A DNA stretch of 64,000 nt, taken from Leifsonia xyli (GTDB lineage Bacteria; Actinomycetota; Actinomycetes; Actinomycetales; Microbacteriaceae). The notes beneath the pieces are model-generated. The model saw nothing but the letters and a program-made list of their open reading frames with translations, was not told the origin of the DNA and searched no databases. Where the stretch lies: contig CP014761.1 of NCBI GenBank assembly GCA_001647635.1, positions 3,162,001-3,226,000 of the forward strand. Reading direction: 5' to 3'. This document shows positions 1 to 64,000 of this stretch, piece after piece (within the stretch, counting starts at the first letter, position 1; each line of letters begins with the position of its first letter). The position numbers and the translations under genes were made by a program.

Positions 1-369
1 GATCAGCCCGGCGTTGCCGACGATCGACGCGGTCGTGCCGCCGATGATCTCGCTGAACAGGCCGTACGCGGTCAGACCGGTGAAGACGTAGATCGCGAAG
101 TCGGCGATGCCGTGCTCCGCGCCCAGGATCTTGCCGATGACGATCGCGTAGATCAGCAGCTGGGTCAGCGGGCGGACCAGCGTCCACACGAAGCCGAGGA
201 CGCTGTCCTTGTAACGCGACTTGAGGTCGCGGCGGACGAGGAGCGAGAGGAGCTCGCGGTGGCGGAGGATGTCCCGCACCGCGGCCCAGGAGCCGCTGGA
301 TTTGTCGTCGCCGCTGACCGTCACCATCCGCTCGTTAGAGAGCGCACGATATCGATCCAGTGCAGTCAT
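1..369 (-). CDS. ABC-2 type polysaccharide exporter permease, N-terminal part (cut by window edge)
   Basis: This is the first 123 codons of a membrane permease that runs off the left edge of the window. The visible protein has a cytoplasmic N-terminus with the motif LLSLLVRRDLKSRYKDSVLG, followed by the hydrophobic segment FVWTLVRPLTQLLIYAIVI. This arrangement is typical of Wzm/TagG-like permeases that export lipid-linked polysaccharide with a Wzt-type ATPase. The ATG at 369 is chosen, and a second ATG lies near 327. The gene follows the GT4 gene on the same strand after 32 bases, so the two are probably co-transcribed. Transport of the polysaccharide built by the neighbouring transferases is an inference from family and context. 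The ATPase partner would lie outside the window. Confidence 0.82.
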   Translation of the reverse strand, partial: MTALDRYRALSNERMVTVSGDDKSSGSWAAVRDILRHRELLSLLVRRDLKSRYKDSVLGFVWTLVRPLTQLLIYAIVIGKILGAEHGIADFAIYVFTGLTAYGLFSEIIGGTTASIVGNAGLI

Positions 370-401
370 TCAGTCGTCAATCTCTTCGGGCATTCGATGG
401 A

Positions 402-1805
402 TTATAGCTTGCGGCGCTTGGCGGAGACCCACTGGGAGGCCGCCCGCAGCGGTCGGGTGAGCCGCCAGGACGAGCTGCTCTCGAGCCCGCGGATGCGCTT
501 GCGCAGGTCGTTCGTGACCCGTGTGCGCTCGGACACGATGCCCGCGACCCGGTCCGGCGCGGGCGTCGGGTCGGCGCAGTAGGCGACAAGCGGTCGGAGC
601 GTGTGCTCCCAGGTGTGCTCCCGGGCGTACGCGGTGATGTTCGCCGCGATGCGCTCGCGCTCCTCGCCGTCGTACAGCAGCTCCTCGATGGCGGCGGCCA
701 GGGCCTCCACGTCCTCCGACGGCACCACGCGTCCGAGCTCGTTGTCGCGGATGATCGGGGCGAACGTGTCCCCGTCGGTGCTGATGATCGGGAGCGACGC
801 CCACAGGTAGTCGAGGATGCGTGTCCGGAAGCTGAACGCGGTCTCGAGGTGCTCGTAGTGCGTGCTGACGCCGAGGTCGGCGTCGAGCAGGTAGTCGGCG
901 CGGTCGGCGTACGGCACCCAGGACTCGTTGAAGAACACGGCTTCGCCGGTGAGCCCGAGGGCGTCGGCGCGCTCCCGTGCCTGCACGGCCATCCGCATCG
1001 TGGGGATGTTGGGGTTGGGATGCGCGGCGCCGAGGAAGAAGAGCCGCAGGTCGGGGTGCGCGCGACGGGCGAGGGCGACCGCCTCGATCAGGGTGAGCGG
1101 ATCGAACCAGTTGTAGATGCCGCCGCCCCAGACGATCACCTTGTCGTCCGGTCCGATGCCGGGGACCGTTCCTTTGATGCCGTGCCGCTTCTGTACGGGC
1201 GGTTCGTTCTGCACGCCGAACGGGGCGATGTCGAGCAGCGAGCGGAGGCTGGGGTCGCGGTCGTAGGTGGCCGGGTTGATGCGGGCGAGGCCGGCGAGCT
1301 GGCCGAGCCAGAAGTCGCGTTGCTTCTCGGACGCGCAGACCAGGAAGTCGGCGCGCTCGAGCTGGTCGTTCAGCACCTCGACGGTGTCGATGGCGACCGC
1401 GAGGCGCTCCTCGGGCGAGAAGTCCTTGCCCTGCTCCAGCTGCTCCAGGTGCATGGGGTCGTAGATGTCGGCGACGATCATGGTGTCGGTCGCCTTGATC
1501 CACGGGTGGCTGCGCAGGATGTGGCCCTGGAAGACGAGCACCTCGGCCCAGTCCACATGGGCGCGCAGGCTCGCGTCGTCGGCGAAGGCGACGTGGAAGC
1601 GGTCGTCCGAGATGTCGGCGACCCGATTGGTCGAGATGAGGCGCACGTCCCCGACCGCGCTGAGCGCCTTGGCGATCTCCCACGCCCGGATCGCGGGGCC
1701 GGCCATGAGCTCGCCGAGCGTGTCCGGGGTCACGACGAGGATGCGCCGCCGCGGCGCCGTGGTCGTGGTCGCGTCCGTGCCCGCGCTCGGATCGGTGGTC
1801 GGCAT
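402..1805 (-). CDS. Glycosyltransferase family 4 protein
   Basis: This 467-residue protein is a predicted cytoplasmic GT-B fold glycosyltransferase. Near residue 20 it has RRRILVVTPDTLGELMAGPA, the N-terminal Rossmann-like domain. The C-terminal half has FSFRTRILDYLWASLPII followed by an acidic residue-rich loop, the usual nucleotide-sugar binding region of GT4 enzymes. The final segment (SSSSWRLTRPLRAASQWV) is a tail often seen at the end of surface-polysaccharide transferases. An AAGGAG ribosome binding site sits just upstream of the ATG at 1805. It is closely similar along its length to the C-terminal half of the two-domain protein at 9053-11530, sharing ADxYDPMHLEQLEQGK and xxYNWFDPxxLIEAVA. 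The donor and acceptor sugars cannot be told from sequence. Confidence 0.88.
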   Translation of the reverse strand: MPTTDPSAGTDATTTTAPRRRILVVTPDTLGELMAGPAIRAWEIAKALSAVGDVRLISTNRVADISDDRFHVAFADDASLRAHVDWAEVLVFQGHILRSHPWIKATDTMIVADIYDPMHLEQLEQGKDFSPEERLAVAIDTVEVLNDQLERADFLVCASEKQRDFWLGQLAGLARINPATYDRDPSLRSLLDIAPFGVQNEPPVQKRHGIKGTVPGIGPDDKVIVWGGGIYNWFDPLTLIEAVALARRAHPDLRLFFLGAAHPNPNIPTMRMAVQARERADALGLTGEAVFFNESWVPYADRADYLLDADLGVSTHYEHLETAFSFRTRILDYLWASLPIISTDGDTFAPIIRDNELGRVVPSEDVEALAAAIEELLYDGEERERIAANITAYAREHTWEHTLRPLVAYCADPTPAPDRVAGIVSERTRVTNDLRKRIRGLESSSSWRLTRPLRAASQWVSAKRRKL

Positions 1806-1983
1806 GGTGCTCCTTCTCGCGTCGTCTGGTGGGCCACCCTCCTGCGGTCCGGGCTTGACCGAAGGGAGGCGACACCGCAGGGAGGCCTCTCGCCCGCGTA
1901 CGGGTAAGCGCCGAGCACGAAAGCCGCTCGGCAGGTTACCACCCTCAGTCCCGAAGACGGTGTGAGACGGTCTGTGCGGACTC

Positions 1984-3063
1984 TCAGCGGCGGCGCGGGA
2001 GCAGTCGCGCCGCGCGGTCGGTCAGGCGGACGATGCGGCGGTTGCGAAGCGCGCCGAGCTGCTCGTGGAGCGCCCGGTTCTCCTCGCGGGCCGCGTGCAG
2101 CTCCGCCTCGGCGCGGGAGCGGTCGTCGCGCTCCCGGGCGAGCCGGGCGTCCAGGTCGGCGAGGGCGAGGCCGATCGCGCGGTCCACCGGCTCGGTGACG
2201 CCGTCGACCGGACGGTCGGGAACGGGGGAGGGGACGCGCTCGGCGATGCGCGTGTCGAGCACGTACTCGCCGGTCGCGACGCCCGCGGCCAGCTCCTCCT
2301 CATCGGGGTGACGGCAGAGGTAGAGGGGATAGAGGACGCCGGCGAGCAGGCGCCGGTAGTCCCGCATCCCGTGGTGGTTGGGGCTCGGCGTGAGGTCGGA
2401 GTTCTCATAGGCGCTGCCGGCGTTCCGCACCTTGCGGCTGTACTGCTCCCACGAGCGCCACGGGAAGTGCAGCACCTCGACCTCGAAGCCCGCGGGAACC
2501 GGCCCGTTGTTCGGAAGGCTCACGAAGTGGTTGCCCTGCACGACCTCGATGGCCGGGTCGCCGATGTGCACGGCGTCGTGCGTGGCGTGCGCCTTCAGCC
2601 CGACGCGGTGGAGCGCCTCGGTCGAGCGGAGGTCGCGATAGGCGAGTCGCTGCAGCCCGGTCCCGGCCAGCGCGGCCGGGCCGATCATGTCGTGCACCGG
2701 CACGTCGAAGGCCTGGATGCTCGTCGGGATGCCCGAGAACGCGTCCTTGAGGGTGAGACCTTCCGCCCGCGGCAGCCAGAACTCGTCGGCGTCGGCGTTG
2801 ATCACCCAGTCGGCGCCGTGCTCGGTGGCCGCTTCGCGCGCCATCCGGGTCACGGTGACCGCCTGCTGCTTGCGGTGCTCGGGGTCGTGGTGGAGCACGA
2901 TGCGGCCGTCGGCGGCGTACTCCTCGAGCAATTCGGTGGTGCCGTCCGCCGACCCGTTATCGGTGACGATGAGCGTGTCGACGCCCTGGGCCAGGTGGTG
3001 GTCGATCATCGCACCGACGATGTCGGCCTCGTCGCGCACCATCAGGGTCATCGCTAGTCTCAC
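1984..3063 (-). CDS. Glycosyltransferase family 2 protein (Glyco_tranf_2_4 type) with C-terminal coiled coil
   Basis: This 359-residue protein starts with MRLAMTLMVRDEADIVGAM, and ADWVINADADEFW near residue 90 carries the Asp-x-Asp of a GT-A fold transferase. It resembles the GT2/GT92-like group rather than classic GT2 enzymes. Residues from about 290 onward are rich in Arg, Glu and Leu (RSRAEAELHAAREENRALHE) and should form a coiled coil. The protein ends in a basic stretch, which suggests membrane or partner association. The GTG at 3063 has a strong AGGAGG site upstream; an ATG lies 12 bases further in. A TAGACT -10-like box lies about 30 bases upstream. The gene is divergent from the large transferase at 3129. 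The sugar added is unknown. Confidence 0.85.
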   Translation of the reverse strand: MRLAMTLMVRDEADIVGAMIDHHLAQGVDTLIVTDNGSADGTTELLEEYAADGRIVLHHDPEHRKQQAVTVTRMAREAATEHGADWVINADADEFWLPRAEGLTLKDAFSGIPTSIQAFDVPVHDMIGPAALAGTGLQRLAYRDLRSTEALHRVGLKAHATHDAVHIGDPAIEVVQGNHFVSLPNNGPVPAGFEVEVLHFPWRSWEQYSRKVRNAGSAYENSDLTPSPNHHGMRDYRRLLAGVLYPLYLCRHPDEEELAAGVATGEYVLDTRIAERVPSPVPDRPVDGVTEPVDRAIGLALADLDARLARERDDRSRAEAELHAAREENRALHEQLGALRNRRIVRLTDRAARLLPRRR

Positions 3064-3115
3064 GGCGCCTCCTCTCCGCCCAGTCTAGGCGGGCGGGATC
3101 CGGGCTCCTCCCGGC

Positions 3116-3121
3116 TAGACT
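3116..3121 (+). promoter_or_regulatory. Probable -10 box for a leaderless transcript of the gene at 3129
   Basis: TAGACT matches the actinobacterial TAnnnT -10 pattern and ends seven bases before the ATG. The transcript would then begin at or next to the start codon. No Shine-Dalgarno sequence is seen. No convincing -35 box was found. Confidence 0.45.
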
Positions 3122-3128
3122 TGCCCGG

Positions 3129-6074
3129 ATGAACCCATGGATGAGCCACGCACAGCGCGCGCTCGGCCGGCTGTTCCCCCCGCAGTCCGGTCCAGGGAGG
3201 GTGCTTCGCGCCGGCAAGGACGCCGCCCGCACCTTCCGTTCCGAGCTGAGCCACGAGGTGCCGGAGGCGGAGCCGGTCGACCGCGGCTCCGGCCTCACCG
3301 ACTACGCCGAGTGGCGGGCGCAGCAGCCGCCGCTCGAACCGCTGCCTGCCGGGCAGGCGACCACGTTCCTCGTCATCGTCGAGACATCGGGGTCCGGCGA
3401 CGACGACGAGGCGGCCCGCGTCGCCACGACCGAGGCGAGCATCGCGGCGCAGGTCGCGCTGGAGCCCCGGTCGATGGTGCTGCGCACCGGGACGCCGCTC
3501 CGCGAGGTGCTGCCCGACGTCCGGGAGGACTTCGTGCTGTTCCTGAAGTCGGGCTCCGTGCTCGACCCGCACGCGCTGGAGCAGGTGGCGAAGGAGCACC
3601 GCGTCGACCCGGTGCGCCGGGTGATCGCCTTCGACTCCGACCGGCTGACCGCCGACGGCGAGCGGGTGTCCCCGCTGTTCGGGCCGGTCTGGTCGCCCGA
3701 GATCATGCTCGGCGTCAACTACTTCGGCCGTGCGTTCGCCATCCGGGTGAAGGATGCGCGGAGCGCGAGCGGGGTCACGCTCGACGATCACGGCATCTGG
3801 CGGCTGCTGCTGCGTTCGGAGCTGACCGAGTCCTCCGTCGGGCGCGTCCCGCATGTCCTGCTGTCGGTCCCGGTGGAGCCGCCCGCGCCGGCGACGCCGG
3901 AGGACGCGGCGATGGTCGCGCGCGCCCTGAACGACCGCGGCGAGACGGCGACCGCGGAGGTGGACTCCGGCATCGTCCGGGTGCGCTTCGAGCCCACCGA
4001 CTGGCCCACCGTGTCCATCGTCATCCCGACGCGGCATTCGCGCGCGAACCTGGAGCGCCTGCTGCCCAGCCTCGCGACGACCGACTACCCGGAGTTCGAC
4101 GTCACGGTGGTCGACAACGGCGGCGAGACCGAGGAGAACGAGGCCTGGTACGCCGGGCTCGACACGGGTCTCCCGCTCCGTCACGTCTGGTGGACCGAGG
4201 AGCCGTTCAACTACTCCCGCGTCAACGACGTGACCGCGCGCTCCACCTCCGGCGAGGTGCTCGTCTTCCTCAACGACGACACCGAGATCGTCGACGCGGG
4301 CTGGCTGCGCGAGCTGGTCGGGATGCTGCACCGCGAGGGCGTCGGCACGGTCGGCTTCCAGCTCCGCACCGGCGACGGCCTGGTGCAGCACGGCGGCGTC
4401 ATGCTCGGCCCGGGCGGGTTCGCGGCCAACCTGTTCGCCGGGATGCGGCCGGAGGAGGACTCGCTGATCGGCCCCGTGCGCTGGTACCGCGACACGCTCG
4501 CGGTCACGGCGGCGTGCGTCGGCATCCGCCGGGAGCTGTTCGAGGAGGTCGGCGGCTTCGACGAGCGCTTCCAGCTCACCGGGAGCGACGTCGTGCTCGG
4601 GCTCGACCAGATCATCCGCGGGCGCCGCAACGTCGTCATCCCCTTCGACGCCGTACGTCACTTCGAGTCGCTGACGCGCGGCGCGCACGCCCCGCGCGCC
4701 GACTCCTTCGCCAGCTACTGGCGCTACCAGCCGTGGCTCGCCGCGGGCGACCCCTACATCTCGCCGAACGTCTGCCGCCTGGTCGAGGTGCCGCGCTTCG
4801 CGTCGGTCGACGACCCGCCCCCGTTGAAGCTCACCATGGCCGGCCTCGGCCGCCCGTGGAAGTCGGACGCGCAGCAGTCCACCATCTCCGAGGACGCGAC
4901 CGCGCTGCTCCCGCTGGCGACCATCACCGCGGAGGAGGTGGACCGCGTCGTCGAGACGCACGCCGCGACCGTGGGGCGTCGCGAGGTGCGCACCATCAAC
5001 TGGCTGCTCCCCGGCTTCGACCTCCCGTTCTTCGGCGGGGTCAACACGACGCTGCGGATGGCCGACAAGCTCGCGCGCGAGCACGGGGTGCTCAACCGGT
5101 TCCTGGTCAACGGGCACCCGGCGAACGAGTTCTACGAGTCGGCCATCGTCGCGGCGTTCCCGGGGCTCGCCGGCTCTGAGGTGGGCAACTACTACGGCAC
5201 CGACGAGGGTCTCGCGGCCGTGCCTCCCGCGGACGCCGCCATCGCGACCTTCTGGCTCACGGCCCGGGATGTGGCCAAGCTGTCGGGGACGCCTCGCAAG
5301 TTCTACCTCATCCAGGACTACGAGCCGTCGTTCTACCCGGCGAGCACGATGTTCGCGATGACCGAGCAGACCTACCGGCTCGGGCTCTACGGCATCTGCA
5401 ACACGCGCAGCATGCACGACATCTACGCCGGCGGCTACGGCGGAACGGCGACCTACTTCGAGCCGGCGGTCGACCGTGCCATCTTCCACGCCGAGGGCCG
5501 CGCAGAGCCGGAGCCCGGCGAGCCCGTGACGATCTTCGCCTACGCGCGCGACCACTTCCGCAACTGCTGGGAGCTCGTGTACGCGGCCCTCAGCGAGATC
5601 AAGCGGCGCCACGGGGACAGGGTGCGGATCGTCGCCGCCGGGGCCAAGTACCTCCCGCCGAGCGCCGACTTCATCGACCTCGGGCTGCTCGACTACCGCG
5701 CGACCGGACGCCTCTACCGCGAGACGGACATCGGCATCACGCTGCAGATCTCACGCCACCCGTCGTACCTGCCGCTGGAGCTGATGGCGAGCGGCGTGGC
5801 GATGGTGGTGCCGGACTCGCCGTGGTTCCGCTGGCTGTTCGAGCCGGGCGTCAACGCGCGCACGTCGATGATGACCTACGAGGAGGTCGTGGCCGCGCTC
5901 GACGAGCTGGTCCGGGATGCGGAGACCCGCAAGCGCATCGCCGTAGCGGGTAAGGCGACCATCGACGACCGGCACTCCGACTGGGATGCGGCGCTCGACG
6001 GGCTCTACGACTTCCTGTCCGACCCGGAGGGCAACGCGGTCCCGACGGCCGCTCCGCCCTGGGTCGCGCCCTGA
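3129..6074 (+). CDS. Two-domain glycosyltransferase: GT2 domain fused to a WsaF-like GT4 domain
   Basis: This 981-residue protein has three parts. Residues 1 to about 285 form a poorly recognisable N-terminal region. Residues about 290-520 form a GT2 domain, with TVSIVIPTRHSRANLERLLP, the Asp-rich VFLNDDTEI, and GGFDERF before an acidic GSDVVLGLD segment. Residues about 610-965 form a GT-B domain like WsaF-type rhamnosyltransferases, with NWLLPGFDLPFFGGVN, YLIQDYEPSFYP and ISRHPSYLPLELMASG. A protein like this could add two different sugars or links. Family knowledge suggests roles in rhamnose-rich glycan assembly, but the substrate is inferred. The ATG has no good ribosome binding site. A TAGACT box ends seven bases before it, which fits a leaderless transcript. 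The last 70 bases overlap the convergent gene ending at 6005. Confidence 0.85.
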   Translation: MNPWMSHAQRALGRLFPPQSGPGRVLRAGKDAARTFRSELSHEVPEAEPVDRGSGLTDYAEWRAQQPPLEPLPAGQATTFLVIVETSGSGDDDEAARVATTEASIAAQVALEPRSMVLRTGTPLREVLPDVREDFVLFLKSGSVLDPHALEQVAKEHRVDPVRRVIAFDSDRLTADGERVSPLFGPVWSPEIMLGVNYFGRAFAIRVKDARSASGVTLDDHGIWRLLLRSELTESSVGRVPHVLLSVPVEPPAPATPEDAAMVARALNDRGETATAEVDSGIVRVRFEPTDWPTVSIVIPTRHSRANLERLLPSLATTDYPEFDVTVVDNGGETEENEAWYAGLDTGLPLRHVWWTEEPFNYSRVNDVTARSTSGEVLVFLNDDTEIVDAGWLRELVGMLHREGVGTVGFQLRTGDGLVQHGGVMLGPGGFAANLFAGMRPEEDSLIGPVRWYRDTLAVTAACVGIRRELFEEVGGFDERFQLTGSDVVLGLDQIIRGRRNVVIPFDAVRHFESLTRGAHAPRADSFASYWRYQPWLAAGDPYISPNVCRLVEVPRFASVDDPPPLKLTMAGLGRPWKSDAQQSTISEDATALLPLATITAEEVDRVVETHAATVGRREVRTINWLLPGFDLPFFGGVNTTLRMADKLAREHGVLNRFLVNGHPANEFYESAIVAAFPGLAGSEVGNYYGTDEGLAAVPPADAAIATFWLTARDVAKLSGTPRKFYLIQDYEPSFYPASTMFAMTEQTYRLGLYGICNTRSMHDIYAGGYGGTATYFEPAVDRAIFHAEGRAEPEPGEPVTIFAYARDHFRNCWELVYAALSEIKRRHGDRVRIVAAGAKYLPPSADFIDLGLLDYRATGRLYRETDIGITLQISRHPSYLPLELMASGVAMVVPDSPWFRWLFEPGVNARTSMMTYEEVVAALDELVRDAETRKRIAVAGKATIDDRHSDWDAALDGLYDFLSDPEGNAVPTAAPPWVAP

Positions 6075-7552
6075 ACGGGACAGGGCAGGGCGAGTCGCGG
6101 TAGCGCGCGCCACGCGGAGACGACCGCGTAGGCGAGCGCGGCCACGACGACGAGCGTGAGCACGATCGTGCCGGCGGGCGGCTGCCACTGCGGATCGAGC
6201 AGGAACTGCGGCCACGAGCCGTTCGTCACCGCGTAGCGGCGCAGCGTGAACGCGAACGCGGCGAACTGTCCCACCGCGACCAGCACCAGCAGAGTGCGGA
6301 CGACCGCCGTCGAGCCGCGCCCCGGGCGGAACCCGGCCGCGTCGAGGGCGAGGCCGCCGGCGATGGCGGCGAGGAGCAGCACGGCCAGCACGTAGCGGCC
6401 CTGCCAGACGTCGCCGACCTGCCGCCACAGCGCGACCTGGGTGACGACCGGCACCACGACGAGAGCCACGGTGAATCCGAGGGCCACCCATCGCTCGCGG
6501 CCGCGGCCGAGCACGAGCGGCAGCACGAGCACCGCGAGGAAGAGCGCTGTCCACAGGGTCTGGACGCCCTCGGGCGCCGGCACGTCCACGGTGCCGAACA
6601 GACCGGTCAGCTGCCGCGCGTAGACGAACGTGTTCTCGAGCATGTTCTGCGCGACCGTGAACAGGCTCCCCGGGACCGGCTCGGCCAGCGCCTGCACCGC
6701 ATTCGCGGGCCGGGTGAACCAGATCAGCTGGCCGAGGCAGACCACGACGATGGCGCCCAGCACGACCCACGTCGAGACCCGCTGGACCAGCGCGCGCCAG
6801 TCGTCCCGACGGAGCAGTGCGATGACTCCGAGGCCGGCGAAGACGACCCACAGCATCCCGAGACTGCGTCCGCCCGTCACGAGCGCGGTGGAGACGACGG
6901 CGGTCGCGGCGGCGAACCCGAAGGCCCAGCCGGAGGGACGGACGCGGGCCAGGACGAGCAGCGCGGCGAACAGGCCCCCCGCCGCCGCCATCTCGATCGC
7001 GTTCGGATTGATCGCGCCGCCCAGGAAGGCGACCTCCGGAGTGATGGCGGCGATCGGCAGTAGCAGGCCCCAGCGCACGCCCGGCATCCGCCGCAGGAGG
7101 ACGGCCGTCGCGGCGAACACGGCCGCGACGAGCGCGGCCGACAGCATCCGCATCCCGAAGATGGCGGCCGTCCCCGACAGCACCAGCGAGGGGAGCCCGA
7201 CGATCAGGTAGTAGACCGGGGAGTTGGTCTGCGCGGTCGAGATGCTGTCGCGCAGCTCGGCCCCGTAGGGCGACGTGCCGACGCACGCCGGCGTCTTGTC
7301 CGGCCGTCCGGCGAAGCAGGCGCCGGCGCCGGGGATGAAGAGGTAGCCGGGCGCTTCGAAGTGCTTGCCGTCTCCGACGATCTGACCGCGCACCGCCGCC
7401 GTCGCCCGCACGGTGTGCGAGGCCTCGTCCGGCACGGCGTAGATCGGGGTCGCGAGCGACCAGGCGGCCATCAGTGCGAAGAGCACCGCGAACACCGAGA
7501 CGAAGAGGCGGCCCGGGAAGCGGGGATCGGTCGTCGCCGCGTCCATCGTCAT
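6005..7552 (-). CDS. DUF2142 family multi-spanning membrane protein
   Basis: This 515-residue integral membrane protein has about ten to twelve hydrophobic segments. After the first segment it carries ATPIYAVPDEASHTVRATA, the DUF2142 signature loop with a conserved Asp-Glu. DUF2142 proteins resemble GT-C glycosyltransferases, which use an acidic residue in the first outer loop and a polyprenyl-phosphate sugar donor. If so, this protein would modify surface glycan outside the membrane; that activity is inferred. A second family landmark is GDVWQGRYVLAVLLL, the Trp-Gln-Gly-Arg-Tyr motif, near residue 390. The start ATG overlaps the stop of the gene at 7549-8916 as ATGA, so the two genes are translationally coupled. 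The 3' end overlaps the convergent transferase gene by 70 bases. Confidence 0.88.
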   Translation of the reverse strand: MTMDAATTDPRFPGRLFVSVFAVLFALMAAWSLATPIYAVPDEASHTVRATAAVRGQIVGDGKHFEAPGYLFIPGAGACFAGRPDKTPACVGTSPYGAELRDSISTAQTNSPVYYLIVGLPSLVLSGTAAIFGMRMLSAALVAAVFAATAVLLRRMPGVRWGLLLPIAAITPEVAFLGGAINPNAIEMAAAGGLFAALLVLARVRPSGWAFGFAAATAVVSTALVTGGRSLGMLWVVFAGLGVIALLRRDDWRALVQRVSTWVVLGAIVVVCLGQLIWFTRPANAVQALAEPVPGSLFTVAQNMLENTFVYARQLTGLFGTVDVPAPEGVQTLWTALFLAVLVLPLVLGRGRERWVALGFTVALVVVPVVTQVALWRQVGDVWQGRYVLAVLLLAAIAGGLALDAAGFRPGRGSTAVVRTLLVLVAVGQFAAFAFTLRRYAVTNGSWPQFLLDPQWQPPAGTIVLTLVVVAALAYAVVSAWRALPRLALPCPVQGATQGGAAVGTALPSGSDRKS

Positions 7553-8916
7553 CCCTGCGGAAGGAACAGGCTGGCCAGGAACGTCACGGCGCCGACGCCG
7601 AGCAGGATCCAGCGCGGCACGGGGCGCCGTGCCGGCACGAGCAGGGCGGCGCAGGCGAGGAACAGCGGGACCAGCGAGATGCCGTAGCGGGCGGGCGGCG
7701 GGTCGGGATAGGTGCCCAGGGTCACGTAGGTCACCGCCGAGAGCAGCGGAGCCGAGATGACCGCGGCGGCGAAGGTGGCGAGCGCGATCGCGTTGCGCTT
7801 GCGGCCCCAGCGCGCCACGATCAGCAGGCCGATCACGCCCGCGACGGCGATCCAGGAGACGGCGTAGTTGACGATGAGGCCCGGACCCTTGAGGAAGGTG
7901 GTGATGTCGCCGACGCCCTTGGTGGCGCCGTCGATGAACAGGCCCGACTGAAGGATGATCGAGGTGATCCCGAGCGGACGCACCTTGCCCATGTCGGGGG
8001 CGGGGCCCACGGCCGTGGCGGTGGAGTACGCGAGCCAGGCGACCTGCGCGACGACGGCCGCGACCACGGCCACGATGGAGGTGATCGTGCGGCTGTCGCG
8101 GAGCAGCGCGCCGACCCAGCTCCAGCGCGACGTGCGCTCGCGGTAGGCGGCGACGCCTGCGCGCAGCACCACGAAGAGCACGGCGGCGGCGACGGCTGCG
8201 AGGTTCTGCACCTTGAGCAGCGTCACGAAGACGGCCCCGGCGACGAACAGGATGCGTCCCCGGCGTTCCAGGACGAACGTCGCGAGGTAGAGCATCAGCC
8301 CACCGGCGAAGAGCGCCGTGGCGTCCGTGCTGATGTACGTGTTGGACCAGTACGCGGGCAGCGAGCCGATCATCAGCAGGCCGACGGCCGTCGCCGCGAC
8401 CGGGTGCACGCGCAGCCGGCGCAGCGCCAGGTACAGCAGCAGGGCGGCGGCGGCGAGCCAGATGGCGCCGACGAAGCGCCCGGCGTCCACCAGGCCGACA
8501 CCCGCCCACACCAGCGGCTCGGCGAGCACGCGGGTGATCGCGAAGTAGAGAGGAGTGTAGATGTACGCGGAGGTGGCGCCGTGGAACGGGAAGAGCTCCT
8601 TGTTCTCGGCGTTCTTCAGCTCGCACCGCGCGTCCGGCGCCGGCTGCAGCAGCCTGAGACCGCGACAGCCGAGCTCCTGACGGGCGAAGGTGCCGGTCTG
8701 CTCACCGCGATGGACCGTGCCCTGCGTGGCGACCTTGGCGAAGTAGTCGATGTAGACGTACTCGTCGACCGGCGAGACGCCCTTGTGACCGGGCACCTGG
8801 ACGATCCCGACCAGCAGGGCGGCGAGCACCAGCAGCACCGGCCCGATCGACGCCCGCGAGAACACGCGCTCCCGGAAGCCCCGGCGTCGCGGCGTCGTGG
8901 CGGTGTCGGTGCTCAT
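7549..8916 (-). CDS. Multi-spanning membrane protein related to DUF2142 / GT-C proteins
   Basis: This 455-residue protein starts with a short basic cytoplasmic N-terminus and a hydrophobic segment (SIGPVLLVLAALLVGIVQVPG). The loop KGVSPVDEYVYIDYFAKVA keeps the Asp-Glu pair seen in DUF2142 proteins. About ten further hydrophobic segments follow, including GRFVGAIWLAAAALLLYLAL. The outer loop after the Asp-Glu motif contains two cysteines (QELGCRGLRL and DARCELKN) that could form a disulfide. The family is less certain than for its neighbours, and it may be a divergent DUF2142 or PMT-like protein. It is the first gene of a two-gene operon with 6005-7552, joined by an ATGA overlap. Use of a lipid-linked sugar is inferred. 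Confidence 0.75.
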   Translation of the reverse strand: MSTDTATTPRRRGFRERVFSRASIGPVLLVLAALLVGIVQVPGHKGVSPVDEYVYIDYFAKVATQGTVHRGEQTGTFARQELGCRGLRLLQPAPDARCELKNAENKELFPFHGATSAYIYTPLYFAITRVLAEPLVWAGVGLVDAGRFVGAIWLAAAALLLYLALRRLRVHPVAATAVGLLMIGSLPAYWSNTYISTDATALFAGGLMLYLATFVLERRGRILFVAGAVFVTLLKVQNLAAVAAAVLFVVLRAGVAAYRERTSRWSWVGALLRDSRTITSIVAVVAAVVAQVAWLAYSTATAVGPAPDMGKVRPLGITSIILQSGLFIDGATKGVGDITTFLKGPGLIVNYAVSWIAVAGVIGLLIVARWGRKRNAIALATFAAAVISAPLLSAVTYVTLGTYPDPPPARYGISLVPLFLACAALLVPARRPVPRWILLGVGAVTFLASLFLPQG

Positions 8917-9016
8917 GCGGTGGCGGCCTCATATCCGATCGCGGTCCGGGCGGGGGTCGCCAGAGAGCTTAGCAAGTCCCTGTCGCCGCGCCCCGGTGCG
9001 CCTCAGGGGGCCTTGG

Positions 9017-9041
9017 TAGGCTGGCGGGCGCATCCGCCAGC
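9017..9041 (+). promoter_or_regulatory. -10 box overlapped by an 8-bp inverted repeat (putative operator)
   Basis: A TAGGCT -10-like box lies at 9017-9022. It overlaps an inverted repeat whose arms are GCTGGCGG (9020-9027) and CCGCCAGC (9034-9041), separated by six bases. The expected transcription start falls inside the repeat, so this could be an operator. It could instead be an mRNA hairpin just before the ribosome binding site (AAAGGA, 9043-9048) of the gene at 9053. Confidence 0.4.
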
Positions 9042-9052
9042 GAAAGGACCGC

Positions 9053-11530
9053 ATGCCCACCACGCGCCCCGGAGTCGTCTCCGTCGTCCTCGTGAACTTC
9101 CGGGGAACCGACGACACGCTGACCGCCATCGAGCACCTCGGCCGGCTCGACTGGCCCGCCGACCGCCTCGAGATCGTCGTGGTCGAGAACGCCTCCGGCG
9201 ACGACAGCGCCGAGCGCATCCGCCGCGAGGCCCCGCACGTCGTCCTCATCGAGTCGAAGGCCAACCTCGGCTTCGCCGGCGGCTGCAACCTCGGCGTGCG
9301 CAGCGCCTCCGGCGAGTACGTCGCGTTCCTCAACAACGACGCCAAGCCCGACGCCGCGTGGGTGCGCGCCGCCGTCGAGCGCTTCGAGTCGAGCTCGCGC
9401 GTCGGCGCGGTCGCCAGCCGGGTGCTCGACTGGGACGGCGAGAAGGTCGACTACATCGGCTCGGCCATGACCTGGTTCGGCCAGGGCTACAAGCCGCTGA
9501 CGGCGCAGCCCGTCCCCTCGACCCCGGACGTGCCGAAGGACGTGCTGTTCGGCACCGGCTCGGCGATGTTCGTCCGCCGGTCGGTCTACGAGGAGCTCGG
9601 CGGGTTCGACGAGCGCTTCTTCATGTTCTTCGAGGACGTCGACCTCGGTTGGCGGCTCAACCTGGCCGGCCACCGGTTCGTCTACGAGCCGGCGTCGCTG
9701 GCCTTCCACAAGCACCACGCGTCCATGTCGTCGTTCGGGGCGTTCAAGGAGAGCTATCTGCTGGAGCGCAACGCGCTGTTCACGCAGTACAAGAACCTGG
9801 GCGAGGAGGCGCTGGCGACGGCTCTCCCCGCGACCCTGGCGCTCACGGTCCGTCGCGGCGTGGCCAAGGGCGGCCTCGACTCGACCGAGTTCGACCTCCG
9901 CAAGGGCGGCTCCAACGACCCGACGATGGAGATCGACAAGGAGACGGTCGCCGCCGTCTACGCGATCGACCAGTTCGTCGAGAACCTGCCCGGCCTCACC
10001 GCCGACCGCGAGCGCATCCAGAGCACCCGCGTCGTCGCCGACAGCCGGATCTGGGCGCTGTTCGGCGAGACCGACGCGCCGTCGTACACCGACGAGCACT
10101 ACCTCGAGGGTTACGACAAGCTGGCGACCGCGTTCCCGGTCACCGAGAGCCCGGCGGTCACCCGCGTCCTCATCATCACCGGCGACCCGATCGGCGCGAA
10201 GATGGCCGGCCCCGCGATCCGCGCGTGGAGCATGGCCGAGGCGCTGGCGAAGGACAACCTGGTGACCCTCGTCTCGCTCGCCGGCCTCGAGCCGGTGTCC
10301 GCGCCGTTCGACGTGGTCCACATCCGCCCGGGCGACGACCGCGCGATGAAGGCGCTCGAGCGCGAGAGCGACGTCATCGTCTTCCAGGGTCTCGCGATGG
10401 CGCTGTTCGAGAGCCTCCGCAAGACCGACAAGATCATCGTCGCCGACGTCTACGACCCGATGCACCTGGAGCAGCTGGAGCAGGGCAAGGAGCTCGGCCG
10501 GGCGCAGTGGGACAAGCAGGTCCTGGATGCGACCGACGTGCTGAACGAGCAGCTCGAGCGCGGCGACTTCTTCCTGTGCGCCTCCGAGCGGCAGCGGCAC
10601 TTCTACCTCGGCCAGCTCGCGGCGCTGGGCCGCATCAACCCGGCGAACTACGACGACGATCCCGACCTCGACCACCTCATCGACGTCGTCCCGTTCGGGC
10701 TCTCCGAGACCCCGCCGGCGCACGAGCGCGACGTCCTCAAGGGCGTGCTGCCCGGCATCGGCCGCGACGACAAGCTGCTGCTCTGGAGCGGGGGCCTCTA
10801 CAACTGGTTCGACCCGAAGTCGCTCATCGAGGCCGTCGCGCGTCTGTCGGAGACCCACCCCGACGTGCGGCTGTTCTTCCAGGGCACCAAGCACCCGCAT
10901 CCCGGTGTCCCCGAGATGGGCATCGTGGCGGAGTCCCGCCAGCTGGCCCGCGACCTCGGCGTGCTCGACACCGCGGTGTTCTTCAACAGCTCCTGGGTCG
11001 ACTACGCCGACCGGCAGAACTACCTCACCGAGGCGGACGCGGGTGTGAGCACGCACTTCTCGCACGTCGAGACCACGTTCTCGTTCCGGACGCGCATCCT
11101 CGACTACCTCTGGGCCGGCCTGCCGATGGTGGTCACCGAGGGCGACCACTTCGCCCAGTTGGTCGAGGAGGAGAAGCTGGGCGTCGTCGTCCCCTCCGGC
11201 GACGTGGCGGCGCTCGCCGCGGCGCTCGAGAAGGTGCTGTACGACGAGAAGTTCATCGCCGCCGCCAGGCGCAACGTCGCTCGGGTGCGGCAGCGCTACT
11301 TCTGGAGCGTCGTCCTGGCGCCGCTGGTGGACTTCGTCGCAGACCCGCGGCACGCGGCCGATCTCGTCGCTCGCGGGGTCGTCGGCTCCGGCGCTCCGGT
11401 CAAGCGCGCGACGACCCGCCGTAAGAAGCACGGCGTCCGGCACGACGTGGGTCTGTTCTTCCACTACATGCGCAACGGCGGCCCTGCCGTCGTGGCGAAG
11501 AAGATCCGGAGCCGGCTGGGGCGGCGATGA
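9053..11530 (+). CDS. Two-domain glycosyltransferase: GT2 fused to GT4
   Basis: This 825-residue protein joins two glycosyltransferase domains. Residues about 5-270 form a GT2 domain with SVVLVNFRGTDDTLTAIEHL, the donor-site FLNNDAKPD, and FFEDVDLGWRLNLAG, a pattern common in rhamnosyl- and galactofuranosyl-type GT2 enzymes. Residues about 360-770 form a GT-B GT4 domain with RVLIITGDPIGAKMAGPAIR and FSFRTRILDYLWAGLPMV. The GT4 half is a clear paralogue of the stand-alone enzyme at 402-1805. AAAGGA lies a few bases before the ATG. The 3' end overlaps the next gene by four bases (ATGA), so the two are translationally coupled. Both domains should act on cytoplasmic lipid-linked intermediates; the sugars are unknown. 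Confidence 0.88.
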   Translation: MPTTRPGVVSVVLVNFRGTDDTLTAIEHLGRLDWPADRLEIVVVENASGDDSAERIRREAPHVVLIESKANLGFAGGCNLGVRSASGEYVAFLNNDAKPDAAWVRAAVERFESSSRVGAVASRVLDWDGEKVDYIGSAMTWFGQGYKPLTAQPVPSTPDVPKDVLFGTGSAMFVRRSVYEELGGFDERFFMFFEDVDLGWRLNLAGHRFVYEPASLAFHKHHASMSSFGAFKESYLLERNALFTQYKNLGEEALATALPATLALTVRRGVAKGGLDSTEFDLRKGGSNDPTMEIDKETVAAVYAIDQFVENLPGLTADRERIQSTRVVADSRIWALFGETDAPSYTDEHYLEGYDKLATAFPVTESPAVTRVLIITGDPIGAKMAGPAIRAWSMAEALAKDNLVTLVSLAGLEPVSAPFDVVHIRPGDDRAMKALERESDVIVFQGLAMALFESLRKTDKIIVADVYDPMHLEQLEQGKELGRAQWDKQVLDATDVLNEQLERGDFFLCASERQRHFYLGQLAALGRINPANYDDDPDLDHLIDVVPFGLSETPPAHERDVLKGVLPGIGRDDKLLLWSGGLYNWFDPKSLIEAVARLSETHPDVRLFFQGTKHPHPGVPEMGIVAESRQLARDLGVLDTAVFFNSSWVDYADRQNYLTEADAGVSTHFSHVETTFSFRTRILDYLWAGLPMVVTEGDHFAQLVEEEKLGVVVPSGDVAALAAALEKVLYDEKFIAAARRNVARVRQRYFWSVVLAPLVDFVADPRHAADLVARGVVGSGAPVKRATTRRKKHGVRHDVGLFFHYMRNGGPAVVAKKIRSRLGRR

Positions 11531-12531
11531 CCGACGCGGCGACGGCCCCGACCATCTCGGTCGCGCTGTGCACGCATAACGGCGCGCGGTTCGTCCGGAG
11601 GCAGCTCGCGGGCATCCTCGCCCAGACGCTGCCGCCGGCGCAGCTGGTGGTCTCCGACGACGCATCGGCGGACGACACGGTCGCGATCGTCGACCAGGAG
11701 GTCGCGGCGCACCGCGCCTCCGGTGCTCCGACGCCCGAGCTGGTGCTGCTGCGCAACGAGACCCCGCTGGGTGTCACGGCCAACTTCGAGCAGGCGCTGC
11801 GAGCGTCCACGGGCGACCTGATCGCGCTGAGCGACCAGGACGACGAGTGGGAGCCCGACAAGCTGGAGCGGATGGCCGCGTACTTCGCTCAGCGTCCCGG
11901 CCTCGGCTTCCTGCACACGGATGCGACTCTCATCGACGACGACAGCCTCCCGGCCGGCGGCACACTGTTCGGCGTCCTGGAGGTGACGGATGCGGAGCGC
12001 GCGGCCGTGCACTCGGGACACGCGTTCGACGTGTTCGTGCGCCGCAACCTGGCCACCGGGGCGACCGCGATGGTGAGCGCCGACCTGCTGCGGATCGCCC
12101 TGCCGTTCCCGGCGGAGTGGGTGCACGACGAGTGGCTGGCCGTCCAGGCGGCGGCGCGCGGCCGGCTCGACCTGAGCGAGCGTCCGCTCACCCGCTACCG
12201 GCGTCACGACGAGAACCAGATCGGGGCGGGTGACCCGACCCTCCGCCACAAGATCGGACGCGTGCTCGGTCGCCGTGGCGATCGCAACCGGATGCTGGCG
12301 GTGCGTTCGCGCATCCTCGCCGAACGTCTGGCGGGAGCCGCCGACGTGCCGTGGGAGAACCGCACGCTCGCGGAGGAGAAGGCTGCGTTCGAGGCGGAAC
12401 GGGCGGCCCTGCCGGTCAGCCGGCCGGCGCGCGTGGCCCGCGTGATCCGCCTGGCCCGCGGAGGCCGCTACGGCCGCCTGGCGAGCCGAGGGCGACTGGA
12501 CGTGCTCCGGGACCTGCTGCAACCGGCGTGA
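11527..12531 (+). CDS. Glycosyltransferase family 2 protein
   Basis: This 334-residue GT-A fold transferase starts with TISVALCTHNGARFVRRQLA, and LVVSDDASADDTVAIV and LIALSDQDDEWEPDKLE hold the nucleotide-sugar and metal-binding acidic residues. The sequence resembles WcaA/rhamnosyltransferase-type GT2 proteins of polysaccharide loci. Its ATG overlaps the stop codon of the GT2-GT4 gene (ATGA), so it is probably translated by the same ribosomes and may add the next sugar in the same chain. Unusually, its last 116 bases also encode, on the other strand, the end of the DUF2142 gene that stops at 12416. The specific linkage cannot be inferred. Confidence 0.88.
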   Translation: MTDAATAPTISVALCTHNGARFVRRQLAGILAQTLPPAQLVVSDDASADDTVAIVDQEVAAHRASGAPTPELVLLRNETPLGVTANFEQALRASTGDLIALSDQDDEWEPDKLERMAAYFAQRPGLGFLHTDATLIDDDSLPAGGTLFGVLEVTDAERAAVHSGHAFDVFVRRNLATGATAMVSADLLRIALPFPAEWVHDEWLAVQAAARGRLDLSERPLTRYRRHDENQIGAGDPTLRHKIGRVLGRRGDRNRMLAVRSRILAERLAGAADVPWENRTLAEEKAAFEAERAALPVSRPARVARVIRLARGGRYGRLASRGRLDVLRDLLQPA

Positions 12532-14089
12532 ACCGCCGGGCGCCGTCGCCGTCGCCGGACGCGCGGAACAGCAGGACCGCCGCGACCGCGAACGCTGCGG
12601 CGGCGACGATCAGCACCGCAGGCGCGCCGCCGAGTGGTGCCCAGTCCGGCGAGCCGAAGAGCAGCGTCTTGACCGAGCCGTTCGAGCCGACCGCGTAGCG
12701 ACGCAACGCCGTCTCGAACGCCCACAGCTGCCCGATCGCCGCCAGCGTCACGACGAGGACGCGCAGCCGCAGGCGGCTGTGCCGCGCCCGGAACACCGAG
12801 TCACCGAGCAGCGCCGCCAGCCCGATCACGAGGCAGAGGAACAGCGGCAGATTGTACCGGCCCTGCCAGATGAGGCCGCCGCCGTGGATGTAGACGGCCT
12901 GCACGACCGCGGGCAGCAGGAGGAAGGCGCCGACCAGTACCGAGGCGACGAGCAGTCGCCGGCCGCGGAGCACGAGCAGCGCGCCGACGCAGAGTGCGCC
13001 GATGGCGAGGCCCCAGACGTACAGCACCGGATCGGGCGCCGGGGTGTCCATCCATCCGAACAGGCCGACCAGGCCCTGCGAGTATCCGACGGTCCCGAGG
13101 AACACCTTCTGGAACCCGGTGACCGGCGATGCTCCGACACCGGGGAACTGCAGCGCGTCCTCGGGGTGGGCGATCGCGTTGGCCAGCGAGTTGGTCCCGA
13201 AGGTCCAGGCCGCCGCGGCGAGCGTGCCGGCGGCGACGACGCCGATCGTGACCAGGACGGCCGGGCGCCGCAGCAGCTGCGCGAGGCCGCGTCCACCGGT
13301 GAGCAGCAGCGGGACGGCCAGGGCGGCGAGCACCCAGAGCGGCGAGAGCCCGCGCGCGTTCACCGCGACGACGGCCGACACGGCGATGATGGCGGCGCGC
13401 CCGCGCAGTCGATCCGGGGCGGGGGAGAGCGTGACGCCGAGCATCCCGCAGAACACCGCGAGCGTCGCGGTCGCCTCGACGGCGCTGGGGTTCACCGTCC
13501 CGCTCAGGAACAGCAGCATCGGGGTGACGGCCACGGCGAACGCGAGCACGGGCATCCGGCGCTCGCGGAACGTCATCACCACGGCGAAGGCGAGCGCGGC
13601 GAATAGGGCCGAGAGCACGGCGCTGGCCACCCGCATGGCCGTCAGCCCGTCCGCGTCGCCGAACAGCAGCGACGGCCAGCCGACGAGGGCGTAGTACAGC
13701 GGGTTGTACAGCCCGGCGGAGGTGGGCGCTTCCACCAGCGCGGCCGGATCGGCCTCGGCCGGGAGCGGGCAGTTCGCCGGGACCGTGGGCTGGAACGCGT
13801 AGCACGTCTCGCGGTGCGCATCCGCGACGTACTGCGGCACGTGGACGAGGTTCCCCCACGCGGACGGCTCGCCGAACAGCTCGCCGCGCACCACGCTGGC
13901 GGCGCGGATGATGTGCGCGGGCTCGTCCGGAGAGGCCGAGGGCGGCGTCGCCCAGGCCCAGATCGAGCCGAGCACGGCGAGGACGGCCCACGCGGCGAAG
14001 AAGGCGGCCACGGGGCGCCCGACGGGCCTGCGGGTGACGGCGACGAGCCGGGAGAGCTGCTCCGGGCGCGTGCGCGGCACCGTCGTCAC
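12416..14089 (-). CDS. DUF2142 family membrane protein with low-complexity C-terminal tail
   Basis: This is a 557-residue integral membrane protein. After the first transmembrane segment (AAFFAAWAVLAVLGSIWAWA) it carries the DUF2142 loop PSASPDEPAHIIRAASVVRG. Later landmarks are LYNPLYYALVGWPSLLF, GTVNPSAVEATATLAVF and IHGGGLIWQGRYNLPLF. The last 45 or so residues are rich in Gly, Arg, Pro and Ser and lie antisense to the end of the GT2 gene, so the tail may have little function. The start is uncertain: GTG at 14089 is the most upstream in-frame start that makes sense, but it has no good ribosome binding site, and another GTG follows nine bases later. It is the last gene of an operon that begins at 18444. 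GT-C-like glycosyl transfer outside the membrane is inferred. Confidence 0.85.
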   Translation of the reverse strand: MTTVPRTRPEQLSRLVAVTRRPVGRPVAAFFAAWAVLAVLGSIWAWATPPSASPDEPAHIIRAASVVRGELFGEPSAWGNLVHVPQYVADAHRETCYAFQPTVPANCPLPAEADPAALVEAPTSAGLYNPLYYALVGWPSLLFGDADGLTAMRVASAVLSALFAALAFAVVMTFRERRMPVLAFAVAVTPMLLFLSGTVNPSAVEATATLAVFCGMLGVTLSPAPDRLRGRAAIIAVSAVVAVNARGLSPLWVLAALAVPLLLTGGRGLAQLLRRPAVLVTIGVVAAGTLAAAAWTFGTNSLANAIAHPEDALQFPGVGASPVTGFQKVFLGTVGYSQGLVGLFGWMDTPAPDPVLYVWGLAIGALCVGALLVLRGRRLLVASVLVGAFLLLPAVVQAVYIHGGGLIWQGRYNLPLFLCLVIGLAALLGDSVFRARHSRLRLRVLVVTLAAIGQLWAFETALRRYAVGSNGSVKTLLFGSPDWAPLGGAPAVLIVAAAAFAVAAVLLFRASGDGDGARRFTPVAAGPGARPVALGSPGGRSGLRGPGGSRGPRAPAG

Positions 14090-14196
14090 CGCGTACGTGC
14101 GGGCGTCGTCGCCCGGCGGCCGGCATCGGTCTGAGGAGGCACGGTTGCACCCTAGCGGACGGGCAGGGCTCGCGGGGCGCCGTTCCTCCGGCGTGC

Positions 14197-15750
14197 CTAG
14201 ACCGTCGAGTGCACCAGGCGGTCGGCCGGCGGCTCGGCCGCGACCGTCGGCGTGCGCGAGGCGCGCACGCCCAGCCACACGCCCGCGGCGAGCAGAGCCG
14301 CGGTGAGCAGGAGCCAGAGCAGCACTCCGCCGGGCGGGCTCCAGGGCGGCGACCCGATCAGCATGACCTTCAGCGACCCGGTCGGCCCGACGGTGTAACG
14401 GCGGAGCGTGCTCTCGAAGGCGTAGAAGTGGGCGGCGGCCAGCGCCACCAGGCTGATCAGCGTGAGCCGTCGCAGCCATCGGGCGGCCGGGGCGATGTCC
14501 ACGGTGCGGTCGAGGGCCACGGCGAGTCCGACGCAGAGGCAGACCAGGAGCGGCAGCGCGTAGCGGCCCTGCCAGATGATGCCGCCTCCGGTGATGTACG
14601 CGGCCTGCACGATCGGGGGCAGCAGCACGTAGGCGCCGAGCAGGGCGAGGGCGAACACCAGGAGCCGCCCGCGGAGCAGGCAGACGGCCGCGAGGAGCAG
14701 CGCCCCGATCAGCGCCGCCCAGATGAAGAAGACCTCCGGTGGCGCGGGCGTGTCGAGCCAGCCGAACAGCCCGATCGCGCCGTGGGCGTACTCGATCGTG
14801 CGCACGAGGGTGATCCAGAAACCGCTGAGCGGGTTCGTGCCCTGCCCGGGGAAGTGCTGCGGGGTGGAGTCCGGGTTCTCGACCGCGTTGTAGAGCGAGT
14901 TGCTGCCCAGCGTCCATCCCACGGCGAAGAGCGCGCCCGCGGCTACGACGCCGGCCGCGATCCACACCGCACGGCGGCGGAGCAGGTCGCGGATCAGCGG
15001 GAGCGGAGCCAGGATCAGCGGCACGGCGATCGCGAGCAGCACCCAGAGCGGGGAGAGACCGCGGGCGTTCACCGCGAACGCGCCGGAGACGGCGACGACC
15101 GCGGCGCGCACGGCGAGCCGGTCGGGCCGTGCATCGAGGACCACCGCCAGCATCGCGGCGAAGAGCGACAGTGTCGCGGTCGCCTCGACGGCCGTGGGGT
15201 TCACCGAACCGCCGAGGAAGAACAGAGCGGGCGTCATCGCGAGGGCGAACCCGAGCAGGGTGAGGGCCCGGCGCGGCAGCGCCCACAGCACGGCGAAGCC
15301 GAGGGCGGCGAAGAGGGAGGCGAGGATGCCGCTGACCACGCGCATCGCGTAGATCCCGGCGTCGTCGTGGAAGAGCAGCGACGGCCAGCCGACGACCACG
15401 TAGTAGAGCGGGTTGTACAGCCCCGCCGTCGTCGGCGCGGTGGTCGGCGCATCCGGAGCGGAGGGCGCGGGAGCCGCATCCGGGCCGTGCGTCACGCAGT
15501 CGGCGGTGCGCTCGTAGTGGAACGCGAAGCAGGTGAGCTGCTGCGTGCGGGCGATGTAGCCCGGCACCGTCACCAGGTGGCCCTCGGGGGACGGCGTCCC
15601 CACCCACTCGCCGCGGACGACGCTGGCGGCCCGGATGATATGGGCCGGCTCGTCCGGGGAGGCCGAGATCGGGGTCGCCAGGGCCCAGCAGGCGCACAGG
15701 GCCGAGAGGAGGGACCACACCACGAGGAGCGGTCGCCACAGTCCGCGCAA
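14197..15750 (-). CDS. DUF2142 family membrane protein
   Basis: This 517-residue protein is a close paralogue of 12416-14089. After the first membrane segment it has ATPISASPDEPAHIIRAASV, then LYNPLYYVVVGWPSLLF, GSVNPTAVEATATLSLF and YITGGGIIWQGRYALPLL. The Asp-Glu in the first outer loop fits the catalytic position of GT-C glycosyltransferases. The start is TTG at 15750, supported by AGGAG just upstream at the end of the preceding DUF2304 gene, only four bases away. The gene order GT2, DUF2304, DUF2142, DUF2142 suggests that the GT2 makes a polyprenyl-phosphate sugar which the DUF2142 proteins then use. The acceptor is unknown. Confidence 0.88.
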   Translation of the reverse strand: MRGLWRPLLVVWSLLSALCACWALATPISASPDEPAHIIRAASVVRGEWVGTPSPEGHLVTVPGYIARTQQLTCFAFHYERTADCVTHGPDAAPAPSAPDAPTTAPTTAGLYNPLYYVVVGWPSLLFHDDAGIYAMRVVSGILASLFAALGFAVLWALPRRALTLLGFALAMTPALFFLGGSVNPTAVEATATLSLFAAMLAVVLDARPDRLAVRAAVVAVSGAFAVNARGLSPLWVLLAIAVPLILAPLPLIRDLLRRRAVWIAAGVVAAGALFAVGWTLGSNSLYNAVENPDSTPQHFPGQGTNPLSGFWITLVRTIEYAHGAIGLFGWLDTPAPPEVFFIWAALIGALLLAAVCLLRGRLLVFALALLGAYVLLPPIVQAAYITGGGIIWQGRYALPLLVCLCVGLAVALDRTVDIAPAARWLRRLTLISLVALAAAHFYAFESTLRRYTVGPTGSLKVMLIGSPPWSPPGGVLLWLLLTAALLAAGVWLGVRASRTPTVAAEPPADRLVHSTV

Positions 15751-15754
15751 CCCG

Positions 15755-16132
15755 CTACTCCTGCTCGCGGCTGAGCTGGGCGACGCGCTCCTCGAGCTGG
15801 CTGATCCGCAGCTCCTGGAGGGCGCTCCGCTCGGCCAGGGTGCGCGACTTGCTCTCGAGCGTGGTCAGTTCGGAGCTGTGCTGGATGCAGACCAGGAACA
15901 GCACTGCGATGCTGACGAAGAAGACCAGGTTGACCGGCTGGCCGACCCCGATCAGGCCGGCGGCCCAGTCCAGGATGGCCGGGAAGACGCCGATCAGGAG
16001 CGCGAGGCTGCCCGCGACGATCCACCAGATGGCGTGACGCTCGCGCATCCGGCCGCGCCGGAGCATCTCGATGACCACCGCGAGCGTGAGCAGCGCGGCG
16101 AGGATTCCGAAGATATAGCTGGTGATCGACAT
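15755..16132 (-). CDS. DUF2304 family small membrane protein
   Basis: This 125-residue protein has three hydrophobic segments, the first being SITSYIFGILAALLTLAVVIE and the third NLVFFVSIAVLFLVC. Between them lies HAIWWIVAGSLALLIGVFPA with the Trp-Trp typical of DUF2304. The C-terminus (ELTTLESKSRTLAERSALQE onward) is a predicted coiled coil. DUF2304 proteins commonly sit beside dolichol-phosphate-mannose-synthase-like GT2 enzymes, as here, and may anchor them to the membrane or help flip their product; that role is inferred. The start codon shares one base with the stop of the upstream GT2 gene (TGATG), so the two proteins are probably made in fixed ratio. Confidence 0.85.
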   Translation of the reverse strand: MSITSYIFGILAALLTLAVVIEMLRRGRMRERHAIWWIVAGSLALLIGVFPAILDWAAGLIGVGQPVNLVFFVSIAVLFLVCIQHSSELTTLESKSRTLAERSALQELRISQLEERVAQLSREQE

Positions 16133-16866
16133 CAGGCCGTCGCCGTCTCCTTCAGGGCTGTGCGCGGGCGCATGAGGGCCACCAGCAGGGCGACGAACGC
16201 ACGCCCGAGATAGACCGCGGACTTGACGAAGTTGTGGGAGGGCTGGCCGCCGGACCGCGGACGCATCGCGACGGGGACCTGACGGACGCGGAGCCCCGCC
16301 CGTCCGGCGATGACCAGCGCCTCGATGGTGTCGCCCAGGTACTCGGCCGGGAAGGAGTGGGCGAAGAGGGCGATCGCGCGCGGTCCGTTCGCCTTGAAAC
16401 CGCTCGTCGTGTCCTTGAGCGGGGTGCGTACGACGCGGCTGAGCACCGTGGAGAGCACGCTCATCGCCCACTTGCGCGGTCCGCGCACGGTGTAGTCGCC
16501 CTCACCGGAGAAGCGCGCGCCGATGACCAGGTCGGCGTCGTCGAGACCGGCGAGCAGCGCGGGGACGAGTCCCGGGTCGTGCTGGCCGTCGGCGTCGATC
16601 TGGACCGCGACCTGGTAGCCGTTCTCGACCGCGTACTGGAACCCGAGTCGGAGCGCGCCGCCGACGCCCATGTTGAACGGCATGGAGGCGACCTGCGCAC
16701 CGGCCGCCCGGGCGACCTCCGCCGTCGCGTCGAGAGAGCCGTCGTCGACGACCAGCACGGAGGCTCCCGGGAGCTTGGCGTGCACCTCGGCGATCACCGC
16801 CGCGACCGACTCCTCTTCGTTGAAGGCGGGCATGACGATGAGCGTGTCGGAGAGGGCGTAGGGCAT
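16132..16866 (-). CDS. GT2 glycosyltransferase, polyprenyl-phosphate-sugar synthase-like (DPM1 type)
   Basis: This 244-residue protein is a compact GT-A transferase. It has DTLIVMPAFNEEESVAAVIA, SVLVVDDGSLDATAEVA, and QIDADGQHDPGLVPALLAGL with the Asp-x-Asp-x-Gln-His-Asp motif of dolichol-phosphate mannose/glucose synthases. There is no obvious transmembrane segment, apart from a C-terminal hydrophobic stretch (YLGRAFVALLVALM) that may touch the membrane. Family knowledge says such enzymes transfer a sugar from a nucleotide donor to polyprenyl phosphate. The ATG at 16866 is chosen; a GTG nine bases upstream is possible. It is coupled to the DUF2304 gene by TGATG and probably supplies lipid-linked sugar to the DUF2142 proteins around it. 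Confidence 0.88.
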   Translation of the reverse strand: MPYALSDTLIVMPAFNEEESVAAVIAEVHAKLPGASVLVVDDGSLDATAEVARAAGAQVASMPFNMGVGGALRLGFQYAVENGYQVAVQIDADGQHDPGLVPALLAGLDDADLVIGARFSGEGDYTVRGPRKWAMSVLSTVLSRVVRTPLKDTTSGFKANGPRAIALFAHSFPAEYLGDTIEALVIAGRAGLRVRQVPVAMRPRSGGQPSHNFVKSAVYLGRAFVALLVALMRPRTALKETATA

Positions 16867-16924
16867 GGCAGTCACGGTACTAGATGGGCGGCGGAGGGAG
16901 ACGGCACGGAGGCGGGCGTCGGAG

Positions 16925-18444
16925 TCATTCTCGCACGGAGAGCCGGGTGGTCACCGAGCGGATGGTGAGCCAGGCGCCGACGGCGGCGGCGGCCGTCAGC
17001 ACGACGACGAGGACGATCCAGCCTCCCGGCGGCTGCCACACCGGGTGCCGCAGGAGGTCGAGCCAGGTGCCCGTGCTGGTGAGTCCCGTCACGTAGCGCC
17101 GCACCATCCACAGGAACGCCGCGGCCTGGCCGATCGCCAGCAGGACGATCGACACCCGGACCAGGGGCCGCAGCGGCCCCGCCGGATCGAGCGCGGGAAG
17201 GGCGCGGTCGAGCCCGATACCGGCGAGCAGGAGCAGCATCACGGCGGGAGCCAGGGTGTACCGGCCCTGCCAGATGTAGCCGGCCACACCGATCACGGCG
17301 GCCTGCGAGAACGGCGGGACGAGCACGAGGGCGAGCCCGATCGGAAGCGCCGCGAGCTGCGTCCGGCGTCCGCCGAAGACGATGCCGGTGACCAGGATGC
17401 CGCCCCCGACGACGGCCCAGATCCCGATCGCGATGGCGGGAGCCGGGATCTCGAGCCAGCCGAACTGCGCGATCCACCCGGTCATGAAGGAGAACGTCTG
17501 ATCGATGGTCCAGGAGAAGCCCTGCCCCAGCTGCTGCCCGCGCCGATCGGCTGGTAGGCGGGGGTGAGGGCACGGGGACGCAGGTAGAACACCGCGACCG
17601 CGAGCGTGACAGCGGCGACGACACCGACGGCGACCCACGTCGCCCACCACCGGAGCACGATGCGGAGCGCGGAGCGGTCGGACAGGATGAGCGCGGCCAC
17701 CAGGGCGAGCAGCAGCCACAGCAGCGCGATGCTGCGGGTGTTCACGAGGAGCAGCGACACCGCGGTCACGCCGACGAGCCGCCAGGCCAGCGTCCGCCGC
17801 GACGCCGGTGCGCCGAAGGTGGCGGTCAGGAGGGCGAACACGGCCGCCGTCGCCGCCACCTCCAGCCCGTTCGGATTGACCGTCCCCGACAGGAAGAGCG
17901 TCATGGGCGTCACGCCCGCGGCGAGGGCGACGGTCGCCCACCGCGACCGGGGGAGCGACCGGACGGCGACGAACGCGAGCGCGAGCAGGGCGGCGCACAG
18001 CGCGGCGCTCACGAGCCGCATGGCGTACAGGCCCTTGGCGCCGTCGAGCACCGCGGTCGGCCAGCCGACGGCCAGGTAGAACACCGGGGTGCTCAGACCG
18101 GTCGACGAGTGACCGGTGGCGGGCTCGTCCTGGTCGGCGATCGGGGTGACGCACGCCGGGGTCTGGGTGATGTCCCGCTTGAAGCACGGCATGTGCTTCT
18201 CGAGCTGTGCGAAGTACTCCGAGACCTTCAGATCGATGGTCCCGGGGACGGCCGTCGACTCCGGCCCGAAGAGCTGACCGTGCGCGGCCGCGTAGGCCCG
18301 CATGGCATGAGCCGGCTCGTCGGGGCTGGCGCCCTGCGGCACCGCGAGCGAGTAGGAGCCCATCATCAGGAACAGCACGCCGAAGGCCAGCCAGAACGTC
18401 GTCCACGCGCCGCGGACGCCGGTCCGGGGTGGCACAGAGGTCAT
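16925..18444 (-). pseudogene. DUF2142 family membrane protein gene with a one-base frameshift
   Basis: The first 300 or so codons from ATG 18444 encode a normal DUF2142 N-terminus: GVLFLMMGSYSLAVPQGASP leading into the DEPAH loop, then STPVFYLAVGWPTAVL and GTVNPNGLEVAATAAVF. Near 17526-17529 this frame turns into unrelated sequence and stops at 17482. The rest of the protein (QGFSWTIDQTFSFMTGWIAQ, GYIWQGRYTLAPAVMLLL) continues in another frame to 16925. Adding one G to the GGGG run (CCCC at 17526-17529 on the plus strand) restores a full-length protein of about 506 residues. Both halves keep family motifs and coding character, so this is either a recent mutation or a sequencing error. The gene would head the operon that includes the GT2, DUF2304 and two other DUF2142 genes. 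AGGA lies upstream of the start. Confidence 0.85.
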
Positions 18445-18544
18445 CACGGCATCCTGTCGGTCGCGGAGCACCTGCACGAACCCGGTGAGGTAGGTTCGGA
18501 TGCTGGGCGGAGGCCGCCCGCGCAGGCTGACGAAAAGGGGACAG

Positions 18545-20401
18545 GTGGACGATACCATCCGAGCTTCACGCGCCCGGTGGTGGTCCGCGGCGGTCCTGCT
18601 GCTCATCGCGGCGGCCGGTGTCGTCCTCGCGGCGGCGGGCGTGACGATCTGGGTCCTCGGCGCCGCGGCCGCCGTCTCCGTCGCAGCGGCCTCCCGGTCG
18701 CGGGTGGTGGGCATCGCCGCCGGAGTCGTCGTGCCGCTCGTGGTGGGGGCGTTCGCCGTCCGCGCGTTCCACAAGGTCGGGCTGAGCCTGGCGGCGGGGA
18801 ACATCCTCGTGCTGAGCGCGACCGTGGTCGTCGCCCTGGCGGCCGTGGTCTTCGGTCGCGGGTTCCGGCTCCCGTCGTCTCGCGGCTGGTGGCTCGCGCT
18901 CGCCGCCGGCGCCCTGCCGGCCCTGGTCGCGGTGGTGTTCTGCGGCCTGCCCCTGCTCCGCGACGGCCACGCGCTGTCCTGGGCGATGCAGAACGACGCC
19001 GTGTGGAACCTCGTCTCCTCCCGCTTCCTCATCACCGACGCGGGACTCATCCCCTCGCTGCACCCGAACGTCTCGCCCCTCGTCTCGGTGCTGCTGGCGG
19101 CCGCGATGGCCACCGGACGCCCGGAGGCCGGCGCCCCCGGGCTCCTGCAGCACGACATCGCGGCGATGGCGGGCGTCTTCGCCGCGACCACCGTCGTCAC
19201 CGCCTTCCTCGCCGGGCTGGTCGCCGGGCAGCTGGTGCGCGGGCCGCGCCCGGTGCTCCGTTCGATCGCCGCGGTGCTGGGCTCCGCGCTCATCCTCTCG
19301 TGGTTCGTCGCCGGGTTCTCGATCCAGTTCGGCTTCTACAACGTGATGCCGACGCTGGCGTGCCTCTTCGCCGCGTGGCTGGCGTGGCGCGGCGCCGGGC
19401 GCACCCCCGTCGCCGCCATCGGCATCCTGCTGCTGGCGGCGACCGCGCTGCTCGCGCTCTGGGCGTTCCTCGCGATCATCCCGCTCGCGCTCGCGGGCGT
19501 GGCCGGCGTCCGCTGGCTCCTCGGCCGCCCCTGGTGCGCGGGCGTCCCGTGGGTCGCCTGGGTCGCGCTCGCGGTCTGCGCCCTGCAGCTGGTGGCGTAC
19601 GCCCTGCTCTTCTCGGTGCCCGACCTCCGCCGGGAGCAGGGCGCGCTCGCGCAGGGCGGCTCGATGGCCCCGGTCACACCCGCGCTGCTCTACGTGCTGG
19701 CCGGCGTCGCGATCGCGCTTGCCGCGGTGAGCTTCGCCACGCCGGGGCGACGCTCGCATCTGCTCGGGGTGCTCGCGGTCGTGGTGCCGTCGGTCGGGGT
19801 CTACATCTTCCTCGCGAGCAACGTGGGCGCGGACCAGTACGCGTGGGGCTACTACCCGGCGAAGCTGGTCTGGTTCATCGGGATCCTGTCGCTGGTCCTC
19901 TCCCTCGGCCTCGCGCTCGACGCGGTCGCCGCCGCCACGCTCACCGTCTGGCGCCGGGTCGCCGCGGTCGCCGGCGTGCTGATCGCCGTGGGGTCGACCG
20001 CCGCGGGGGTCCTGCCGAAGCCGCCGACGTTCGGCGCTCTGGTGCCGTACGCGGACATCCTGCATGGACAGGGGGTGGCCAGCGGCGACGCGGTGCTCCC
20101 GACCCTCTTCGCGCTGAAGGACCCGTCGCAGGCCCACACGATGCTCGCCGGCTACTTCGACTGGCGCGCGGACGGCTTCGCGAACCTCTGGCTGCTCGGC
20201 GCGTCGGCCACCAGCGGCACGGACCCCATCCGGCCGTTCGGCTACTCGCTGCGGGTGGACGACCCGCAGCAGGTCTGCGCCGCGCTGGGCGCCTGGGGGC
20301 CGGGCGCCGAGATCCGGACGCACGACGAAGGCCTGGAGGCCCGCTTGCGGGAGCTGTGCCCGGACGCCGACCCGCGGGTCGTCGTCGGCACGGTGCGCTA
20401 G
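18545..20401 (+). CDS. Large multi-spanning membrane protein of the polysaccharide locus, function unknown
   Basis: This 618-residue protein has about thirteen hydrophobic segments in residues 10-500 and a soluble C-terminal part of about 120 residues. A short loop after the fifth segment contains MQNDAVWNLVSSRFLITDAG with an Asp that could be the first-loop acidic residue of a GT-C enzyme. The C-terminal part contains YSLRVDDPQQVCAALGAW and a second cysteine in RELCPDA, so a disulfide outside the membrane is possible. I do not recognise a named family. The GTG at 18545 is preferred over the ATG at 18500: it has AGGGGA upstream, and a TAGGTT -10-like box (18491-18496) would place the transcript start after the ATG. 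A glycosyl transfer or polymerisation role is a guess from context. Confidence 0.72.
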   Translation: MDDTIRASRARWWSAAVLLLIAAAGVVLAAAGVTIWVLGAAAAVSVAAASRSRVVGIAAGVVVPLVVGAFAVRAFHKVGLSLAAGNILVLSATVVVALAAVVFGRGFRLPSSRGWWLALAAGALPALVAVVFCGLPLLRDGHALSWAMQNDAVWNLVSSRFLITDAGLIPSLHPNVSPLVSVLLAAAMATGRPEAGAPGLLQHDIAAMAGVFAATTVVTAFLAGLVAGQLVRGPRPVLRSIAAVLGSALILSWFVAGFSIQFGFYNVMPTLACLFAAWLAWRGAGRTPVAAIGILLLAATALLALWAFLAIIPLALAGVAGVRWLLGRPWCAGVPWVAWVALAVCALQLVAYALLFSVPDLRREQGALAQGGSMAPVTPALLYVLAGVAIALAAVSFATPGRRSHLLGVLAVVVPSVGVYIFLASNVGADQYAWGYYPAKLVWFIGILSLVLSLGLALDAVAAATLTVWRRVAAVAGVLIAVGSTAAGVLPKPPTFGALVPYADILHGQGVASGDAVLPTLFALKDPSQAHTMLAGYFDWRADGFANLWLLGASATSGTDPIRPFGYSLRVDDPQQVCAALGAWGPGAEIRTHDEGLEARLRELCPDADPRVVVGTVR

Positions 20402-20411
20402 CGCCGCCCGC

Positions 20412-21299
20412 TCACCAGCCGCGGAGGATGTGGCGGCTCAGGGCCCGCAGGCCGGCGCCGTCGCGCTTCTGGATCGCGCCGGGCAGCTTGGTCGCCGCGT
20501 TGAGCCGGGACGACCAGTGCGCCCCGGCGACGCGGGCCGCGTGACGCCAGCCGCGTGCGCGGAGGCGCGACTTCGCATCCAGGAAGAACGCCCGCTCCTC
20601 GTCGAAGCGCGTGCCGTCCTGAGCCGTCCACGACGAGACGCTGCCCGCGTGCCGTCGGTAGCGGAAGGCGTGCTCGGGGAGCAGCACCAGGCTGCCGCCG
20701 TCGAGCACGATGTCGAGCTGCAGTGCGAGGTCGAGCACCACGTCGAAGGCGGCGTCGAAGCCGTGACGCCGGACGGCCGCGGTGTTCCAGCAGATCGAGG
20801 GGAAGTACGTCCAGTTGCCGCGCAGCAGGCTCACCGCGAGCTGCTCGCCGGACAGCACGGTCGGCTCCGCGTGCGACGGGCGGTACCAGGACTTCACGCG
20901 GTCGGCCAGCGGCAGCGCCGGGCGGCCGTCATCGCCGATCACGGTCACGGCGGGCTGGAAGTACGAGCCGTCCGGATGGCGCGCGATGGCGTCGCGCATC
21001 GCGGCGATGTAGCCGGGCTCCATCAGGTCGTCGCAGCCCATGAGCACGAAATGCGCGGCCTCGACGAGTTCGACCGACTTGGTGAAGTTGCCGCTGACGC
21101 CGAGGTTCACCTCGTTGCGTACATAGTGGATGCGCGCGTCGCCCAGCGAGGACACCCACTCCCCGGGGGCGCGGTCCGGGTACACGTCGTCGATCACGAC
21201 CAGGCGCCAATCGCCGTCCTCCTGGGCCCGCACGCTCTCCACGGCGTCGCGGAACAGGCCGGGGTCGCCGTAGAACGGCATCATGATGTCGATCGTCAC
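20412..21299 (-). CDS. Glycosyltransferase family 2 protein
   Basis: This 295-residue GT-A transferase starts with TIDIMMPFYGDPGLFRDAVE, continues with DWRLVVIDDVYPDRAPGEWV, and has the acidic donor site FVLMGCDDLMEPGYI. These features place it in the GT2 family found in many actinobacterial surface-glycan loci. GTG at 21299 is preferred because homologues normally begin right at this MTIDIMMPFYGDP motif; a longer reading from 21362 would add 21 residues of poor character. The gene ends ten bases from the 3' end of the membrane protein at 18545-20401 and is divergent from the flippase-like gene at 21329. Substrate unknown. Confidence 0.87.
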   Translation of the reverse strand: MTIDIMMPFYGDPGLFRDAVESVRAQEDGDWRLVVIDDVYPDRAPGEWVSSLGDARIHYVRNEVNLGVSGNFTKSVELVEAAHFVLMGCDDLMEPGYIAAMRDAIARHPDGSYFQPAVTVIGDDGRPALPLADRVKSWYRPSHAEPTVLSGEQLAVSLLRGNWTYFPSICWNTAAVRRHGFDAAFDVVLDLALQLDIVLDGGSLVLLPEHAFRYRRHAGSVSSWTAQDGTRFDEERAFFLDAKSRLRARGWRHAARVAGAHWSSRLNAATKLPGAIQKRDGAGLRALSRHILRGW

Positions 21300-21328
21300 T
21301 GCGTCCAGACTTTCGTCGTAGTGTTGGC

Positions 21329-22744
21329 GTGCCGCGATCGCGGCCGCCGACCATCCTTTCACGCGCTTCCGGGGAGAGACCCATCACCGCCTTCGAACCG
21401 CTCAACGAGCCCATTCCGGACTTCGAGGAGGCAACGGCACCGCGGTCGGCTCGGTCGTCGGTCGTCCTGATCCTCGCGGCGACGGCGATCTCGGGGATCG
21501 CCGGCTATGTGGTGACCTGGCGGGTGTACACCGAGGTCGGTGCGGCGGGGTACGGCGTGTTCTCGGTGTTCTGGTCGGCCCTGTTCCTCGTCGTGGGCAT
21601 CCTGTTCGGGCTCCAGCAGGAGTCGACGCGCGCGACCGCCCAGACCGTGCGCGAGACGCAGCAGGCGGCCGAGTCCGCCGCGCCGGGCGCCGGGCGCCGG
21701 ACGTCGCTCTGGGCCTTCGCCGCGGTCGCGGCGGTCGTCGTCGCGGTGGCGGTGCTGCTGACCAGCCTGGTGTGGGCCGTCCCCAGCCTCGGCGCGGCGA
21801 ACGCCGGCCTCGCCTGGTTCGTGGCCGTCGGCGCCGGCCTGAACTGCCTGGTCGCCGCAGCGTCGGGCGTCATGGCGGGAGCCGGGATGTGGCGGCAGCT
21901 GGCGACGATCGTGGCGCTGGACGGCATCCTGCGTGTGATCGGCGTGGTGGCGGTGCTCAGCGTGACGCACGACATCGTGCCGCTCGCCGTCGCGGTGATC
22001 CTCCCGTTCCCGCTCTCGCTGGCGATCGTCTTCCTCACCGCCCCGCGGGCGCTGGTGCAGAACGCGCGCGTCGCGCTCGGCGTGCGCTCCCTGGTGGCGA
22101 ACACCGGGCGCACCATGCTGGCCGCGTCGGCGACCGCCGTGCTGATCAACGGGTTCCCGCTGGTGCTCTCGTTCTTCGCGGGGCCGGAGAACCACTCCGA
22201 CCTCGGGTCGCTGGTGCTCGCGGTCACGCTGACGCGCGCGCCGATCCTCGTGCCGCTGACCGCGCTGTCGAGCTTCCTGGTCAGCCGGTTCTCGCACCAC
22301 CCCGAGCAGACCGCGCGGACGATCGGGCTGCTCTTCGCCGGGATCGCCGCCGTCATCCTGGTGCTCTGCGGCGCGGCCTGGCTGTGGGGCGAGCCGGTCA
22401 TGCACCTCGTCTTCGGGTCGCAGTTCGACCTGTCCGCCGGCGTCCTGGTCGCGCTGATCGCCTCCTCCGGGCTCATCGGTGCGCTGTTCGTGAGCGGGTC
22501 CGCTGTGCTGGCCAGGAACCTCCACGGCCTGTACGCCGCCGGGTGGGTGGCCGCCTCCGTCGTCACCCTGGCGCTGCTCTTCGTGCCGCTGCCGCTGGCC
22601 GGTCGCGCGGCGCTCGCCCTCGCAGCGGGGCCCGCGGTCGGCCTGGTGGTGCACCTGGTGGGGATGAGGCTCTCGCGCGGGTCCGTCAGCTCGCGTCGCG
22701 GTGCGGCAGACGCAGCCGCCAGCTCATCCCCTGCGAGGCCTTGA
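21329..22744 (+). CDS. Polysaccharide flippase-like (MATE/Wzx-type) membrane protein
   Basis: This 471-residue integral membrane protein has about twelve hydrophobic segments. The first, SSVVLILAATAISGIAGYVV, is followed by TWRVYTEVGAAGYGVFSVFW, which resembles the start of Wzx-like flippases. In the middle, NGFPLVLSFFAGPENHSDLG leads to VTLTRAPILVPLTALSSFL, also typical of this superfamily. Family members move lipid-linked oligosaccharide from the inner to the outer face of the membrane, which would pair with the ligase or polymerase genes downstream. GTG at 21329 is the likely start, only 29 bases from the divergent GT2 start. The last 59 bases overlap the convergent ligase gene that ends at 22686. 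Confidence 0.78.
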   Translation: MPRSRPPTILSRASGERPITAFEPLNEPIPDFEEATAPRSARSSVVLILAATAISGIAGYVVTWRVYTEVGAAGYGVFSVFWSALFLVVGILFGLQQESTRATAQTVRETQQAAESAAPGAGRRTSLWAFAAVAAVVVAVAVLLTSLVWAVPSLGAANAGLAWFVAVGAGLNCLVAAASGVMAGAGMWRQLATIVALDGILRVIGVVAVLSVTHDIVPLAVAVILPFPLSLAIVFLTAPRALVQNARVALGVRSLVANTGRTMLAASATAVLINGFPLVLSFFAGPENHSDLGSLVLAVTLTRAPILVPLTALSSFLVSRFSHHPEQTARTIGLLFAGIAAVILVLCGAAWLWGEPVMHLVFGSQFDLSAGVLVALIASSGLIGALFVSGSAVLARNLHGLYAAGWVAASVVTLALLFVPLPLAGRAALALAAGPAVGLVVHLVGMRLSRGSVSSRRGAADAAASSSPARP

Positions 22745-23981
22745 CCGTGCAGATGACGAGCAGCATCCATCCCGACTCCACCAGGATCGAGCTCTCGAAG
22801 ACGCTCGTCACCAGCAGCGCGACCAGCACCAGCGGCGCCCACGCGTAGACCGTGCTGCGGCGGTTGGAGGCGAGCAGCCACGACCGGCCGAAGGCGAGCG
22901 CGATGAGGGCGACGAAGAGCAGGAGGCCGATGATGCCTACCTGCAGGTAGACGTCGAGATACGCGTTGAGCCCGTTCGCGTGGTAGACCCCGGTGTTCGC
23001 CTGGATGGCGGTGAACGGGTAGAGGTCGGTCGGCCAGGAACCCACCCAGCCCCAGCCGACGATCTGCTGCACCGGGATGAGCTGCCAGATCTGGATCCAC
23101 AGCTGGTAGCGCACCTGGAAGTCCGCGCGGGCGTTGAGCAGGTCGATCACGCGCGTCCGGTAGATGTACGCCACGACCAGGACGGCGACCGTGAGGAGCG
23201 CGAGTCCCCACTGGAAGTACACCCGCTGCGAGGCGGGCGCCTTTCGGATGAGGAACAGCGCCAGGGTCGCCAGCCCCACGACGACCGAGACGGCGGCGAT
23301 GACGGGGGAGTGGGCGAGCAGGATGCACAGCGCCGCCAAGGTGATCGAGTACGCGGCGATCAGGGGCCGGACGGATCGGGTCCGCAGCTCGACGAGGAAC
23401 GTCACGAAGGCGATCAACGCGACGATGCTCAGCTGGTTGCGGGTGCCGAACAGTCCCTGGATCGGGCCGCCCGCGGCGATGTTGCCCTGGATCGCGAGGA
23501 ACTTCAGCGGCGCATCGATCAGCAGCCCGCTCAGCACCTCGAGGGCGAGGGACAGCGACAGCAGGAACCGCAGCGCGTCGCCCACCACCCGGACGATCTG
23601 GATGGCGTCCCGCACCAGCGCGATGTACACGGCGAGGAACGCGAAGATCAGCTGGTAGATCACCGCGGCGGACGTCGCCCACTGGTACTGGCTCCACAGG
23701 ATGGACAGCGCGCACCAGCCGACGAACAGGAGCGCCGAGATCGGCAGCAGCCCGTGCCACTCGATCAGCCGCCACTGGGCCGCGAACGACACCGCGGCCA
23801 GGACGACGAGGACCGCCAGCGCTCCGATCAACCCGGGCCAGCCGATCAGCGCCCGGATGGCGTGCGTCGAGAACCCGGTGATCACCGCGAGCAGGGCGAG
23901 CGTCGAGGTGAAGCGGGCGGAGCCCAGGAACTCGGTCACCGCGGGCGGCACCAGGGTCCGTCGGGGCGTTGCCATGCTCAC
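22686..23981 (-). CDS. O-antigen ligase/polymerase family membrane protein (copy 2)
   Basis: This 431-residue protein has about eleven hydrophobic segments. It contains GGPIQGLFGTRNQLSIVALI, a conserved loop of the Wzy_C/WaaL superfamily, and a large outer loop before the last segments with QQIVGWGWVGSW and YHANGLNAYLDVYLQVG. That His-x-Asn near the end of the loop is the family's conserved site. These enzymes join or polymerise lipid-linked glycans outside the membrane. It is a clear paralogue of the next gene upstream (23999-25339). The start is GTG at 23981 or ATG six bases later. The 3' end overlaps the flippase-like gene on the other strand by 59 bases. It may act on the locus product; whether it ligates or polymerises cannot be told. 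Confidence 0.85.
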   Translation of the reverse strand: MSMATPRRTLVPPAVTEFLGSARFTSTLALLAVITGFSTHAIRALIGWPGLIGALAVLVVLAAVSFAAQWRLIEWHGLLPISALLFVGWCALSILWSQYQWATSAAVIYQLIFAFLAVYIALVRDAIQIVRVVGDALRFLLSLSLALEVLSGLLIDAPLKFLAIQGNIAAGGPIQGLFGTRNQLSIVALIAFVTFLVELRTRSVRPLIAAYSITLAALCILLAHSPVIAAVSVVVGLATLALFLIRKAPASQRVYFQWGLALLTVAVLVVAYIYRTRVIDLLNARADFQVRYQLWIQIWQLIPVQQIVGWGWVGSWPTDLYPFTAIQANTGVYHANGLNAYLDVYLQVGIIGLLLFVALIALAFGRSWLLASNRRSTVYAWAPLVLVALLVTSVFESSILVESGWMLLVICTVKASQGMSWRLRLPHRDAS

Positions 23982-23998
23982 AGACTACGGGTCCCGGC

Positions 23999-25339
23999 TC
24001 AGCGGGCGTCGGGGACTGACCGCTTCGTGGACACGGCGATGGCGACGAGCAGCGCCCACCCGCCCTCGATCAGCATCCGGCTCTCGGCGAAGCTCTGCGC
24101 GATCAGCGCGGCCATCAGCAGCAGCGGGAGCAGCGTCGTCGCGGTGTAGGGCTTGTCGTCGGCGACGGTCCAGCGCGGGCGGTCGACGGCGAGGAACCAG
24201 CTGCGACCGAACGTCGTGAGCACCAGGAGGATGAACACGACGAGGCCGACGATCCCGAGCTGCAGCCACACGTCGAGCCACGCGTTGTGCGCTTGGAGGT
24301 ACTCGACGCCGTTCCGTGTGGCCAGGCCGTCGAAGGGCTTCACCCACGGCGCCCAGTAGCTCACCCAGCCCCAGCCGAACACGGGACGCTGCTGCGCCAG
24401 GTGGATGACCGCGTCCCAGATGTCGATCCGGCCGGTGAGGTCCTCGCTCTTGCCGAAGAGCGCAGGCAGTCGGGAACCGAACACCGACACGAGCACGATC
24501 ACGGCGGCGACCAGCACTATGGCGACGACGTAGACCGGGGTGCGTCGCTCGGGTCCGACGCGTCGGGTCCACAGTGCGAAGCCCAGGACCACGGCCGTCG
24601 CGAGAGCGGCGGCGATCACGGTCGCGGAGCGGGTCAGCGCGAGCGTCAGCACCGCCACGACCAGCCAGGTCGTCGCCGATCCGCGGCGCAGCGTCCGGTC
24701 GGCGCGTTCGATGGCGAACACGACGATGGCGAGCAGCGCGATCATCGCCAGCAGGTTGCTGTTGCCGACGATCCCCTGGATCGGACCGCCGTGGAACAGC
24801 AGGTCGCGGCTCCAGTAGAACGCCGACGGCAGCTTGCCCGACGGCACGGCCTGGACCGGCGTGAGCGGGAGCACCGGCTGCCGGACGAACACCGCGACGA
24901 CGAACTCGAACAGGAGCGAGAGGCCGAGGATCCAGCGGAACGCGTTGCCCAGCGCGTTCAGCAGCCCGGCGGTCGAGAGCCGCAGGCCGAGGAACAGCCC
25001 GCCGATGGTCGTGAGGAGCTGGGCGAGCACACCGAGCGCACTCGCGCCGGGATACGCCGACCACGCGATGGAGAGCACGGCCAGCGCGAGGAACACCAGC
25101 AGCGTCTTCGGCGTGGTGCGCCACCGGAACGCCGGCCGCGACCGAACCACGAAGACCGCACTGCCGACCGCGAGCGCCGCGGCCAGCACGAAGTACCCGG
25201 GCCAGCTGATCAGGTCGCGCCAGAACTCTCCGGCGAACAGCGTGAAGAGCAGCACGGCCGCGAAGATCGACTCGGCCGTCCCCGTGACCGCCCGGGCGGC
25301 GCGGATGCGGGCGCCTAGCGCGGGGGTCGGGCTCGTCAC
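23999..25339 (-). CDS. O-antigen ligase/polymerase family membrane protein (copy 1)
   Basis: This 446-residue membrane protein has the same layout as its neighbour at 22686-23981: GGPIQGIVGNSNLLAMIAL in a conserved loop and RPVFGWGWVSYWAPWVKPF with YLQAHNAWLDVWLQLG in the large outer loop. The His-Asn-x-Trp-Leu-Asp pattern is typical of the Wzy_C/WaaL superfamily. Start GTG 25339 lies 14 bases after the stop of manA, and its stop lies 17 bases before the next gene, so the three genes form an operon. Two adjacent paralogues could have split roles, one polymerising and one ligating, but this is inference. Confidence 0.86.
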   Translation of the reverse strand: MTSPTPALGARIRAARAVTGTAESIFAAVLLFTLFAGEFWRDLISWPGYFVLAAALAVGSAVFVVRSRPAFRWRTTPKTLLVFLALAVLSIAWSAYPGASALGVLAQLLTTIGGLFLGLRLSTAGLLNALGNAFRWILGLSLLFEFVVAVFVRQPVLPLTPVQAVPSGKLPSAFYWSRDLLFHGGPIQGIVGNSNLLAMIALLAIVVFAIERADRTLRRGSATTWLVVAVLTLALTRSATVIAAALATAVVLGFALWTRRVGPERRTPVYVVAIVLVAAVIVLVSVFGSRLPALFGKSEDLTGRIDIWDAVIHLAQQRPVFGWGWVSYWAPWVKPFDGLATRNGVEYLQAHNAWLDVWLQLGIVGLVVFILLVLTTFGRSWFLAVDRPRWTVADDKPYTATTLLPLLLMAALIAQSFAESRMLIEGGWALLVAIAVSTKRSVPDAR

Positions 25340-25353
25340 CCCCGAAGGATAGC

Positions 25354-26520
25354 TCACCGGTTGGGGGTGGCGACGAACACGGTACCCGGGCCGTGCGCGA
25401 CCGAGACCGCGCCTTCGTCCGCCGTGATCACGGTGGACTCGCCGCGGCGGAGGGTCGTGCTGCCGGAGGCGCCCGTGAGCGTGACCGTTCCCTCGGTGCA
25501 GAGCGCGATCGCCGTGCCCGGCAGGTCGAGACGGGCGTCCGCGACCTCGCCGTCGAGCACCACGCGGGCGAGCTGGAAGTCGGGCACGTCCGGCCGGAAC
25601 ACCTCGACGCCGGACGACGGGTGCTCCGGCGCCAGCGGGGTCGCGCGGATCGGGGAGAAGTCGAGCACCGAGACGAGCTCCGGCACATCGATCCGCTTGC
25701 GGGTGAGGCCGCCGCGCAGCACGTTGTCGGAGGCCGCCATGAGCTCGATGCCGAGGCCCTTCAGGTAGGCGTGGATGTTCCCCGCCGGCAGGTAGAGCAC
25801 CTCGCCGGGCCGGAGAGTCGCCCGGTTGAGCAGCAGGGCGAGCACGATCCCGGGGTCGCCCGGAAACGCCGCATCGAGCATCCGGACGGTGTCGGCGTCC
25901 CGGTCGTCGGGCAGTGCGCGGACGGCCGCGACGACCTCTGCGACGAGCAGGTCGACGTCGGTGTCTCCGCCGAGCAGCCACTCGGTGGCACGCCGCAGCA
26001 CGGCTCCCGGCTCGCCGTCGAGCGTTCTCGCGAAGCCCGAGATCACCGCGCCGCCGGTCGCCGCGGCCGCGAGGCGCTCGAGCGCTGCGCGGCTCTCGGC
26101 CGGGTCGCGGAAGCCGCAGAGCGCCTCGAACGGGTCGCTGAGCGCGAAGATCAGCTCCGGCTTGTGGAACGGGTCCTTGTAGTTCCGGTCCGCCGAGTCC
26201 GGGGCGAGCCCGGCGGCGTTCTCGCGCTCGAAGCCGGCGCGCGCCTGCTCGGGCGACGGATGCGCCTGCAGCGACAGCGGGCCGTCCGCGGCGAGCACCT
26301 TGAGCAGGTAGGGGAGGTCGCTGGTCCGCTCCCACGCGGCCAGGTCCGCCGCGCCGTCCGCCGCGGCCGGGTCGAGCACGCGGGCCGGGGAACCGGGATG
26401 CGCGCCCAGCCACAGCTCCGCCTCCGGGCCGCCGCTGGGCTCGGTTCCGAGCAGGCCGGCGATCGCCGTGGTGGAGCCCCACGCGTAGTCGCGCGGAGTG
26501 TTGCCGATGCGCACAAACAT
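25354..26520 (-). CDS. manA: Mannose-6-phosphate isomerase, class I
   Basis: This 388-residue protein is a type I phosphomannose isomerase, interconverting fructose 6-phosphate and mannose 6-phosphate to feed GDP-mannose synthesis. The N-terminus (NTPRDYAWGSTTAIAGLLG) is typical. Zinc ligands are visible in LSLQAHPSPEQA (Gln and His), in FHKPELIFAL (Glu), and in LPAGNIHAYLKG (His) within the second cupin part. Length fits the family. GAAAGGGATGAGGA lies before the ATG at 26520. Two ligase genes follow closely on the same strand, linking mannose supply to surface glycan assembly. Phosphomannomutase (34774-36198) supplies the next step of the pathway. Confidence 0.95.
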   Translation of the reverse strand: MFVRIGNTPRDYAWGSTTAIAGLLGTEPSGGPEAELWLGAHPGSPARVLDPAAADGAADLAAWERTSDLPYLLKVLAADGPLSLQAHPSPEQARAGFERENAAGLAPDSADRNYKDPFHKPELIFALSDPFEALCGFRDPAESRAALERLAAAATGGAVISGFARTLDGEPGAVLRRATEWLLGGDTDVDLLVAEVVAAVRALPDDRDADTVRMLDAAFPGDPGIVLALLLNRATLRPGEVLYLPAGNIHAYLKGLGIELMAASDNVLRGGLTRKRIDVPELVSVLDFSPIRATPLAPEHPSSGVEVFRPDVPDFQLARVVLDGEVADARLDLPGTAIALCTEGTVTLTGASGSTTLRRGESTVITADEGAVSVAHGPGTVFVATPNR

Positions 26521-26565
26521 GCGTCCTCATCCCTTTCGTCGCGTTGGACCAAACTACCAATCGCT

Positions 26566-26594
26566 TTGTCCGCCCGGCCTCCCGTCCGTAGGCT
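26566..26594 (+). promoter_or_regulatory. Probable housekeeping promoter of the acyl-CoA dehydrogenase gene
   Basis: TTGTCC at 26566-26571 and TAGGCT at 26589-26594 are separated by 17 bases, a good fit to an actinobacterial housekeeping sigma factor promoter. The start codon at 26636 is about 40 bases downstream. Confidence 0.55.
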
Positions 26595-26635
26595 GACGAC
26601 CGCCCGACCATCCCTGTGGACGCAATGGAGCAGAC

Positions 26636-27814
26636 ATGCCCTTCGAGACCATCGCCGGCGACTTCTACGGCTTCGAGAACCAGCTGACCGACCGCGAGAA
26701 GGAGTTCATCGCGACCCTCCGCGCGCAGCTCGAGACCGAGGTCAAGCCGATCGTCAACGAGTTCTGGGAGAAGGCGGAGTTCCCGCATCAGATCATCGAC
26801 GTCCTGCACCGCAACGGCGCGATCGGCCTGGGCTTCCCGGAGACGGCGCCGTTCGAGAACTCCGCGGTGTTCCGCGGCTGGGTCGCGCTGGAGCTCGCAC
26901 GCATCGACGCCTCGGTGAGCACCTACGTCGGCGTGCAGAACGGCCTGGCCCTCGGCGCCATCGGCGTCTGCGGCTCGGACGAGCAGAAGGCCGAGTGGCT
27001 GCCGAAGCTGGCGAGCGGCGAGGTGCTGGGCGCCTTCGGCCTGACCGAGCCGACCTCCGGCTCCGACTCGGCCCAGGGCCTCAAGACGGTGGCGACGCGC
27101 GACGGAGACGACTGGATCCTGAACGGCTCCAAGCGCTGGATCGGCAACGCGACCTTCAGCGACATCACCGTGATCTGGGCCAAGAGCGCCGAGGACGGCC
27201 AGGTCAAGGGCTTCATCGTGCCCAACTCCACGCCGGGCTTCACGGCCACCAAGATCGAGGGCAAGCAGTCGCTGCGCATCGTGCAGAACGCCGACATCAC
27301 GCTCGAGAACGTGCGCGTCCCCGAGTCGCTGCGGCTGCAGAACGCCAACAGCTTCAAGGACACCGCCGCGGTGCTGCGCCTGACCCGCGCCGAGGTCGCC
27401 TGGGCGGCCGTCGGCGTCGCGGTGGGCGCCTACGAGGCCGCGCTGCGCTACACGAAGGAGCGGGTCCAGTTCGGGAAGCCGATCGCGTCGCACCAGCTCA
27501 TCCAGGACCTCCTGGTGAAGTCCGTCGGCAACATCACCGCATCCATCGGCCTGTGCACCCGCGTCTCCGAGATGCTGGACGCCGGCGAGCAGCGCGACGA
27601 GCACTCGGCGCTCGCTAAAGCGTTCGCGACCTCCAAGATGCGCGAGACGGTCGCCTGGTGCCGCGAGGCCCTCGGCGGCAACGGCATCGTGCTCGACTAC
27701 GACGTCGCCCGCTTCTTCGCCGACGCGGAGGCGCTCTACTCCTACGAGGGCACGCGCGAGATGAACACGCTCATCGTCGGCCGCGCGGTGACGGGTCAGG
27801 CCGCGTTCGTCTGA
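26636..27814 (+). CDS. Acyl-CoA dehydrogenase family protein, glutaryl-CoA dehydrogenase-like
   Basis: This 392-residue FAD enzyme has the three usual parts: an N-terminal helical domain, a middle beta domain with GAFGLTEPTSGSDSAQGLKT for FAD binding, and a C-terminal helical domain with AVGVAVGAYEAALRYTKER and CREALGGNGIVLDYDVARF. The catalytic glutamate is in YSYEGTREMNTLIVGRAVTG, the position used by glutaryl-CoA and related dehydrogenases. The residues around it suggest a glutaryl-CoA dehydrogenase-like branch, but the true acyl substrate is not certain. It is a single gene with its own promoter, placed between manA on the other strand and galE, with no visible pathway partners. Confidence 0.88.
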   Translation: MPFETIAGDFYGFENQLTDREKEFIATLRAQLETEVKPIVNEFWEKAEFPHQIIDVLHRNGAIGLGFPETAPFENSAVFRGWVALELARIDASVSTYVGVQNGLALGAIGVCGSDEQKAEWLPKLASGEVLGAFGLTEPTSGSDSAQGLKTVATRDGDDWILNGSKRWIGNATFSDITVIWAKSAEDGQVKGFIVPNSTPGFTATKIEGKQSLRIVQNADITLENVRVPESLRLQNANSFKDTAAVLRLTRAEVAWAAVGVAVGAYEAALRYTKERVQFGKPIASHQLIQDLLVKSVGNITASIGLCTRVSEMLDAGEQRDEHSALAKAFATSKMRETVAWCREALGGNGIVLDYDVARFFADAEALYSYEGTREMNTLIVGRAVTGQAAFV

Positions 27815-27868
27815 GCGCCCGACCCGCCCGGTAGGGTTGAAGCTCCGTCGAACACAGGAGGTTCGCCC

Positions 27869-28831
27869 GTGGCGTGGTTGGTGACCGGAGGAGCAGGCTA
27901 CATCGGGGCGCACGTGGTGCGTGCGTTCCGCCAGGAGGGCATCGACGTGGTCGTGGTCGACGACCTGTCGAGCGGGCGCGAGGAGTTCGTGCCCGCGGGC
28001 GTCCCGTTCTACCGGGGCACCCTCCTGGACGGCGAGCTGCTGTCGCGGATCTTCGCCGAGAACCCCGTCAGCGGCGTCGTGCACGTCGCCGGCTTCAAGT
28101 ACGCGGGCGTCTCCGTCCAGCGTCCTCTGCACACCTACGAGCAGAACGTCACCGCCACCGCCGTCCTGCTGGCCGCGATGCAGGATGCCGGGGTCGACGC
28201 CATCGTGTTCTCGTCGTCCGCCGCGGTGTACGGGACGCCGGATGTGGACATCGTCACCGAGGCCACCCCCAAGAGCCCGGAGTCGCCGTACGGCGAGTCC
28301 AAGCTGATCGGGGAGTGGCTGCTCCGGGACCAGGGCGTCGCCGCGGCGCTGCGCCACACCTCCCTCCGCTACTTCAACGTCGTCGGCTCCGGGGATGTGA
28401 GCCTGCGCGACACCAGCCCGCACAATCTCTTCCCGCTCGTCTTCGACGCGCTCGCCGAGGGGCGCACTCCGCGCATCAACGGCACCGACTATCCGACGCC
28501 GGACGGCACGTGCGTCCGCGACTACATCCACGTCGCCGACCTGGCGGTGTCGCACGTCGCGGCGGCCAAGCGGCTGGATGCGCACCAGCCGATCGAGCCC
28601 GTCTACAATCTGGGCAGCGGCGAGGGGGTCAGCGTCCGCCAGATCATGGACACGGTGGCCGAGGTGACCGGAATCGCCTTCACCCCAGAAGTGGGGCCTC
28701 GACGGCCGGGGGACCCGGCGAGGATCGTGGCCTCAGGAGAGCTCGCCGCGCGCGATCTCGACTGGAAGATGCGTCACACCCTCGACGAGATGGTGCGCAG
28801 CGCCTGGGAAGCGCGCCAGGCGGCGTCCTGA
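27869..28831 (+). CDS. galE: UDP-glucose 4-epimerase
   Basis: This 320-residue short-chain dehydrogenase/epimerase converts UDP-glucose and UDP-galactose. The NAD-binding loop is WLVTGGAGYIGAHVVRAF. The catalytic Ser-Tyr-Lys set is visible in VFSSSAAVYGTP and SPYGESKLIGEW. YFNVVGSGD and RDYIHVADLAVSH are further GalE markers. The GTG start at 27869 is fixed by an excellent AGGAGG site in the short upstream gap, and a TAGGGT -10-like box lies at 27832-27837. It supplies UDP-galactose for cell-surface glycans, in line with the transferases on both sides. A closely related UDP-sugar epimerase specificity cannot be excluded. Confidence 0.93.
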   Translation: MAWLVTGGAGYIGAHVVRAFRQEGIDVVVVDDLSSGREEFVPAGVPFYRGTLLDGELLSRIFAENPVSGVVHVAGFKYAGVSVQRPLHTYEQNVTATAVLLAAMQDAGVDAIVFSSSAAVYGTPDVDIVTEATPKSPESPYGESKLIGEWLLRDQGVAAALRHTSLRYFNVVGSGDVSLRDTSPHNLFPLVFDALAEGRTPRINGTDYPTPDGTCVRDYIHVADLAVSHVAAAKRLDAHQPIEPVYNLGSGEGVSVRQIMDTVAEVTGIAFTPEVGPRRPGDPARIVASGELAARDLDWKMRHTLDEMVRSAWEARQAAS

Positions 28832-28936
28832 CACCCCTTCGGCCGAGCGGTTCCGGTTCGGGCGTGTCGCGATTGTTGTCGTTCTCCGGCGCGTCGCGAA
28901 CTCTCGACCAGCGGTCAAGGCTTTACGATTCGCGAC

Positions 28937-28965
28937 TTGACGTGAGCGAATGACAACGGTGTAAT
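28937..28965 (+). promoter_or_regulatory. Strong housekeeping-type promoter upstream of whiB2
   Basis: TTGACG (28937-28942) and TGTAAT (28960-28965) are 17 bases apart, giving a near-consensus -35/-10 pair. It lies in a locally AT-rich stretch within the 186-base gap between galE and whiB2. The start codon chosen for whiB2 is about 50 bases downstream. Confidence 0.7.
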
Positions 28966-29017
28966 TAGGGCACACGGGAATCTCGTGTTTCAGCAGTTCA
29001 TGGGTGGGGAGACCGAT

Positions 29018-29341
29018 ATGCCAGTTCCCGAATATCGTGCGGGTGTTCCCGACGACTGGTTCGTCGACCCGATCACGCTCGGAGTCCCCGGAGTCCGGTC
29101 AGCAGACGTCGACGACGACAACCCGCTGTCCTGGCAGTCCGACGCGCTCTGCGCTCAGACCGACCCCGAGGCCTTCTTCCCGGAGAAGGGCGGCTCGACG
29201 CGCGACGCCAAGCGCATCTGCACCTCGTGCGAGGTGCGCGCCCAGTGCCTCGAGTACGCGCTCGCCAACGACGAGCGGTTCGGGATCTGGGGCGGGCTCT
29301 CCGAGCGCGAGCGCCGCAAGCTGCGCAAGCGCGCCGGCTGA
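29018..29341 (+). CDS. whiB2: WhiB-family transcriptional regulator, WhiB2/WhmD type
   Basis: This 107-residue protein belongs to the WhiB family of iron-sulfur transcription factors. Four cysteines at residues 45, 68, 71 and 77 (C, then CTSC, then C) should bind a 4Fe-4S cluster. The turn GIWGGLSERERRKLRKRAG at the C-terminus is the family's sigma-factor/DNA contact region. WhiB2/WhmD proteins control septation and cell division. The neighbourhood (galE on one side; GT2, DUF5719, DUF3499, manB on the other) matches the WhiB2 locus of other actinobacteria. ATG 29018 is chosen because GGGGAG lies just upstream; ATG 29000 and GTG 28985 are possible earlier starts. Confidence 0.93.
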   Translation: MPVPEYRAGVPDDWFVDPITLGVPGVRSADVDDDNPLSWQSDALCAQTDPEAFFPEKGGSTRDAKRICTSCEVRAQCLEYALANDERFGIWGGLSERERRKLRKRAG

Positions 29342-29408
29342 CCGCGCACTTCTGACCGCAATGGCACGCCGCGCCCGGCGCAAAGACGCGATCGGCGCGA
29401 CCCCGACC

Positions 29409-29414
29409 TAGGCT
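29409..29414 (+). promoter_or_regulatory. Probable -10 box for a leaderless transcript of the gene at 29423
   Basis: TAGGCT lies eight bases before the ATG at 29423, and no ribosome binding site is seen between them. This fits a leaderless mRNA. No clear -35 box was found. Confidence 0.45.
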
Positions 29415-29422
29415 GACTCCCG

Positions 29423-32400
29423 ATGTATCCGAGAGTCACCGCCATCGTCGTCGCCCAGAGCGGCGGCCCCCACCTGCAGCGCACTCTCGACGCCCTCGCG
29501 GAGCAGACCCGACGACCGGACGCCGTGATCGCCGTCGACTGCGCCTCCACCGACGACGCCGCCCGGCTGCTGTCCGACGCCCAGCCCACCCAGCTGATCT
29601 CCCTCCCCGAGAAGCTGCCCTTCGGCGCCTCCGTCGCCGCGGCCGTCCGCGTCCTCCCTCCCGCCGGCGGAGCCGAGCAGCTGCTGTGGCTGCTCGCCCA
29701 GGACACCGCCCCGGAACCGCAGGCGCTCGAGTCGCTGCTCGCCGCCCTGGAGGTGTCGCCCTCCGTCGCGATCGTCGGGCCCAAGCTCGTCGACTGGGAC
29801 GACCCCGCGTTCATCCGGGAGTTCGGCGAGGCGATGACGCCGTTCGGCGCCTCGGTGCCGCTGGTCGAGAACGAGCTCGACCAGGCGCAGCACGACGGCC
29901 TCAGCGACGTGCTCGCCGTCTCCAGCGCCGGGATGCTGGTACGTCAGGCGCTCTGGGAGCGGCTCGACGGCTTCGACCCCGCGCTCCCGACCATCGACGA
30001 CGGGCTCGACTTCTGCACCCGCGCCCGCCTCGCGGGCTTCCGCGTGACCCTCGTCGCGTCCGCCCGGGTCGCCCTCGCCGGCGACGGACTCGCCGGCCCG
30101 AACCTCAGCCCGAAGTGGACGGTGCGCCGCCGGCTCGCGGGGGAGCGCCGTCGCGCCCAGCTGCACCGCCGCATGGTCTACGCGCCGGGATGGACGGTGC
30201 CGCTGCACTGGCTGACCCTCGTTCCGCTCGGCATCCTGCGCGGCCTCCTGCGGCTCCTGCGCAAGGAGCCGGGATCCATCGGGGGAGAGCTGGGAGCCGC
30301 CTTCCGGGTCGCGTTCTCGGGCGTGGCGGTCGGGAACGCCCGACGCCGGCTCGCCTCCGCGCGGGAGGTCGGCTGGGCCGCCGTCGCGCCCCTGCGCATC
30401 CCGTTCGCCGAGGTTCGCCGCGCCCGCGCGCTCAAACGCGAAGCGGCGACCGTGCGGCTGCAGGGCGAACGACAGGACCTCGACTTCTTCGGCACCGGCG
30501 GGGGATGGGCGGTGCTCACCGCCCTCGTCGTCGGCCTCGCCCTGTTCTTCCCGCTCATCGGCTCCGGCGCCCTGAGCGGCGGGGGACTGCTGCCCCTCGA
30601 CACCTCGGTCGGCCAGCTCTGGGCGAATCTCGGCTACGGCTGGCGCGACGTGAGCCTCGGCTTCACCGGCGCCGCCGATCCGTTCTCGGCGGTGCTGGCC
30701 GTCCTCGGCACGCTCACCTTCTGGCAGCCGTCTCTGGCGCTCGTCCTGCTCTGGATCCTCGCCCTGCCGCTCGCGGCTCTCGGGGCGTGGCTGGCCGCCG
30801 CGCGCCTGACGAACCGCGGCGTCCTCCGCACGGTCGGCGCCCTCGCGTACGCCCTCGCCCCCACGCTCCTCGTGGCCCTGCAGGGCGGCCGACCAGCCGC
30901 GGTGCTCGCGCACATCCTGCTGCCGTGGCTGTTCTTCGCCGGGCTCGCCGCACGACGGTCGTGGGCCGCCAGCGCGACCACCGCGCTGCTCGCCGCCGCG
31001 ACCGTCGCGTGCGCGCCCATCCTCATCCCGGCCCTCGCGGTCGCCTGGATCGCCGCCATCGCGTTCGCCGGACGGCGCGCCGCCCGCATCGTGCTCATCC
31101 CGCTGCCCGCGGTCGTGCTGTTCGCGCCGCTGGCCTGGCAGCAGATCTCCCGCGGCGCGTGGCTGTCCGTCCTGGCGGATCCGGGCGTCCCGCTGGATGC
31201 GAAGCAGACTCCCGCCTGGCAGCTCGCCCTGGGCTTCCCCGACGGGACGCTCGGAGGCTGGCACGCGCTCGCGCAGGCCCTCCACGTGTCGACGGCATCG
31301 GCGAACATCCTGGTGCCGATCCTGCTGGCGCCGCTCGGCATCCTGGCGATCCTCGCGCTGTTCCTCCGCGGCACGGTGCGCGCCATCATCGCCCTGATCG
31401 TGGCCCTCGCCGGCTTCCTGACCGCCGTCGCCGCGCTGCATCTCCAGCTGGCCGTCGCCGGCGGAACGGCGGTGCCGATCTGGCCGGGCAGCGCGCTCAG
31501 CCTGTACTGGCTCGGACTTGTCGGGGCCGCGGTGCTCGCCCTCTCCGCCCTCGGGCGCGCGGCCGCCTACCCGGCCTGGGTGGCGATCGTGACGCTCGCG
31601 GTCGCCTCCGTACCGATCGGGATCGCGACCCTCAGCGGCCACGCTCAGGTCGCCGAGAGCGACGGACGCACACTGCCTGCGGTGGTCACGGCGAAGGCGG
31701 CCACCGCGCCGCGCACTGGGACGCTGCGGATCGTCCCGCAGCCCGACGGCGGCATCCGCGCCGACGTGGTCCGCGGCACCGGGCAGACCCTCGACGACCA
31801 GTCGACCCTCGCGGACACCGAGCGCAGCCTCTCGCCCGCGCAGCAGAGCCTGGCGACGCTCGCCGGCAACCTCTCGTCGCGCAGCGGTTACGACGCGTCG
31901 GGCGAGCTCAAGCGGCTCGGCATCGACTTCGTCCTGCTGACGCCGTCGGCGACGGCCCTCGGCTCGGAGGACACGACGACGGCCGACGCGACCCGCAGTC
32001 GCGCGGCGGTGGCGATGGATGCCAACCCGCTGCTCGCGCCGGTCGGGTCAACCGGCACCGGGCGGCTGTGGGCGTTCGACCGCGGAACCGCCGACGTGCC
32101 CGCGGCCGCGAAGATCCCGGCGGACGCCGGCGGATGGTGGCGCATCCTCATCCTGGTCGTTCAGGGCCTGGTCATCGGCGTCACGCTCCTGCTCGCCATC
32201 CCGACCACGCGGTCGGCCGACCGGGTGTCGGAGCTGTCCGCCCGCCGGCCGCGCCGCACCGAGAAGGAGCGCGCGGTCGAGCCCGACGACGAGCCGCACC
32301 GGCCGGAGGCGGCCTCGGACGGCGTCGCCGCCGAGACCCTCGACGAGTACGAGGCGGAGCCGGAGGGCGAGGCCGTCGTGGAGTCGGCGGAGGAGGAGGA

Positions 32401-32611
32401 CGTGCCCGCGCCGGCCGCGGCTCCCGAGCCGGAGCCCGAGCCCGAGCCGGATCCCGAGCCCGTCTACGAACCCGATCCGGATCTCGACAGCCCCCGCGAC
32501 CGCCAGGAGGAGCGCGTGACCACCCCACCCGCCCCGACCACGCTCGAGGAGGGCCTGGAGGAGACCATCATCCGACCCCGCGTCCGTTTCGAGGGAGGCG
32601 ACCGTGGCTGA
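29423..32611 (+). CDS. Very large GT2 glycosyltransferase with membrane domain and acidic tail
   Basis: This 1062-residue protein begins with a GT2 domain (residues about 1-300; VTAIVVAQSGGPHLQRTLDA, LLWLLAQDTAPEPQALESL, and acidic TIDDGLDFCTRARLAG). A large membrane region follows (about 355-760; for example GGWAVLTALVVGLALFFPLI) with ten or more hydrophobic segments, then an outer domain and a last membrane segment near 920. The final 130 residues are highly acidic with Pro-Glu repeats (APEPEPEPEPDPEP). This matches the GT2 protein that follows whiB2 in other actinobacteria. Its product is not known; a role in cell-wall glycan synthesis is inferred. Its stop overlaps the next start by eight bases (GTGGCTGA), so the two are coupled. 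Confidence 0.85.
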   Translation: MYPRVTAIVVAQSGGPHLQRTLDALAEQTRRPDAVIAVDCASTDDAARLLSDAQPTQLISLPEKLPFGASVAAAVRVLPPAGGAEQLLWLLAQDTAPEPQALESLLAALEVSPSVAIVGPKLVDWDDPAFIREFGEAMTPFGASVPLVENELDQAQHDGLSDVLAVSSAGMLVRQALWERLDGFDPALPTIDDGLDFCTRARLAGFRVTLVASARVALAGDGLAGPNLSPKWTVRRRLAGERRRAQLHRRMVYAPGWTVPLHWLTLVPLGILRGLLRLLRKEPGSIGGELGAAFRVAFSGVAVGNARRRLASAREVGWAAVAPLRIPFAEVRRARALKREAATVRLQGERQDLDFFGTGGGWAVLTALVVGLALFFPLIGSGALSGGGLLPLDTSVGQLWANLGYGWRDVSLGFTGAADPFSAVLAVLGTLTFWQPSLALVLLWILALPLAALGAWLAAARLTNRGVLRTVGALAYALAPTLLVALQGGRPAAVLAHILLPWLFFAGLAARRSWAASATTALLAAATVACAPILIPALAVAWIAAIAFAGRRAARIVLIPLPAVVLFAPLAWQQISRGAWLSVLADPGVPLDAKQTPAWQLALGFPDGTLGGWHALAQALHVSTASANILVPILLAPLGILAILALFLRGTVRAIIALIVALAGFLTAVAALHLQLAVAGGTAVPIWPGSALSLYWLGLVGAAVLALSALGRAAAYPAWVAIVTLAVASVPIGIATLSGHAQVAESDGRTLPAVVTAKAATAPRTGTLRIVPQPDGGIRADVVRGTGQTLDDQSTLADTERSLSPAQQSLATLAGNLSSRSGYDASGELKRLGIDFVLLTPSATALGSEDTTTADATRSRAAVAMDANPLLAPVGSTGTGRLWAFDRGTADVPAAAKIPADAGGWWRILILVVQGLVIGVTLLLAIPTTRSADRVSELSARRPRRTEKERAVEPDDEPHRPEAASDGVAAETLDEYEAEPEGEAVVESAEEEDVPAPAAAPEPEPEPEPDPEPVYEPDPDLDSPRDRQEERVTTPPAPTTLEEGLEETIIRPRVRFEGGDRG

Positions 32612-34034
32612 CCGCAGGGGGATCGCCCGCATCGGCATGCGCACCGCCGGAGGCCTCGTCGGCGTCGCCGTCGCCGTCGTCGTCATCGCAGGCACCACCC
32701 TTCTCCCACTTCAGGACGTCGCCATCGGCGTTCCCGCGAAGACCGTGACCCCGGTCGCCGCGGACCAGCAGCGCGTCTGCCCGGGCCCGCTGCTCGAGCT
32801 GGCCGCCGACGCCGGCGCAGCCACCCGGCCCAGCGCCGTCGGGACGCCGGAGTACGCCGTCAGCAGCCAGGACGCCGAGATCAGCGGCCTCAAGCCCGAC
32901 GCCGACAGCGACTCCTCCGATCAGGCGCCGCAGCTCGTCTCGCTTCGGACGCCGCAGGGCGCCACCGCACCACCGCTCTTCGCCGCCGCGCAGACTCAGA
33001 CGGCGTCGACCGAGGACCTGACGGGGCTCGCCGCCGCGGCGTGCGCCGAGCCCAGCGCCGACACCTGGCTCGTCGCCGGGTCGACGTCCCTCGGCCAGAC
33101 CAGCCTCGTGCTCCTGTCGAACGCGAGCGCAGTGGATGCGACCGTCGACCTGACGATCTACACCGAGTCCGGCGCCGTGAGCGCCCCCGGTGCGACAGGC
33201 ATCCTGGTGCCCGCCGGGTCGCAGAAGGTGGTCCCGCTCGCCGGTCTCGCTCCCTCCGCCGCCGCGCCGGTGGTGCGGGTCACGACGAGCGGCGGCGAGG
33301 TCGTCGCCTCCCTCCAGCAGAGCTACGAGCAGGGCATCCAGCCGCGCGGAGCCGAACTGGCCGGCGCGACCGGTCTGCCCGGCCGACAGCAGATCATCCC
33401 GGGCGTCACCATCGCGTCGATGGACGCCGTCCAGAGCGCACAGTCCGCCGAGGGCGTGAGCGTCGACTTCCCCGTCGTCCGGCTCCTCGTTCCGGGTGAC
33501 GCCGACGCCAAGGTCACCGTCGGAGCGGTCGGCGAGGCGGGCACGGCGGCGGGCAACTCGTACGCCACCACGGTCAAGGCCGGCACGGTCGCCGAGGTCC
33601 CGCTGGAGAACCTCAAGGACGGCAGCTACACCGTCACCGTCAACTCCGACGTCCCCGTGGTCGCCGCCGTGCGCACGACCGTGATCGGCTCGAAGACCCG
33701 CGACTTCAGCTGGTTCTCGTCGGCACGTCCGCTGCAGAAGGACCTGGTCGCCTCCGTGCCCTCCGGCGCTGCCGCGACCCTGCACTTCGCCAACGCGGGC
33801 GACAAGGACGCCACGGTCACCGTCAAGGGCGTGCGCGGAGGCGGCGCGCCGACCACGCTCACCGTCCCGGCCGAGGGTGGCGCCCAGGTGAAGGTCGCCC
33901 CGGGCACCTACACGGTGACCGGCGCGGAGGGTCTCACCGGAAGCGTCAGCCTCTCGGCCGACGGACGCGCGAGCAGCTTCGTGCTGGCGCCGCCCGGACC
34001 GCTCGCAGCGCCCATCACGGTCTACCCGAACTGA
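32604..34034 (+). CDS. DUF5719 family secreted or membrane-anchored protein
   Basis: This 476-residue protein starts with a basic N-terminus and one hydrophobic segment (TAGGLVGVAVAVVVIAGTTL), so it is exported and probably anchored. The rest is rich in Ala, Val, Thr and Ser with repeating beta-type motifs (ATVDLTIYTESGAVSAPGAT, DKDATVTVKGVRGGG), suggesting several immunoglobulin-like beta domains. Two cysteines (RVCPGP and AACAEPS) may form a disulfide. The GTG start overlaps the end of the upstream GT2 gene, with GGGAGG before it. The gene order GT2-DUF5719 is widely kept beside whiB2, so a joint role in envelope glycan assembly is likely but unproven. Confidence 0.85.
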   Translation: MADRRGIARIGMRTAGGLVGVAVAVVVIAGTTLLPLQDVAIGVPAKTVTPVAADQQRVCPGPLLELAADAGAATRPSAVGTPEYAVSSQDAEISGLKPDADSDSSDQAPQLVSLRTPQGATAPPLFAAAQTQTASTEDLTGLAAAACAEPSADTWLVAGSTSLGQTSLVLLSNASAVDATVDLTIYTESGAVSAPGATGILVPAGSQKVVPLAGLAPSAAAPVVRVTTSGGEVVASLQQSYEQGIQPRGAELAGATGLPGRQQIIPGVTIASMDAVQSAQSAEGVSVDFPVVRLLVPGDADAKVTVGAVGEAGTAAGNSYATTVKAGTVAEVPLENLKDGSYTVTVNSDVPVVAAVRTTVIGSKTRDFSWFSSARPLQKDLVASVPSGAAATLHFANAGDKDATVTVKGVRGGGAPTTLTVPAEGGAQVKVAPGTYTVTGAEGLTGSVSLSADGRASSFVLAPPGPLAAPITVYPN

Positions 34035-34052
34035 CGCCGCGGGACGCCGTCG

Positions 34053-34496
34053 TCAGAAGTGGCGGTAGCGGTCGGGCGCCAGGTCCCACGGGTCCTTGCC
34101 GAGCAGCTCGGCGACCGCACGGAAGACGCATCCCTCGATGTACATGCGGCGGTGCAGGTCGTCGTCGCGGTGCAGCTTGGTGAGACGCTGGATCGGGACG
34201 CGGTACAGCACGATGCGGCGGCGGGACGCATCCACCCGCCAGCGGTCGACGCCGTCTGCTCCCGAATTGCCGATCGGGGTCGCCGCGACCTCGAAGTGCA
34301 CGTCGGCGAGCTCCTCCGGCCAGATCCCCTTGAGGTAGTCGGCGGTGGACGCGACGGTCATGTCGAAGAAGTCGATCCGGTTCTGCAGCATGGGCAGGTG
34401 CGGACCGGTCACCGGGCCGCGCGCGCCGCGGCCGTGCCTGCTCCGCCAGCGGCTGGTCGCCGGGGTCTGACTGCTGGTGCGGCGGTTGCGGGGCAT
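34053..34496 (-). CDS. Zincin-like family protein lacking the HExxH motif
   Basis: This 147-residue protein matches the small actinobacterial metallopeptidase-like family found between DUF5719 and DUF3499. The N-terminal 30 residues are basic and probably disordered. The core has FDMTVASTADYLKGIWPEEL and RRRIVLYRVPIQRLTKLHRD. Family members normally carry an HExxH-type zinc site in the helix corresponding to EGCVFRAVAELLGKDPWDLA, but here no His-Glu pair is present, so protease activity is unlikely. The gene is divergent from DUF3499 with 42 bases between starts and convergent with DUF5719. A structural or regulatory role is possible. The ATG at 34496 is chosen; a shorter start at an internal Met (LPMLQNR) is also possible. 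Confidence 0.8.
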   Translation of the reverse strand: MPRNRRTSSQTPATSRWRSRHGRGARGPVTGPHLPMLQNRIDFFDMTVASTADYLKGIWPEELADVHFEVAATPIGNSGADGVDRWRVDASRRRIVLYRVPIQRLTKLHRDDDLHRRMYIEGCVFRAVAELLGKDPWDLAPDRYRHF

Positions 34497-34525
34497 GTCG
34501 CCATCCTACGTCCGCCGCGAACCGC

Positions 34526-34531
34526 TATCCT
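34526..34531 (+). promoter_or_regulatory. Probable -10 box for a leaderless DUF3499 transcript
   Basis: TATCCT ends seven bases before the ATG at 34539, with no Shine-Dalgarno sequence. The same spacing recurs at several other genes in the window. Confidence 0.45.
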
Positions 34532-34538
34532 GTCCCCG

Positions 34539-34745
34539 ATGTTGAGCCGTCCCTGTTCCCGAGTCGCGTGCCCGCGCGACGCCGTGCAGACGCTCACGTA
34601 CGTTTACGCCGACTCCATGGCCGTCATCGGACCGCTGAGCCTCTCGCACGAGCCGCACTCGTACGACCTGTGCGCCATCCACGCCGAGCGCTTGTCCGCG
34701 CCGCAGGGCTGGCAGATCGTCCGCCACGTCGGCGTGACCGACTGA
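34539..34745 (+). CDS. DUF3499 family small protein
   Basis: This 68-residue protein begins MLSRPCSRVACPRDAVQTL and ends in ALVR-like residues around PQGWQIVRHVGVTD. It has cysteines at positions 6, 11 and near 46, with CAIHAERL after the third. The first pair with Cys and His later could bind zinc. DUF3499 proteins occur next to manB in many actinobacteria and have no known function. The ATG follows a TATCCT box by seven bases, pointing to a leaderless transcript. It lies 28 bases upstream of manB on the same strand. Confidence 0.85.
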   Translation: MLSRPCSRVACPRDAVQTLTYVYADSMAVIGPLSLSHEPHSYDLCAIHAERLSAPQGWQIVRHVGVTD

Positions 34746-34761
34746 AGAGGCCACCTCGCGG

Positions 34762-34767
34762 TAAGTT
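34762..34767 (+). promoter_or_regulatory. Possible -10 box next to the manB start
   Basis: TAAGTT fits the TAnnnT pattern and ends six bases before the ATG at 34774, so manB may have its own leaderless start inside the DUF3499-manB gap. The GGGG between box and ATG could instead act as a weak ribosome binding site. Confidence 0.3.
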
Positions 34768-34773
34768 GGGGCC

Positions 34774-36198
34774 ATGAGCACGCCCAGCGATCCGCGCCTG
34801 CAGTCCGTCGTCAAGACCTACGACATCCGCGGATTGGTCGGCAAGGACCTCGCGGAGGACGTGGTCGAGGCCATCGCCGCCGCCTTCGTCGACGAGGTGG
34901 ACGCTGCGGGGAGCGACGTCATCGTCGGCCACGACATGCGCGACTCGTCCCCGGCCTTCGCCGCGGCGTTCGCCCGGGGCGCTCAGGCGCGCGGCGCCGA
35001 CGTCGTCTCCATCGGGCTCTGCTCGACGGACGAGTCCTACTTCGCCTCCGGCTACCTCGAGGCGCCCGCCGCCATGTTCACCGCGAGCCACAACCCGCCG
35101 ACCTACAACGGCATCAAGCTCTCCCGCGCCGGGGCGCAGGGCCTGAGCATGGACACCGGGCTCGGCGCCGTCCGCGACCGCGCGGACGCGTACCTGCGCG
35201 ACGGCATCCCCGCGGTGGAGCGTCTGGGGACCTTCCGCGAGGAGGACGTCCTCGACCGCTATGCGGCCTATTTGCGCTCGCTCGTCGACCTGAGCGGGAT
35301 CCGGCCGATCACGGTCGTGGTCGACGCCGGCAACGGGATGGGCGGACTGACCGTTCCCGCCGTGCTGGAGGAGGCGGCGGGGCTGCCCGCCCTGCCGATC
35401 ACGGTCATCCCGCTGTACTTCGAGCTCGACGGCACCTTCCCGAACCACGAAGCGAACCCGCTGGAGCCGAAGAACCTCGTCGACCTGCAGCGCGCCGTCG
35501 TCGAGCACGGCGCCGACCTCGGGCTCGCCTTCGACGGCGACGCCGACCGCTGCTTCGTCGTGGACGAGCGCGGCTCGGCCGTCACACCGTCGGCCGTGGC
35601 GGCGATCGTGGCGCTCCGCGAGATCGCGCGGGCGCGTGCCGAGGATCCGGACGCCGAGATCACGGTCATCCACAACCTCATCACGTCCAACATCGTCCCG
35701 GAGACGATCGAGGCCGCGGGCGCGGTGCCGCTGCGCACGCGCGTCGGCCACACGCTCATCAAGGACGCCATGCGCCGGTCCGGCGCGGTGTTCGGCGGCG
35801 AGCACTCGGCGCACTACTACTTCCGCGACTTCTGGAGCGCTGACAACGGGATGCTGGCGGCCATGCACCTGCTCGCCGAGTTCGGCTCGCAGGAGCGTCC
35901 TCTGTCCGAGCTGGCGGCCCAATACACGCCGTACGCCATGTCGGGGGAGATCAACTCCACCGTGGACGACGTGCCCGCGGCGTTCACCCGCGTGGTCGAG
36001 GCCTTCACGAACCGCGCCGACTTCGACGAGCTGGACGGCCTCACCGTCACCGGCCGGGTCGGACAGGACGAGACGTTCTGGTGGTTCTCGGTTCGCCCGT
36101 CCAACACCGAGCCCCTGCTCCGGCTGAACGTCGAGGCCGGAGACCAGGCGACGATGGCCCGCATCCGCGACGAGGTGCTGGCGCTGATTCGTTCCTAG
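34774..36198 (+). CDS. manB: Phosphomannomutase/phosphoglucomutase
   Basis: This 474-residue enzyme moves phosphate between C6 and C1 of mannose or glucose, giving mannose 1-phosphate for GDP-mannose. The four family loops are visible: the active-site serine loop MFTASHNPPTYNGIK (Ser about residue 109), the metal-binding loop AFDGDADRCFVVDERG, the sugar-binding loop VFGGEHSAHYYF, and the phosphate-binding loop RPSNTEPLLRLNVEAG near the C-terminus. Length fits the alpha-D-phosphohexomutase family. It pairs with manA at 25354-26520. Gene order DUF3499-manB-ahcY matches other actinobacteria. Whether glucose is also used cannot be told from sequence. Confidence 0.94.
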   Translation: MSTPSDPRLQSVVKTYDIRGLVGKDLAEDVVEAIAAAFVDEVDAAGSDVIVGHDMRDSSPAFAAAFARGAQARGADVVSIGLCSTDESYFASGYLEAPAAMFTASHNPPTYNGIKLSRAGAQGLSMDTGLGAVRDRADAYLRDGIPAVERLGTFREEDVLDRYAAYLRSLVDLSGIRPITVVVDAGNGMGGLTVPAVLEEAAGLPALPITVIPLYFELDGTFPNHEANPLEPKNLVDLQRAVVEHGADLGLAFDGDADRCFVVDERGSAVTPSAVAAIVALREIARARAEDPDAEITVIHNLITSNIVPETIEAAGAVPLRTRVGHTLIKDAMRRSGAVFGGEHSAHYYFRDFWSADNGMLAAMHLLAEFGSQERPLSELAAQYTPYAMSGEINSTVDDVPAAFTRVVEAFTNRADFDELDGLTVTGRVGQDETFWWFSVRPSNTEPLLRLNVEAGDQATMARIRDEVLALIRS

Positions 36199-36289
36199 GG
36201 TCACCTCGGTCGCAGGCTCCCTCGGCGCTAGGGTCGCAGGACCGCTCCGCGCTCCTTCCAAGCTCCACCGCGCATGAGAGGATAGGGCC

Positions 36290-37767
<1,478 letters not shown>

Positions 37768-37768
<1 letters not shown>

Positions 37769-38319
37769 TGGTGCTCGACTTCGCCGACCGGGAGCTGCCC
37801 GGCGGCCTGATCCTCCGGGTCCGGAAGGAGCAGGACGCCGCGGCGCTCGCCGCCGCCTACCAGCGCAATCGCGGGCACCTCGCGCCGTGGGACCCGACGC
37901 GCACGGAGGACTTCTTCACCGAGGGCGGCCAGCTGGCGCAGACGCGCGAACTGCTCGCCTTGCGCGAGATGGACGCGACGCTGCCGCTGGTGCTCGTCGA
38001 GGGCGGCGAGATCGCCGGCGGGATGACGCTCAGCGGCATCGTCCGCGGCGCCTTCCAGTCGGCGACGGTCGGCTACTGGCTCGACCGCGACCACACCGGA
38101 CGCGGCCTGGCGTCGGCGGCGCTCTCGGCCGTGATCGAGGCCTCCCGCGACCAGTACGGGCTCCACCGCATCCAGGCGGCGACGCTGCTGGCCAACCACG
38201 CCTCGCAGTCGGTGCTCACCCGGGCGGGGTTCGAGCGCATCGGCGTCGCGCCGAAGTACCTGCAGATCGCCGGACGCTGGCAGGACCACGTCCTGTTCCA
38301 GCGCATCCTTCACGACTGA
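37768..38319 (+). CDS. GNAT family N-acetyltransferase, RimJ/RimL-like
   Basis: This 183-residue protein has a GNAT fold, with TVGYWLDRDHTGRGLASAAL as the acetyl-CoA-binding Arg-x-x-Gly-x-x region and LHRIQAATLLANHASQSVLT followed by AGFERIGVAPKYLQIAGRW, typical of RimJ/RimL enzymes that acetylate protein N-termini or small amines. The ATG overlaps the stop of ahcY by one base (TGATG), so its translation is coupled to ahcY. The stop codon lies one base from the end of the convergent cyclase gene. The substrate is unknown. Confidence 0.88.
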
Positions 38320-38320
38320 G

Positions 38321-38998
38321 TCAGCCCGGCAGCTCCGCGAACGCGCGCACCGGGAAGGTGCCGAAGCCCTCGATCGCCGGGGGAGCGGCGGTGAAGCGGG
38401 CGCCGCGCTCCGGCAGCTCGCCGAGCCGCGTCAGGTGCTCGACCACGTGGATGCCGGCGGCGAGCAGGATGCTGTGCGCCGGTCTGCTGCCGCCGCCCTC
38501 GGTGTCGTCGATGTTGAGCGAGTCGATGCCGACCAGGGCGACGCCCGCCTCCACCAGCGCCTGCGCCCCCTCCTCGGTGAGGAACGGGGCGCCCGCCGCG
38601 TACGCGGGGGTGCCGAAGTGCGCATCCCACCCCGTTCGCAGCAGCACGGCGCCACCCGGTTCGCCGACTCCGGCGACGGCCGAGGCGGGGACGCCGCGAG
38701 CGTCACGCACGCCGTCGCTCCAGTCGACGACCCCCGCCGGGAGGCCGACCAGCGTCGCCAGGTCGAGCCCGGCGAGGTCGCGGCCGTCCGCGTAGCGGTG
38801 GAACGGGCTGTCGAGATAGGTGCCCGTGTTGCCGATCATCGTGATCACGTCCATCGCGAACTCCGTGCCCAGTGCGTAGACCTCGCGGGAGGCCTCGCGG
38901 GTCAGGTGCGGCGTGATCGTCGGCGCGGGGAGCCCGGGATAGGTGACGAGCCCGGCGCGGATCGGGTGGCTGAGGTCGACGATGCGGCGTGCGGTCAC
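38321..38998 (-). CDS. Cyclase family protein (KynB-like fold) with changed metal ligands
   Basis: This 225-residue protein begins with RRIVDLSHPIRAGLVTYPGL, the start of the cyclase/kynurenine formamidase family. The family's metal motif HxGTHxDxPxH appears here as NTGTYLDSPFH, so two of the usual histidines are Asn and Tyr, while Asp and the last His remain. LVGIDSLNIDDTEGGGSRPA and HSILLAAGIHVVEHL are also family features. The enzyme may hydrolyse a different substrate or use a different metal. The GTG at 38998 is fixed by AGGAG just upstream. It follows the RDD gene by 34 bases. One-base separation from the convergent acetyltransferase gene leaves no room for a terminator. Confidence 0.86.
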   Translation of the reverse strand: MTARRIVDLSHPIRAGLVTYPGLPAPTITPHLTREASREVYALGTEFAMDVITMIGNTGTYLDSPFHRYADGRDLAGLDLATLVGLPAGVVDWSDGVRDARGVPASAVAGVGEPGGAVLLRTGWDAHFGTPAYAAGAPFLTEEGAQALVEAGVALVGIDSLNIDDTEGGGSRPAHSILLAAGIHVVEHLTRLGELPERGARFTAAPPAIEGFGTFPVRAFAELPG

Positions 38999-39032
38999 GG
39001 TGCTCCTATGGATCGGGGTCGGCGTCGAGCGC

Positions 39033-39880
39033 TCAGCGCTCGGGGAAGCCGTGCGGCAGCGCGCCGAGCACCGGTTCGAGCCGTTCCAGCCGCTGCTTCT
39101 CCAGCTCGAGTCCGCGCGCGTCGCGCTCCCGCCGCAGCACCGCGACGGCGACGAGGAACGTCTCGGCGTCGACCGGGGGACGGGGGAGACGTAGGGCACC
39201 GCTTCACGCGCCAACTCGGTGCTGAGGCCGAGGCGCGCGGCCGGCGTCAGGTCCGGCGCCTGGCGGATGAACTGCGCGATCCGGCGCGAGAGCCGGTCCG
39301 GCAGGCGCGCGACGTCCGCGGTCGCCGCCCAGGCGGTCAGGTGCGGGGCGAGGTAGAGGGGCAGCGGGGTCGGCTTCGGAACGCGCACGAGCTGGCTGTA
39401 CGTTCCCGCAAGCAGGTCGCCGAGCCGCTTCGACCGGGTGTTGAGCAGGCCGGTCAGCGCGGCGACGGCGCCGACCGTCATGAAGATCTCGAGAACGCCG
39501 ACGAGGGCGCGGATGAACGAGTGCCGGAAGCCGATGGCCCCTCCGTCGTCGCGCACGATCCGCGCGCCGACCGCGAGCTTGCCGAGCGAGCGGCCTCGGG
39601 ACGCGAGCTCGACCGTCGTCGGCAGGACCACCATCCCGAACACCAGGATGAGCACCACCAAAGCCCGGGCAAGGGCCTGATCCAGGCCGCCGCCGGTGGC
39701 CGCCAGCAGCAGGATGCAGCCGAACATGACCAGCATGTACACGAGCCAGTCGATGATGCAGCCGGCCGCCCGCAGGATGTAGCTGGCGGGCTTCACGTCG
39801 AGCGCGACGGCTTCGCCGGTGACCAGCTCGCGCTCGTCCCGCGACGCGCTCCCCGGCCCCGCCTGCATCATAGATATCAT
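39033..39880 (-). pseudogene. RDD family membrane protein gene with a one-base frameshift near its 3' end
   Basis: From ATG 39880 (or 39871/39868) the first 230 or so residues form an RDD protein: KPASYILRAAGCIIDWLVYM, RGRSLGKLAVGARIVRDDGG and FIRALVGVLEIFMT, with three hydrophobic segments. After AREAVPYVSP the frame loses protein character and runs on through the cyclase gene with no stop. In a neighbouring frame the sequence continues naturally as VDAETFLVAVAVLRRERDAR and ends with GALPHGFPER and TGA at 39033-39035. Adding one base to either GGGGG run at 39175-39179 or 39182-39186 restores a protein of about 282 residues. A mutation or a sequencing error are both possible. The gene is divergent from the SpoIIM-family gene, with starts eight bases apart. 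Confidence 0.82.
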
Positions 39881-39888
39881 CTAAGCAG
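39875..39888 (+). promoter_or_regulatory. Ultra-compact divergent start region between RDD and SpoIIM-family genes
   Basis: The two start codons are separated by only eight bases (39881-39888). On the plus strand TATCAT (39875-39880) ends eight bases before the SpoIIM-family ATG. On the minus strand TTAGAT (39884-39879) ends seven bases before an in-frame RDD ATG at 39871. Both fit leaderless transcripts from overlapping -10 boxes. Confidence 0.35.
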
Positions 39889-40884
39889 ATGGACCTCGAC
39901 GCCTACACCGCCGCGCGCAGCGCCGACTGGGAGGAGCTCTCCCGGCTGGCCGCGAAGCGACGCCTCGACGGGGCCGAGGCCGACCGGCTGATCGACCTCT
40001 ACCAGTCCGGCGCGGCCGACCTGTCGGCCCTCCAGACCAGCGCGGGAGCGACCACCGCGGGCGATCGGCTCTCGCTCGCGCTGTCGAACGCCCGGCTGCG
40101 CTTCACCGGCGCCGGAGCCAACCTGTTCGCGCAGCTGCCGCGCTTCTTCGTGCTGCAGCTGCCCGCCGCGCTCTACCGCCTCCGCTGGATCGTGCTGGCC
40201 GTCGCCCTCGCCACAGCCGTGATCGCCACGCTGTACGCGCTGTGGATCACCGGCAACCCGGACGTGCTCCGCAATCTCGGCGACGACGCGAACCTGCGCC
40301 GCTACGTGGAGCACGACTTCATCGACTACTACTCGAACAACCCGGCCGCGTCGTTCGCGGGCCAGGTGTGGACGAACAACGCCTGGATCGCGGCACAGTG
40401 CATCGCGTTCGGCATCACCGGCCTCTACGTTCCGTACGTGCTCATCCAGAACGCGGTCGGCGTCGGCACCGCGGCGGGCGTGATGTTCGCCTACGGCCGC
40501 GGCGACGTGCTGTTCTCCTACATCGTCCCGCACGGCCTGCTCGAGCTCACCAGCGTCTTCGTCGCCGCGGCCGCGGGCCTCCGCATCTTCTGGGCCTGGA
40601 TCGCCCCCGGCGCGCGCACCCGCGGCCAGGCGCTCGCCGAGGACGGCCGGGCGCTGTTCACGGTCGCCGTCGGCTGCGCCATCTCCCTATTCGTCTCCGG
40701 GCTCATCGAGGGCTTCGTGACGCCATCCGGCCTGCCCGTCTGGGCGAAGATCGGAATCGGGGCGCTCGCCCTGGCCGCATTCCTGACCTACATGCTGGTG
40801 CTCGGGCGGCGCGCCGTGCGTGCCGGCGAGACGGGAGACCTCACCGAGTACGAAGCGGGGACGCGACGCATCGTCGCCGGGTGA
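39889..40884 (+). CDS. Stage II sporulation protein M (SpoIIM) family membrane protein
   Basis: This 331-residue protein has a cytoplasmic N-terminal part of about 95 residues (WEELSRLAAKRRLDGAEADR) and five or six hydrophobic segments. NNAWIAAQCIAFGITGLYVP and YIVPHGLLELTSVFVAAAAG hold the conserved Asn, His-Gly and Glu of the SpoIIM family. In non-sporulating actinobacteria such proteins usually sit beside MoxR, DUF58 and RDD genes, exactly as here, and probably work in the same envelope complex; the function is unknown. The ATG lies eight bases from the start of the divergent RDD gene, so there is no normal ribosome binding site. A TATCAT box at 39875-39880 suggests leaderless transcription. 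Confidence 0.9.
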   Translation: MDLDAYTAARSADWEELSRLAAKRRLDGAEADRLIDLYQSGAADLSALQTSAGATTAGDRLSLALSNARLRFTGAGANLFAQLPRFFVLQLPAALYRLRWIVLAVALATAVIATLYALWITGNPDVLRNLGDDANLRRYVEHDFIDYYSNNPAASFAGQVWTNNAWIAAQCIAFGITGLYVPYVLIQNAVGVGTAAGVMFAYGRGDVLFSYIVPHGLLELTSVFVAAAAGLRIFWAWIAPGARTRGQALAEDGRALFTVAVGCAISLFVSGLIEGFVTPSGLPVWAKIGIGALALAAFLTYMLVLGRRAVRAGETGDLTEYEAGTRRIVAG

Positions 40885-40908
40885 CCGACCGGCTGTCGAC
40901 GCCGCGCG

Positions 40909-42249
40909 TCAGAGCCGTCCGGCGGCCTTCAGCGCCAGGTACCGGTCGGCGAGTGCCGGCGGCAGGTCCGCGGGTGCCCCGGTCACCACATCCCCGCCGA
41001 GCCGGCGCACCGCGGCCGCGACGCGGCTGACGTCGAGCAGCGAGCGCTCGGCGGCCGCCGCCCGGTAGACCGCCTCGCGGTTCGGCCGCTCGCGCGTTGC
41101 CGCCAGCGTGTCCGGGTCGGTAACGCTCGCGACCACGACGAGGTGCTTGGCGGTCAGCTGGGGGAGGGCGGAGAGCAGCCCGCGCGACGCGCCGGGGGAC
41201 TCGATCGAGGTGAGCAGCACGACCAGCGACCGCTGCGACGTGACCTGCGCCACCTGCGACGGCACGGCCGACCAGTCCATCTCGATGAGGGCGGGCTCGA
41301 TCCCGGCCATCGCATCCACCATCCGCGACAGCAGCTCCGGGCCGGAGGCTCCCTGCACCCGGCCGCGGACGACCCGGTCGTACGCGATCAGATCCACCCG
41401 GTCGCCCGCGCGCGTGGCCAGGGCGGCGAGCAGCAGCGAGGACTCGAACGCGGTGTCGATCCGCGGCTCGTCGGCGACGCGTGCGGCGGAGGTGCGCGCG
41501 GTGTCGATCACGATGACCACGCGCCGGTCGCGCTCGGGTCGCCAGGTGCGGACCATCACCCGGGCGCCGCGTCCGCCGGTCGGGTCGTGTCGGCGTGCCG
41601 TCGCCCGCCAGTCGATCGAGCGCACGTCGTCACCGCGCACGTACTCGCGCAGCGAGTCGAACTCGGTCCCCTGGCCGCGGAGCAGCACGGTCGTGCTCCC
41701 CTCCAGCTCACGCAGGCGGGCGAGTCGCGAGGGCAGGTGCTTGCGGGCGGTGAACGGCGGCAGCACCCGGATGCGGCCCGGCGCCTCGAGCGTCGCCTGC
41801 CGCGCCCACAGGTGCAGGGGCCCCCAGGACCGCACAGTGACGGCCGCCACGCGGCGTTCGCCGCGCCGCCACGGGCGCAGCGACGCGACGACGCGGCGGC
41901 GCTCGCCGGCCAGGATCGAGACCCGCGTGCGTGTCGGTGCGGCGCCGGCGGAAGGCTCCCAGGCGTCGCGCACGGTGCCGCGGAGCGTCCGGCGACCTGC
42001 GTTCGTCACCAGCAGCTCCGACTCCGCCTCTGCTCCGAGGCGCACGCGAGCCGGGAGCGTGCGCTCCAGCCGGACCGCGCGCGGCGAGGCGGCCGCCGTC
42101 AGGTCGATCGCCCCCAGGAGGATGCACAGCACGAGCCAGCCGCCCAGCGCGAGGTACGCGGTCGCGTCGTTCCCGCCGCCCAGTCCGAGCAGCACGACGG
42201 GGACGACGCCCAGCGCGAGCAGGGCGACGAAGCGTCCGGATACGGTCAC
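40909..42249 (-). CDS. DUF58 domain-containing protein
   Basis: This 446-residue protein begins with two hydrophobic segments (GRFVALLALGVVPVVLLGLG and YLALGGWLVLCILLGAIDL) and continues with a beta-rich part and a von Willebrand factor A-like DUF58 domain. The signature FDSLREYVRGDDVRSIDWRA is clear, followed by RDRRVVIVIDTARTS. DUF58 proteins work with MoxR ATPases, probably in folding or assembling envelope proteins. GTG 42249 lies nine bases after the moxR stop on the same strand, so it is the last gene of the operon that starts at 46461. It is convergent with the SpoIIM-family gene. Confidence 0.92.
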   Translation of the reverse strand: MTVSGRFVALLALGVVPVVLLGLGGGNDATAYLALGGWLVLCILLGAIDLTAAASPRAVRLERTLPARVRLGAEAESELLVTNAGRRTLRGTVRDAWEPSAGAAPTRTRVSILAGERRRVVASLRPWRRGERRVAAVTVRSWGPLHLWARQATLEAPGRIRVLPPFTARKHLPSRLARLRELEGSTTVLLRGQGTEFDSLREYVRGDDVRSIDWRATARRHDPTGGRGARVMVRTWRPERDRRVVIVIDTARTSAARVADEPRIDTAFESSLLLAALATRAGDRVDLIAYDRVVRGRVQGASGPELLSRMVDAMAGIEPALIEMDWSAVPSQVAQVTSQRSLVVLLTSIESPGASRGLLSALPQLTAKHLVVVASVTDPDTLAATRERPNREAVYRAAAAERSLLDVSRVAAAVRRLGGDVVTGAPADLPPALADRYLALKAAGRL

Positions 42250-42258
42250 GTCGGGCGC

Positions 42259-43265
<1,007 letters not shown>

Positions 43266-43269
<4 letters not shown>

Positions 43270-44549
43270 TCGCTCATTCTTCCGTTCTGGCCCGGATCGG
43301 GCGGGGACGTGGGCGGTGCGGCGGTCGGCGAGACGGCGTCCGCCGCGGCGCGTTCGAGGTCCGCGAGGTCGTCCGAGAGCCGCAGCAGGTCGCGGTCGGT
43401 GGTGGGGACGCGGTCGACGAGGACGTCGCGGACGCGCATCCGGTCGGCTCGCAGCAGCGCCGCGACGGCGTCTGCGACCTCGAGCGTGGTCGCGGTGGCC
43501 GGCAGGCCGACGACGACGGAGAGGCGCCCGATCGTCCCGACGCGCAGCGCGTCGGCGGCGCGCAGCCTCGCGGAGGACCGCTGGTAGAGCCGGGCGCGGC
43601 CTTCCCGGGTCTCCCCGGCGCGGACGACCACCGGCAGGTTCTCGACGACGAGCGGCCCGAAGCGCCGTCCGCGCCAGACGGCGGCCGCGATGAACACGAC
43701 CATCAGCAGGAGCATCACGGGCGTGACCCAGCCCGGGGTGAGCGCCGCGATGTCCGGCGGCCCGGTGACCGGACGGTCGTCGATCGACGGGAGATACCAG
43801 ACCAGCGTGCGGTGGGCGCCGAGCAGGTTGAGCGCCAGCGCCGCGTTCCCCTCGCGCTCCACGCCGTCGTTCGTGAGCACGGCGGCGGAACCCAGGAGGT
43901 ACAGCGTCGAATCGTCGAACGTCGTGCGGACGAGCGACGTCCGTCCGCCCGCGTCCGTGAAGCACGCGACGCCGTCGCCGGCGACCCGGAACGTGCCGGG
44001 ATGGATGTGCTCCTCCGTGTTGGGGGTGCTGCGCGGGTCGATGCGCTCGGCCCGCTCGGCCGCGCGGACGCCGCACCCGGCGGTGACAGCCCCGCGCGGT
44101 GCGCCGGCCGCAGTGACGTCGGGCGCGACCGTCCGCAGAGCCGCGAATCCCGGCTCGACCAGCACGAGGGTGCGTCCGTCGCCCGCGAGCGATCGGTAGC
44201 CCGAGGAGGACAGGTTTCCCTGCGGGTCGTACATGAGCACGGTCGCCTCGTCCGCGGCCGCCCGCGTGGCGTCGGCGAGCGTGGTGACCGGATGGATCGT
44301 CACGCCCTGATCCTTCAGCACCTGGGCGACCGCCTCGGCGCCGGCCGGGGCGGCGTTGGCCGGGTCGACGGGCGTGCCCTCGCCGCTGCGCCCGCCGGTC
44401 AGCAGGATGCCGAAGAGCGCGATGACGACCGCGATCGCGGCCAGGACGATCCACGGCACGGCCCGCCGCGCCGTCTGACGGACCGTGGGCGAGACCGCCG
44501 GAGCGGGCGCCGTCACGTCCCGGTCGCGCACCGGTGCGGACGCGGTCAC
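43266..44549 (-). CDS. DUF4350 domain-containing membrane protein
   Basis: This 427-residue protein has a cytoplasmic N-terminus, a first membrane segment (AVPWIVLAAIAVVIALFGIL), an outer domain with TLADATRAAADEATVLMYDP and two likely disulfide cysteines (TAGCGVRAAE and GVACFTDAG), a second segment (WVTPVMLLLMVVFIAAAVW) followed by GRRFGPLVVENLPVVVRAGE, and a cytoplasmic C-terminus. This layout matches DUF4350 proteins of MoxR-DUF58 operons. GTG 44549 overlaps the stop of the DUF4129 gene (GTGA), and its stop overlaps moxR (ATGA). It may be a membrane-bound partner of MoxR. The final 25 residues are Pro-rich. Confidence 0.88.
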
Positions 44550-45187
44550 GACGTCACCGCCGCCGCGGGGACGCGCACCCGCTGCAGGCGCTGATCCAGG
44601 GCGACCAGCTGCTGGTAGGCGGCCTCGGTGCCCGGCCGATCGAGGTAGCGCACGTCGTCGAAGGAGCGCGCCGCAGCTCGCAGGGCCTCGCGCTCGTCCG
44701 GCGCGACCGCGGCGGTGCGCTGGGCGAACTCCGTCGCCGTCGTCCCCGGCGTCACGCGCACGAGTGTGCGCTCGTCCAGCGACACCGCGATCGCACGGAA
44801 CTGCTCCTCCACCGCGACCACCCAGTCGCCCGCGCGCGCCGCGCGTTCCGCGGCCGCACGCAGGTCGGCGGCGCTGCGGGAGTCCTCGTGGCCGAACAGC
44901 GACCGCCGCTCGCGCTCCGACCGGCGATTGACCCGCGGACGGCCGAACACGAAGAAGGCGACCGCGATCAGCCCGGCGATCACCAGCACCACGACGAGGA
45001 GCAGCACCGGGCCGCCGTTGGCTCCCGGGCCCTGGAACAGCGAGGCGAGCCAGTCCTGCACGGCCTTCGACGCCAGATCGAACCAGGTCGGTTTGGCGGC
45101 CTGGTACTGCGGGCGCGCGAGCTCGTCGCGCAGCCACTGCTGCGCCTCCGGCGAGCTCGGGTCCACCGGGATGTCGACGTGGAACAC
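44546..45187 (-). CDS. DUF4129 domain-containing membrane protein
   Basis: This 213-residue protein has one membrane segment (GPVLLLVVVLVIAGLIAVAF) near residue 65 and a cytoplasmic DUF4129 domain after it. RAARAGDWVVAVEEQFRAIA and LVRVTPGTTATEFAQRTAAV are typical of DUF4129, and FDDVRYLDRPGTEAAYQQLV closes the domain. The N-terminal part outside the membrane is short. The start GTG 45187 is two bases after the stop of the upstream gene, and its 3' end overlaps the DUF4350 gene. It is part of the MoxR-DUF58 operon; function unknown. Confidence 0.88.
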   Translation of the reverse strand: MFHVDIPVDPSSPEAQQWLRDELARPQYQAAKPTWFDLASKAVQDWLASLFQGPGANGGPVLLLVVVLVIAGLIAVAFFVFGRPRVNRRSERERRSLFGHEDSRSAADLRAAAERAARAGDWVVAVEEQFRAIAVSLDERTLVRVTPGTTATEFAQRTAAVAPDEREALRAAARSFDDVRYLDRPGTEAAYQQLVALDQRLQRVRVPAAAVTS

Positions 45188-45189
45188 GA

Positions 45190-46461
45190 TCAGCCGGCCG
45201 GCCACCCGGGAGCCGCGGCGGGCGGCTGCGCCCGCTCGGCCGGCGGCAGGTACGGGTCGGGCAGCTCCTGGCCGGTCTGGCGCGCTTCGACGAACCGCAC
45301 GAGGTCGAGGTCGAGACCCTCCTTGCGCATCCGCAGGTCGAGGTAGAGCAGCGCGACCGTGGCGTTCTGGATGACGCTGCCGATGGCTCCCACGATCGAC
45401 GTCACGATGCTCGCCAGCACGTTGACGCTCAGCTGCGTGACCAGCAGCTGGGTCATCGGGTCGCCGGAGCTCGCCTGTGTCGGTGCGAGCACCCCGCCGA
45501 GGAACCCGCCGACGAGGCCGAACGGGATGCTGATCGTCTGGGTGATCGCGTAGACGATCAGCCAGACCAGGGTGATGATGCCGAAGGTCCGCCAGAAGTA
45601 GTTGTTCGTGAGGCGCCACGACCGCGCCACCGCTGCGGTGAGCGGCAACCGCTCCAGCACGATGGCGGAGGGCACCATGGCGAGCTTCGTGTTGACCCAG
45701 ATGGCGAGGGCGGCGAGACCGAAGCCGCCGACGATCCCGGCCGACACCGCGCCGATCACGCCGGCGGTCCCTCCGAGCATCGCCAGGACGACGACCACGG
45801 TCGTGACCAGCGCCACGGCGACGATCCAGGCCAGCCCGAGCAGCAGGGTCCAGCCGATCAGGGCCCCGACGCGCCCGCGCACCAGGCGCCACAGGGAGCC
45901 GAACGTCAGCTTCTCGCCCAGAGTCTCACGGGCGACTTCCCCGACGATCACGCCCTGCAGCAGCGCGCTGAAGACGGTCGTGATGAGCAACGAGAGGACG
46001 CCGAGGACGATGATGCCGCCGACCGCTCCGGCCTGCAGGGTGGGCTGATCGGCCACGTCGCCGTTCGCGATGCGCCCGGCGAGCAGCGCGACACCGCCCG
46101 CGATGACGATGCTGACCACGATCGACGGGATGCCCTGCAGCACGAGGGCGGCGCCCACGGTGACCCGCGGGTTGCGCCGGAGCGCCTGGAACGGCGCCGC
46201 CAGCAGCGGGCCCAGCGTGAGCGGGCGCAGCGGGATGAGTCCAGGCTTCGGCGGGGGAGTCCACCCGGGCTGCTGACCCGGCTGCCCGTAGCCCGGGTAC
46301 GGCCCGTACTGGGGCGGCTGCCCGTACGGCGGCGGCTGCCCGTACTGCGGCTGCCCGTACTGCGGCTGCCCGTACGGCTGCTGCGGCTGCTGCGGCTGCC
46401 CGGCACCCTGCCACCCGGACCCCTGCGAGCCCGGCGCCTGCCAGTTCTGTTCGTCGGTCAC
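45190..46461 (-). CDS. Membrane protein with Pro/Gln/Tyr-rich N-terminal repeat, heading the MoxR operon
   Basis: This 423-residue protein starts with about 75 residues rich in Gln, Pro, Gly and Tyr, with repeats of the unit YGQPQYGQP and PPYGQPP. It then has six to seven hydrophobic segments, beginning with RVTVGAALVLQGIPSIVVSI and including GALIGWTLLLGLAWIVAVAL, in a layout like the glycerophosphodiester phosphodiesterase membrane domain family. The soluble end carries PYLPPAERAQPPAAAPG. GTG 46461 is preferred over an ATG at 46563, because GGAAGGG lies before it and the extra 34 residues look non-coding. It is the first gene of the operon with DUF4129, DUF4350, MoxR and DUF58, and is divergent from mtrA. 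Confidence 0.82.
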   Translation of the reverse strand: MTDEQNWQAPGSQGSGWQGAGQPQQPQQPYGQPQYGQPQYGQPPPYGQPPQYGPYPGYGQPGQQPGWTPPPKPGLIPLRPLTLGPLLAAPFQALRRNPRVTVGAALVLQGIPSIVVSIVIAGGVALLAGRIANGDVADQPTLQAGAVGGIIVLGVLSLLITTVFSALLQGVIVGEVARETLGEKLTFGSLWRLVRGRVGALIGWTLLLGLAWIVAVALVTTVVVVLAMLGGTAGVIGAVSAGIVGGFGLAALAIWVNTKLAMVPSAIVLERLPLTAAVARSWRLTNNYFWRTFGIITLVWLIVYAITQTISIPFGLVGGFLGGVLAPTQASSGDPMTQLLVTQLSVNVLASIVTSIVGAIGSVIQNATVALLYLDLRMRKEGLDLDLVRFVEARQTGQELPDPYLPPAERAQPPAAAPGWPAG

Positions 46462-46645
46462 GCCGTGCCCTTCCGTCCCCGCGCGTCGTGCGTTGGTCCC
46501 ATGCTGGCACATCGGCCTCGCGAGCGATGTCCCATCCACAGGGCACGTGATGCATTCATTCAAGCCCGTATCAGGACTGCTCCATTACGCTGATCATGTT
46601 GTCCGCGGCTCCGGCCGCTCGAGGAGGGTTCGGGAAACGTCCCAC

Positions 46646-47329
46646 ATGACTAGTCGCATCCTGGTGGTCGACGACGACACCGCGCTTGCGGAGATGATCG
46701 GCATCGTGCTGCGCACGGAGGGCTACGACCCGGTCTTCTGCGAAGACGGCTCCCTCGCTGTGGACACCTTCCGGTCGTCGAAGCCCGATCTCGTGCTGCT
46801 CGACCTCATGCTGCCCGGCATGGACGGCATCGAGGTGTGCGGCCGCATCCGCGCCGAGTCCGGCACCCCGATCATCATGCTCACCGCCAAGTCCGACACC
46901 GCCGATGTGGTCAAGGGCCTCGAGTCGGGCGCCGACGACTACATGGTCAAGCCGTTCAACCCCAAGGAGCTCGTGGCGCGCATCCGCACCCGCCTCCGCC
47001 CGGGTCCCGCCGCCCCGCCCGCCGACGAGTTGACCGTCGGCGACCTCGTGGTCGACGTCGCCGGCCACGAGGTGCGCCGCGGAGACACCCGCATCGCGCT
47101 CACCCCGCTGGAGTTCGACCTCCTGCTCGCCCTCGCCTCCAAGCCGCAGCAGGTGTTCACCCGCGAGATGCTGCTGGAGCAGGTCTGGGGCTACCACTAC
47201 AAGGCCGACACCCGGCTCGTGAACGTCCACGTGCAGCGGCTGCGCGCCAAGGTGGAGCAGGACCCGGACAACCCGAAGATCGTCATGACCGTGCGCGGGG
47301 TCGGCTACCGCGCCGGCGCGGCCGCCTAG
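46646..47329 (+). CDS. mtrA: Response regulator MtrA
   Basis: This 227-residue protein is an OmpR/PhoB-type response regulator. The receiver domain has RILVVDDDTALAEMIGIVL, the phosphorylated Asp at about residue 53 in VLLDLMLPGMDG, the Thr in IMLTAKSD and the Lys in DYMVKPFNPKEL. The winged-helix DNA-binding domain has TRLVNVHVQRLRAKVEQDPD and TVRGVGYRAG. Together with the next two genes it forms the conserved mtrA-mtrB-lpqB set that controls cell-wall remodelling and division in actinobacteria. ATG 46646 gives the standard MtrA N-terminus; earlier in-frame starts lack homology. The 184-base gap to the divergent operon probably holds its promoter, but I could not define it. Confidence 0.95.
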   Translation: MTSRILVVDDDTALAEMIGIVLRTEGYDPVFCEDGSLAVDTFRSSKPDLVLLDLMLPGMDGIEVCGRIRAESGTPIIMLTAKSDTADVVKGLESGADDYMVKPFNPKELVARIRTRLRPGPAAPPADELTVGDLVVDVAGHEVRRGDTRIALTPLEFDLLLALASKPQQVFTREMLLEQVWGYHYKADTRLVNVHVQRLRAKVEQDPDNPKIVMTVRGVGYRAGAAA

Positions 47330-47344
47330 CGGTCGGAGGCCGGG

Positions 47345-48997
47345 ATGCGCTGGTGGCCGACGCGGGAGATGTGGCGGCAGGCGCCGTCCCGTCTGGCGCG
47401 CCTGTGGCGCAGCTCGCTCCAGCTGCGCACGGTCGCCATCACGCTCCTCCTGACCGGCGTCGCCATCCTCGTGACCGGCGTCTACATGGCGCTCAGCATC
47501 AGCAACGACCTCTACCAGTCGCGGCTCGACCAGGCGCTCCGCGACTCCAGCCGTGCCACGACGACCGCGCAGTCCACGCTGAACGCGTCCGACGTCTCCA
47601 CCGGCGACGCGGGCAAGAACCTGCTCAACACGGTCCTGCAGAGCGTGCAGGCGTCCACGTCCAGCCGCCTGGTCGCGGCCTACCGCGTCCCCGGGCAGGA
47701 CACCGGCGTGCTGGCACCGCCTGACCGCGGCAGCCCCGCCATGAACTCCGTCATCTCGCCCGAGCTGCGCGAGAAGGTGCAGAACGGCGGGACCAAGCAG
47801 TTCTACCAGTCCGTCGCCCTGCCAGCCGTCGTCGGCGACACCGACCCGGGGATCGTCGTCGGGTCGCAGCTGACGCTGCCCTCGTACGGCAAGTACGAGC
47901 TCTACATCGGCTACAACCTCCGCGACTCCGAGAACACGCTGCTCTTCGTGCAGAACACGCTGCTGCTCGCCGGGCTCGCGCTCATCCTGCTCATCGGCGC
48001 GATCACCTGGGTGATCGTGCGCTTCGTCGTGGAGCCGATCCGCGTCGCCGCGCGCACCAGCGAGCGGCTCGCCGCAGGGGACCTCGCCGTCCGCATCCCC
48101 GAGAAGGGGGAGGACGTCTTCGCGACCCTCGCCCGGTCGTTCAACGGGATGGCCGACAGCCTGCAGAGCCAGATCAACCAGCTGGCGACGCTGTCGCAGC
48201 TGCAGCAGCGGTTCGTGTCGGACGTCTCGCACGAGCTCCGCACGCCGCTCACCACCATCCGGCTGGCCGGCGACGTCATCTACGACCAGCGGGAGGGCTT
48301 CGCGCCCGCGACCGCCCGCACCGCCGAGCTGCTGCACACGCAGATCGAGCGCTTCGACCGGCTGCTGTCGGACCTCCTCGAGATCAGCCGCTACGACGCC
48401 GGATCCGTGGTCCTCGACGCCGAGCCCACCAACCTGGTGCGACTCGCCGAGGACTGCGTCGACGAGCTGCGCACGCTGTCCGAGCAGAACGGCTCGGAGC
48501 TCATCCTCGACGCCCCCGGCGGCTACTTCGACGTGCCGATGGACCCGCGCCGCATCCGCCGCGTCGTCCGCAACCTCATCGGCAACGCGATCGAGCACGG
48601 CGAGGGGCGCCCCGTCATCGTCACGGTGGACAGCAACGAGACCGCGATCGCACTGACCGTCCGCGACTACGGCATCGGCATGAGCCCGCAGGACATGGCC
48701 CACGTCTTCGACCGCTTCTGGCGCGCCGACCCGTCCCGCAAGCGCACGCTGGGCGGCACCGGACTCGGCCTCGCGATCTCGCTCGAGGACGCGACCCTGC
48801 ACTCCGGCTGGCTGCAGGTGTGGTCGGCTCCCGGGCAGGGGTCGTGCTTCCGTCTGACGCTGCCGCGCGTCACCGGACGCGAGATCACGGCCTCGCCGCT
48901 GCCGCTGCCTCCGGCGGATGCCGGGGCGACACTCCCCGCCGGATCGGCTCCCGAGCTGCCCGGCGCGGTCGGAACCGGAAGCGAGGCCCGCGCATGA
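47345..48997 (+). CDS. mtrB: Sensor histidine kinase MtrB
   Basis: This 550-residue membrane kinase has a first membrane segment ([20 protein letters not shown]), an outer sensor region of about 150 residues ([20 protein letters not shown]), a second membrane segment ([20 protein letters not shown]), and a HAMP domain ([20 protein letters not shown]). The phosphorylated histidine is in [20 protein letters not shown]. The ATP-binding part has [34 protein letters not shown] and [20 protein letters not shown]. It should phosphorylate MtrA. The start lies 15 bases after mtrA, and the stop overlaps lpqB by four bases (ATGA). Confidence 0.95.
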
Positions 48998-50700
48998 TCC
49001 GTCGTCGCTCCCCGGGCGTCCGTGCAGCGCTCGCCGCGCTCGTCTCGCTGGCGCTCCTGGCGCTCGCCGCGTGTGCGAGCATCCCCGACTCCGGTCCCGT
49101 GCGTCAGGGCGCGCCCGTGGCGCAGGTGAACGATCCGCTCGACCTCGACTTCAACCCGTCCCCGCCCGAGAAGGGCGCGTCGCAGCAGCGGATCGTGCAG
49201 GGCTTCATCGACGCCGCGTCCAGCCCGAAGAACAACTTCAAGATCGCCCGCGAGTACCTGACCACGGCGATGGCCGCCAACTGGAACCCCGACGAGTCGG
49301 TGACCGTGGACGACGGCCGCAATCGCACCTACGACGACCAGGGGACCCTGTGGCGCCTCGACGTCACCCCGGTCGCGAACGTCGACAGCGTCGGCTCGTA
49401 CCATCCCGTGGCCAGCACCGCCCCGGTCGGACTGAACTACCAGCTGGTGAGGGAGGACGGGGAGTGGCGCATCTCGGTCGCCCCCAACGGCGTCGTCATC
49501 GACGACCCCACGTTCCGCGCGGTCTACGCCCAGCAGAACCTCTACTTCTACAGCCCGGGCTACACGTACCTGGTGCCGGATGCGCGCTGGTTCCCGGCGC
49601 GCGTCGCATCCGCCGCCACCCGGGTCGCCAGCTCGGTGCTCGCCGGGCCCGCGCCGTGGCTGAACGGCGCCGTCGTCACGTCGTTCCCGAAGGGGACCCA
49701 GCTCGCCGTCCCGTCGGTCACGACGGAGGGCGGCGTCGCCCGGGTCGACCTCAGCTCCGAGGCGGGACAGGCGGACTCGGCGCAGCTGCAACGCATGCAG
49801 TACCAGCTGGAGCAGTCCCTCGGCAGTCTCGCGCAGAGCGTCCAGCTGTCGATCGAGGGCAATGTGCAGCAGGTGCCGACCCTGAGCGCGGACGCGACGC
49901 CGATCCGGAACCCCTCCGTCGACTCCCGCGCGTATGTCTACCGCGGCGACGTGTTCGGGCCGCTGAACGGCGACACCGTGACGGGGCTGACCGGACTGAG
50001 CGACAAGGTCGCGGCGCTGCGGCCGACGGCGATCACGCTGAGCGCCTCGCGCGACCAGGCCGCCGTGCTGTCGCAGACGGGGGTGTACTCCGTGCGCAAG
50101 AACGGCGATCCCGTCCGCGTGGATGGCCGTCCGGGCCTCATCGGACCGTCGCTCGACCCGCAGGGCTGGGTGTGGTCGGTCCCCGGCGGCTCGCCCGGTG
50201 CGGTCCAGGTGACGGCGGCGAACGGCGCCGATGCGCACGGGCTGGTCGCGAACTGGCCGGATGCGACCGGGATCCTCTCCCTCGCCGTTTCGCGCGACGG
50301 GACCCGGCTCGCGGCGCTGCTGCGGACCAACACCGGCTACGCGCTCATGGCCTCCGGCATCGTGCGGGCCGCGAACGGGGCGCCGAACGGGCTCACCGAG
50401 CCCGTCGAGCTCGCCGTGCCGTCGGCGGGAGCGCGGTCGGCGGCGTGGACCAGCGACCTCACCGTCGCGGTGCTCGGCACGACGAGCGGAGAGGCGACCA
50501 GCATCGCCCAGCAGACGGTCGGGGGCACGCAGACGACGACCTCCGGGCCGACCGGCGGGCGGACGATCATCGGGGCGGCGGGCCTCGCCCCCTACGTCGT
50601 GCTCAGCGCCGACGGCACGCTGCTGGCGCCGACGGGCACGGGGTGGCAGGCGCAGCTCGACAAGGTGGGCGCGGTGGCGGTGCAGCAGGGCCAGCCCTGA
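48994..50700 (+). CDS. lpqB: Lipoprotein LpqB
   Basis: This 568-residue protein starts with a basic n-region and a hydrophobic segment that ends in the lipobox [12 protein letters not shown], so it is a predicted lipoprotein with Cys at about residue 28. A GerMN domain covers roughly residues 200-300 ([20 protein letters not shown]) and a beta-propeller follows ([39 protein letters not shown]). LpqB is the accessory partner that tunes MtrB activity in other actinobacteria. The start ATG overlaps the mtrB stop (ATGA). Length fits the family. Confidence 0.94.
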
Positions 50701-50787
50701 GTTCTCCACAGCGCCGGTTCCGACGCGGTTCTCCACCGATTCGCGACATCCGGCCCGCAGCGGTGCGCCGCCCGCGAGGCTCGATGC

Positions 50788-51651
50788 ATGACAACCCACG
50801 CCCTGGTCCGTGAATCCCTCCTCGACGCGGCGGCGATCCTGCTGCCCGTCCGCTGCGCCGGCTGCGGTGCGCCCGACCTCACGTTGTGCTCCGAGTGCGG
50901 CGCTGCTCTGCGGCCGGTGCTCCGGGTCGACGCGGTCGGCGACGTCCCGGTCTGGTCCGCGCTCGCGTACGACGGCGTGGCCCGTCGGGTGCTCCTCGCC
51001 TACAAGGACAGCGGGCGCGTCGACCTCGCGCGAGCGCTCGCGCGCGTGTTGCGCGAGGCGATCGCCGAGGCGCAGCGGCAGTCGCGCCGGGGGAGCGACG
51101 GCTCCGCGCTGCTCCCGGTCGTGATCCCGTCCACACGGGCGGCGTGGCGCGGCCGCGGCTATCATCCGACCCGGTCGGTGCTGGCCCGGGCGCACATCCT
51201 GGTTCCTCCGCTCTGGGGCGCACTGCGTCTCACGCGGCAGACGGTCGATCAGGCCGGGTTGTCGGCGGCGGACCGGTCGGGCAACCGGGCCGGGAGCATG
51301 CGGGCGTCCTCACGCCTGACGGGACGCGACTGCCTGATCGTGGACGATATCCTCACCTCGGGCGCGACCATCGCCGAGGCGGCTCGTGCGATCCGTAGGG
51401 TGGGTGGACGCGTGACCGGCGCGGTTACCATCGCACGCACCCCGCTCCGCAATGAAGGTGATGCTCAGCGAGCGTCCAGCGGACGCACCGCAAATGGATC
51501 ACGATGGGCGGTTTCGCTTCCGGAGCGCGCGCACTACGGTAGTCGAAAAGGCGCGAGCGATCCGCCTCTCGTGAACGGGGCGGACATCGCGCCGGATCAG
51601 GGAGGTCTCCATGGACATCAACATCATCGGACGCAACCTGGATATCACTGA
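50788..51651 (+). CDS. ComF family phosphoribosyltransferase-like protein with an unusual 3' extension
   Basis: This protein matches the ComF family: an N-terminal zinc ribbon (VRCAGCGAPDLTLCSECGAA), VIPSTRAAWRGRGYHPTRSV, and the PRPP-binding loop CLIVDDILTSGATIAEAARA. Family homology ends near residue 230 (VTGAVTIARTPLR). The reading then continues 57 residues through low-similarity, promoter-like DNA and overlaps the first 41 bases of hpf. The true protein may therefore be shorter, with a lost stop or small frameshift near 51450. ComF-like proteins take part in DNA uptake in some bacteria, but in actinobacteria this gene is simply conserved between lpqB and hpf. The ATG at 50788 lacks a strong ribosome binding site. 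Confidence 0.82.
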   Translation: MTTHALVRESLLDAAAILLPVRCAGCGAPDLTLCSECGAALRPVLRVDAVGDVPVWSALAYDGVARRVLLAYKDSGRVDLARALARVLREAIAEAQRQSRRGSDGSALLPVVIPSTRAAWRGRGYHPTRSVLARAHILVPPLWGALRLTRQTVDQAGLSAADRSGNRAGSMRASSRLTGRDCLIVDDILTSGATIAEAARAIRRVGGRVTGAVTIARTPLRNEGDAQRASSGRTANGSRWAVSLPERAHYGSRKGASDPPLVNGADIAPDQGGLHGHQHHRTQPGYH

Positions 51652-52312
51652 TCGTTTCCGGGAGTACGCCACCGAGAAATCGGACAAGGTCGCGCACCTG
51701 GCCGAACGAGCGATCTCGTTCGAGATCAAAGTGAGTCGTCACAACGAGAAGCTGGGCAACGTCAGCGGCGATGACCGCGTCGAACTCACTCTCGTCGGCC
51801 CCAGGGCGGTGGTGAGATCCGAGGCGACGGGCCAGGACAAGTACGCGGCTTTCGACATCGCGCTCGGCAAGCTCCTCGAGAGAGTCCGTCGCGCGAAGGA
51901 TCGCCGAAAGGTCCATCGCGGGCAGCACCGGCCGACCTCGTTGCGCGAGGCCAGCACCGACGGCTTCAGCGCGGTGGGTCTGGCGGCGGCTCCGGTCGCC
52001 GTGCTCGACCAGGTCCGAACCGGCGCAACACCCGCTGCATCCGATGAGGTGACGGAGACCGCGGAGGCGGAGGAGGAGTACTGCCCCGTCGTCATCCGCA
52101 AGAAGGTCTTCGCGTCCATTCCCATGACCGTCGACGACGCGCTCTATTACATGGAACTCGTCGGTCACGACTTCTATCTGTTCGTCGACCAGGAGACCCA
52201 GCGTCCGAGCGTGGTCTACCGCCGCAAGGGCTGGGACTACGGCGTCATCTCGCTCGACGATGAGGCCGAGGAGCTCCAGGAGGTCGCCACGGCGGCGCGC
52301 AAGCTCGGCTGA
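51611..52312 (+). CDS. hpf: Ribosome hibernation promoting factor, long form
   Basis: This 233-residue protein has an N-terminal S30AE domain (MDINIIGRNLDITDRFREYA; KYAAFDIALGKLLERVRRAK) that binds the 30S decoding centre, a variable linker (about residues 105-165), and a C-terminal domain with KKVFASIPMTVDDALYYMEL, HDFYLFVDQETQRPSVVYRR and KGWDYGVISL that dimerises ribosomes into 100S particles. The long form is typical of actinobacteria. GGGAGG lies just before the ATG. It is followed by a strong hairpin. The promoter probably lies in the 3' extension of the ComF-like reading frame. Confidence 0.95.
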   Translation: MDINIIGRNLDITDRFREYATEKSDKVAHLAERAISFEIKVSRHNEKLGNVSGDDRVELTLVGPRAVVRSEATGQDKYAAFDIALGKLLERVRRAKDRRKVHRGQHRPTSLREASTDGFSAVGLAAAPVAVLDQVRTGATPAASDEVTETAEAEEEYCPVVIRKKVFASIPMTVDDALYYMELVGHDFYLFVDQETQRPSVVYRRKGWDYGVISLDDEAEELQEVATAARKLG

Positions 52313-52323
52313 TCGCCGGTCCA

Positions 52324-52364
52324 GCGCCGATGGCGGCCGCCCGGGCGGCGGTCGCCATCGGCGC
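52324..52364 (+). terminator. Strong hairpin after hpf, probable terminator
   Basis: GCGCCGATGGCG (52324-52335) pairs perfectly with CGCCATCGGCGC (52353-52364). The loop itself can form a second GC-rich stem. There is no U-tract, as is common in high-GC actinobacteria. It would separate hpf from secA. Confidence 0.65.
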
Positions 52365-52415
52365 CTGTCCAGGCTGCTCCCAGGCATCGCCTGCCGAACG
52401 CGAGGGCTGAACAAG

Positions 52416-52421
52416 TAGCAT
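52416..52421 (+). promoter_or_regulatory. Possible -10 box for secA
   Basis: TAGCAT fits the TAnnnT pattern and lies about 90 bases before the secA start, after the hpf hairpin. No clear -35 box is seen, so this is a weak call. Confidence 0.3.
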
Positions 52422-52510
52422 GTCCCTAACGTCGGCGGAGTCTGCCGTCCGACGCGCGCCCGCCGGGGCGCCGGGCCATCGGCCCGACCGAGCAAAAGTG
52501 GAGTGCATCA

Positions 52511-55315
<2,805 letters not shown>

Positions 55316-55348
55316 GCCCGCGGCGCTGAGCCCCGGCTCATCGACATG

Positions 55349-55386
55349 ACGACGAACGGCGGCCCCTCGGGGCCGCCGTTCGTCGT
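55349..55386. terminator. Perfect 18-bp hairpin between convergent secA and the gene at 55403
   Basis: The arms 55349-55366 and 55369-55386 pair at all 18 positions with a two-base spacer (TC). The hairpin lies between two convergent genes and probably ends transcription on both strands. Confidence 0.8.
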
Positions 55387-55402
55387 TCCGGCCGTCTCCG
55401 GC

Positions 55403-55849
55403 TCAGAGCACATTGATCGTCGTCGCCCGCCACCGGGCGCGGTGCCGCTCCAGGCGCATGGCGACCGCGCGCGAACGGCCCTGCTGGTGCACCAGGACGA
55501 CCGCCTCCACCACGCCCTCCGAGGGCCGGCTCAGGCGCGGTTCCCCGATGCGCATGCGGGGCCGCAGCGCGTCCTCCGTCGAGAGGGCGCGGGCGCGCGC
55601 CGCCAGCACGGTCCGGCGCAGCAAGTGGACGTACACCGCGTCGCTGACCCAGGGGCCGACCTGGTCGAGCGGCCGGGCTCCGGCGAGGATTTCGATCACG
55701 CAGCGGGCGAGATTGGAGCACAGAGTGCCCGGATCCGGGTCGCTGAGATCCCAGGCCCGGATCGGCGGGATGGCCTCTCGTGTGGGTGTCTCCGGGGCGA
55801 CGAGGGTCATCGTGGGGGTGAGAGCGGGGGCGAGTGCGAGGTGGTGCAT
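55403..55849 (-). CDS. Rv3235 family small protein
   Basis: This 148-residue protein resembles the actinobacterial Rv3235-type proteins coded close to secA. The core is VGPWVSDAVYVHLLRRTVLA followed by PRMRIGEPRLSRPSEGVVEA and VVLVHQQGRSRAVAMRLERH, ending RWRATTINVL. It has no signal peptide or membrane segment and is likely cytoplasmic. The function is unknown. GGAAG lies five bases before the ATG at 55849. It is divergent from the sensor kinase gene, with an 18-base inverted repeat in the gap. Confidence 0.8.
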   Translation of the reverse strand: MHHLALAPALTPTMTLVAPETPTREAIPPIRAWDLSDPDPGTLCSNLARCVIEILAGARPLDQVGPWVSDAVYVHLLRRTVLAARARALSTEDALRPRMRIGEPRLSRPSEGVVEAVVLVHQQGRSRAVAMRLERHRARWRATTINVL

Positions 55850-55941
55850 GAGTCTTCCAATTACGAGTGTCGGTGGTCCATGTTCTACTGGACCTGTGAT
55901 ATGTCCGATGCCTCACTCAAGCAGGCGAGTGCGCGGCGGTC

Positions 55942-55959
55942 CAGGGCATATGTGCCCTG
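55942..55959. promoter_or_regulatory. Inverted repeat, putative operator between the Rv3235-like and kinase genes
   Basis: CAGGGCA (55942-55948) and TGCCCTG (55953-55959) flank a TATG spacer. It lies between two divergent genes, about 35 bases before the kinase -10 box at 55994, a common place for a regulator site. No regulator is known. Confidence 0.4.
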
Positions 55960-55993
55960 TGGAGAACCGGGGAGGGGCGCAGCGGACGCCGCT

Positions 55994-55999
55994 TAGGAT
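55994..55999 (+). promoter_or_regulatory. Probable -10 box for a leaderless kinase transcript
   Basis: TAGGAT ends six bases before the GTG at 56006. No ribosome binding site is seen, which fits a leaderless transcript and helps choose 56006 over 56003 as the start. Confidence 0.45.
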
Positions 56000-56005
56000 G
56001 GGGTG

Positions 56006-57499
56006 GTGTCGACGCTCAGTGATCTCGTTCATGCCCACGGCCGCTCCTCGGAGGCCGACGTCGAGTGGCTGCACGGGCTGGTGGGCGACTGGCAGCTGCT
56101 CGCCGACCTCGCCTTCGCCGACATCGTCCTCTGGGTCCCGACGGCCGACGACGACTTCGTCGCCGTGGCGCACGCGCGTCCCTCATCCGCGGCGACCTTG
56201 TTCTACCGCGACTTCGTCGGCCAGCGCATCAAGCCCGAGTGGCGGCAGCAGGTCACCGACGCCTACTCGTCCAAGCGGATCATCGACACGTCGGCGCCGG
56301 ACTGGTTCGAGGAGACGCCCACCCGGGTGCGCGCCGTCCCCGTCATCCGCCGGCTCTCCGTCCACTCGCCCGAGACCGCGGACGAGCCTGTGGCCGTCAT
56401 CACGCGCCACACCAACCTGAGCGAGGCGCGCACTCCGAGCCGCCAGGAGCTCACTTTCAACGAGTGCGCCAACGACCTCTTCAACATGATCGCGACGGGC
56501 GACTTCCCCGACCTCGGCGCTCCGGCCGCCCCGCGCCGCGGCGCCCCGCGAGCGGCGGACGGCCTCATCCGCCTCGATGTGGACGGCATCACGACCTTCG
56601 CGAGCCCCAACGCGCTGAGCGCGTTCAACCGCATGGGCTTCACCGACGAGCTCGAGGGCGAGTCCCTGGCAGCGGTGACGACCGGCCTGCTGACGGGCAC
56701 GATCACGACCGACGAGTCGCTGCCGCTCGTCGTCACGGGCCGCGCTCCCTGGCGCACCGACATCGAGGCGCGCGGCGTCACCGTCTCGCTGCGTGCCATC
56801 CCGATCCGCAACCGGGGGGAGCGCGTGGGCGCGATCGTGCTGTGCCGCGACGTCTCCGAGCAGCGCCACCAGGAGCGGGAGCTCATCACGAAGGACGCGA
56901 CGATCCGCGAGATCCACCACCGCGTCAAGAACAACCTTCAGACCGTGGCGTCGCTGCTGCGCATCCAAGCCCGACGCACGCACTCGGAGGAGGCGCGCGA
57001 GGCCCTCAGCCAGGCCATGCGCCGCGTGGCCGCCATCGCGGTCGTGCACGACACCCTGTCCACCGGTCTCGCGCAGATCGTCGACTTCGACGACGTGTTC
57101 GACCGGGTGCTGCTGCTCGTGGCCGAGGTCGCGGCCAGCCACACCACGACCGTGCACCCCAAGAAGACGGGCAGGTTCGGGCAGCTGCCGTCGGAATACG
57201 CCACCCCGCTCGCCCTGGCGCTCACCGAGCTCGTCACCAACGCGGTCGAGCACGGACTCGCCGGCCGGGAGGGCCAGGTCGAGATCATCGCGAAGCGGTC
57301 GGACGACTCGCTGACGGTGAAGGTCGTCGACAACGGCTCCGGGCTTCCGGAGGGCAAGGTCGGTTCGGGCCTGGGCACCCAGATCGTGAGGACGCTGATC
57401 CAGGGGGAGCTCGGAGGAGCGATCGACTGGCACACGCTCATGGGGCAGGGCACCGAGGTGACCATCGAGGTCCCGCTGCGCTACCTGACCAAGCTCTGA
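56006..57499 (+). CDS. pdtaS: PdtaS-type cytoplasmic sensor histidine kinase
   Basis: This protein of about 497 residues has no membrane segments. Residues 1-150 form a GAF-like domain (LADLAFADIVLWVPTADDDF), residues 180-285 a PAS-like domain (LIRLDVDGITTFASPNALSA), then a HisKA_2 dimerisation domain with the phosphorylated histidine in EIHHRVKNNLQTVASLLRIQ and an HATPase domain with ALALTELVTNAVEHGL and DNGSGLPEGKVGSGLGTQIV. This layout matches the actinobacterial kinase PdtaS, whose partner PdtaR is an RNA-binding antiterminator; no pdtaR is visible in this window. GTG 56003 is an alternative start. The gene is followed by a hairpin and convergent whiB1. Confidence 0.92.
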   Translation: MSTLSDLVHAHGRSSEADVEWLHGLVGDWQLLADLAFADIVLWVPTADDDFVAVAHARPSSAATLFYRDFVGQRIKPEWRQQVTDAYSSKRIIDTSAPDWFEETPTRVRAVPVIRRLSVHSPETADEPVAVITRHTNLSEARTPSRQELTFNECANDLFNMIATGDFPDLGAPAAPRRGAPRAADGLIRLDVDGITTFASPNALSAFNRMGFTDELEGESLAAVTTGLLTGTITTDESLPLVVTGRAPWRTDIEARGVTVSLRAIPIRNRGERVGAIVLCRDVSEQRHQERELITKDATIREIHHRVKNNLQTVASLLRIQARRTHSEEAREALSQAMRRVAAIAVVHDTLSTGLAQIVDFDDVFDRVLLLVAEVAASHTTTVHPKKTGRFGQLPSEYATPLALALTELVTNAVEHGLAGREGQVEIIAKRSDDSLTVKVVDNGSGLPEGKVGSGLGTQIVRTLIQGELGGAIDWHTLMGQGTEVTIEVPLRYLTKL

Positions 57500-57530
57500 C
57501 GCCGTCCGGGGGTCGCCGGACATAGAGAAG

Positions 57531-57572
57531 CCGAGGGGCGCTCGAGTGCTAGGTGTGCGAGCGCCGCCTCGG
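57531..57572. terminator. Hairpin between convergent pdtaS and whiB1
   Basis: CCGAGGGGCGCTCG (57531-57544) pairs with CGAGCGCCGCCTCGG (57558-57572) over 14 base pairs with one bulged base and a 13-base loop. It sits midway between two convergent genes and probably works in both directions. Confidence 0.7.
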
Positions 57573-57631
57573 CGATGCCGTACGCGCGGAATTCGGGTCC
57601 GCGCGGACGGGGTGGTGCTGTGCGGCCGGCC

Positions 57632-57880
57632 TCAGGAAGCGCGGCGGGCGCGGGCGGCGCGGCGCTTGAGAGCGCGGCGCTCGTCCTCGGAGAGACCGCC
57701 CCAGACGCCCGAGTCCTGACCCGTCTCTAGGGCGTACTGCAGGCAGATCTCGGTCACGGTGCAGCGCGCGCAGACGGCCTTGGCCTTGTCGATCTGGTCC
57801 ACCGCCGGCCCGGTGTTGCCCACCGGGAAGAAGAGTTCAGGGTCTGCGGTGAGGCAGGCGGCTTTGTCGCGCCAATCCAT
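57632..57880 (-). CDS. whiB1: WhiB-family transcriptional regulator, WhiB1 type
   Basis: This 82-residue protein is a WhiB1-type regulator. Four cysteines at residues 9, 37, 40 and 46 (KAACLT; VCARC; EICLQ) should hold a 4Fe-4S cluster, and SGVWGGLSEDERRALKRRAA is the C-terminal contact region. WhiB1 is essential in mycobacteria, binds the primary sigma factor and reacts with nitric oxide. AAGGAG lies upstream of the ATG at 57880. The 225-base gap between it and the divergent gene at 58106 probably holds its promoter and regulatory sites; a half-site TGTGA near 57997 could belong to a CRP-like site, but no full palindrome is present. Confidence 0.95.
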   Translation of the reverse strand: MDWRDKAACLTADPELFFPVGNTGPAVDQIDKAKAVCARCTVTEICLQYALETGQDSGVWGGLSEDERRALKRRAARARRAS

Positions 57881-58105
57881 GTAGATGTGCTCCTTGTTTA
57901 CTGGGGTCTCTGGCCCGAGGGGGCCATAGAATGCAGGTAAGCAGTCGAGCTGCAGGGTGCTTAGATCCGTGGGGAATCAGACCTGCCCACGACCCTGTGA
58001 GCGTTAACTCGACCGCTGAATATGCTCCCATAGCGCTTATTCCGAATCAATAGTTTTGTATGGGATAACGCTGAGAACACGAGCCGGAAACGTCAGGATG
58101 CTATA

Positions 58106-58537
58106 GTGCCCGACCCTCAGAACGCCCCCATGCCCGCTGCGCCCGCCCGCCCCGCCCTGCTGCTGGTGCTCGCCGTGATCGTCGGCCTGGAGGCCCTTCT
58201 CGTCACCGGTCTGGCCGTCTGGCTGCTGATCGAGCTGCTCACTCAGCGGCCGGAGTCGTACCCGTCGGCGGTCGCGATCACCGTCCTCGGCTTCCTCGCA
58301 GCGGCCTGGGCGATCTTCACGTTCGTCGGGCTGCTCCGTCGCCAGGGCTGGGCGCGTGCGTCGGCGCTGACCATCCAGATCCTCCAGCTGGCGGTCGCGG
58401 TCGGGTGCTTCCAGGGCCTGTTCGCGCGTCCCGATCTGGGCTGGGCGCTGCTGGTGCCGGCCGTCGTGGCCGGCGTCCTCGCGATCACCCCCGCGGTCGT
58501 GCGCGCCACCGCCCGCAACACGGAGCAACACGAATAG
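58106..58537 (+). CDS. Small four-spanning membrane protein, function unknown
   Basis: This 143-residue protein has four hydrophobic segments: LLLVLAVIVGLEALLVTGLA, AVAITVLGFLAAAWAIFTFV, ALTIQILQLAVAVGCFQGLF and LLVPAVVAGVLAITPAVVRA. It has short polar ends and no known catalytic motif. I do not recognise a named family, though similar small membrane proteins are common beside whiB1 in Microbacteriaceae-like genomes as far as I recall. GTG 58106 is the first in-frame start; ATG 58130 is an alternative that would remove eight residues. It lies 29 bases before the DUF1684 gene on the same strand and may be co-transcribed. Confidence 0.75.
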   Translation: MPDPQNAPMPAAPARPALLLVLAVIVGLEALLVTGLAVWLLIELLTQRPESYPSAVAITVLGFLAAAWAIFTFVGLLRRQGWARASALTIQILQLAVAVGCFQGLFARPDLGWALLVPAVVAGVLAITPAVVRATARNTEQHE

Positions 58538-58566
58538 ATCGAATCGGGAAGAAGTCGCAGACTCGG

Positions 58567-59328
58567 ATGGTTATGTCCCACATCGTGACCGATATCTTCA
58601 CACCGACCTCCGCTTCCCCTGAGACCGTCGACCGCGCCCACGCGGGCTGGGACGCCTGGCGCGAGAGCCGCCTCCGCGGCGTCACCGCACCCACCGGCAA
58701 CCTCGCGCTGATCGAGACCCGCTGGCTCCCCGCCGGCGATGAGACCACCCTCGAGGAGGCGCGAGCCGGGCATCCGGATACGGTCACGGCGACCGAGCTC
58801 AGCCGCACCAGCCTGGAGACCGGCGAGACCGAGCGCGGCATCCGTCTCTGGGACGCCGACTCGCCGGCCAACCGCGCCTTCCAGGGCATCGACGTCTTCC
58901 CGTTCGACCCGAGCTGGGTCATCGAGGCGACCTTCACACCCGTCTCCGACGAGCGCACCATCCCGTTCGAGCACATCCGCGACAACGGCCTCACCCGCGA
59001 CCTGGTCGTCCCGGGCGACATCCGCTTCGAGCGCGACGGCGTCGAGTACACGCTGAGCGCCTTCGATGACGGCGGCACGCTGCTTCTCGTCTTCGGCGAC
59101 CCGAGCAACGGGGCCGACGGCGACGACGGCACCTACGCGTCGGGCCGCTTCCTCTTCGTCGAGCTGGACGGCGACCGCGCCGTCCTCGACTTCAACCGCG
59201 CATTCGTCCCGCCGTGCGGCTTCTCGGACCAGTACAACTGTCCGCTGCCTCCGCGCAACAACCGCTTTCCCGTCGCGGTCACTGCAGGGGAGAAGCGCGT
59301 CACCTTCGACGTGGCCTTCCAGCACTGA
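58567..59328 (+). CDS. DUF1684 domain-containing protein
   Basis: This 253-residue protein matches the DUF1684 family: GWDAWRESRLRGVTAPTGNL near the N-terminus, FQGIDVFPFDPSWVIEATF in the middle, then VLDFNRAFVPPCGFSDQYNC and LPPRNNRFPVAVTAGEKRVT, the conserved C-terminal motif with two cysteines. It has no signal peptide, so it should be cytoplasmic. The function of DUF1684 is unknown. ATG 58567 is used; ATG 58573 is almost as good. It ends 44 bases before the transporter binding-protein gene, so co-transcription is possible. Confidence 0.86.
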   Translation: MVMSHIVTDIFTPTSASPETVDRAHAGWDAWRESRLRGVTAPTGNLALIETRWLPAGDETTLEEARAGHPDTVTATELSRTSLETGETERGIRLWDADSPANRAFQGIDVFPFDPSWVIEATFTPVSDERTIPFEHIRDNGLTRDLVVPGDIRFERDGVEYTLSAFDDGGTLLLVFGDPSNGADGDDGTYASGRFLFVELDGDRAVLDFNRAFVPPCGFSDQYNCPLPPRNNRFPVAVTAGEKRVTFDVAFQH

Positions 59329-59372
59329 CCTGCTCCTGCACTCCCCCTTCACCCCACAGCACTGGAGAACCC

Positions 59373-60872
59373 GTGAGAAAGTCCACCCTGTTCGCGACGC
59401 TCGCCGTCGGTGTCACCGCCGCCTTGGCGCTGGCCGGCTGCGCGGGCGGCTCGTCGTCCTCCTCGGGCGGCGGTGACGCCTCCATCGCGATCGGCTCGCT
59501 CTACGAGCCGGTCAACCTCGACAACACCGCCGGCGGCGGCCAGGGCGTCACCGAGGCGCTCAACGGGAACGTCTACGAGGGCCTGTTCAAGCTCACCGAC
59601 GACGGCAAGGTCGAGCCGCTGCTCGCGACCAAGTACACGACCAGCGAGGACGGCCTGACCTACACGTTCACGCTGCGCGACGGCGTGAAGTTCCACTCCG
59701 GCAAGGCGCTGACCAGCGCGGACGTGAAGAGCAGCATCGAACGCGTCACCGCCGAGGACTCGCAGTCTGCCCGCAAGTCGCAGCTCGCGGTGATCTCCGA
59801 CATCGCGACGCCCGACGACAAGACGGTGAAGATCACGCTGAAGTCGCGCTCGATCTCGCTGCCCTACAACCTCAGCTACGTGTGGATCTACGGCCCCGGC
59901 ACGAAGAACTACAAGACCGCCGAGGACGGCACCGGTCCCTACACGCTGGGAACCTGGAAGCGCGGAAGCTCGCTCAGCCTCGAGCGCTGGAGCGGCTACT
60001 GGGGCGACAAGGCCAAGAACAAAGAGGTGGAGTTCGACTACTTCACCGACGCGTCGGCCCTGTCGAACGCCCTCCAGACCAAGCAGGTCGACATCGTCAC
60101 GAGCATCCAGAGCCCGGATGCGCTCAGCACCTTCAAGGGCAACAAGGACTACACGATCTCCGACGGCAAGTCGACGACCAAGGAGCTCCTGGCGTTCAAC
60201 GACAAGGTCGCGCCCTTCAACAACACCGAGGTGCGCAAGGCCGTCTACTCCGCGATCGACACCAAGAAGCTGCTGAACTCCATCTGGGGCGACTACGGCA
60301 CGCTCATCGGCTCCATGGTCCCGCCGAGCGACCCCTGGTACGAGGACCTCACCAAGGTGAACCCGTACGACGTCAACCTGGCCAAGAAGGAGCTGGCCGA
60401 GGCCGGCTTCGCGAACGGCTTCACCTTCACGCTGGACACCCCGACCTACGACCCGCACCCCGCGGTGGCGGAGTTCCTGAAGAGCGAGCTCGCCAAGGTC
60501 GGCATCACGGTGAACATCAACTCCATCTCGGCCGACGAGTGGTACACGAAGGTGTTCAAGAACCACGACTTCACCGCGACGCTGCAGGAGCACGTCAACG
60601 ACCGCGACGTAGTCTGGTACGGCAACCCGGACTTCTACTGGGGTTACGACAACCCGCAGGTGACCCAGTGGGTGAACGAGGCCGAGCAGGCCACCACCAC
60701 CGCGGAGCAGACGGCGAAGCTGAAGCAGGTCAACGAGCAGATCGCGAAGGATGCGGCCAGCGCCTGGCTGTACCTCTACCCGCAGATCGTCGTGGCCGAC
60801 AGCAACGTCACCGGCTACCCGGTCAACGGTCTGAACTCGCAGTTCTTCGCCTACGACATCGTCAAGAAGTAA
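59373..60872 (+). CDS. ABC transporter substrate-binding lipoprotein, family 5 (peptide/nickel type)
   Basis: This 499-residue protein starts with a lipoprotein signal ending LALAGCAGGSS, so it should be anchored outside the membrane. The rest is a family 5 solute-binding protein: ALNGNVYEGLFKLTDDGKVE, LATKYTTSEDGLTYTFTLRD, VKFHSGKALTSADVKSSIER and GTGPYTLGTWKRGSSLSLER are standard landmarks. Such proteins bind oligopeptides, nickel complexes, opines or other small solutes; the true ligand is unknown. GTG 59373 has GGAG upstream. Four transporter genes follow after a strong hairpin. Confidence 0.92.
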   Translation: MRKSTLFATLAVGVTAALALAGCAGGSSSSSGGGDASIAIGSLYEPVNLDNTAGGGQGVTEALNGNVYEGLFKLTDDGKVEPLLATKYTTSEDGLTYTFTLRDGVKFHSGKALTSADVKSSIERVTAEDSQSARKSQLAVISDIATPDDKTVKITLKSRSISLPYNLSYVWIYGPGTKNYKTAEDGTGPYTLGTWKRGSSLSLERWSGYWGDKAKNKEVEFDYFTDASALSNALQTKQVDIVTSIQSPDALSTFKGNKDYTISDGKSTTKELLAFNDKVAPFNNTEVRKAVYSAIDTKKLLNSIWGDYGTLIGSMVPPSDPWYEDLTKVNPYDVNLAKKELAEAGFANGFTFTLDTPTYDPHPAVAEFLKSELAKVGITVNINSISADEWYTKVFKNHDFTATLQEHVNDRDVVWYGNPDFYWGYDNPQVTQWVNEAEQATTTAEQTAKLKQVNEQIAKDAASAWLYLYPQIVVADSNVTGYPVNGLNSQFFAYDIVKK

Positions 60873-60882
60873 CCACTCCGCG

Positions 60883-60891
60883 TTATCCACA
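60883..60891 (+). other. Isolated perfect DnaA-box-like sequence
   Basis: TTATCCACA, a perfect match to the bacterial DnaA box consensus, lies just after the binding-protein gene and runs into the hairpin at 60891. It is single, and no cluster or origin gene is nearby, so a chance match is possible. Confidence 0.3.
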
Positions 60892-60930
60892 GATGCTCGG
60901 GGAGCCGGTCGGCCGGTTCCCCGAGCATCT
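60891..60930 (+). terminator. Strong intercistronic hairpin between binding-protein and permease genes
   Basis: The arms 60891-60908 and 60913-60930 pair over 18 positions with one G-U wobble and a TCGG loop. It lies inside the operon. It probably partly ends transcription or protects the 3' end of the binding-protein mRNA, giving more binding protein than permease. Confidence 0.7.
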
Positions 60931-60962
60931 ACTCTACTGAGCCTCTAAAGTTAAAGGGCACC

Positions 60963-61925
60963 ATGGCTCTCTACCTCGTCCGTCGCACCGCGTTCCTCGT
61001 GGTCTCGCTGCTGCTGGCCATGGTGGTGCTCTTCTTCCTGCTCCGGGTGCTTCCTGGCGACCCGTCCAACGCACTGTTGTCGGTGGGCGCCACCAAGGAG
61101 CAGATCGTGGCTGCGCAGCGCCAGGTCGGCAGCGATCAGCCGCTGCTGCAGCAGTTCTTCGCGTGGTTCGGCAGCCTCCTTACGCTGAACCTGGGGGAGT
61201 CGTTCATCAGCTCCCTGCCGGTCGGGCCCGAGATCGCCGCGCGGCTGTCGGTGACGGTTCCGCTCACGCTCCTCTCGTTCGCGCTCGCCCTCGTGCTCGC
61301 GCTGCCGATCGGCTTCGTCGCCGCGTGGAAGGCCGACCGCTGGTACGGGGTGGCGCTGTCCGCGTTCTCGCAGCTCGGCATCGCCGTGCCGGTGTTCTGG
61401 GTCGGCATCCTGCTGGTGGATGTGTTCGCCATCACCCTGGGGTGGTTCCCGTCGGGCGGGTTCCCGCGCGACGACTGGCAGGATCCGTCGGCCGCGCTGA
61501 CCTCGCTCGCGCTGCCGGTGGTCACGATCGCGATCGTGATGAGCGCGTCCATCTCCCGCTACGTACGCAGCGCGACGCTGGATGTGATCGGCAGCGACTA
61601 CCTGCGGAACGCCCGCGCTCTCGGGTCGGGTTTCTCGCGGGCGATGTGGCGTCATGGTGTCCGCAATGGCGCCGTGCCGGTGATTTCGGTGCTCGGCATC
61701 GAGTTGGCGACGACGTTCCTCGGCGCGGTGGTCGTCGAGAGCGTGTTCACCCTGCCTGGGCTGGGCAGCATGCTGTTGAAGGCGATCGAGCAGCACGACT
61801 ATCCGAACATCCAGGGCATCCTGTTCGTCTCGACGCTGCTGGTGCTGATCGTCGGCTTCCTCGCCGACATCGCGCAGCGGCTCGTCGACCCGCGGCTGCG
61901 CCGCAGCATCTCGGGGAACGTATGA
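60963..61925 (+). CDS. ABC transporter permease, DppB type
   Basis: This 320-residue permease of a peptide/nickel-type importer has six membrane segments. It starts with ALYLVRRTAFLVVSLLLAMV and has VLFFLLRVLPGDPSNALL, the typical N-terminal region of DppB/OppB. The EAA loop contacting the ATPase is near SDYLRNARALGSGFSRAMWR. The protein ends DIAQRLVDPRLRRSISGNV, the usual Asp-Pro-Arg end. AAAGGG lies before the ATG. The stop overlaps the next permease gene by four bases (ATGA). Confidence 0.93.
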   Translation: MALYLVRRTAFLVVSLLLAMVVLFFLLRVLPGDPSNALLSVGATKEQIVAAQRQVGSDQPLLQQFFAWFGSLLTLNLGESFISSLPVGPEIAARLSVTVPLTLLSFALALVLALPIGFVAAWKADRWYGVALSAFSQLGIAVPVFWVGILLVDVFAITLGWFPSGGFPRDDWQDPSAALTSLALPVVTIAIVMSASISRYVRSATLDVIGSDYLRNARALGSGFSRAMWRHGVRNGAVPVISVLGIELATTFLGAVVVESVFTLPGLGSMLLKAIEQHDYPNIQGILFVSTLLVLIVGFLADIAQRLVDPRLRRSISGNV

Positions 61926-62803
61926 GCGCGATCGTGGAGCAGGCGACCGAGGCCGCCGCACCGGAGCCGGCCGGCCGTCCTCGCCGTCGTGTCCGGCGCT
62001 CTGTGAGCCTCGGGATCGGCCTGACGCTGGTCGGGCTCGTCGTGATCGTCGCGGTGGTCTCGTTCGTCTGGCTGCCGTACGCCCAGTCCGACACCTCCGG
62101 CACCCGGCTCGAGCAGCCGAGCGGCGCGCACTGGCTCGGGACGGACCGGTTCGGCCGCGACCTCATGACGCAGCTCATGATCGGCGCGCGCATCGCCCTC
62201 GCCGTGGGGCTCGGTTCGGTCGTCATCGGCGCTGTCGTCGGCATCACGCTCGGCCTGCTGGCGGCCTTCGCGACCACGTGGCTGGACGACACGCTGTCGG
62301 CGGTACTCGACATCCTGATCGCGTTCCCGACACTGCTGCTCGCGATGCTGATCGTCGCGGCACAGGGCGCCTCGCTCGGCACGGCGATCGTCGCCATCGG
62401 CCTGGCGATGTCGGCGGTGGTGGCACGACTGACGCGCGTGCTCGCGAAACGCGTGCTCGCGCAGCAGTACGTGACGGCGGCGCGCACGTCGGGCACATCC
62501 TGGTGGGGCATCATCGCCCGGCACATCCTGCCGAACATCTGGCCGACGCTCAGCGTCAACCTCGCGCTCCAGTTCGGCGTTGCCGTCCTCGCCGAGGCGA
62601 GCCTGTCGTACCTGGGACTGGGCGCTCCGCCTCCCAACGCGTCGTGGGGACGCATGCTCCAGGAGGCGCAGGGCACCGTCTCGACGGCACCGGTCGGGGC
62701 CATCGCGCCGGGCGTGGCGCTCGTGATCCTGGTGATCGGGGTCAACCTCGTCGCCGACGGGTTGCGGGATGTGGCCGACCCGACGCGGAGGAGGTCGCGA
62801 TGA
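61922..62803 (+). CDS. ABC transporter permease, DppC type
   Basis: This 293-residue permease pairs with the DppB-type subunit. It has a basic N-terminus (RPRRRVRRSVSLGIGLTLVG) with the first membrane segment, the conserved SGAHWLGTDRFGRDLMTQLM after it, and five more segments. The EAA loop is in QQYVTAARTSGTSWWGIIAR with HILPNIWPTL. It ends GVNLVADGLRDVADPTRRR, a standard DppC end. ATG overlaps the previous stop and its own stop overlaps the ATPase start, both as ATGA, so the transporter genes are tightly coupled. Confidence 0.93.
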   Translation: MSAIVEQATEAAAPEPAGRPRRRVRRSVSLGIGLTLVGLVVIVAVVSFVWLPYAQSDTSGTRLEQPSGAHWLGTDRFGRDLMTQLMIGARIALAVGLGSVVIGAVVGITLGLLAAFATTWLDDTLSAVLDILIAFPTLLLAMLIVAAQGASLGTAIVAIGLAMSAVVARLTRVLAKRVLAQQYVTAARTSGTSWWGIIARHILPNIWPTLSVNLALQFGVAVLAEASLSYLGLGAPPPNASWGRMLQEAQGTVSTAPVGAIAPGVALVILVIGVNLVADGLRDVADPTRRRSR

Positions 62804-63603
62804 GCGCGCAGGAGGTGCTGCTGGAGGTGGACGGCCTGTCGGTCGCGACCCGCGACGGGGTGCCGCTCGTGAACGACGTCTCGTTCAGCCTGCGGGGCGG
62901 TGAGCGGCTGAGCCTGATCGGGGAGTCGGGGTCGGGCAAGTCGCTGACCTCGTTCGCTCTCACGGGGCTGCTGCCGGAGGGGCTGACGGCAACGGGCAGC
63001 GTGGTGCTCGACGGCGTGCAGGTCGTCGGCGCTCGCGAACGCGACCTGGTGCCGCTGCGCGGACGCGTCACGTCGACCGTCTTCCAGGAGCCGTTGACCG
63101 CGCTCGACCCTCTCATGCGACTCGGGCGCCAGGTCGCCGAGCCGCTCCGGCGGCACCTGGGCCTCCGCGGCGACGCTCTCACGCGGGCGGTGCTCGACGC
63201 GCTCGACGAGGTGGGGCTGCCGGAGCCCGAGCGCATCGCGCGCGCCTACTCGTGGGAGATCTCCGGCGGCCAGCGGCAGCGCGTCGCGATCGCCGCGGCG
63301 CTCGCGTGCCGGCCGCAGCTGCTCATCGCCGACGAGCCGACCACCGCTCTCGACGTGACGGTGCAGGCCGAGGTGCTCGCCCTGCTGGAACGGCTCGTGG
63401 CGGAGCGCGGCATGGCGCTGCTCTTCGTCAGCCACGATCTCGCCGTGGTGTCCCGGATGGCGCAGCGCGCGATCGTCCTGCGCGGCGGTCGCATGGTCGA
63501 GGAGGGTCCGCTCGACCGGCTGCTGTCCGCGCCGACGCACCCGTACACGGCCGAGCTCGTCCGCAGCGCCCGTGAGCTCGATGCCGCACTGGAGGTGCGA
63601 TGA
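62800..63603 (+). CDS. ABC transporter ATP-binding protein, DppD type
   Basis: This 267-residue ATPase has Walker A LIGESGSGKSLTSFALTGLL, the Q-loop in VFQEPLTALDPLMRLGRQVA, the ABC signature WEISGGQRQRVAIAAALACR, Walker B LLIADEPTTALDVTVQAEVL and the switch His in FVSHDLAVV. The end (LSAPTHPYTAELVRSARELD) is the common C-terminal part of DppD/OppD proteins, but it lacks the extra iron-sulfur cysteine motif seen in some members. Its ATG overlaps the permease stop, and its stop overlaps the next gene (ATGA). Confidence 0.94.
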   Translation: MSAQEVLLEVDGLSVATRDGVPLVNDVSFSLRGGERLSLIGESGSGKSLTSFALTGLLPEGLTATGSVVLDGVQVVGARERDLVPLRGRVTSTVFQEPLTALDPLMRLGRQVAEPLRRHLGLRGDALTRAVLDALDEVGLPEPERIARAYSWEISGGQRQRVAIAAALACRPQLLIADEPTTALDVTVQAEVLALLERLVAERGMALLFVSHDLAVVSRMAQRAIVLRGGRMVEEGPLDRLLSAPTHPYTAELVRSARELDAALEVR

Positions 63604-64000
63604 CGGCCATCCTCGAACTGCGCGATGCCGGGTTCCGGTACCGCCGTGCTGCGTCGTCTGCGCTGGAGGGCGTCTCGTTCTCCGTCCAGCCGGGGCGGAG
63701 CCTGGGGTTGGTCGGGGAGTCCGGCGCCGGGAAGACGACCGCCCTGTCGCTGCTGCTCGGGCTCACTCGGCCGACCAGCGGCGCGGTGCTGTTCGAGGGG
63801 GAGCCGCTCGATCCGCGCGACCGGCAGCAGCTCAGGCGGTTCCGGCGCACGGTGCAGCCGGTGTTCCAGGACCCGTACTCGTCCCTCGATCCGCGGCAGA
63901 GCGTCGGCCGGATCGTCGGCGAGCCGCTAGCCAGTCTCGGCATCGCGACCGGTGCCGACGCGCGCGACCGCGTGGCCCAGGCGCTCGAGGCGGTCGCCCT
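63600..64000 (+). CDS. ABC transporter ATP-binding protein, DppF type, N-terminal part (cut by window edge)
   Basis: The first 133 codons of a second transporter ATPase are visible. They include the Walker A motif GLVGESGAGKTTALSLLLGL and the Q-loop in VFQDPYSSLDPRQSVGRIVG, so this is the DppF/OppF partner of the DppD-type ATPase. The signature and Walker B motifs would lie past the right edge. The ATG overlaps the stop of the previous gene (ATGA), completing the five-gene operon order binding protein, two permeases, two ATPases. Confidence 0.92.
   Translation, partial: MTAILELRDAGFRYRRAASSALEGVSFSVQPGRSLGLVGESGAGKTTALSLLLGLTRPTSGAVLFEGEPLDPRDRQQLRRFRRTVQPVFQDPYSSLDPRQSVGRIVGEPLASLGIATGADARDRVAQALEAVA

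Follow-up and report, generated by a model that had tools for sequence, protein, structure and literature searches.

A probable Leifsonia xyli wall-polysaccharide locus with an expanded set of DUF2142 proteins, predicted GT-C glycosyltransferases, beside a GT2-DUF2304 gene pair

Why would a single bacterial locus keep four DUF2142 genes and a distant relative next to a gene pair expected to supply lipid-linked sugar, and what might the encoded membrane proteins do? The locus examined here lies in a window of 64,000 nucleotides (the whole stretch of Leifsonia xyli DNA that was analysed). It is read, at a probability of roughly 0.7, as a four-component system for glycosylation across the membrane in which the set of final transferases is expanded; the DUF2142 enzymes would probably add sugars to an outer wall polymer, drawing on the lipid-linked sugar that the gene pair next to them is expected to make. 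Streptococci, lactococci and mycobacteria already provide examples of the general scheme; here the set of presumed final enzymes is enlarged.

The genes form two transcription units, A with E and D-GT2-DUF2304-C-B, separated by two glycosyltransferase genes on the opposite strand. The features are as follows.

6005-7552, minus strand: A, DUF2142 protein of 515 aa (PF09913 109.5 bits; PDEASH and WQGRY; ortholog clade of 9 rows)
7549-8916, minus strand: E, distant DUF2142 relative of 455 aa (predicted GT-C fold; VDEY and ARYG)
9053-11530, plus strand: two-domain glycosyltransferase, GT2 plus group 1 type (PF00535 and PF13692), between the units
11527-12531, plus strand: GT2 glycosyltransferase (PF00535 74.2 bits), 3' end overlapping B tail to tail
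12416-14089, minus strand: B, DUF2142 protein of 557 aa (PF09913 140.1 bits), sister group of C in the tree
14197-15750, minus strand: C, DUF2142 protein of 517 aa (PF09913 145.0 bits), 4 bp after the DUF2304 gene
14560-14574, minus strand: WQGRY of C, residues 393-397, predicted outer end of TM10
15640-15657, minus strand: PDEPAH of C, whose Asp33-Glu34 tip the first juxtamembrane helix on the predicted outer side; the Asp is predicted to be catalytic
15755-16132, minus strand: DUF2304 small membrane protein of GacJ/WpsB type (PF10066 87.9 bits)
16132-16875, minus strand: DPM1-like GT2, predicted polyprenyl-phosphate sugar synthase (PF00535 72.6 bits)
16925-17550, minus strand: C-terminal piece of D, separated by 49 bp from the GT2 that follows (WQGRY; PF09913 below cut-off at 18.9 bits)
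17540-18444, minus strand: D, N-terminal piece of a DUF2142 gene (PDEPAH; PF09913 110.3 bits; clade of 6 rows)
20412-21362, minus strand: GT2 (PF00535) whose ortholog immediately precedes the DPM1-like GT2 in nine relatives
21329-22744, plus strand: Wzx-like flippase candidate (family profile relation to PF01943 proteins)

A and E share 4 bp, at the start of A and the stop of E, and the start of B was set by the near-identical protein P0055. Two extents of a first-pass annotation are corrected: the open reading frame listed at 6005-8626 proved to be gene A, which ends at 7552, and the 12416 gene runs to 14089. The annotation had put three DUF2142 genes in an operon with the GT2 and DUF2304 genes; these are B, C and D, and A and E lie outside. 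The frameshift that it reported in D is also found, as two pieces in different frames that meet near 17.53 kb, so that D is broken in this genome. Compared with G019, dN/dS is 0.145 for the N-terminal piece and 0.237 for the C-terminal piece. Of ten open reading frames searched with Pfam in the 20 kb left of the window, six gave no match; the other four are an LCP gene, a sortase, a glycosyltransferase and a wall-binding protein.

Membership was judged with Pfam DUF2142 (PF09913, curated cut-off 30.1 bits), which A, B, C and the N-terminal piece of D pass. Across the whole genome (3.6 Mb, one contig) these are the only four matches over the cut-off, all within this locus; two further rows fall below it, one being the C-terminal piece of D. 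E does not reach the cut-off, and Pfam gives nothing for it at E<=0.01; a comparison of profiles nevertheless relates the E family to DUF2142 (hhalign 93%, E 3.2e-7, 330 columns). The proposed count of four genes and one relative stands. An NCBIfam search of A, B, C, E and the DUF2304 protein gave no match. The protein at 18500-20401, which may still be a further GT-C, has no Pfam match, and comparing its profile with those of the DUF2142 and E families likewise gave nothing. A, B, C and D carry PDEASH or PDEPAH together with WQGRY, and because E has VDEY and ARYG instead, the earlier statement that four of the five keep both motifs is right.

The C alignment (92 of 120 relatives among those listed, 489 found) holds P32, D33, E34 and H37 identical in 93/93 rows, that is C and 92 relatives, all at least 45% identical, and each WQGRY position is kept in 92-93 of the same rows. 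Two cysteines of the first outer loop are invariant in 32 rows. A second DUF2142 subfamily (13/53 copies) is without WQGRY. The invariant residues sit on the predicted outer side, and their outer-loop placement gives a Fisher p of 0.004, with kinship of the sequences ignored.

GT-CA enzymes were taken as having a GT-C membrane fold, a juxtamembrane helix 1 tipped by an essential Asp, an outer-side active site and a polyprenyl-phosphate sugar donor. The predicted model of C (pLDDT 92.8) has GT-C enzymes as its structure matches; its five Foldseek matches have a low query-normalised TM-score of 0.38-0.41 with rmsd >10, and the four matches of E (alignment with 88 of 110 relatives) score 0.42-0.54. 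The GT-C proposal is supported by prediction for C and E and extends to A, B and D by homology. Alignment profiles of C and E searched against PDB sequences found no GT-C enzyme; the rows returned for C were four cation-efflux proteins (E 0.06-0.07), weak and set aside. In both models, at the level of secondary structure, the first juxtamembrane helix carries the Asp-Glu pair at its tip, the position of the essential Asp in GT-CA enzymes. A cytoplasmic loop would have spoken against the proposal; the positive-inside count of C (17 inner versus 9 outer) instead puts the Asp-Glu loop on the predicted outer face. From the models we infer that this Asp may take part in catalysis.

The putative donor side of the system recurs as a pair in the genus. 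The genome holds one DUF2304 copy, adjoining the C, B and D group, and in Leifsonia 24/24 DUF2304 matches adjoin a DPM1-like GT2. Coordinates were read by hand here, as also for operon gaps and GtrA distances in other genomes. The nearest solved structures to the window GT2 are of DPM synthase and ArnC type. Its best NCBIfam match, PpgS (NF058614), scores 88.2 bits where 370 is the cut-off; the window GT2 is therefore not a PpgS member. DUF2304 is typical of GacJ-like proteins according to the available text of PMC8327497. That the pair makes polyprenyl-phosphate sugar agrees with what the accessible parts of the literature report for homologous pairs elsewhere, and is carried over to this locus by homology.

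Two kinds of flippase are candidates. The family of the 21329 protein relates to PF01943 proteins (hhalign 85%, E 6.2e-6, 360 columns), three control families staying below 1%; the protein by itself matches no Pfam family above its cut-off, nor any PDB sequence. The GtrA gene nearest the locus is about 28 kb from A. Five Leifsonia genomes have GtrA within 4 kb of a DUF2142 gene: three of the five with DUF2142 alone (G002 and G011 being the exceptions) and 2/22 with both families (G001, G004).

Copies of DUF2142 over the cut-off range from none to four per Leifsonia genome, and 10 of the 28 genomes have three or more, although G018 and G020 each have one such copy outside the locus. That such a copy number is usual was rejected: PF09913 occurs over cut-off in 38 of 296 Actinomycetota genomes (window genome included), no other having more than two, and in a 150-genome family sample the non-Leifsonia genomes G103 and G131 have three each and Leifsonia G023 four. 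Among the control genomes Lactococcus lactis is the sole PF09913 positive and one of three PF10066 positives. In the family sample the two domains co-occur with an odds ratio of 7.3 (Fisher p 6e-8, kinship ignored); 13/62 DUF2142 genomes have no DUF2304 and 30/79 DUF2304 genomes no DUF2142. DUF2304 and DUF2142 often co-locate in polysaccharide loci anyway, so closeness alone is no proof of a common pathway. P0036 (708 aa, PF10066 and PF09913) was rejected as a natural fusion; its stretch after DUF2304 reads by eye like a frame-shifted DUF2304 end, and it therefore shows the neighbourhood of the two genes only.

Recent tandem duplication of the four copies was likewise rejected, since the tree gives four ortholog groups (A, B and C with 9 rows each, D with 6). 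It holds 53 out of 56 copies that pass the cut-off in other Leifsonia genomes, three that lie far from the locus (G018, G020, G022) being left out, and the window D entered as its N-terminal piece; owing to long branches and open forks the deep group order is unsure. Because the groups are old and distinct though sharing a conserved outer-side core, they would, judging from the sequences, probably make different linkages.

In the preferred reading, the GT2 at 16132-16875, aided by the DUF2304 protein, would load a sugar onto undecaprenyl phosphate in the cytoplasm, as homologues do. The lipid-linked sugar may be extended by a cytoplasmic GT2 such as that at 20412-21362, and its flipping would fall to the Wzx-like protein (21329) or to a GtrA protein encoded elsewhere in the genome. 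On the outer face A, B, C, an intact D and E would then act as GT-C glycosyltransferases, consistent with predicted fold and topology, on an acceptor that may be the wall polysaccharide produced by this cluster.

Two sub-cases differ in what the pair supplies. A tentative one follows lactococcal logic: the pair only primes a lipid-phosphate oligosaccharide, cytoplasmic glycosyltransferases extend it, the Wzx-like protein carries it across the membrane, and its polymerisation or attachment to the backbone falls to the DUF2142 proteins, in the roles of WpsI and WpsJ. In nine genomes an ortholog of the 20412 GT2 precedes the DPM1-like GT2 by about 20-65 bp, measured between alignment ends, Wzx-like genes frequently occur nearby, and, in the available text of the sources, the WpsI and WpsJ candidates of Lactococcus are DUF2142 proteins (PMC12599335) and WpsA/WpsB prime the pellicle repeat (PMC10821137). 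However, that GT2 occurs in only 16 of the 23 DUF2304 genomes whose locus stretches were examined, window genome included, and two Wzy_C-type proteins could be the polymerases.

The other sub-case, about as tentative, multiplies the logic of GacI/J/L or PpgS/Rv3632/Rv3779: every DUF2142 enzyme would draw on a single polyprenyl-phosphate monosaccharide and serve an acceptor position of its own. The single DUF2304 gene beside C, B and D favours it, as do two other synthase-like GT2s already paired with a PMT_2 GT-C gene next door; precedents, so far as the accessible excerpts go, are GttA serving both GtlB and GttB (PMC8035078) and EpaI-EpaJ with EpaP or EpaQ (PMC8327497). Yet lipid donors diffuse and five further GT2s of the genome match the synthase, A and E lie outside the unit of the pair, nine relatives have the extra GT2 directly before the synthase, 5/28 Leifsonia genomes have DUF2142 without DUF2304 (three with GtrA within 4 kb), and the product of the pair may be the start of an oligosaccharide, the role described for WpsA/WpsB. 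That DUF2142 proteins are transporters or structural membrane proteins is very improbable: the literature searched, as far as its text was available, gave no biochemical proof for any member of this rarely named family, but confident models match GT-C and the outer Asp is conserved.

The closest known systems compare with this locus as follows. Rv3632 of Mycobacterium tuberculosis is presumably a DUF2304 protein. PpgS (Rv3631)/Rv3632/Rv3779, as described in partial sources, is likewise an actinobacterial GT2 with a small membrane partner, providing polyprenyl-phosphate GalNAc for the transferase Rv3779; it has a single transferase, and the window GT2 is outside the PpgS family. GacI/GacJ/GacK/GacL of Streptococcus pyogenes combine a GT2, a DUF2304-type activator, a Wzx-type flippase and a polytopic GT-C; the GT2 synthase adjoins a DUF2304 protein here too, but the accessible parts of PMC10821137 and PMC8035078 name one GT-C, in another phylum, against four DUF2142 genes and E. 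Lactococcus WpsA/WpsB/WpsG/WpsJ with WpsI also pair a GT2 with a small membrane partner, and the WpsJ and WpsI candidates bear DUF2142; in the text available the pair there primes an oligosaccharide, as the pair here may, and the locus here has four orthologous DUF2142 groups. The WpsJ in the available text of PMC13390465, a different protein of the same name, was set aside. Three-component systems (GT2, GtrA flippase, GT-C; CsbB, GtcA, YfhO) follow the same logic of lipid-phosphate sugar, flippase and GT-C in the excerpts of PMC8035078, unlike this locus with its distant GtrA.

An unlikely extension is that five GT-C enzymes of one extended DUF2142 family depend on a single module for a lipid-phosphate sugar or oligosaccharide, each making a different linkage in one wall polysaccharide, so that the paralogs kept would set the wall pattern; if so, loss of a paralog, as of D here, would alter the surface with donor supply untouched. 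DUF2142, rarely named in the literature searched, gains predicted GT-C structures, a genomic link with the GT2-DUF2304 module, and an outer-side signature in which WQGRY and a pair of first-outer-loop cysteines accompany the PDExxH that tips the first juxtamembrane helix. With its varying copy number, Leifsonia makes it testable whether one lipid-linked donor serves several outer-face transferases and whether these make different linkages.

The genome is one contig of 3,596,761 bases, with the window at 3162001-3226000. The genes reported by the first-pass annotation are real, and its observation that a DPM1-like GT2 (a predicted polyprenyl-phosphate sugar synthase) and DUF2304 (PF10066) share one operon with DUF2142 genes C, B and D is borne out; the operon is conserved. 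Two plus-strand glycosyltransferase genes separate this operon from the A-E unit.

A, 6005-7552, minus strand, DUF2142 gene in one unit with E
E, 7549-8916, minus strand, distant DUF2142 relative, 4 bp overlap with A
B, 12416-14089, minus strand, DUF2142 gene of the second unit, 107 bp from C
C, 14197-15750, minus strand, DUF2142 gene of the second unit, 4 bp from DUF2304
DUF2304, 15755-16132, minus strand, small membrane protein, one-base overlap with GT2 if the start is the ATG at 16132
GT2, 16132-16875, minus strand, second unit, 49 bp from D
D, 16925-18444, minus strand, DUF2142 gene in two frames, second unit (D-GT2-DUF2304-C-B)

A runs into the end of one convergent glycosyltransferase gene over 70 bp (6005-6074), and B into that of another over 116 bp (12416-12531).

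By Pfam, A, B, C and the N-terminal piece of D pass the PF09913 (DUF2142) cut-off, and DUF2304 and GT2 pass theirs. E does not reach the PF09913 cut-off; its place as a relative of the set is upheld by hhalign, which matches the E family to the C family across 330 columns (93%, E 3.2e-7). The solved structures nearest to GT2 are dolichol monophosphate mannose synthase (E 3e-8) and ArnC-type undecaprenyl-phosphate transferases (E 2e-7). Among the matches listed, the closest relative of C outside its own cluster is a Leifsonia xyli protein (85% identity). As had been noted for four of the five proteins, A, B, C and D carry PDEASH or PDEPAH plus WQGRY; E has VDEY and ARYG in their place. P32, D33, E34 and H37 of C are invariant in 93/93 rows, comprising C itself plus 92 relatives (identity >=45%) from the best 120 of 489. 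The PDExxH-type motif and WQGRY also occur in 40 of 53 DUF2142 copies from other Leifsonia genomes. The remaining 13 are of a different subfamily, which lacks WQGRY and carries PDDDxH or PDEDYH (e.g. L083:12793-14067, L086:4112-5470, L095:2702-4123).

The first-pass interpretation is partly supported; its proposal of GT-C enzymes with an outer-face Asp-Glu loop is supported by prediction. With the helices of the predicted model of C taken as membrane spans, PDEPAH and WQGRY are placed outside; seven inner stretches hold 17 Arg or Lys versus 9 in six outer ones of longer total length. Groups A-D were compared in 32 rows, of which three come from the window and 29 from relatives. Invariant columns number 36; outer loops account for 22 and membrane helices for the other 14, and none of 49 inner-loop positions is invariant. 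Among the 36 are two cysteines in the first of the outer loops, a pair that would fit an extracellular disulphide. Columns that are fixed inside each group but differ between groups number only 13.

The tree resolves A, B, C and D, with starred support, as four groups of orthologs in which B and C are sisters. G012, G014, G019 and G026, 4 of the 27 Leifsonia genomes compared with this one, keep the order A, E, GT, GT2, B, C, DUF2304, GT2, D. D, frame-broken here, is a single open frame in 5/5 other clade members. Because dN/dS of its pieces against G019 (0.145 and 0.237) is near that of six intact genes tested (0.07-0.22), D is constrained to about the same degree as its neighbours, so the break is either a recent loss or a sequencing error. 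Divergent from D, a 633-aa protein (18500-20401) is kept in the same four relatives. It has no Pfam match and no relation to DUF2142 by profile comparison; 25 columns are invariant in 26 rows, including W161, D166, H218 and D219. Further along, a neighbouring pair of proteins of Wzy_C (O-antigen ligase) type (22686-23981 and 24002-25351), one slightly below the Pfam cut-off, is strongly conserved in several relatives, and in a minus-strand ORF (38324-39880) an RDD membrane domain (PF06271) unexpectedly precedes a putative cyclase domain (PF04199).

PF09913 is found in 27 and PF10066 in 23 of 28 Leifsonia genomes. In the 22 with both, the closest pair of such genes is separated by 114 bp to 8.9 kb (within 263 bp in 10), and all 24 DUF2304 matches in the genus adjoin a GT2 resembling that of the window. 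Among 150 family genomes, DUF2304 is over cut-off in 79 and DUF2142 in 62, with both in 49, DUF2142 alone in 13 and DUF2304 alone in 30; the 49 carry the two on one contig in 47 cases, <5 kb apart in 38 and <300 bp in 15. Five Leifsonia genomes have DUF2142 without DUF2304 (G002, G011, G015, G021, G025). A GtrA gene lies <4 kb from DUF2142 in three of these (G015, G021, G025) and also in G001 and G004, where DUF2304 is present, which hints that DUF2142 enzymes may use either kind of donor module. In the window's genome a GtrA gene left of the window (G000:C1:3139721-3140098) lies ~28 kb from A, and the other DUF2142-bearing Leifsonia genomes, read by hand, likewise have a strong GtrA match at 20-32 kb from the locus's nearest DUF2142 gene. 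The GtrA protein is possibly a shared flippase; of the five other GT2 genes in the window's genome that match the synthase, none is near its gene.

These five (27-38% identity) are elsewhere in the genome, and the local GT2 is the only gene of this kind within the DUF2142 locus. Two of the five adjoin PMT_2 GT-C genes; one of these two, at L114:631-3991, is fused to GtrA and followed by a PMT_2/YkcB-like protein, an arrangement that resembles a separate three-component system of the same genome. Lipid donors from elsewhere may also serve the DUF2142 enzymes. A further GT2 gene (GT2 20412, 20412-21362) has an ortholog ~20-65 bp before the DPM1-like GT2 in nine genomes. The adjoining flippase candidate (21329) has no Pfam model over cut-off; comparison of profiles makes its family Wzx-like (85%, E 6.2e-6, against <1% for three unrelated families).

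The gene set resembles the four-component systems outlined in PMC10821137 and PMC8035078: GacI/J/K/L of Streptococcus pyogenes, which transfers a monosaccharide, and WpsA/B/G/J of Lactococcus, in which the pair primes an oligosaccharide whose polymerisation or attachment is tentatively assigned to DUF2142-type proteins (outlined in PMC12599335). In mycobacteria, Rv3779 is described as fed by PpgS with Rv3632 (PMC5964476, PMC6487176, PMC3485146). The donor here could be of either kind, a monosaccharide or a pair-primed oligosaccharide. No report of an expanded, long-kept DUF2142 set was found in the literature searched. Unlike the known four-component glycosylation systems, this locus has such a set; the proposal that one shared donor serves several acceptors is a hypothesis.
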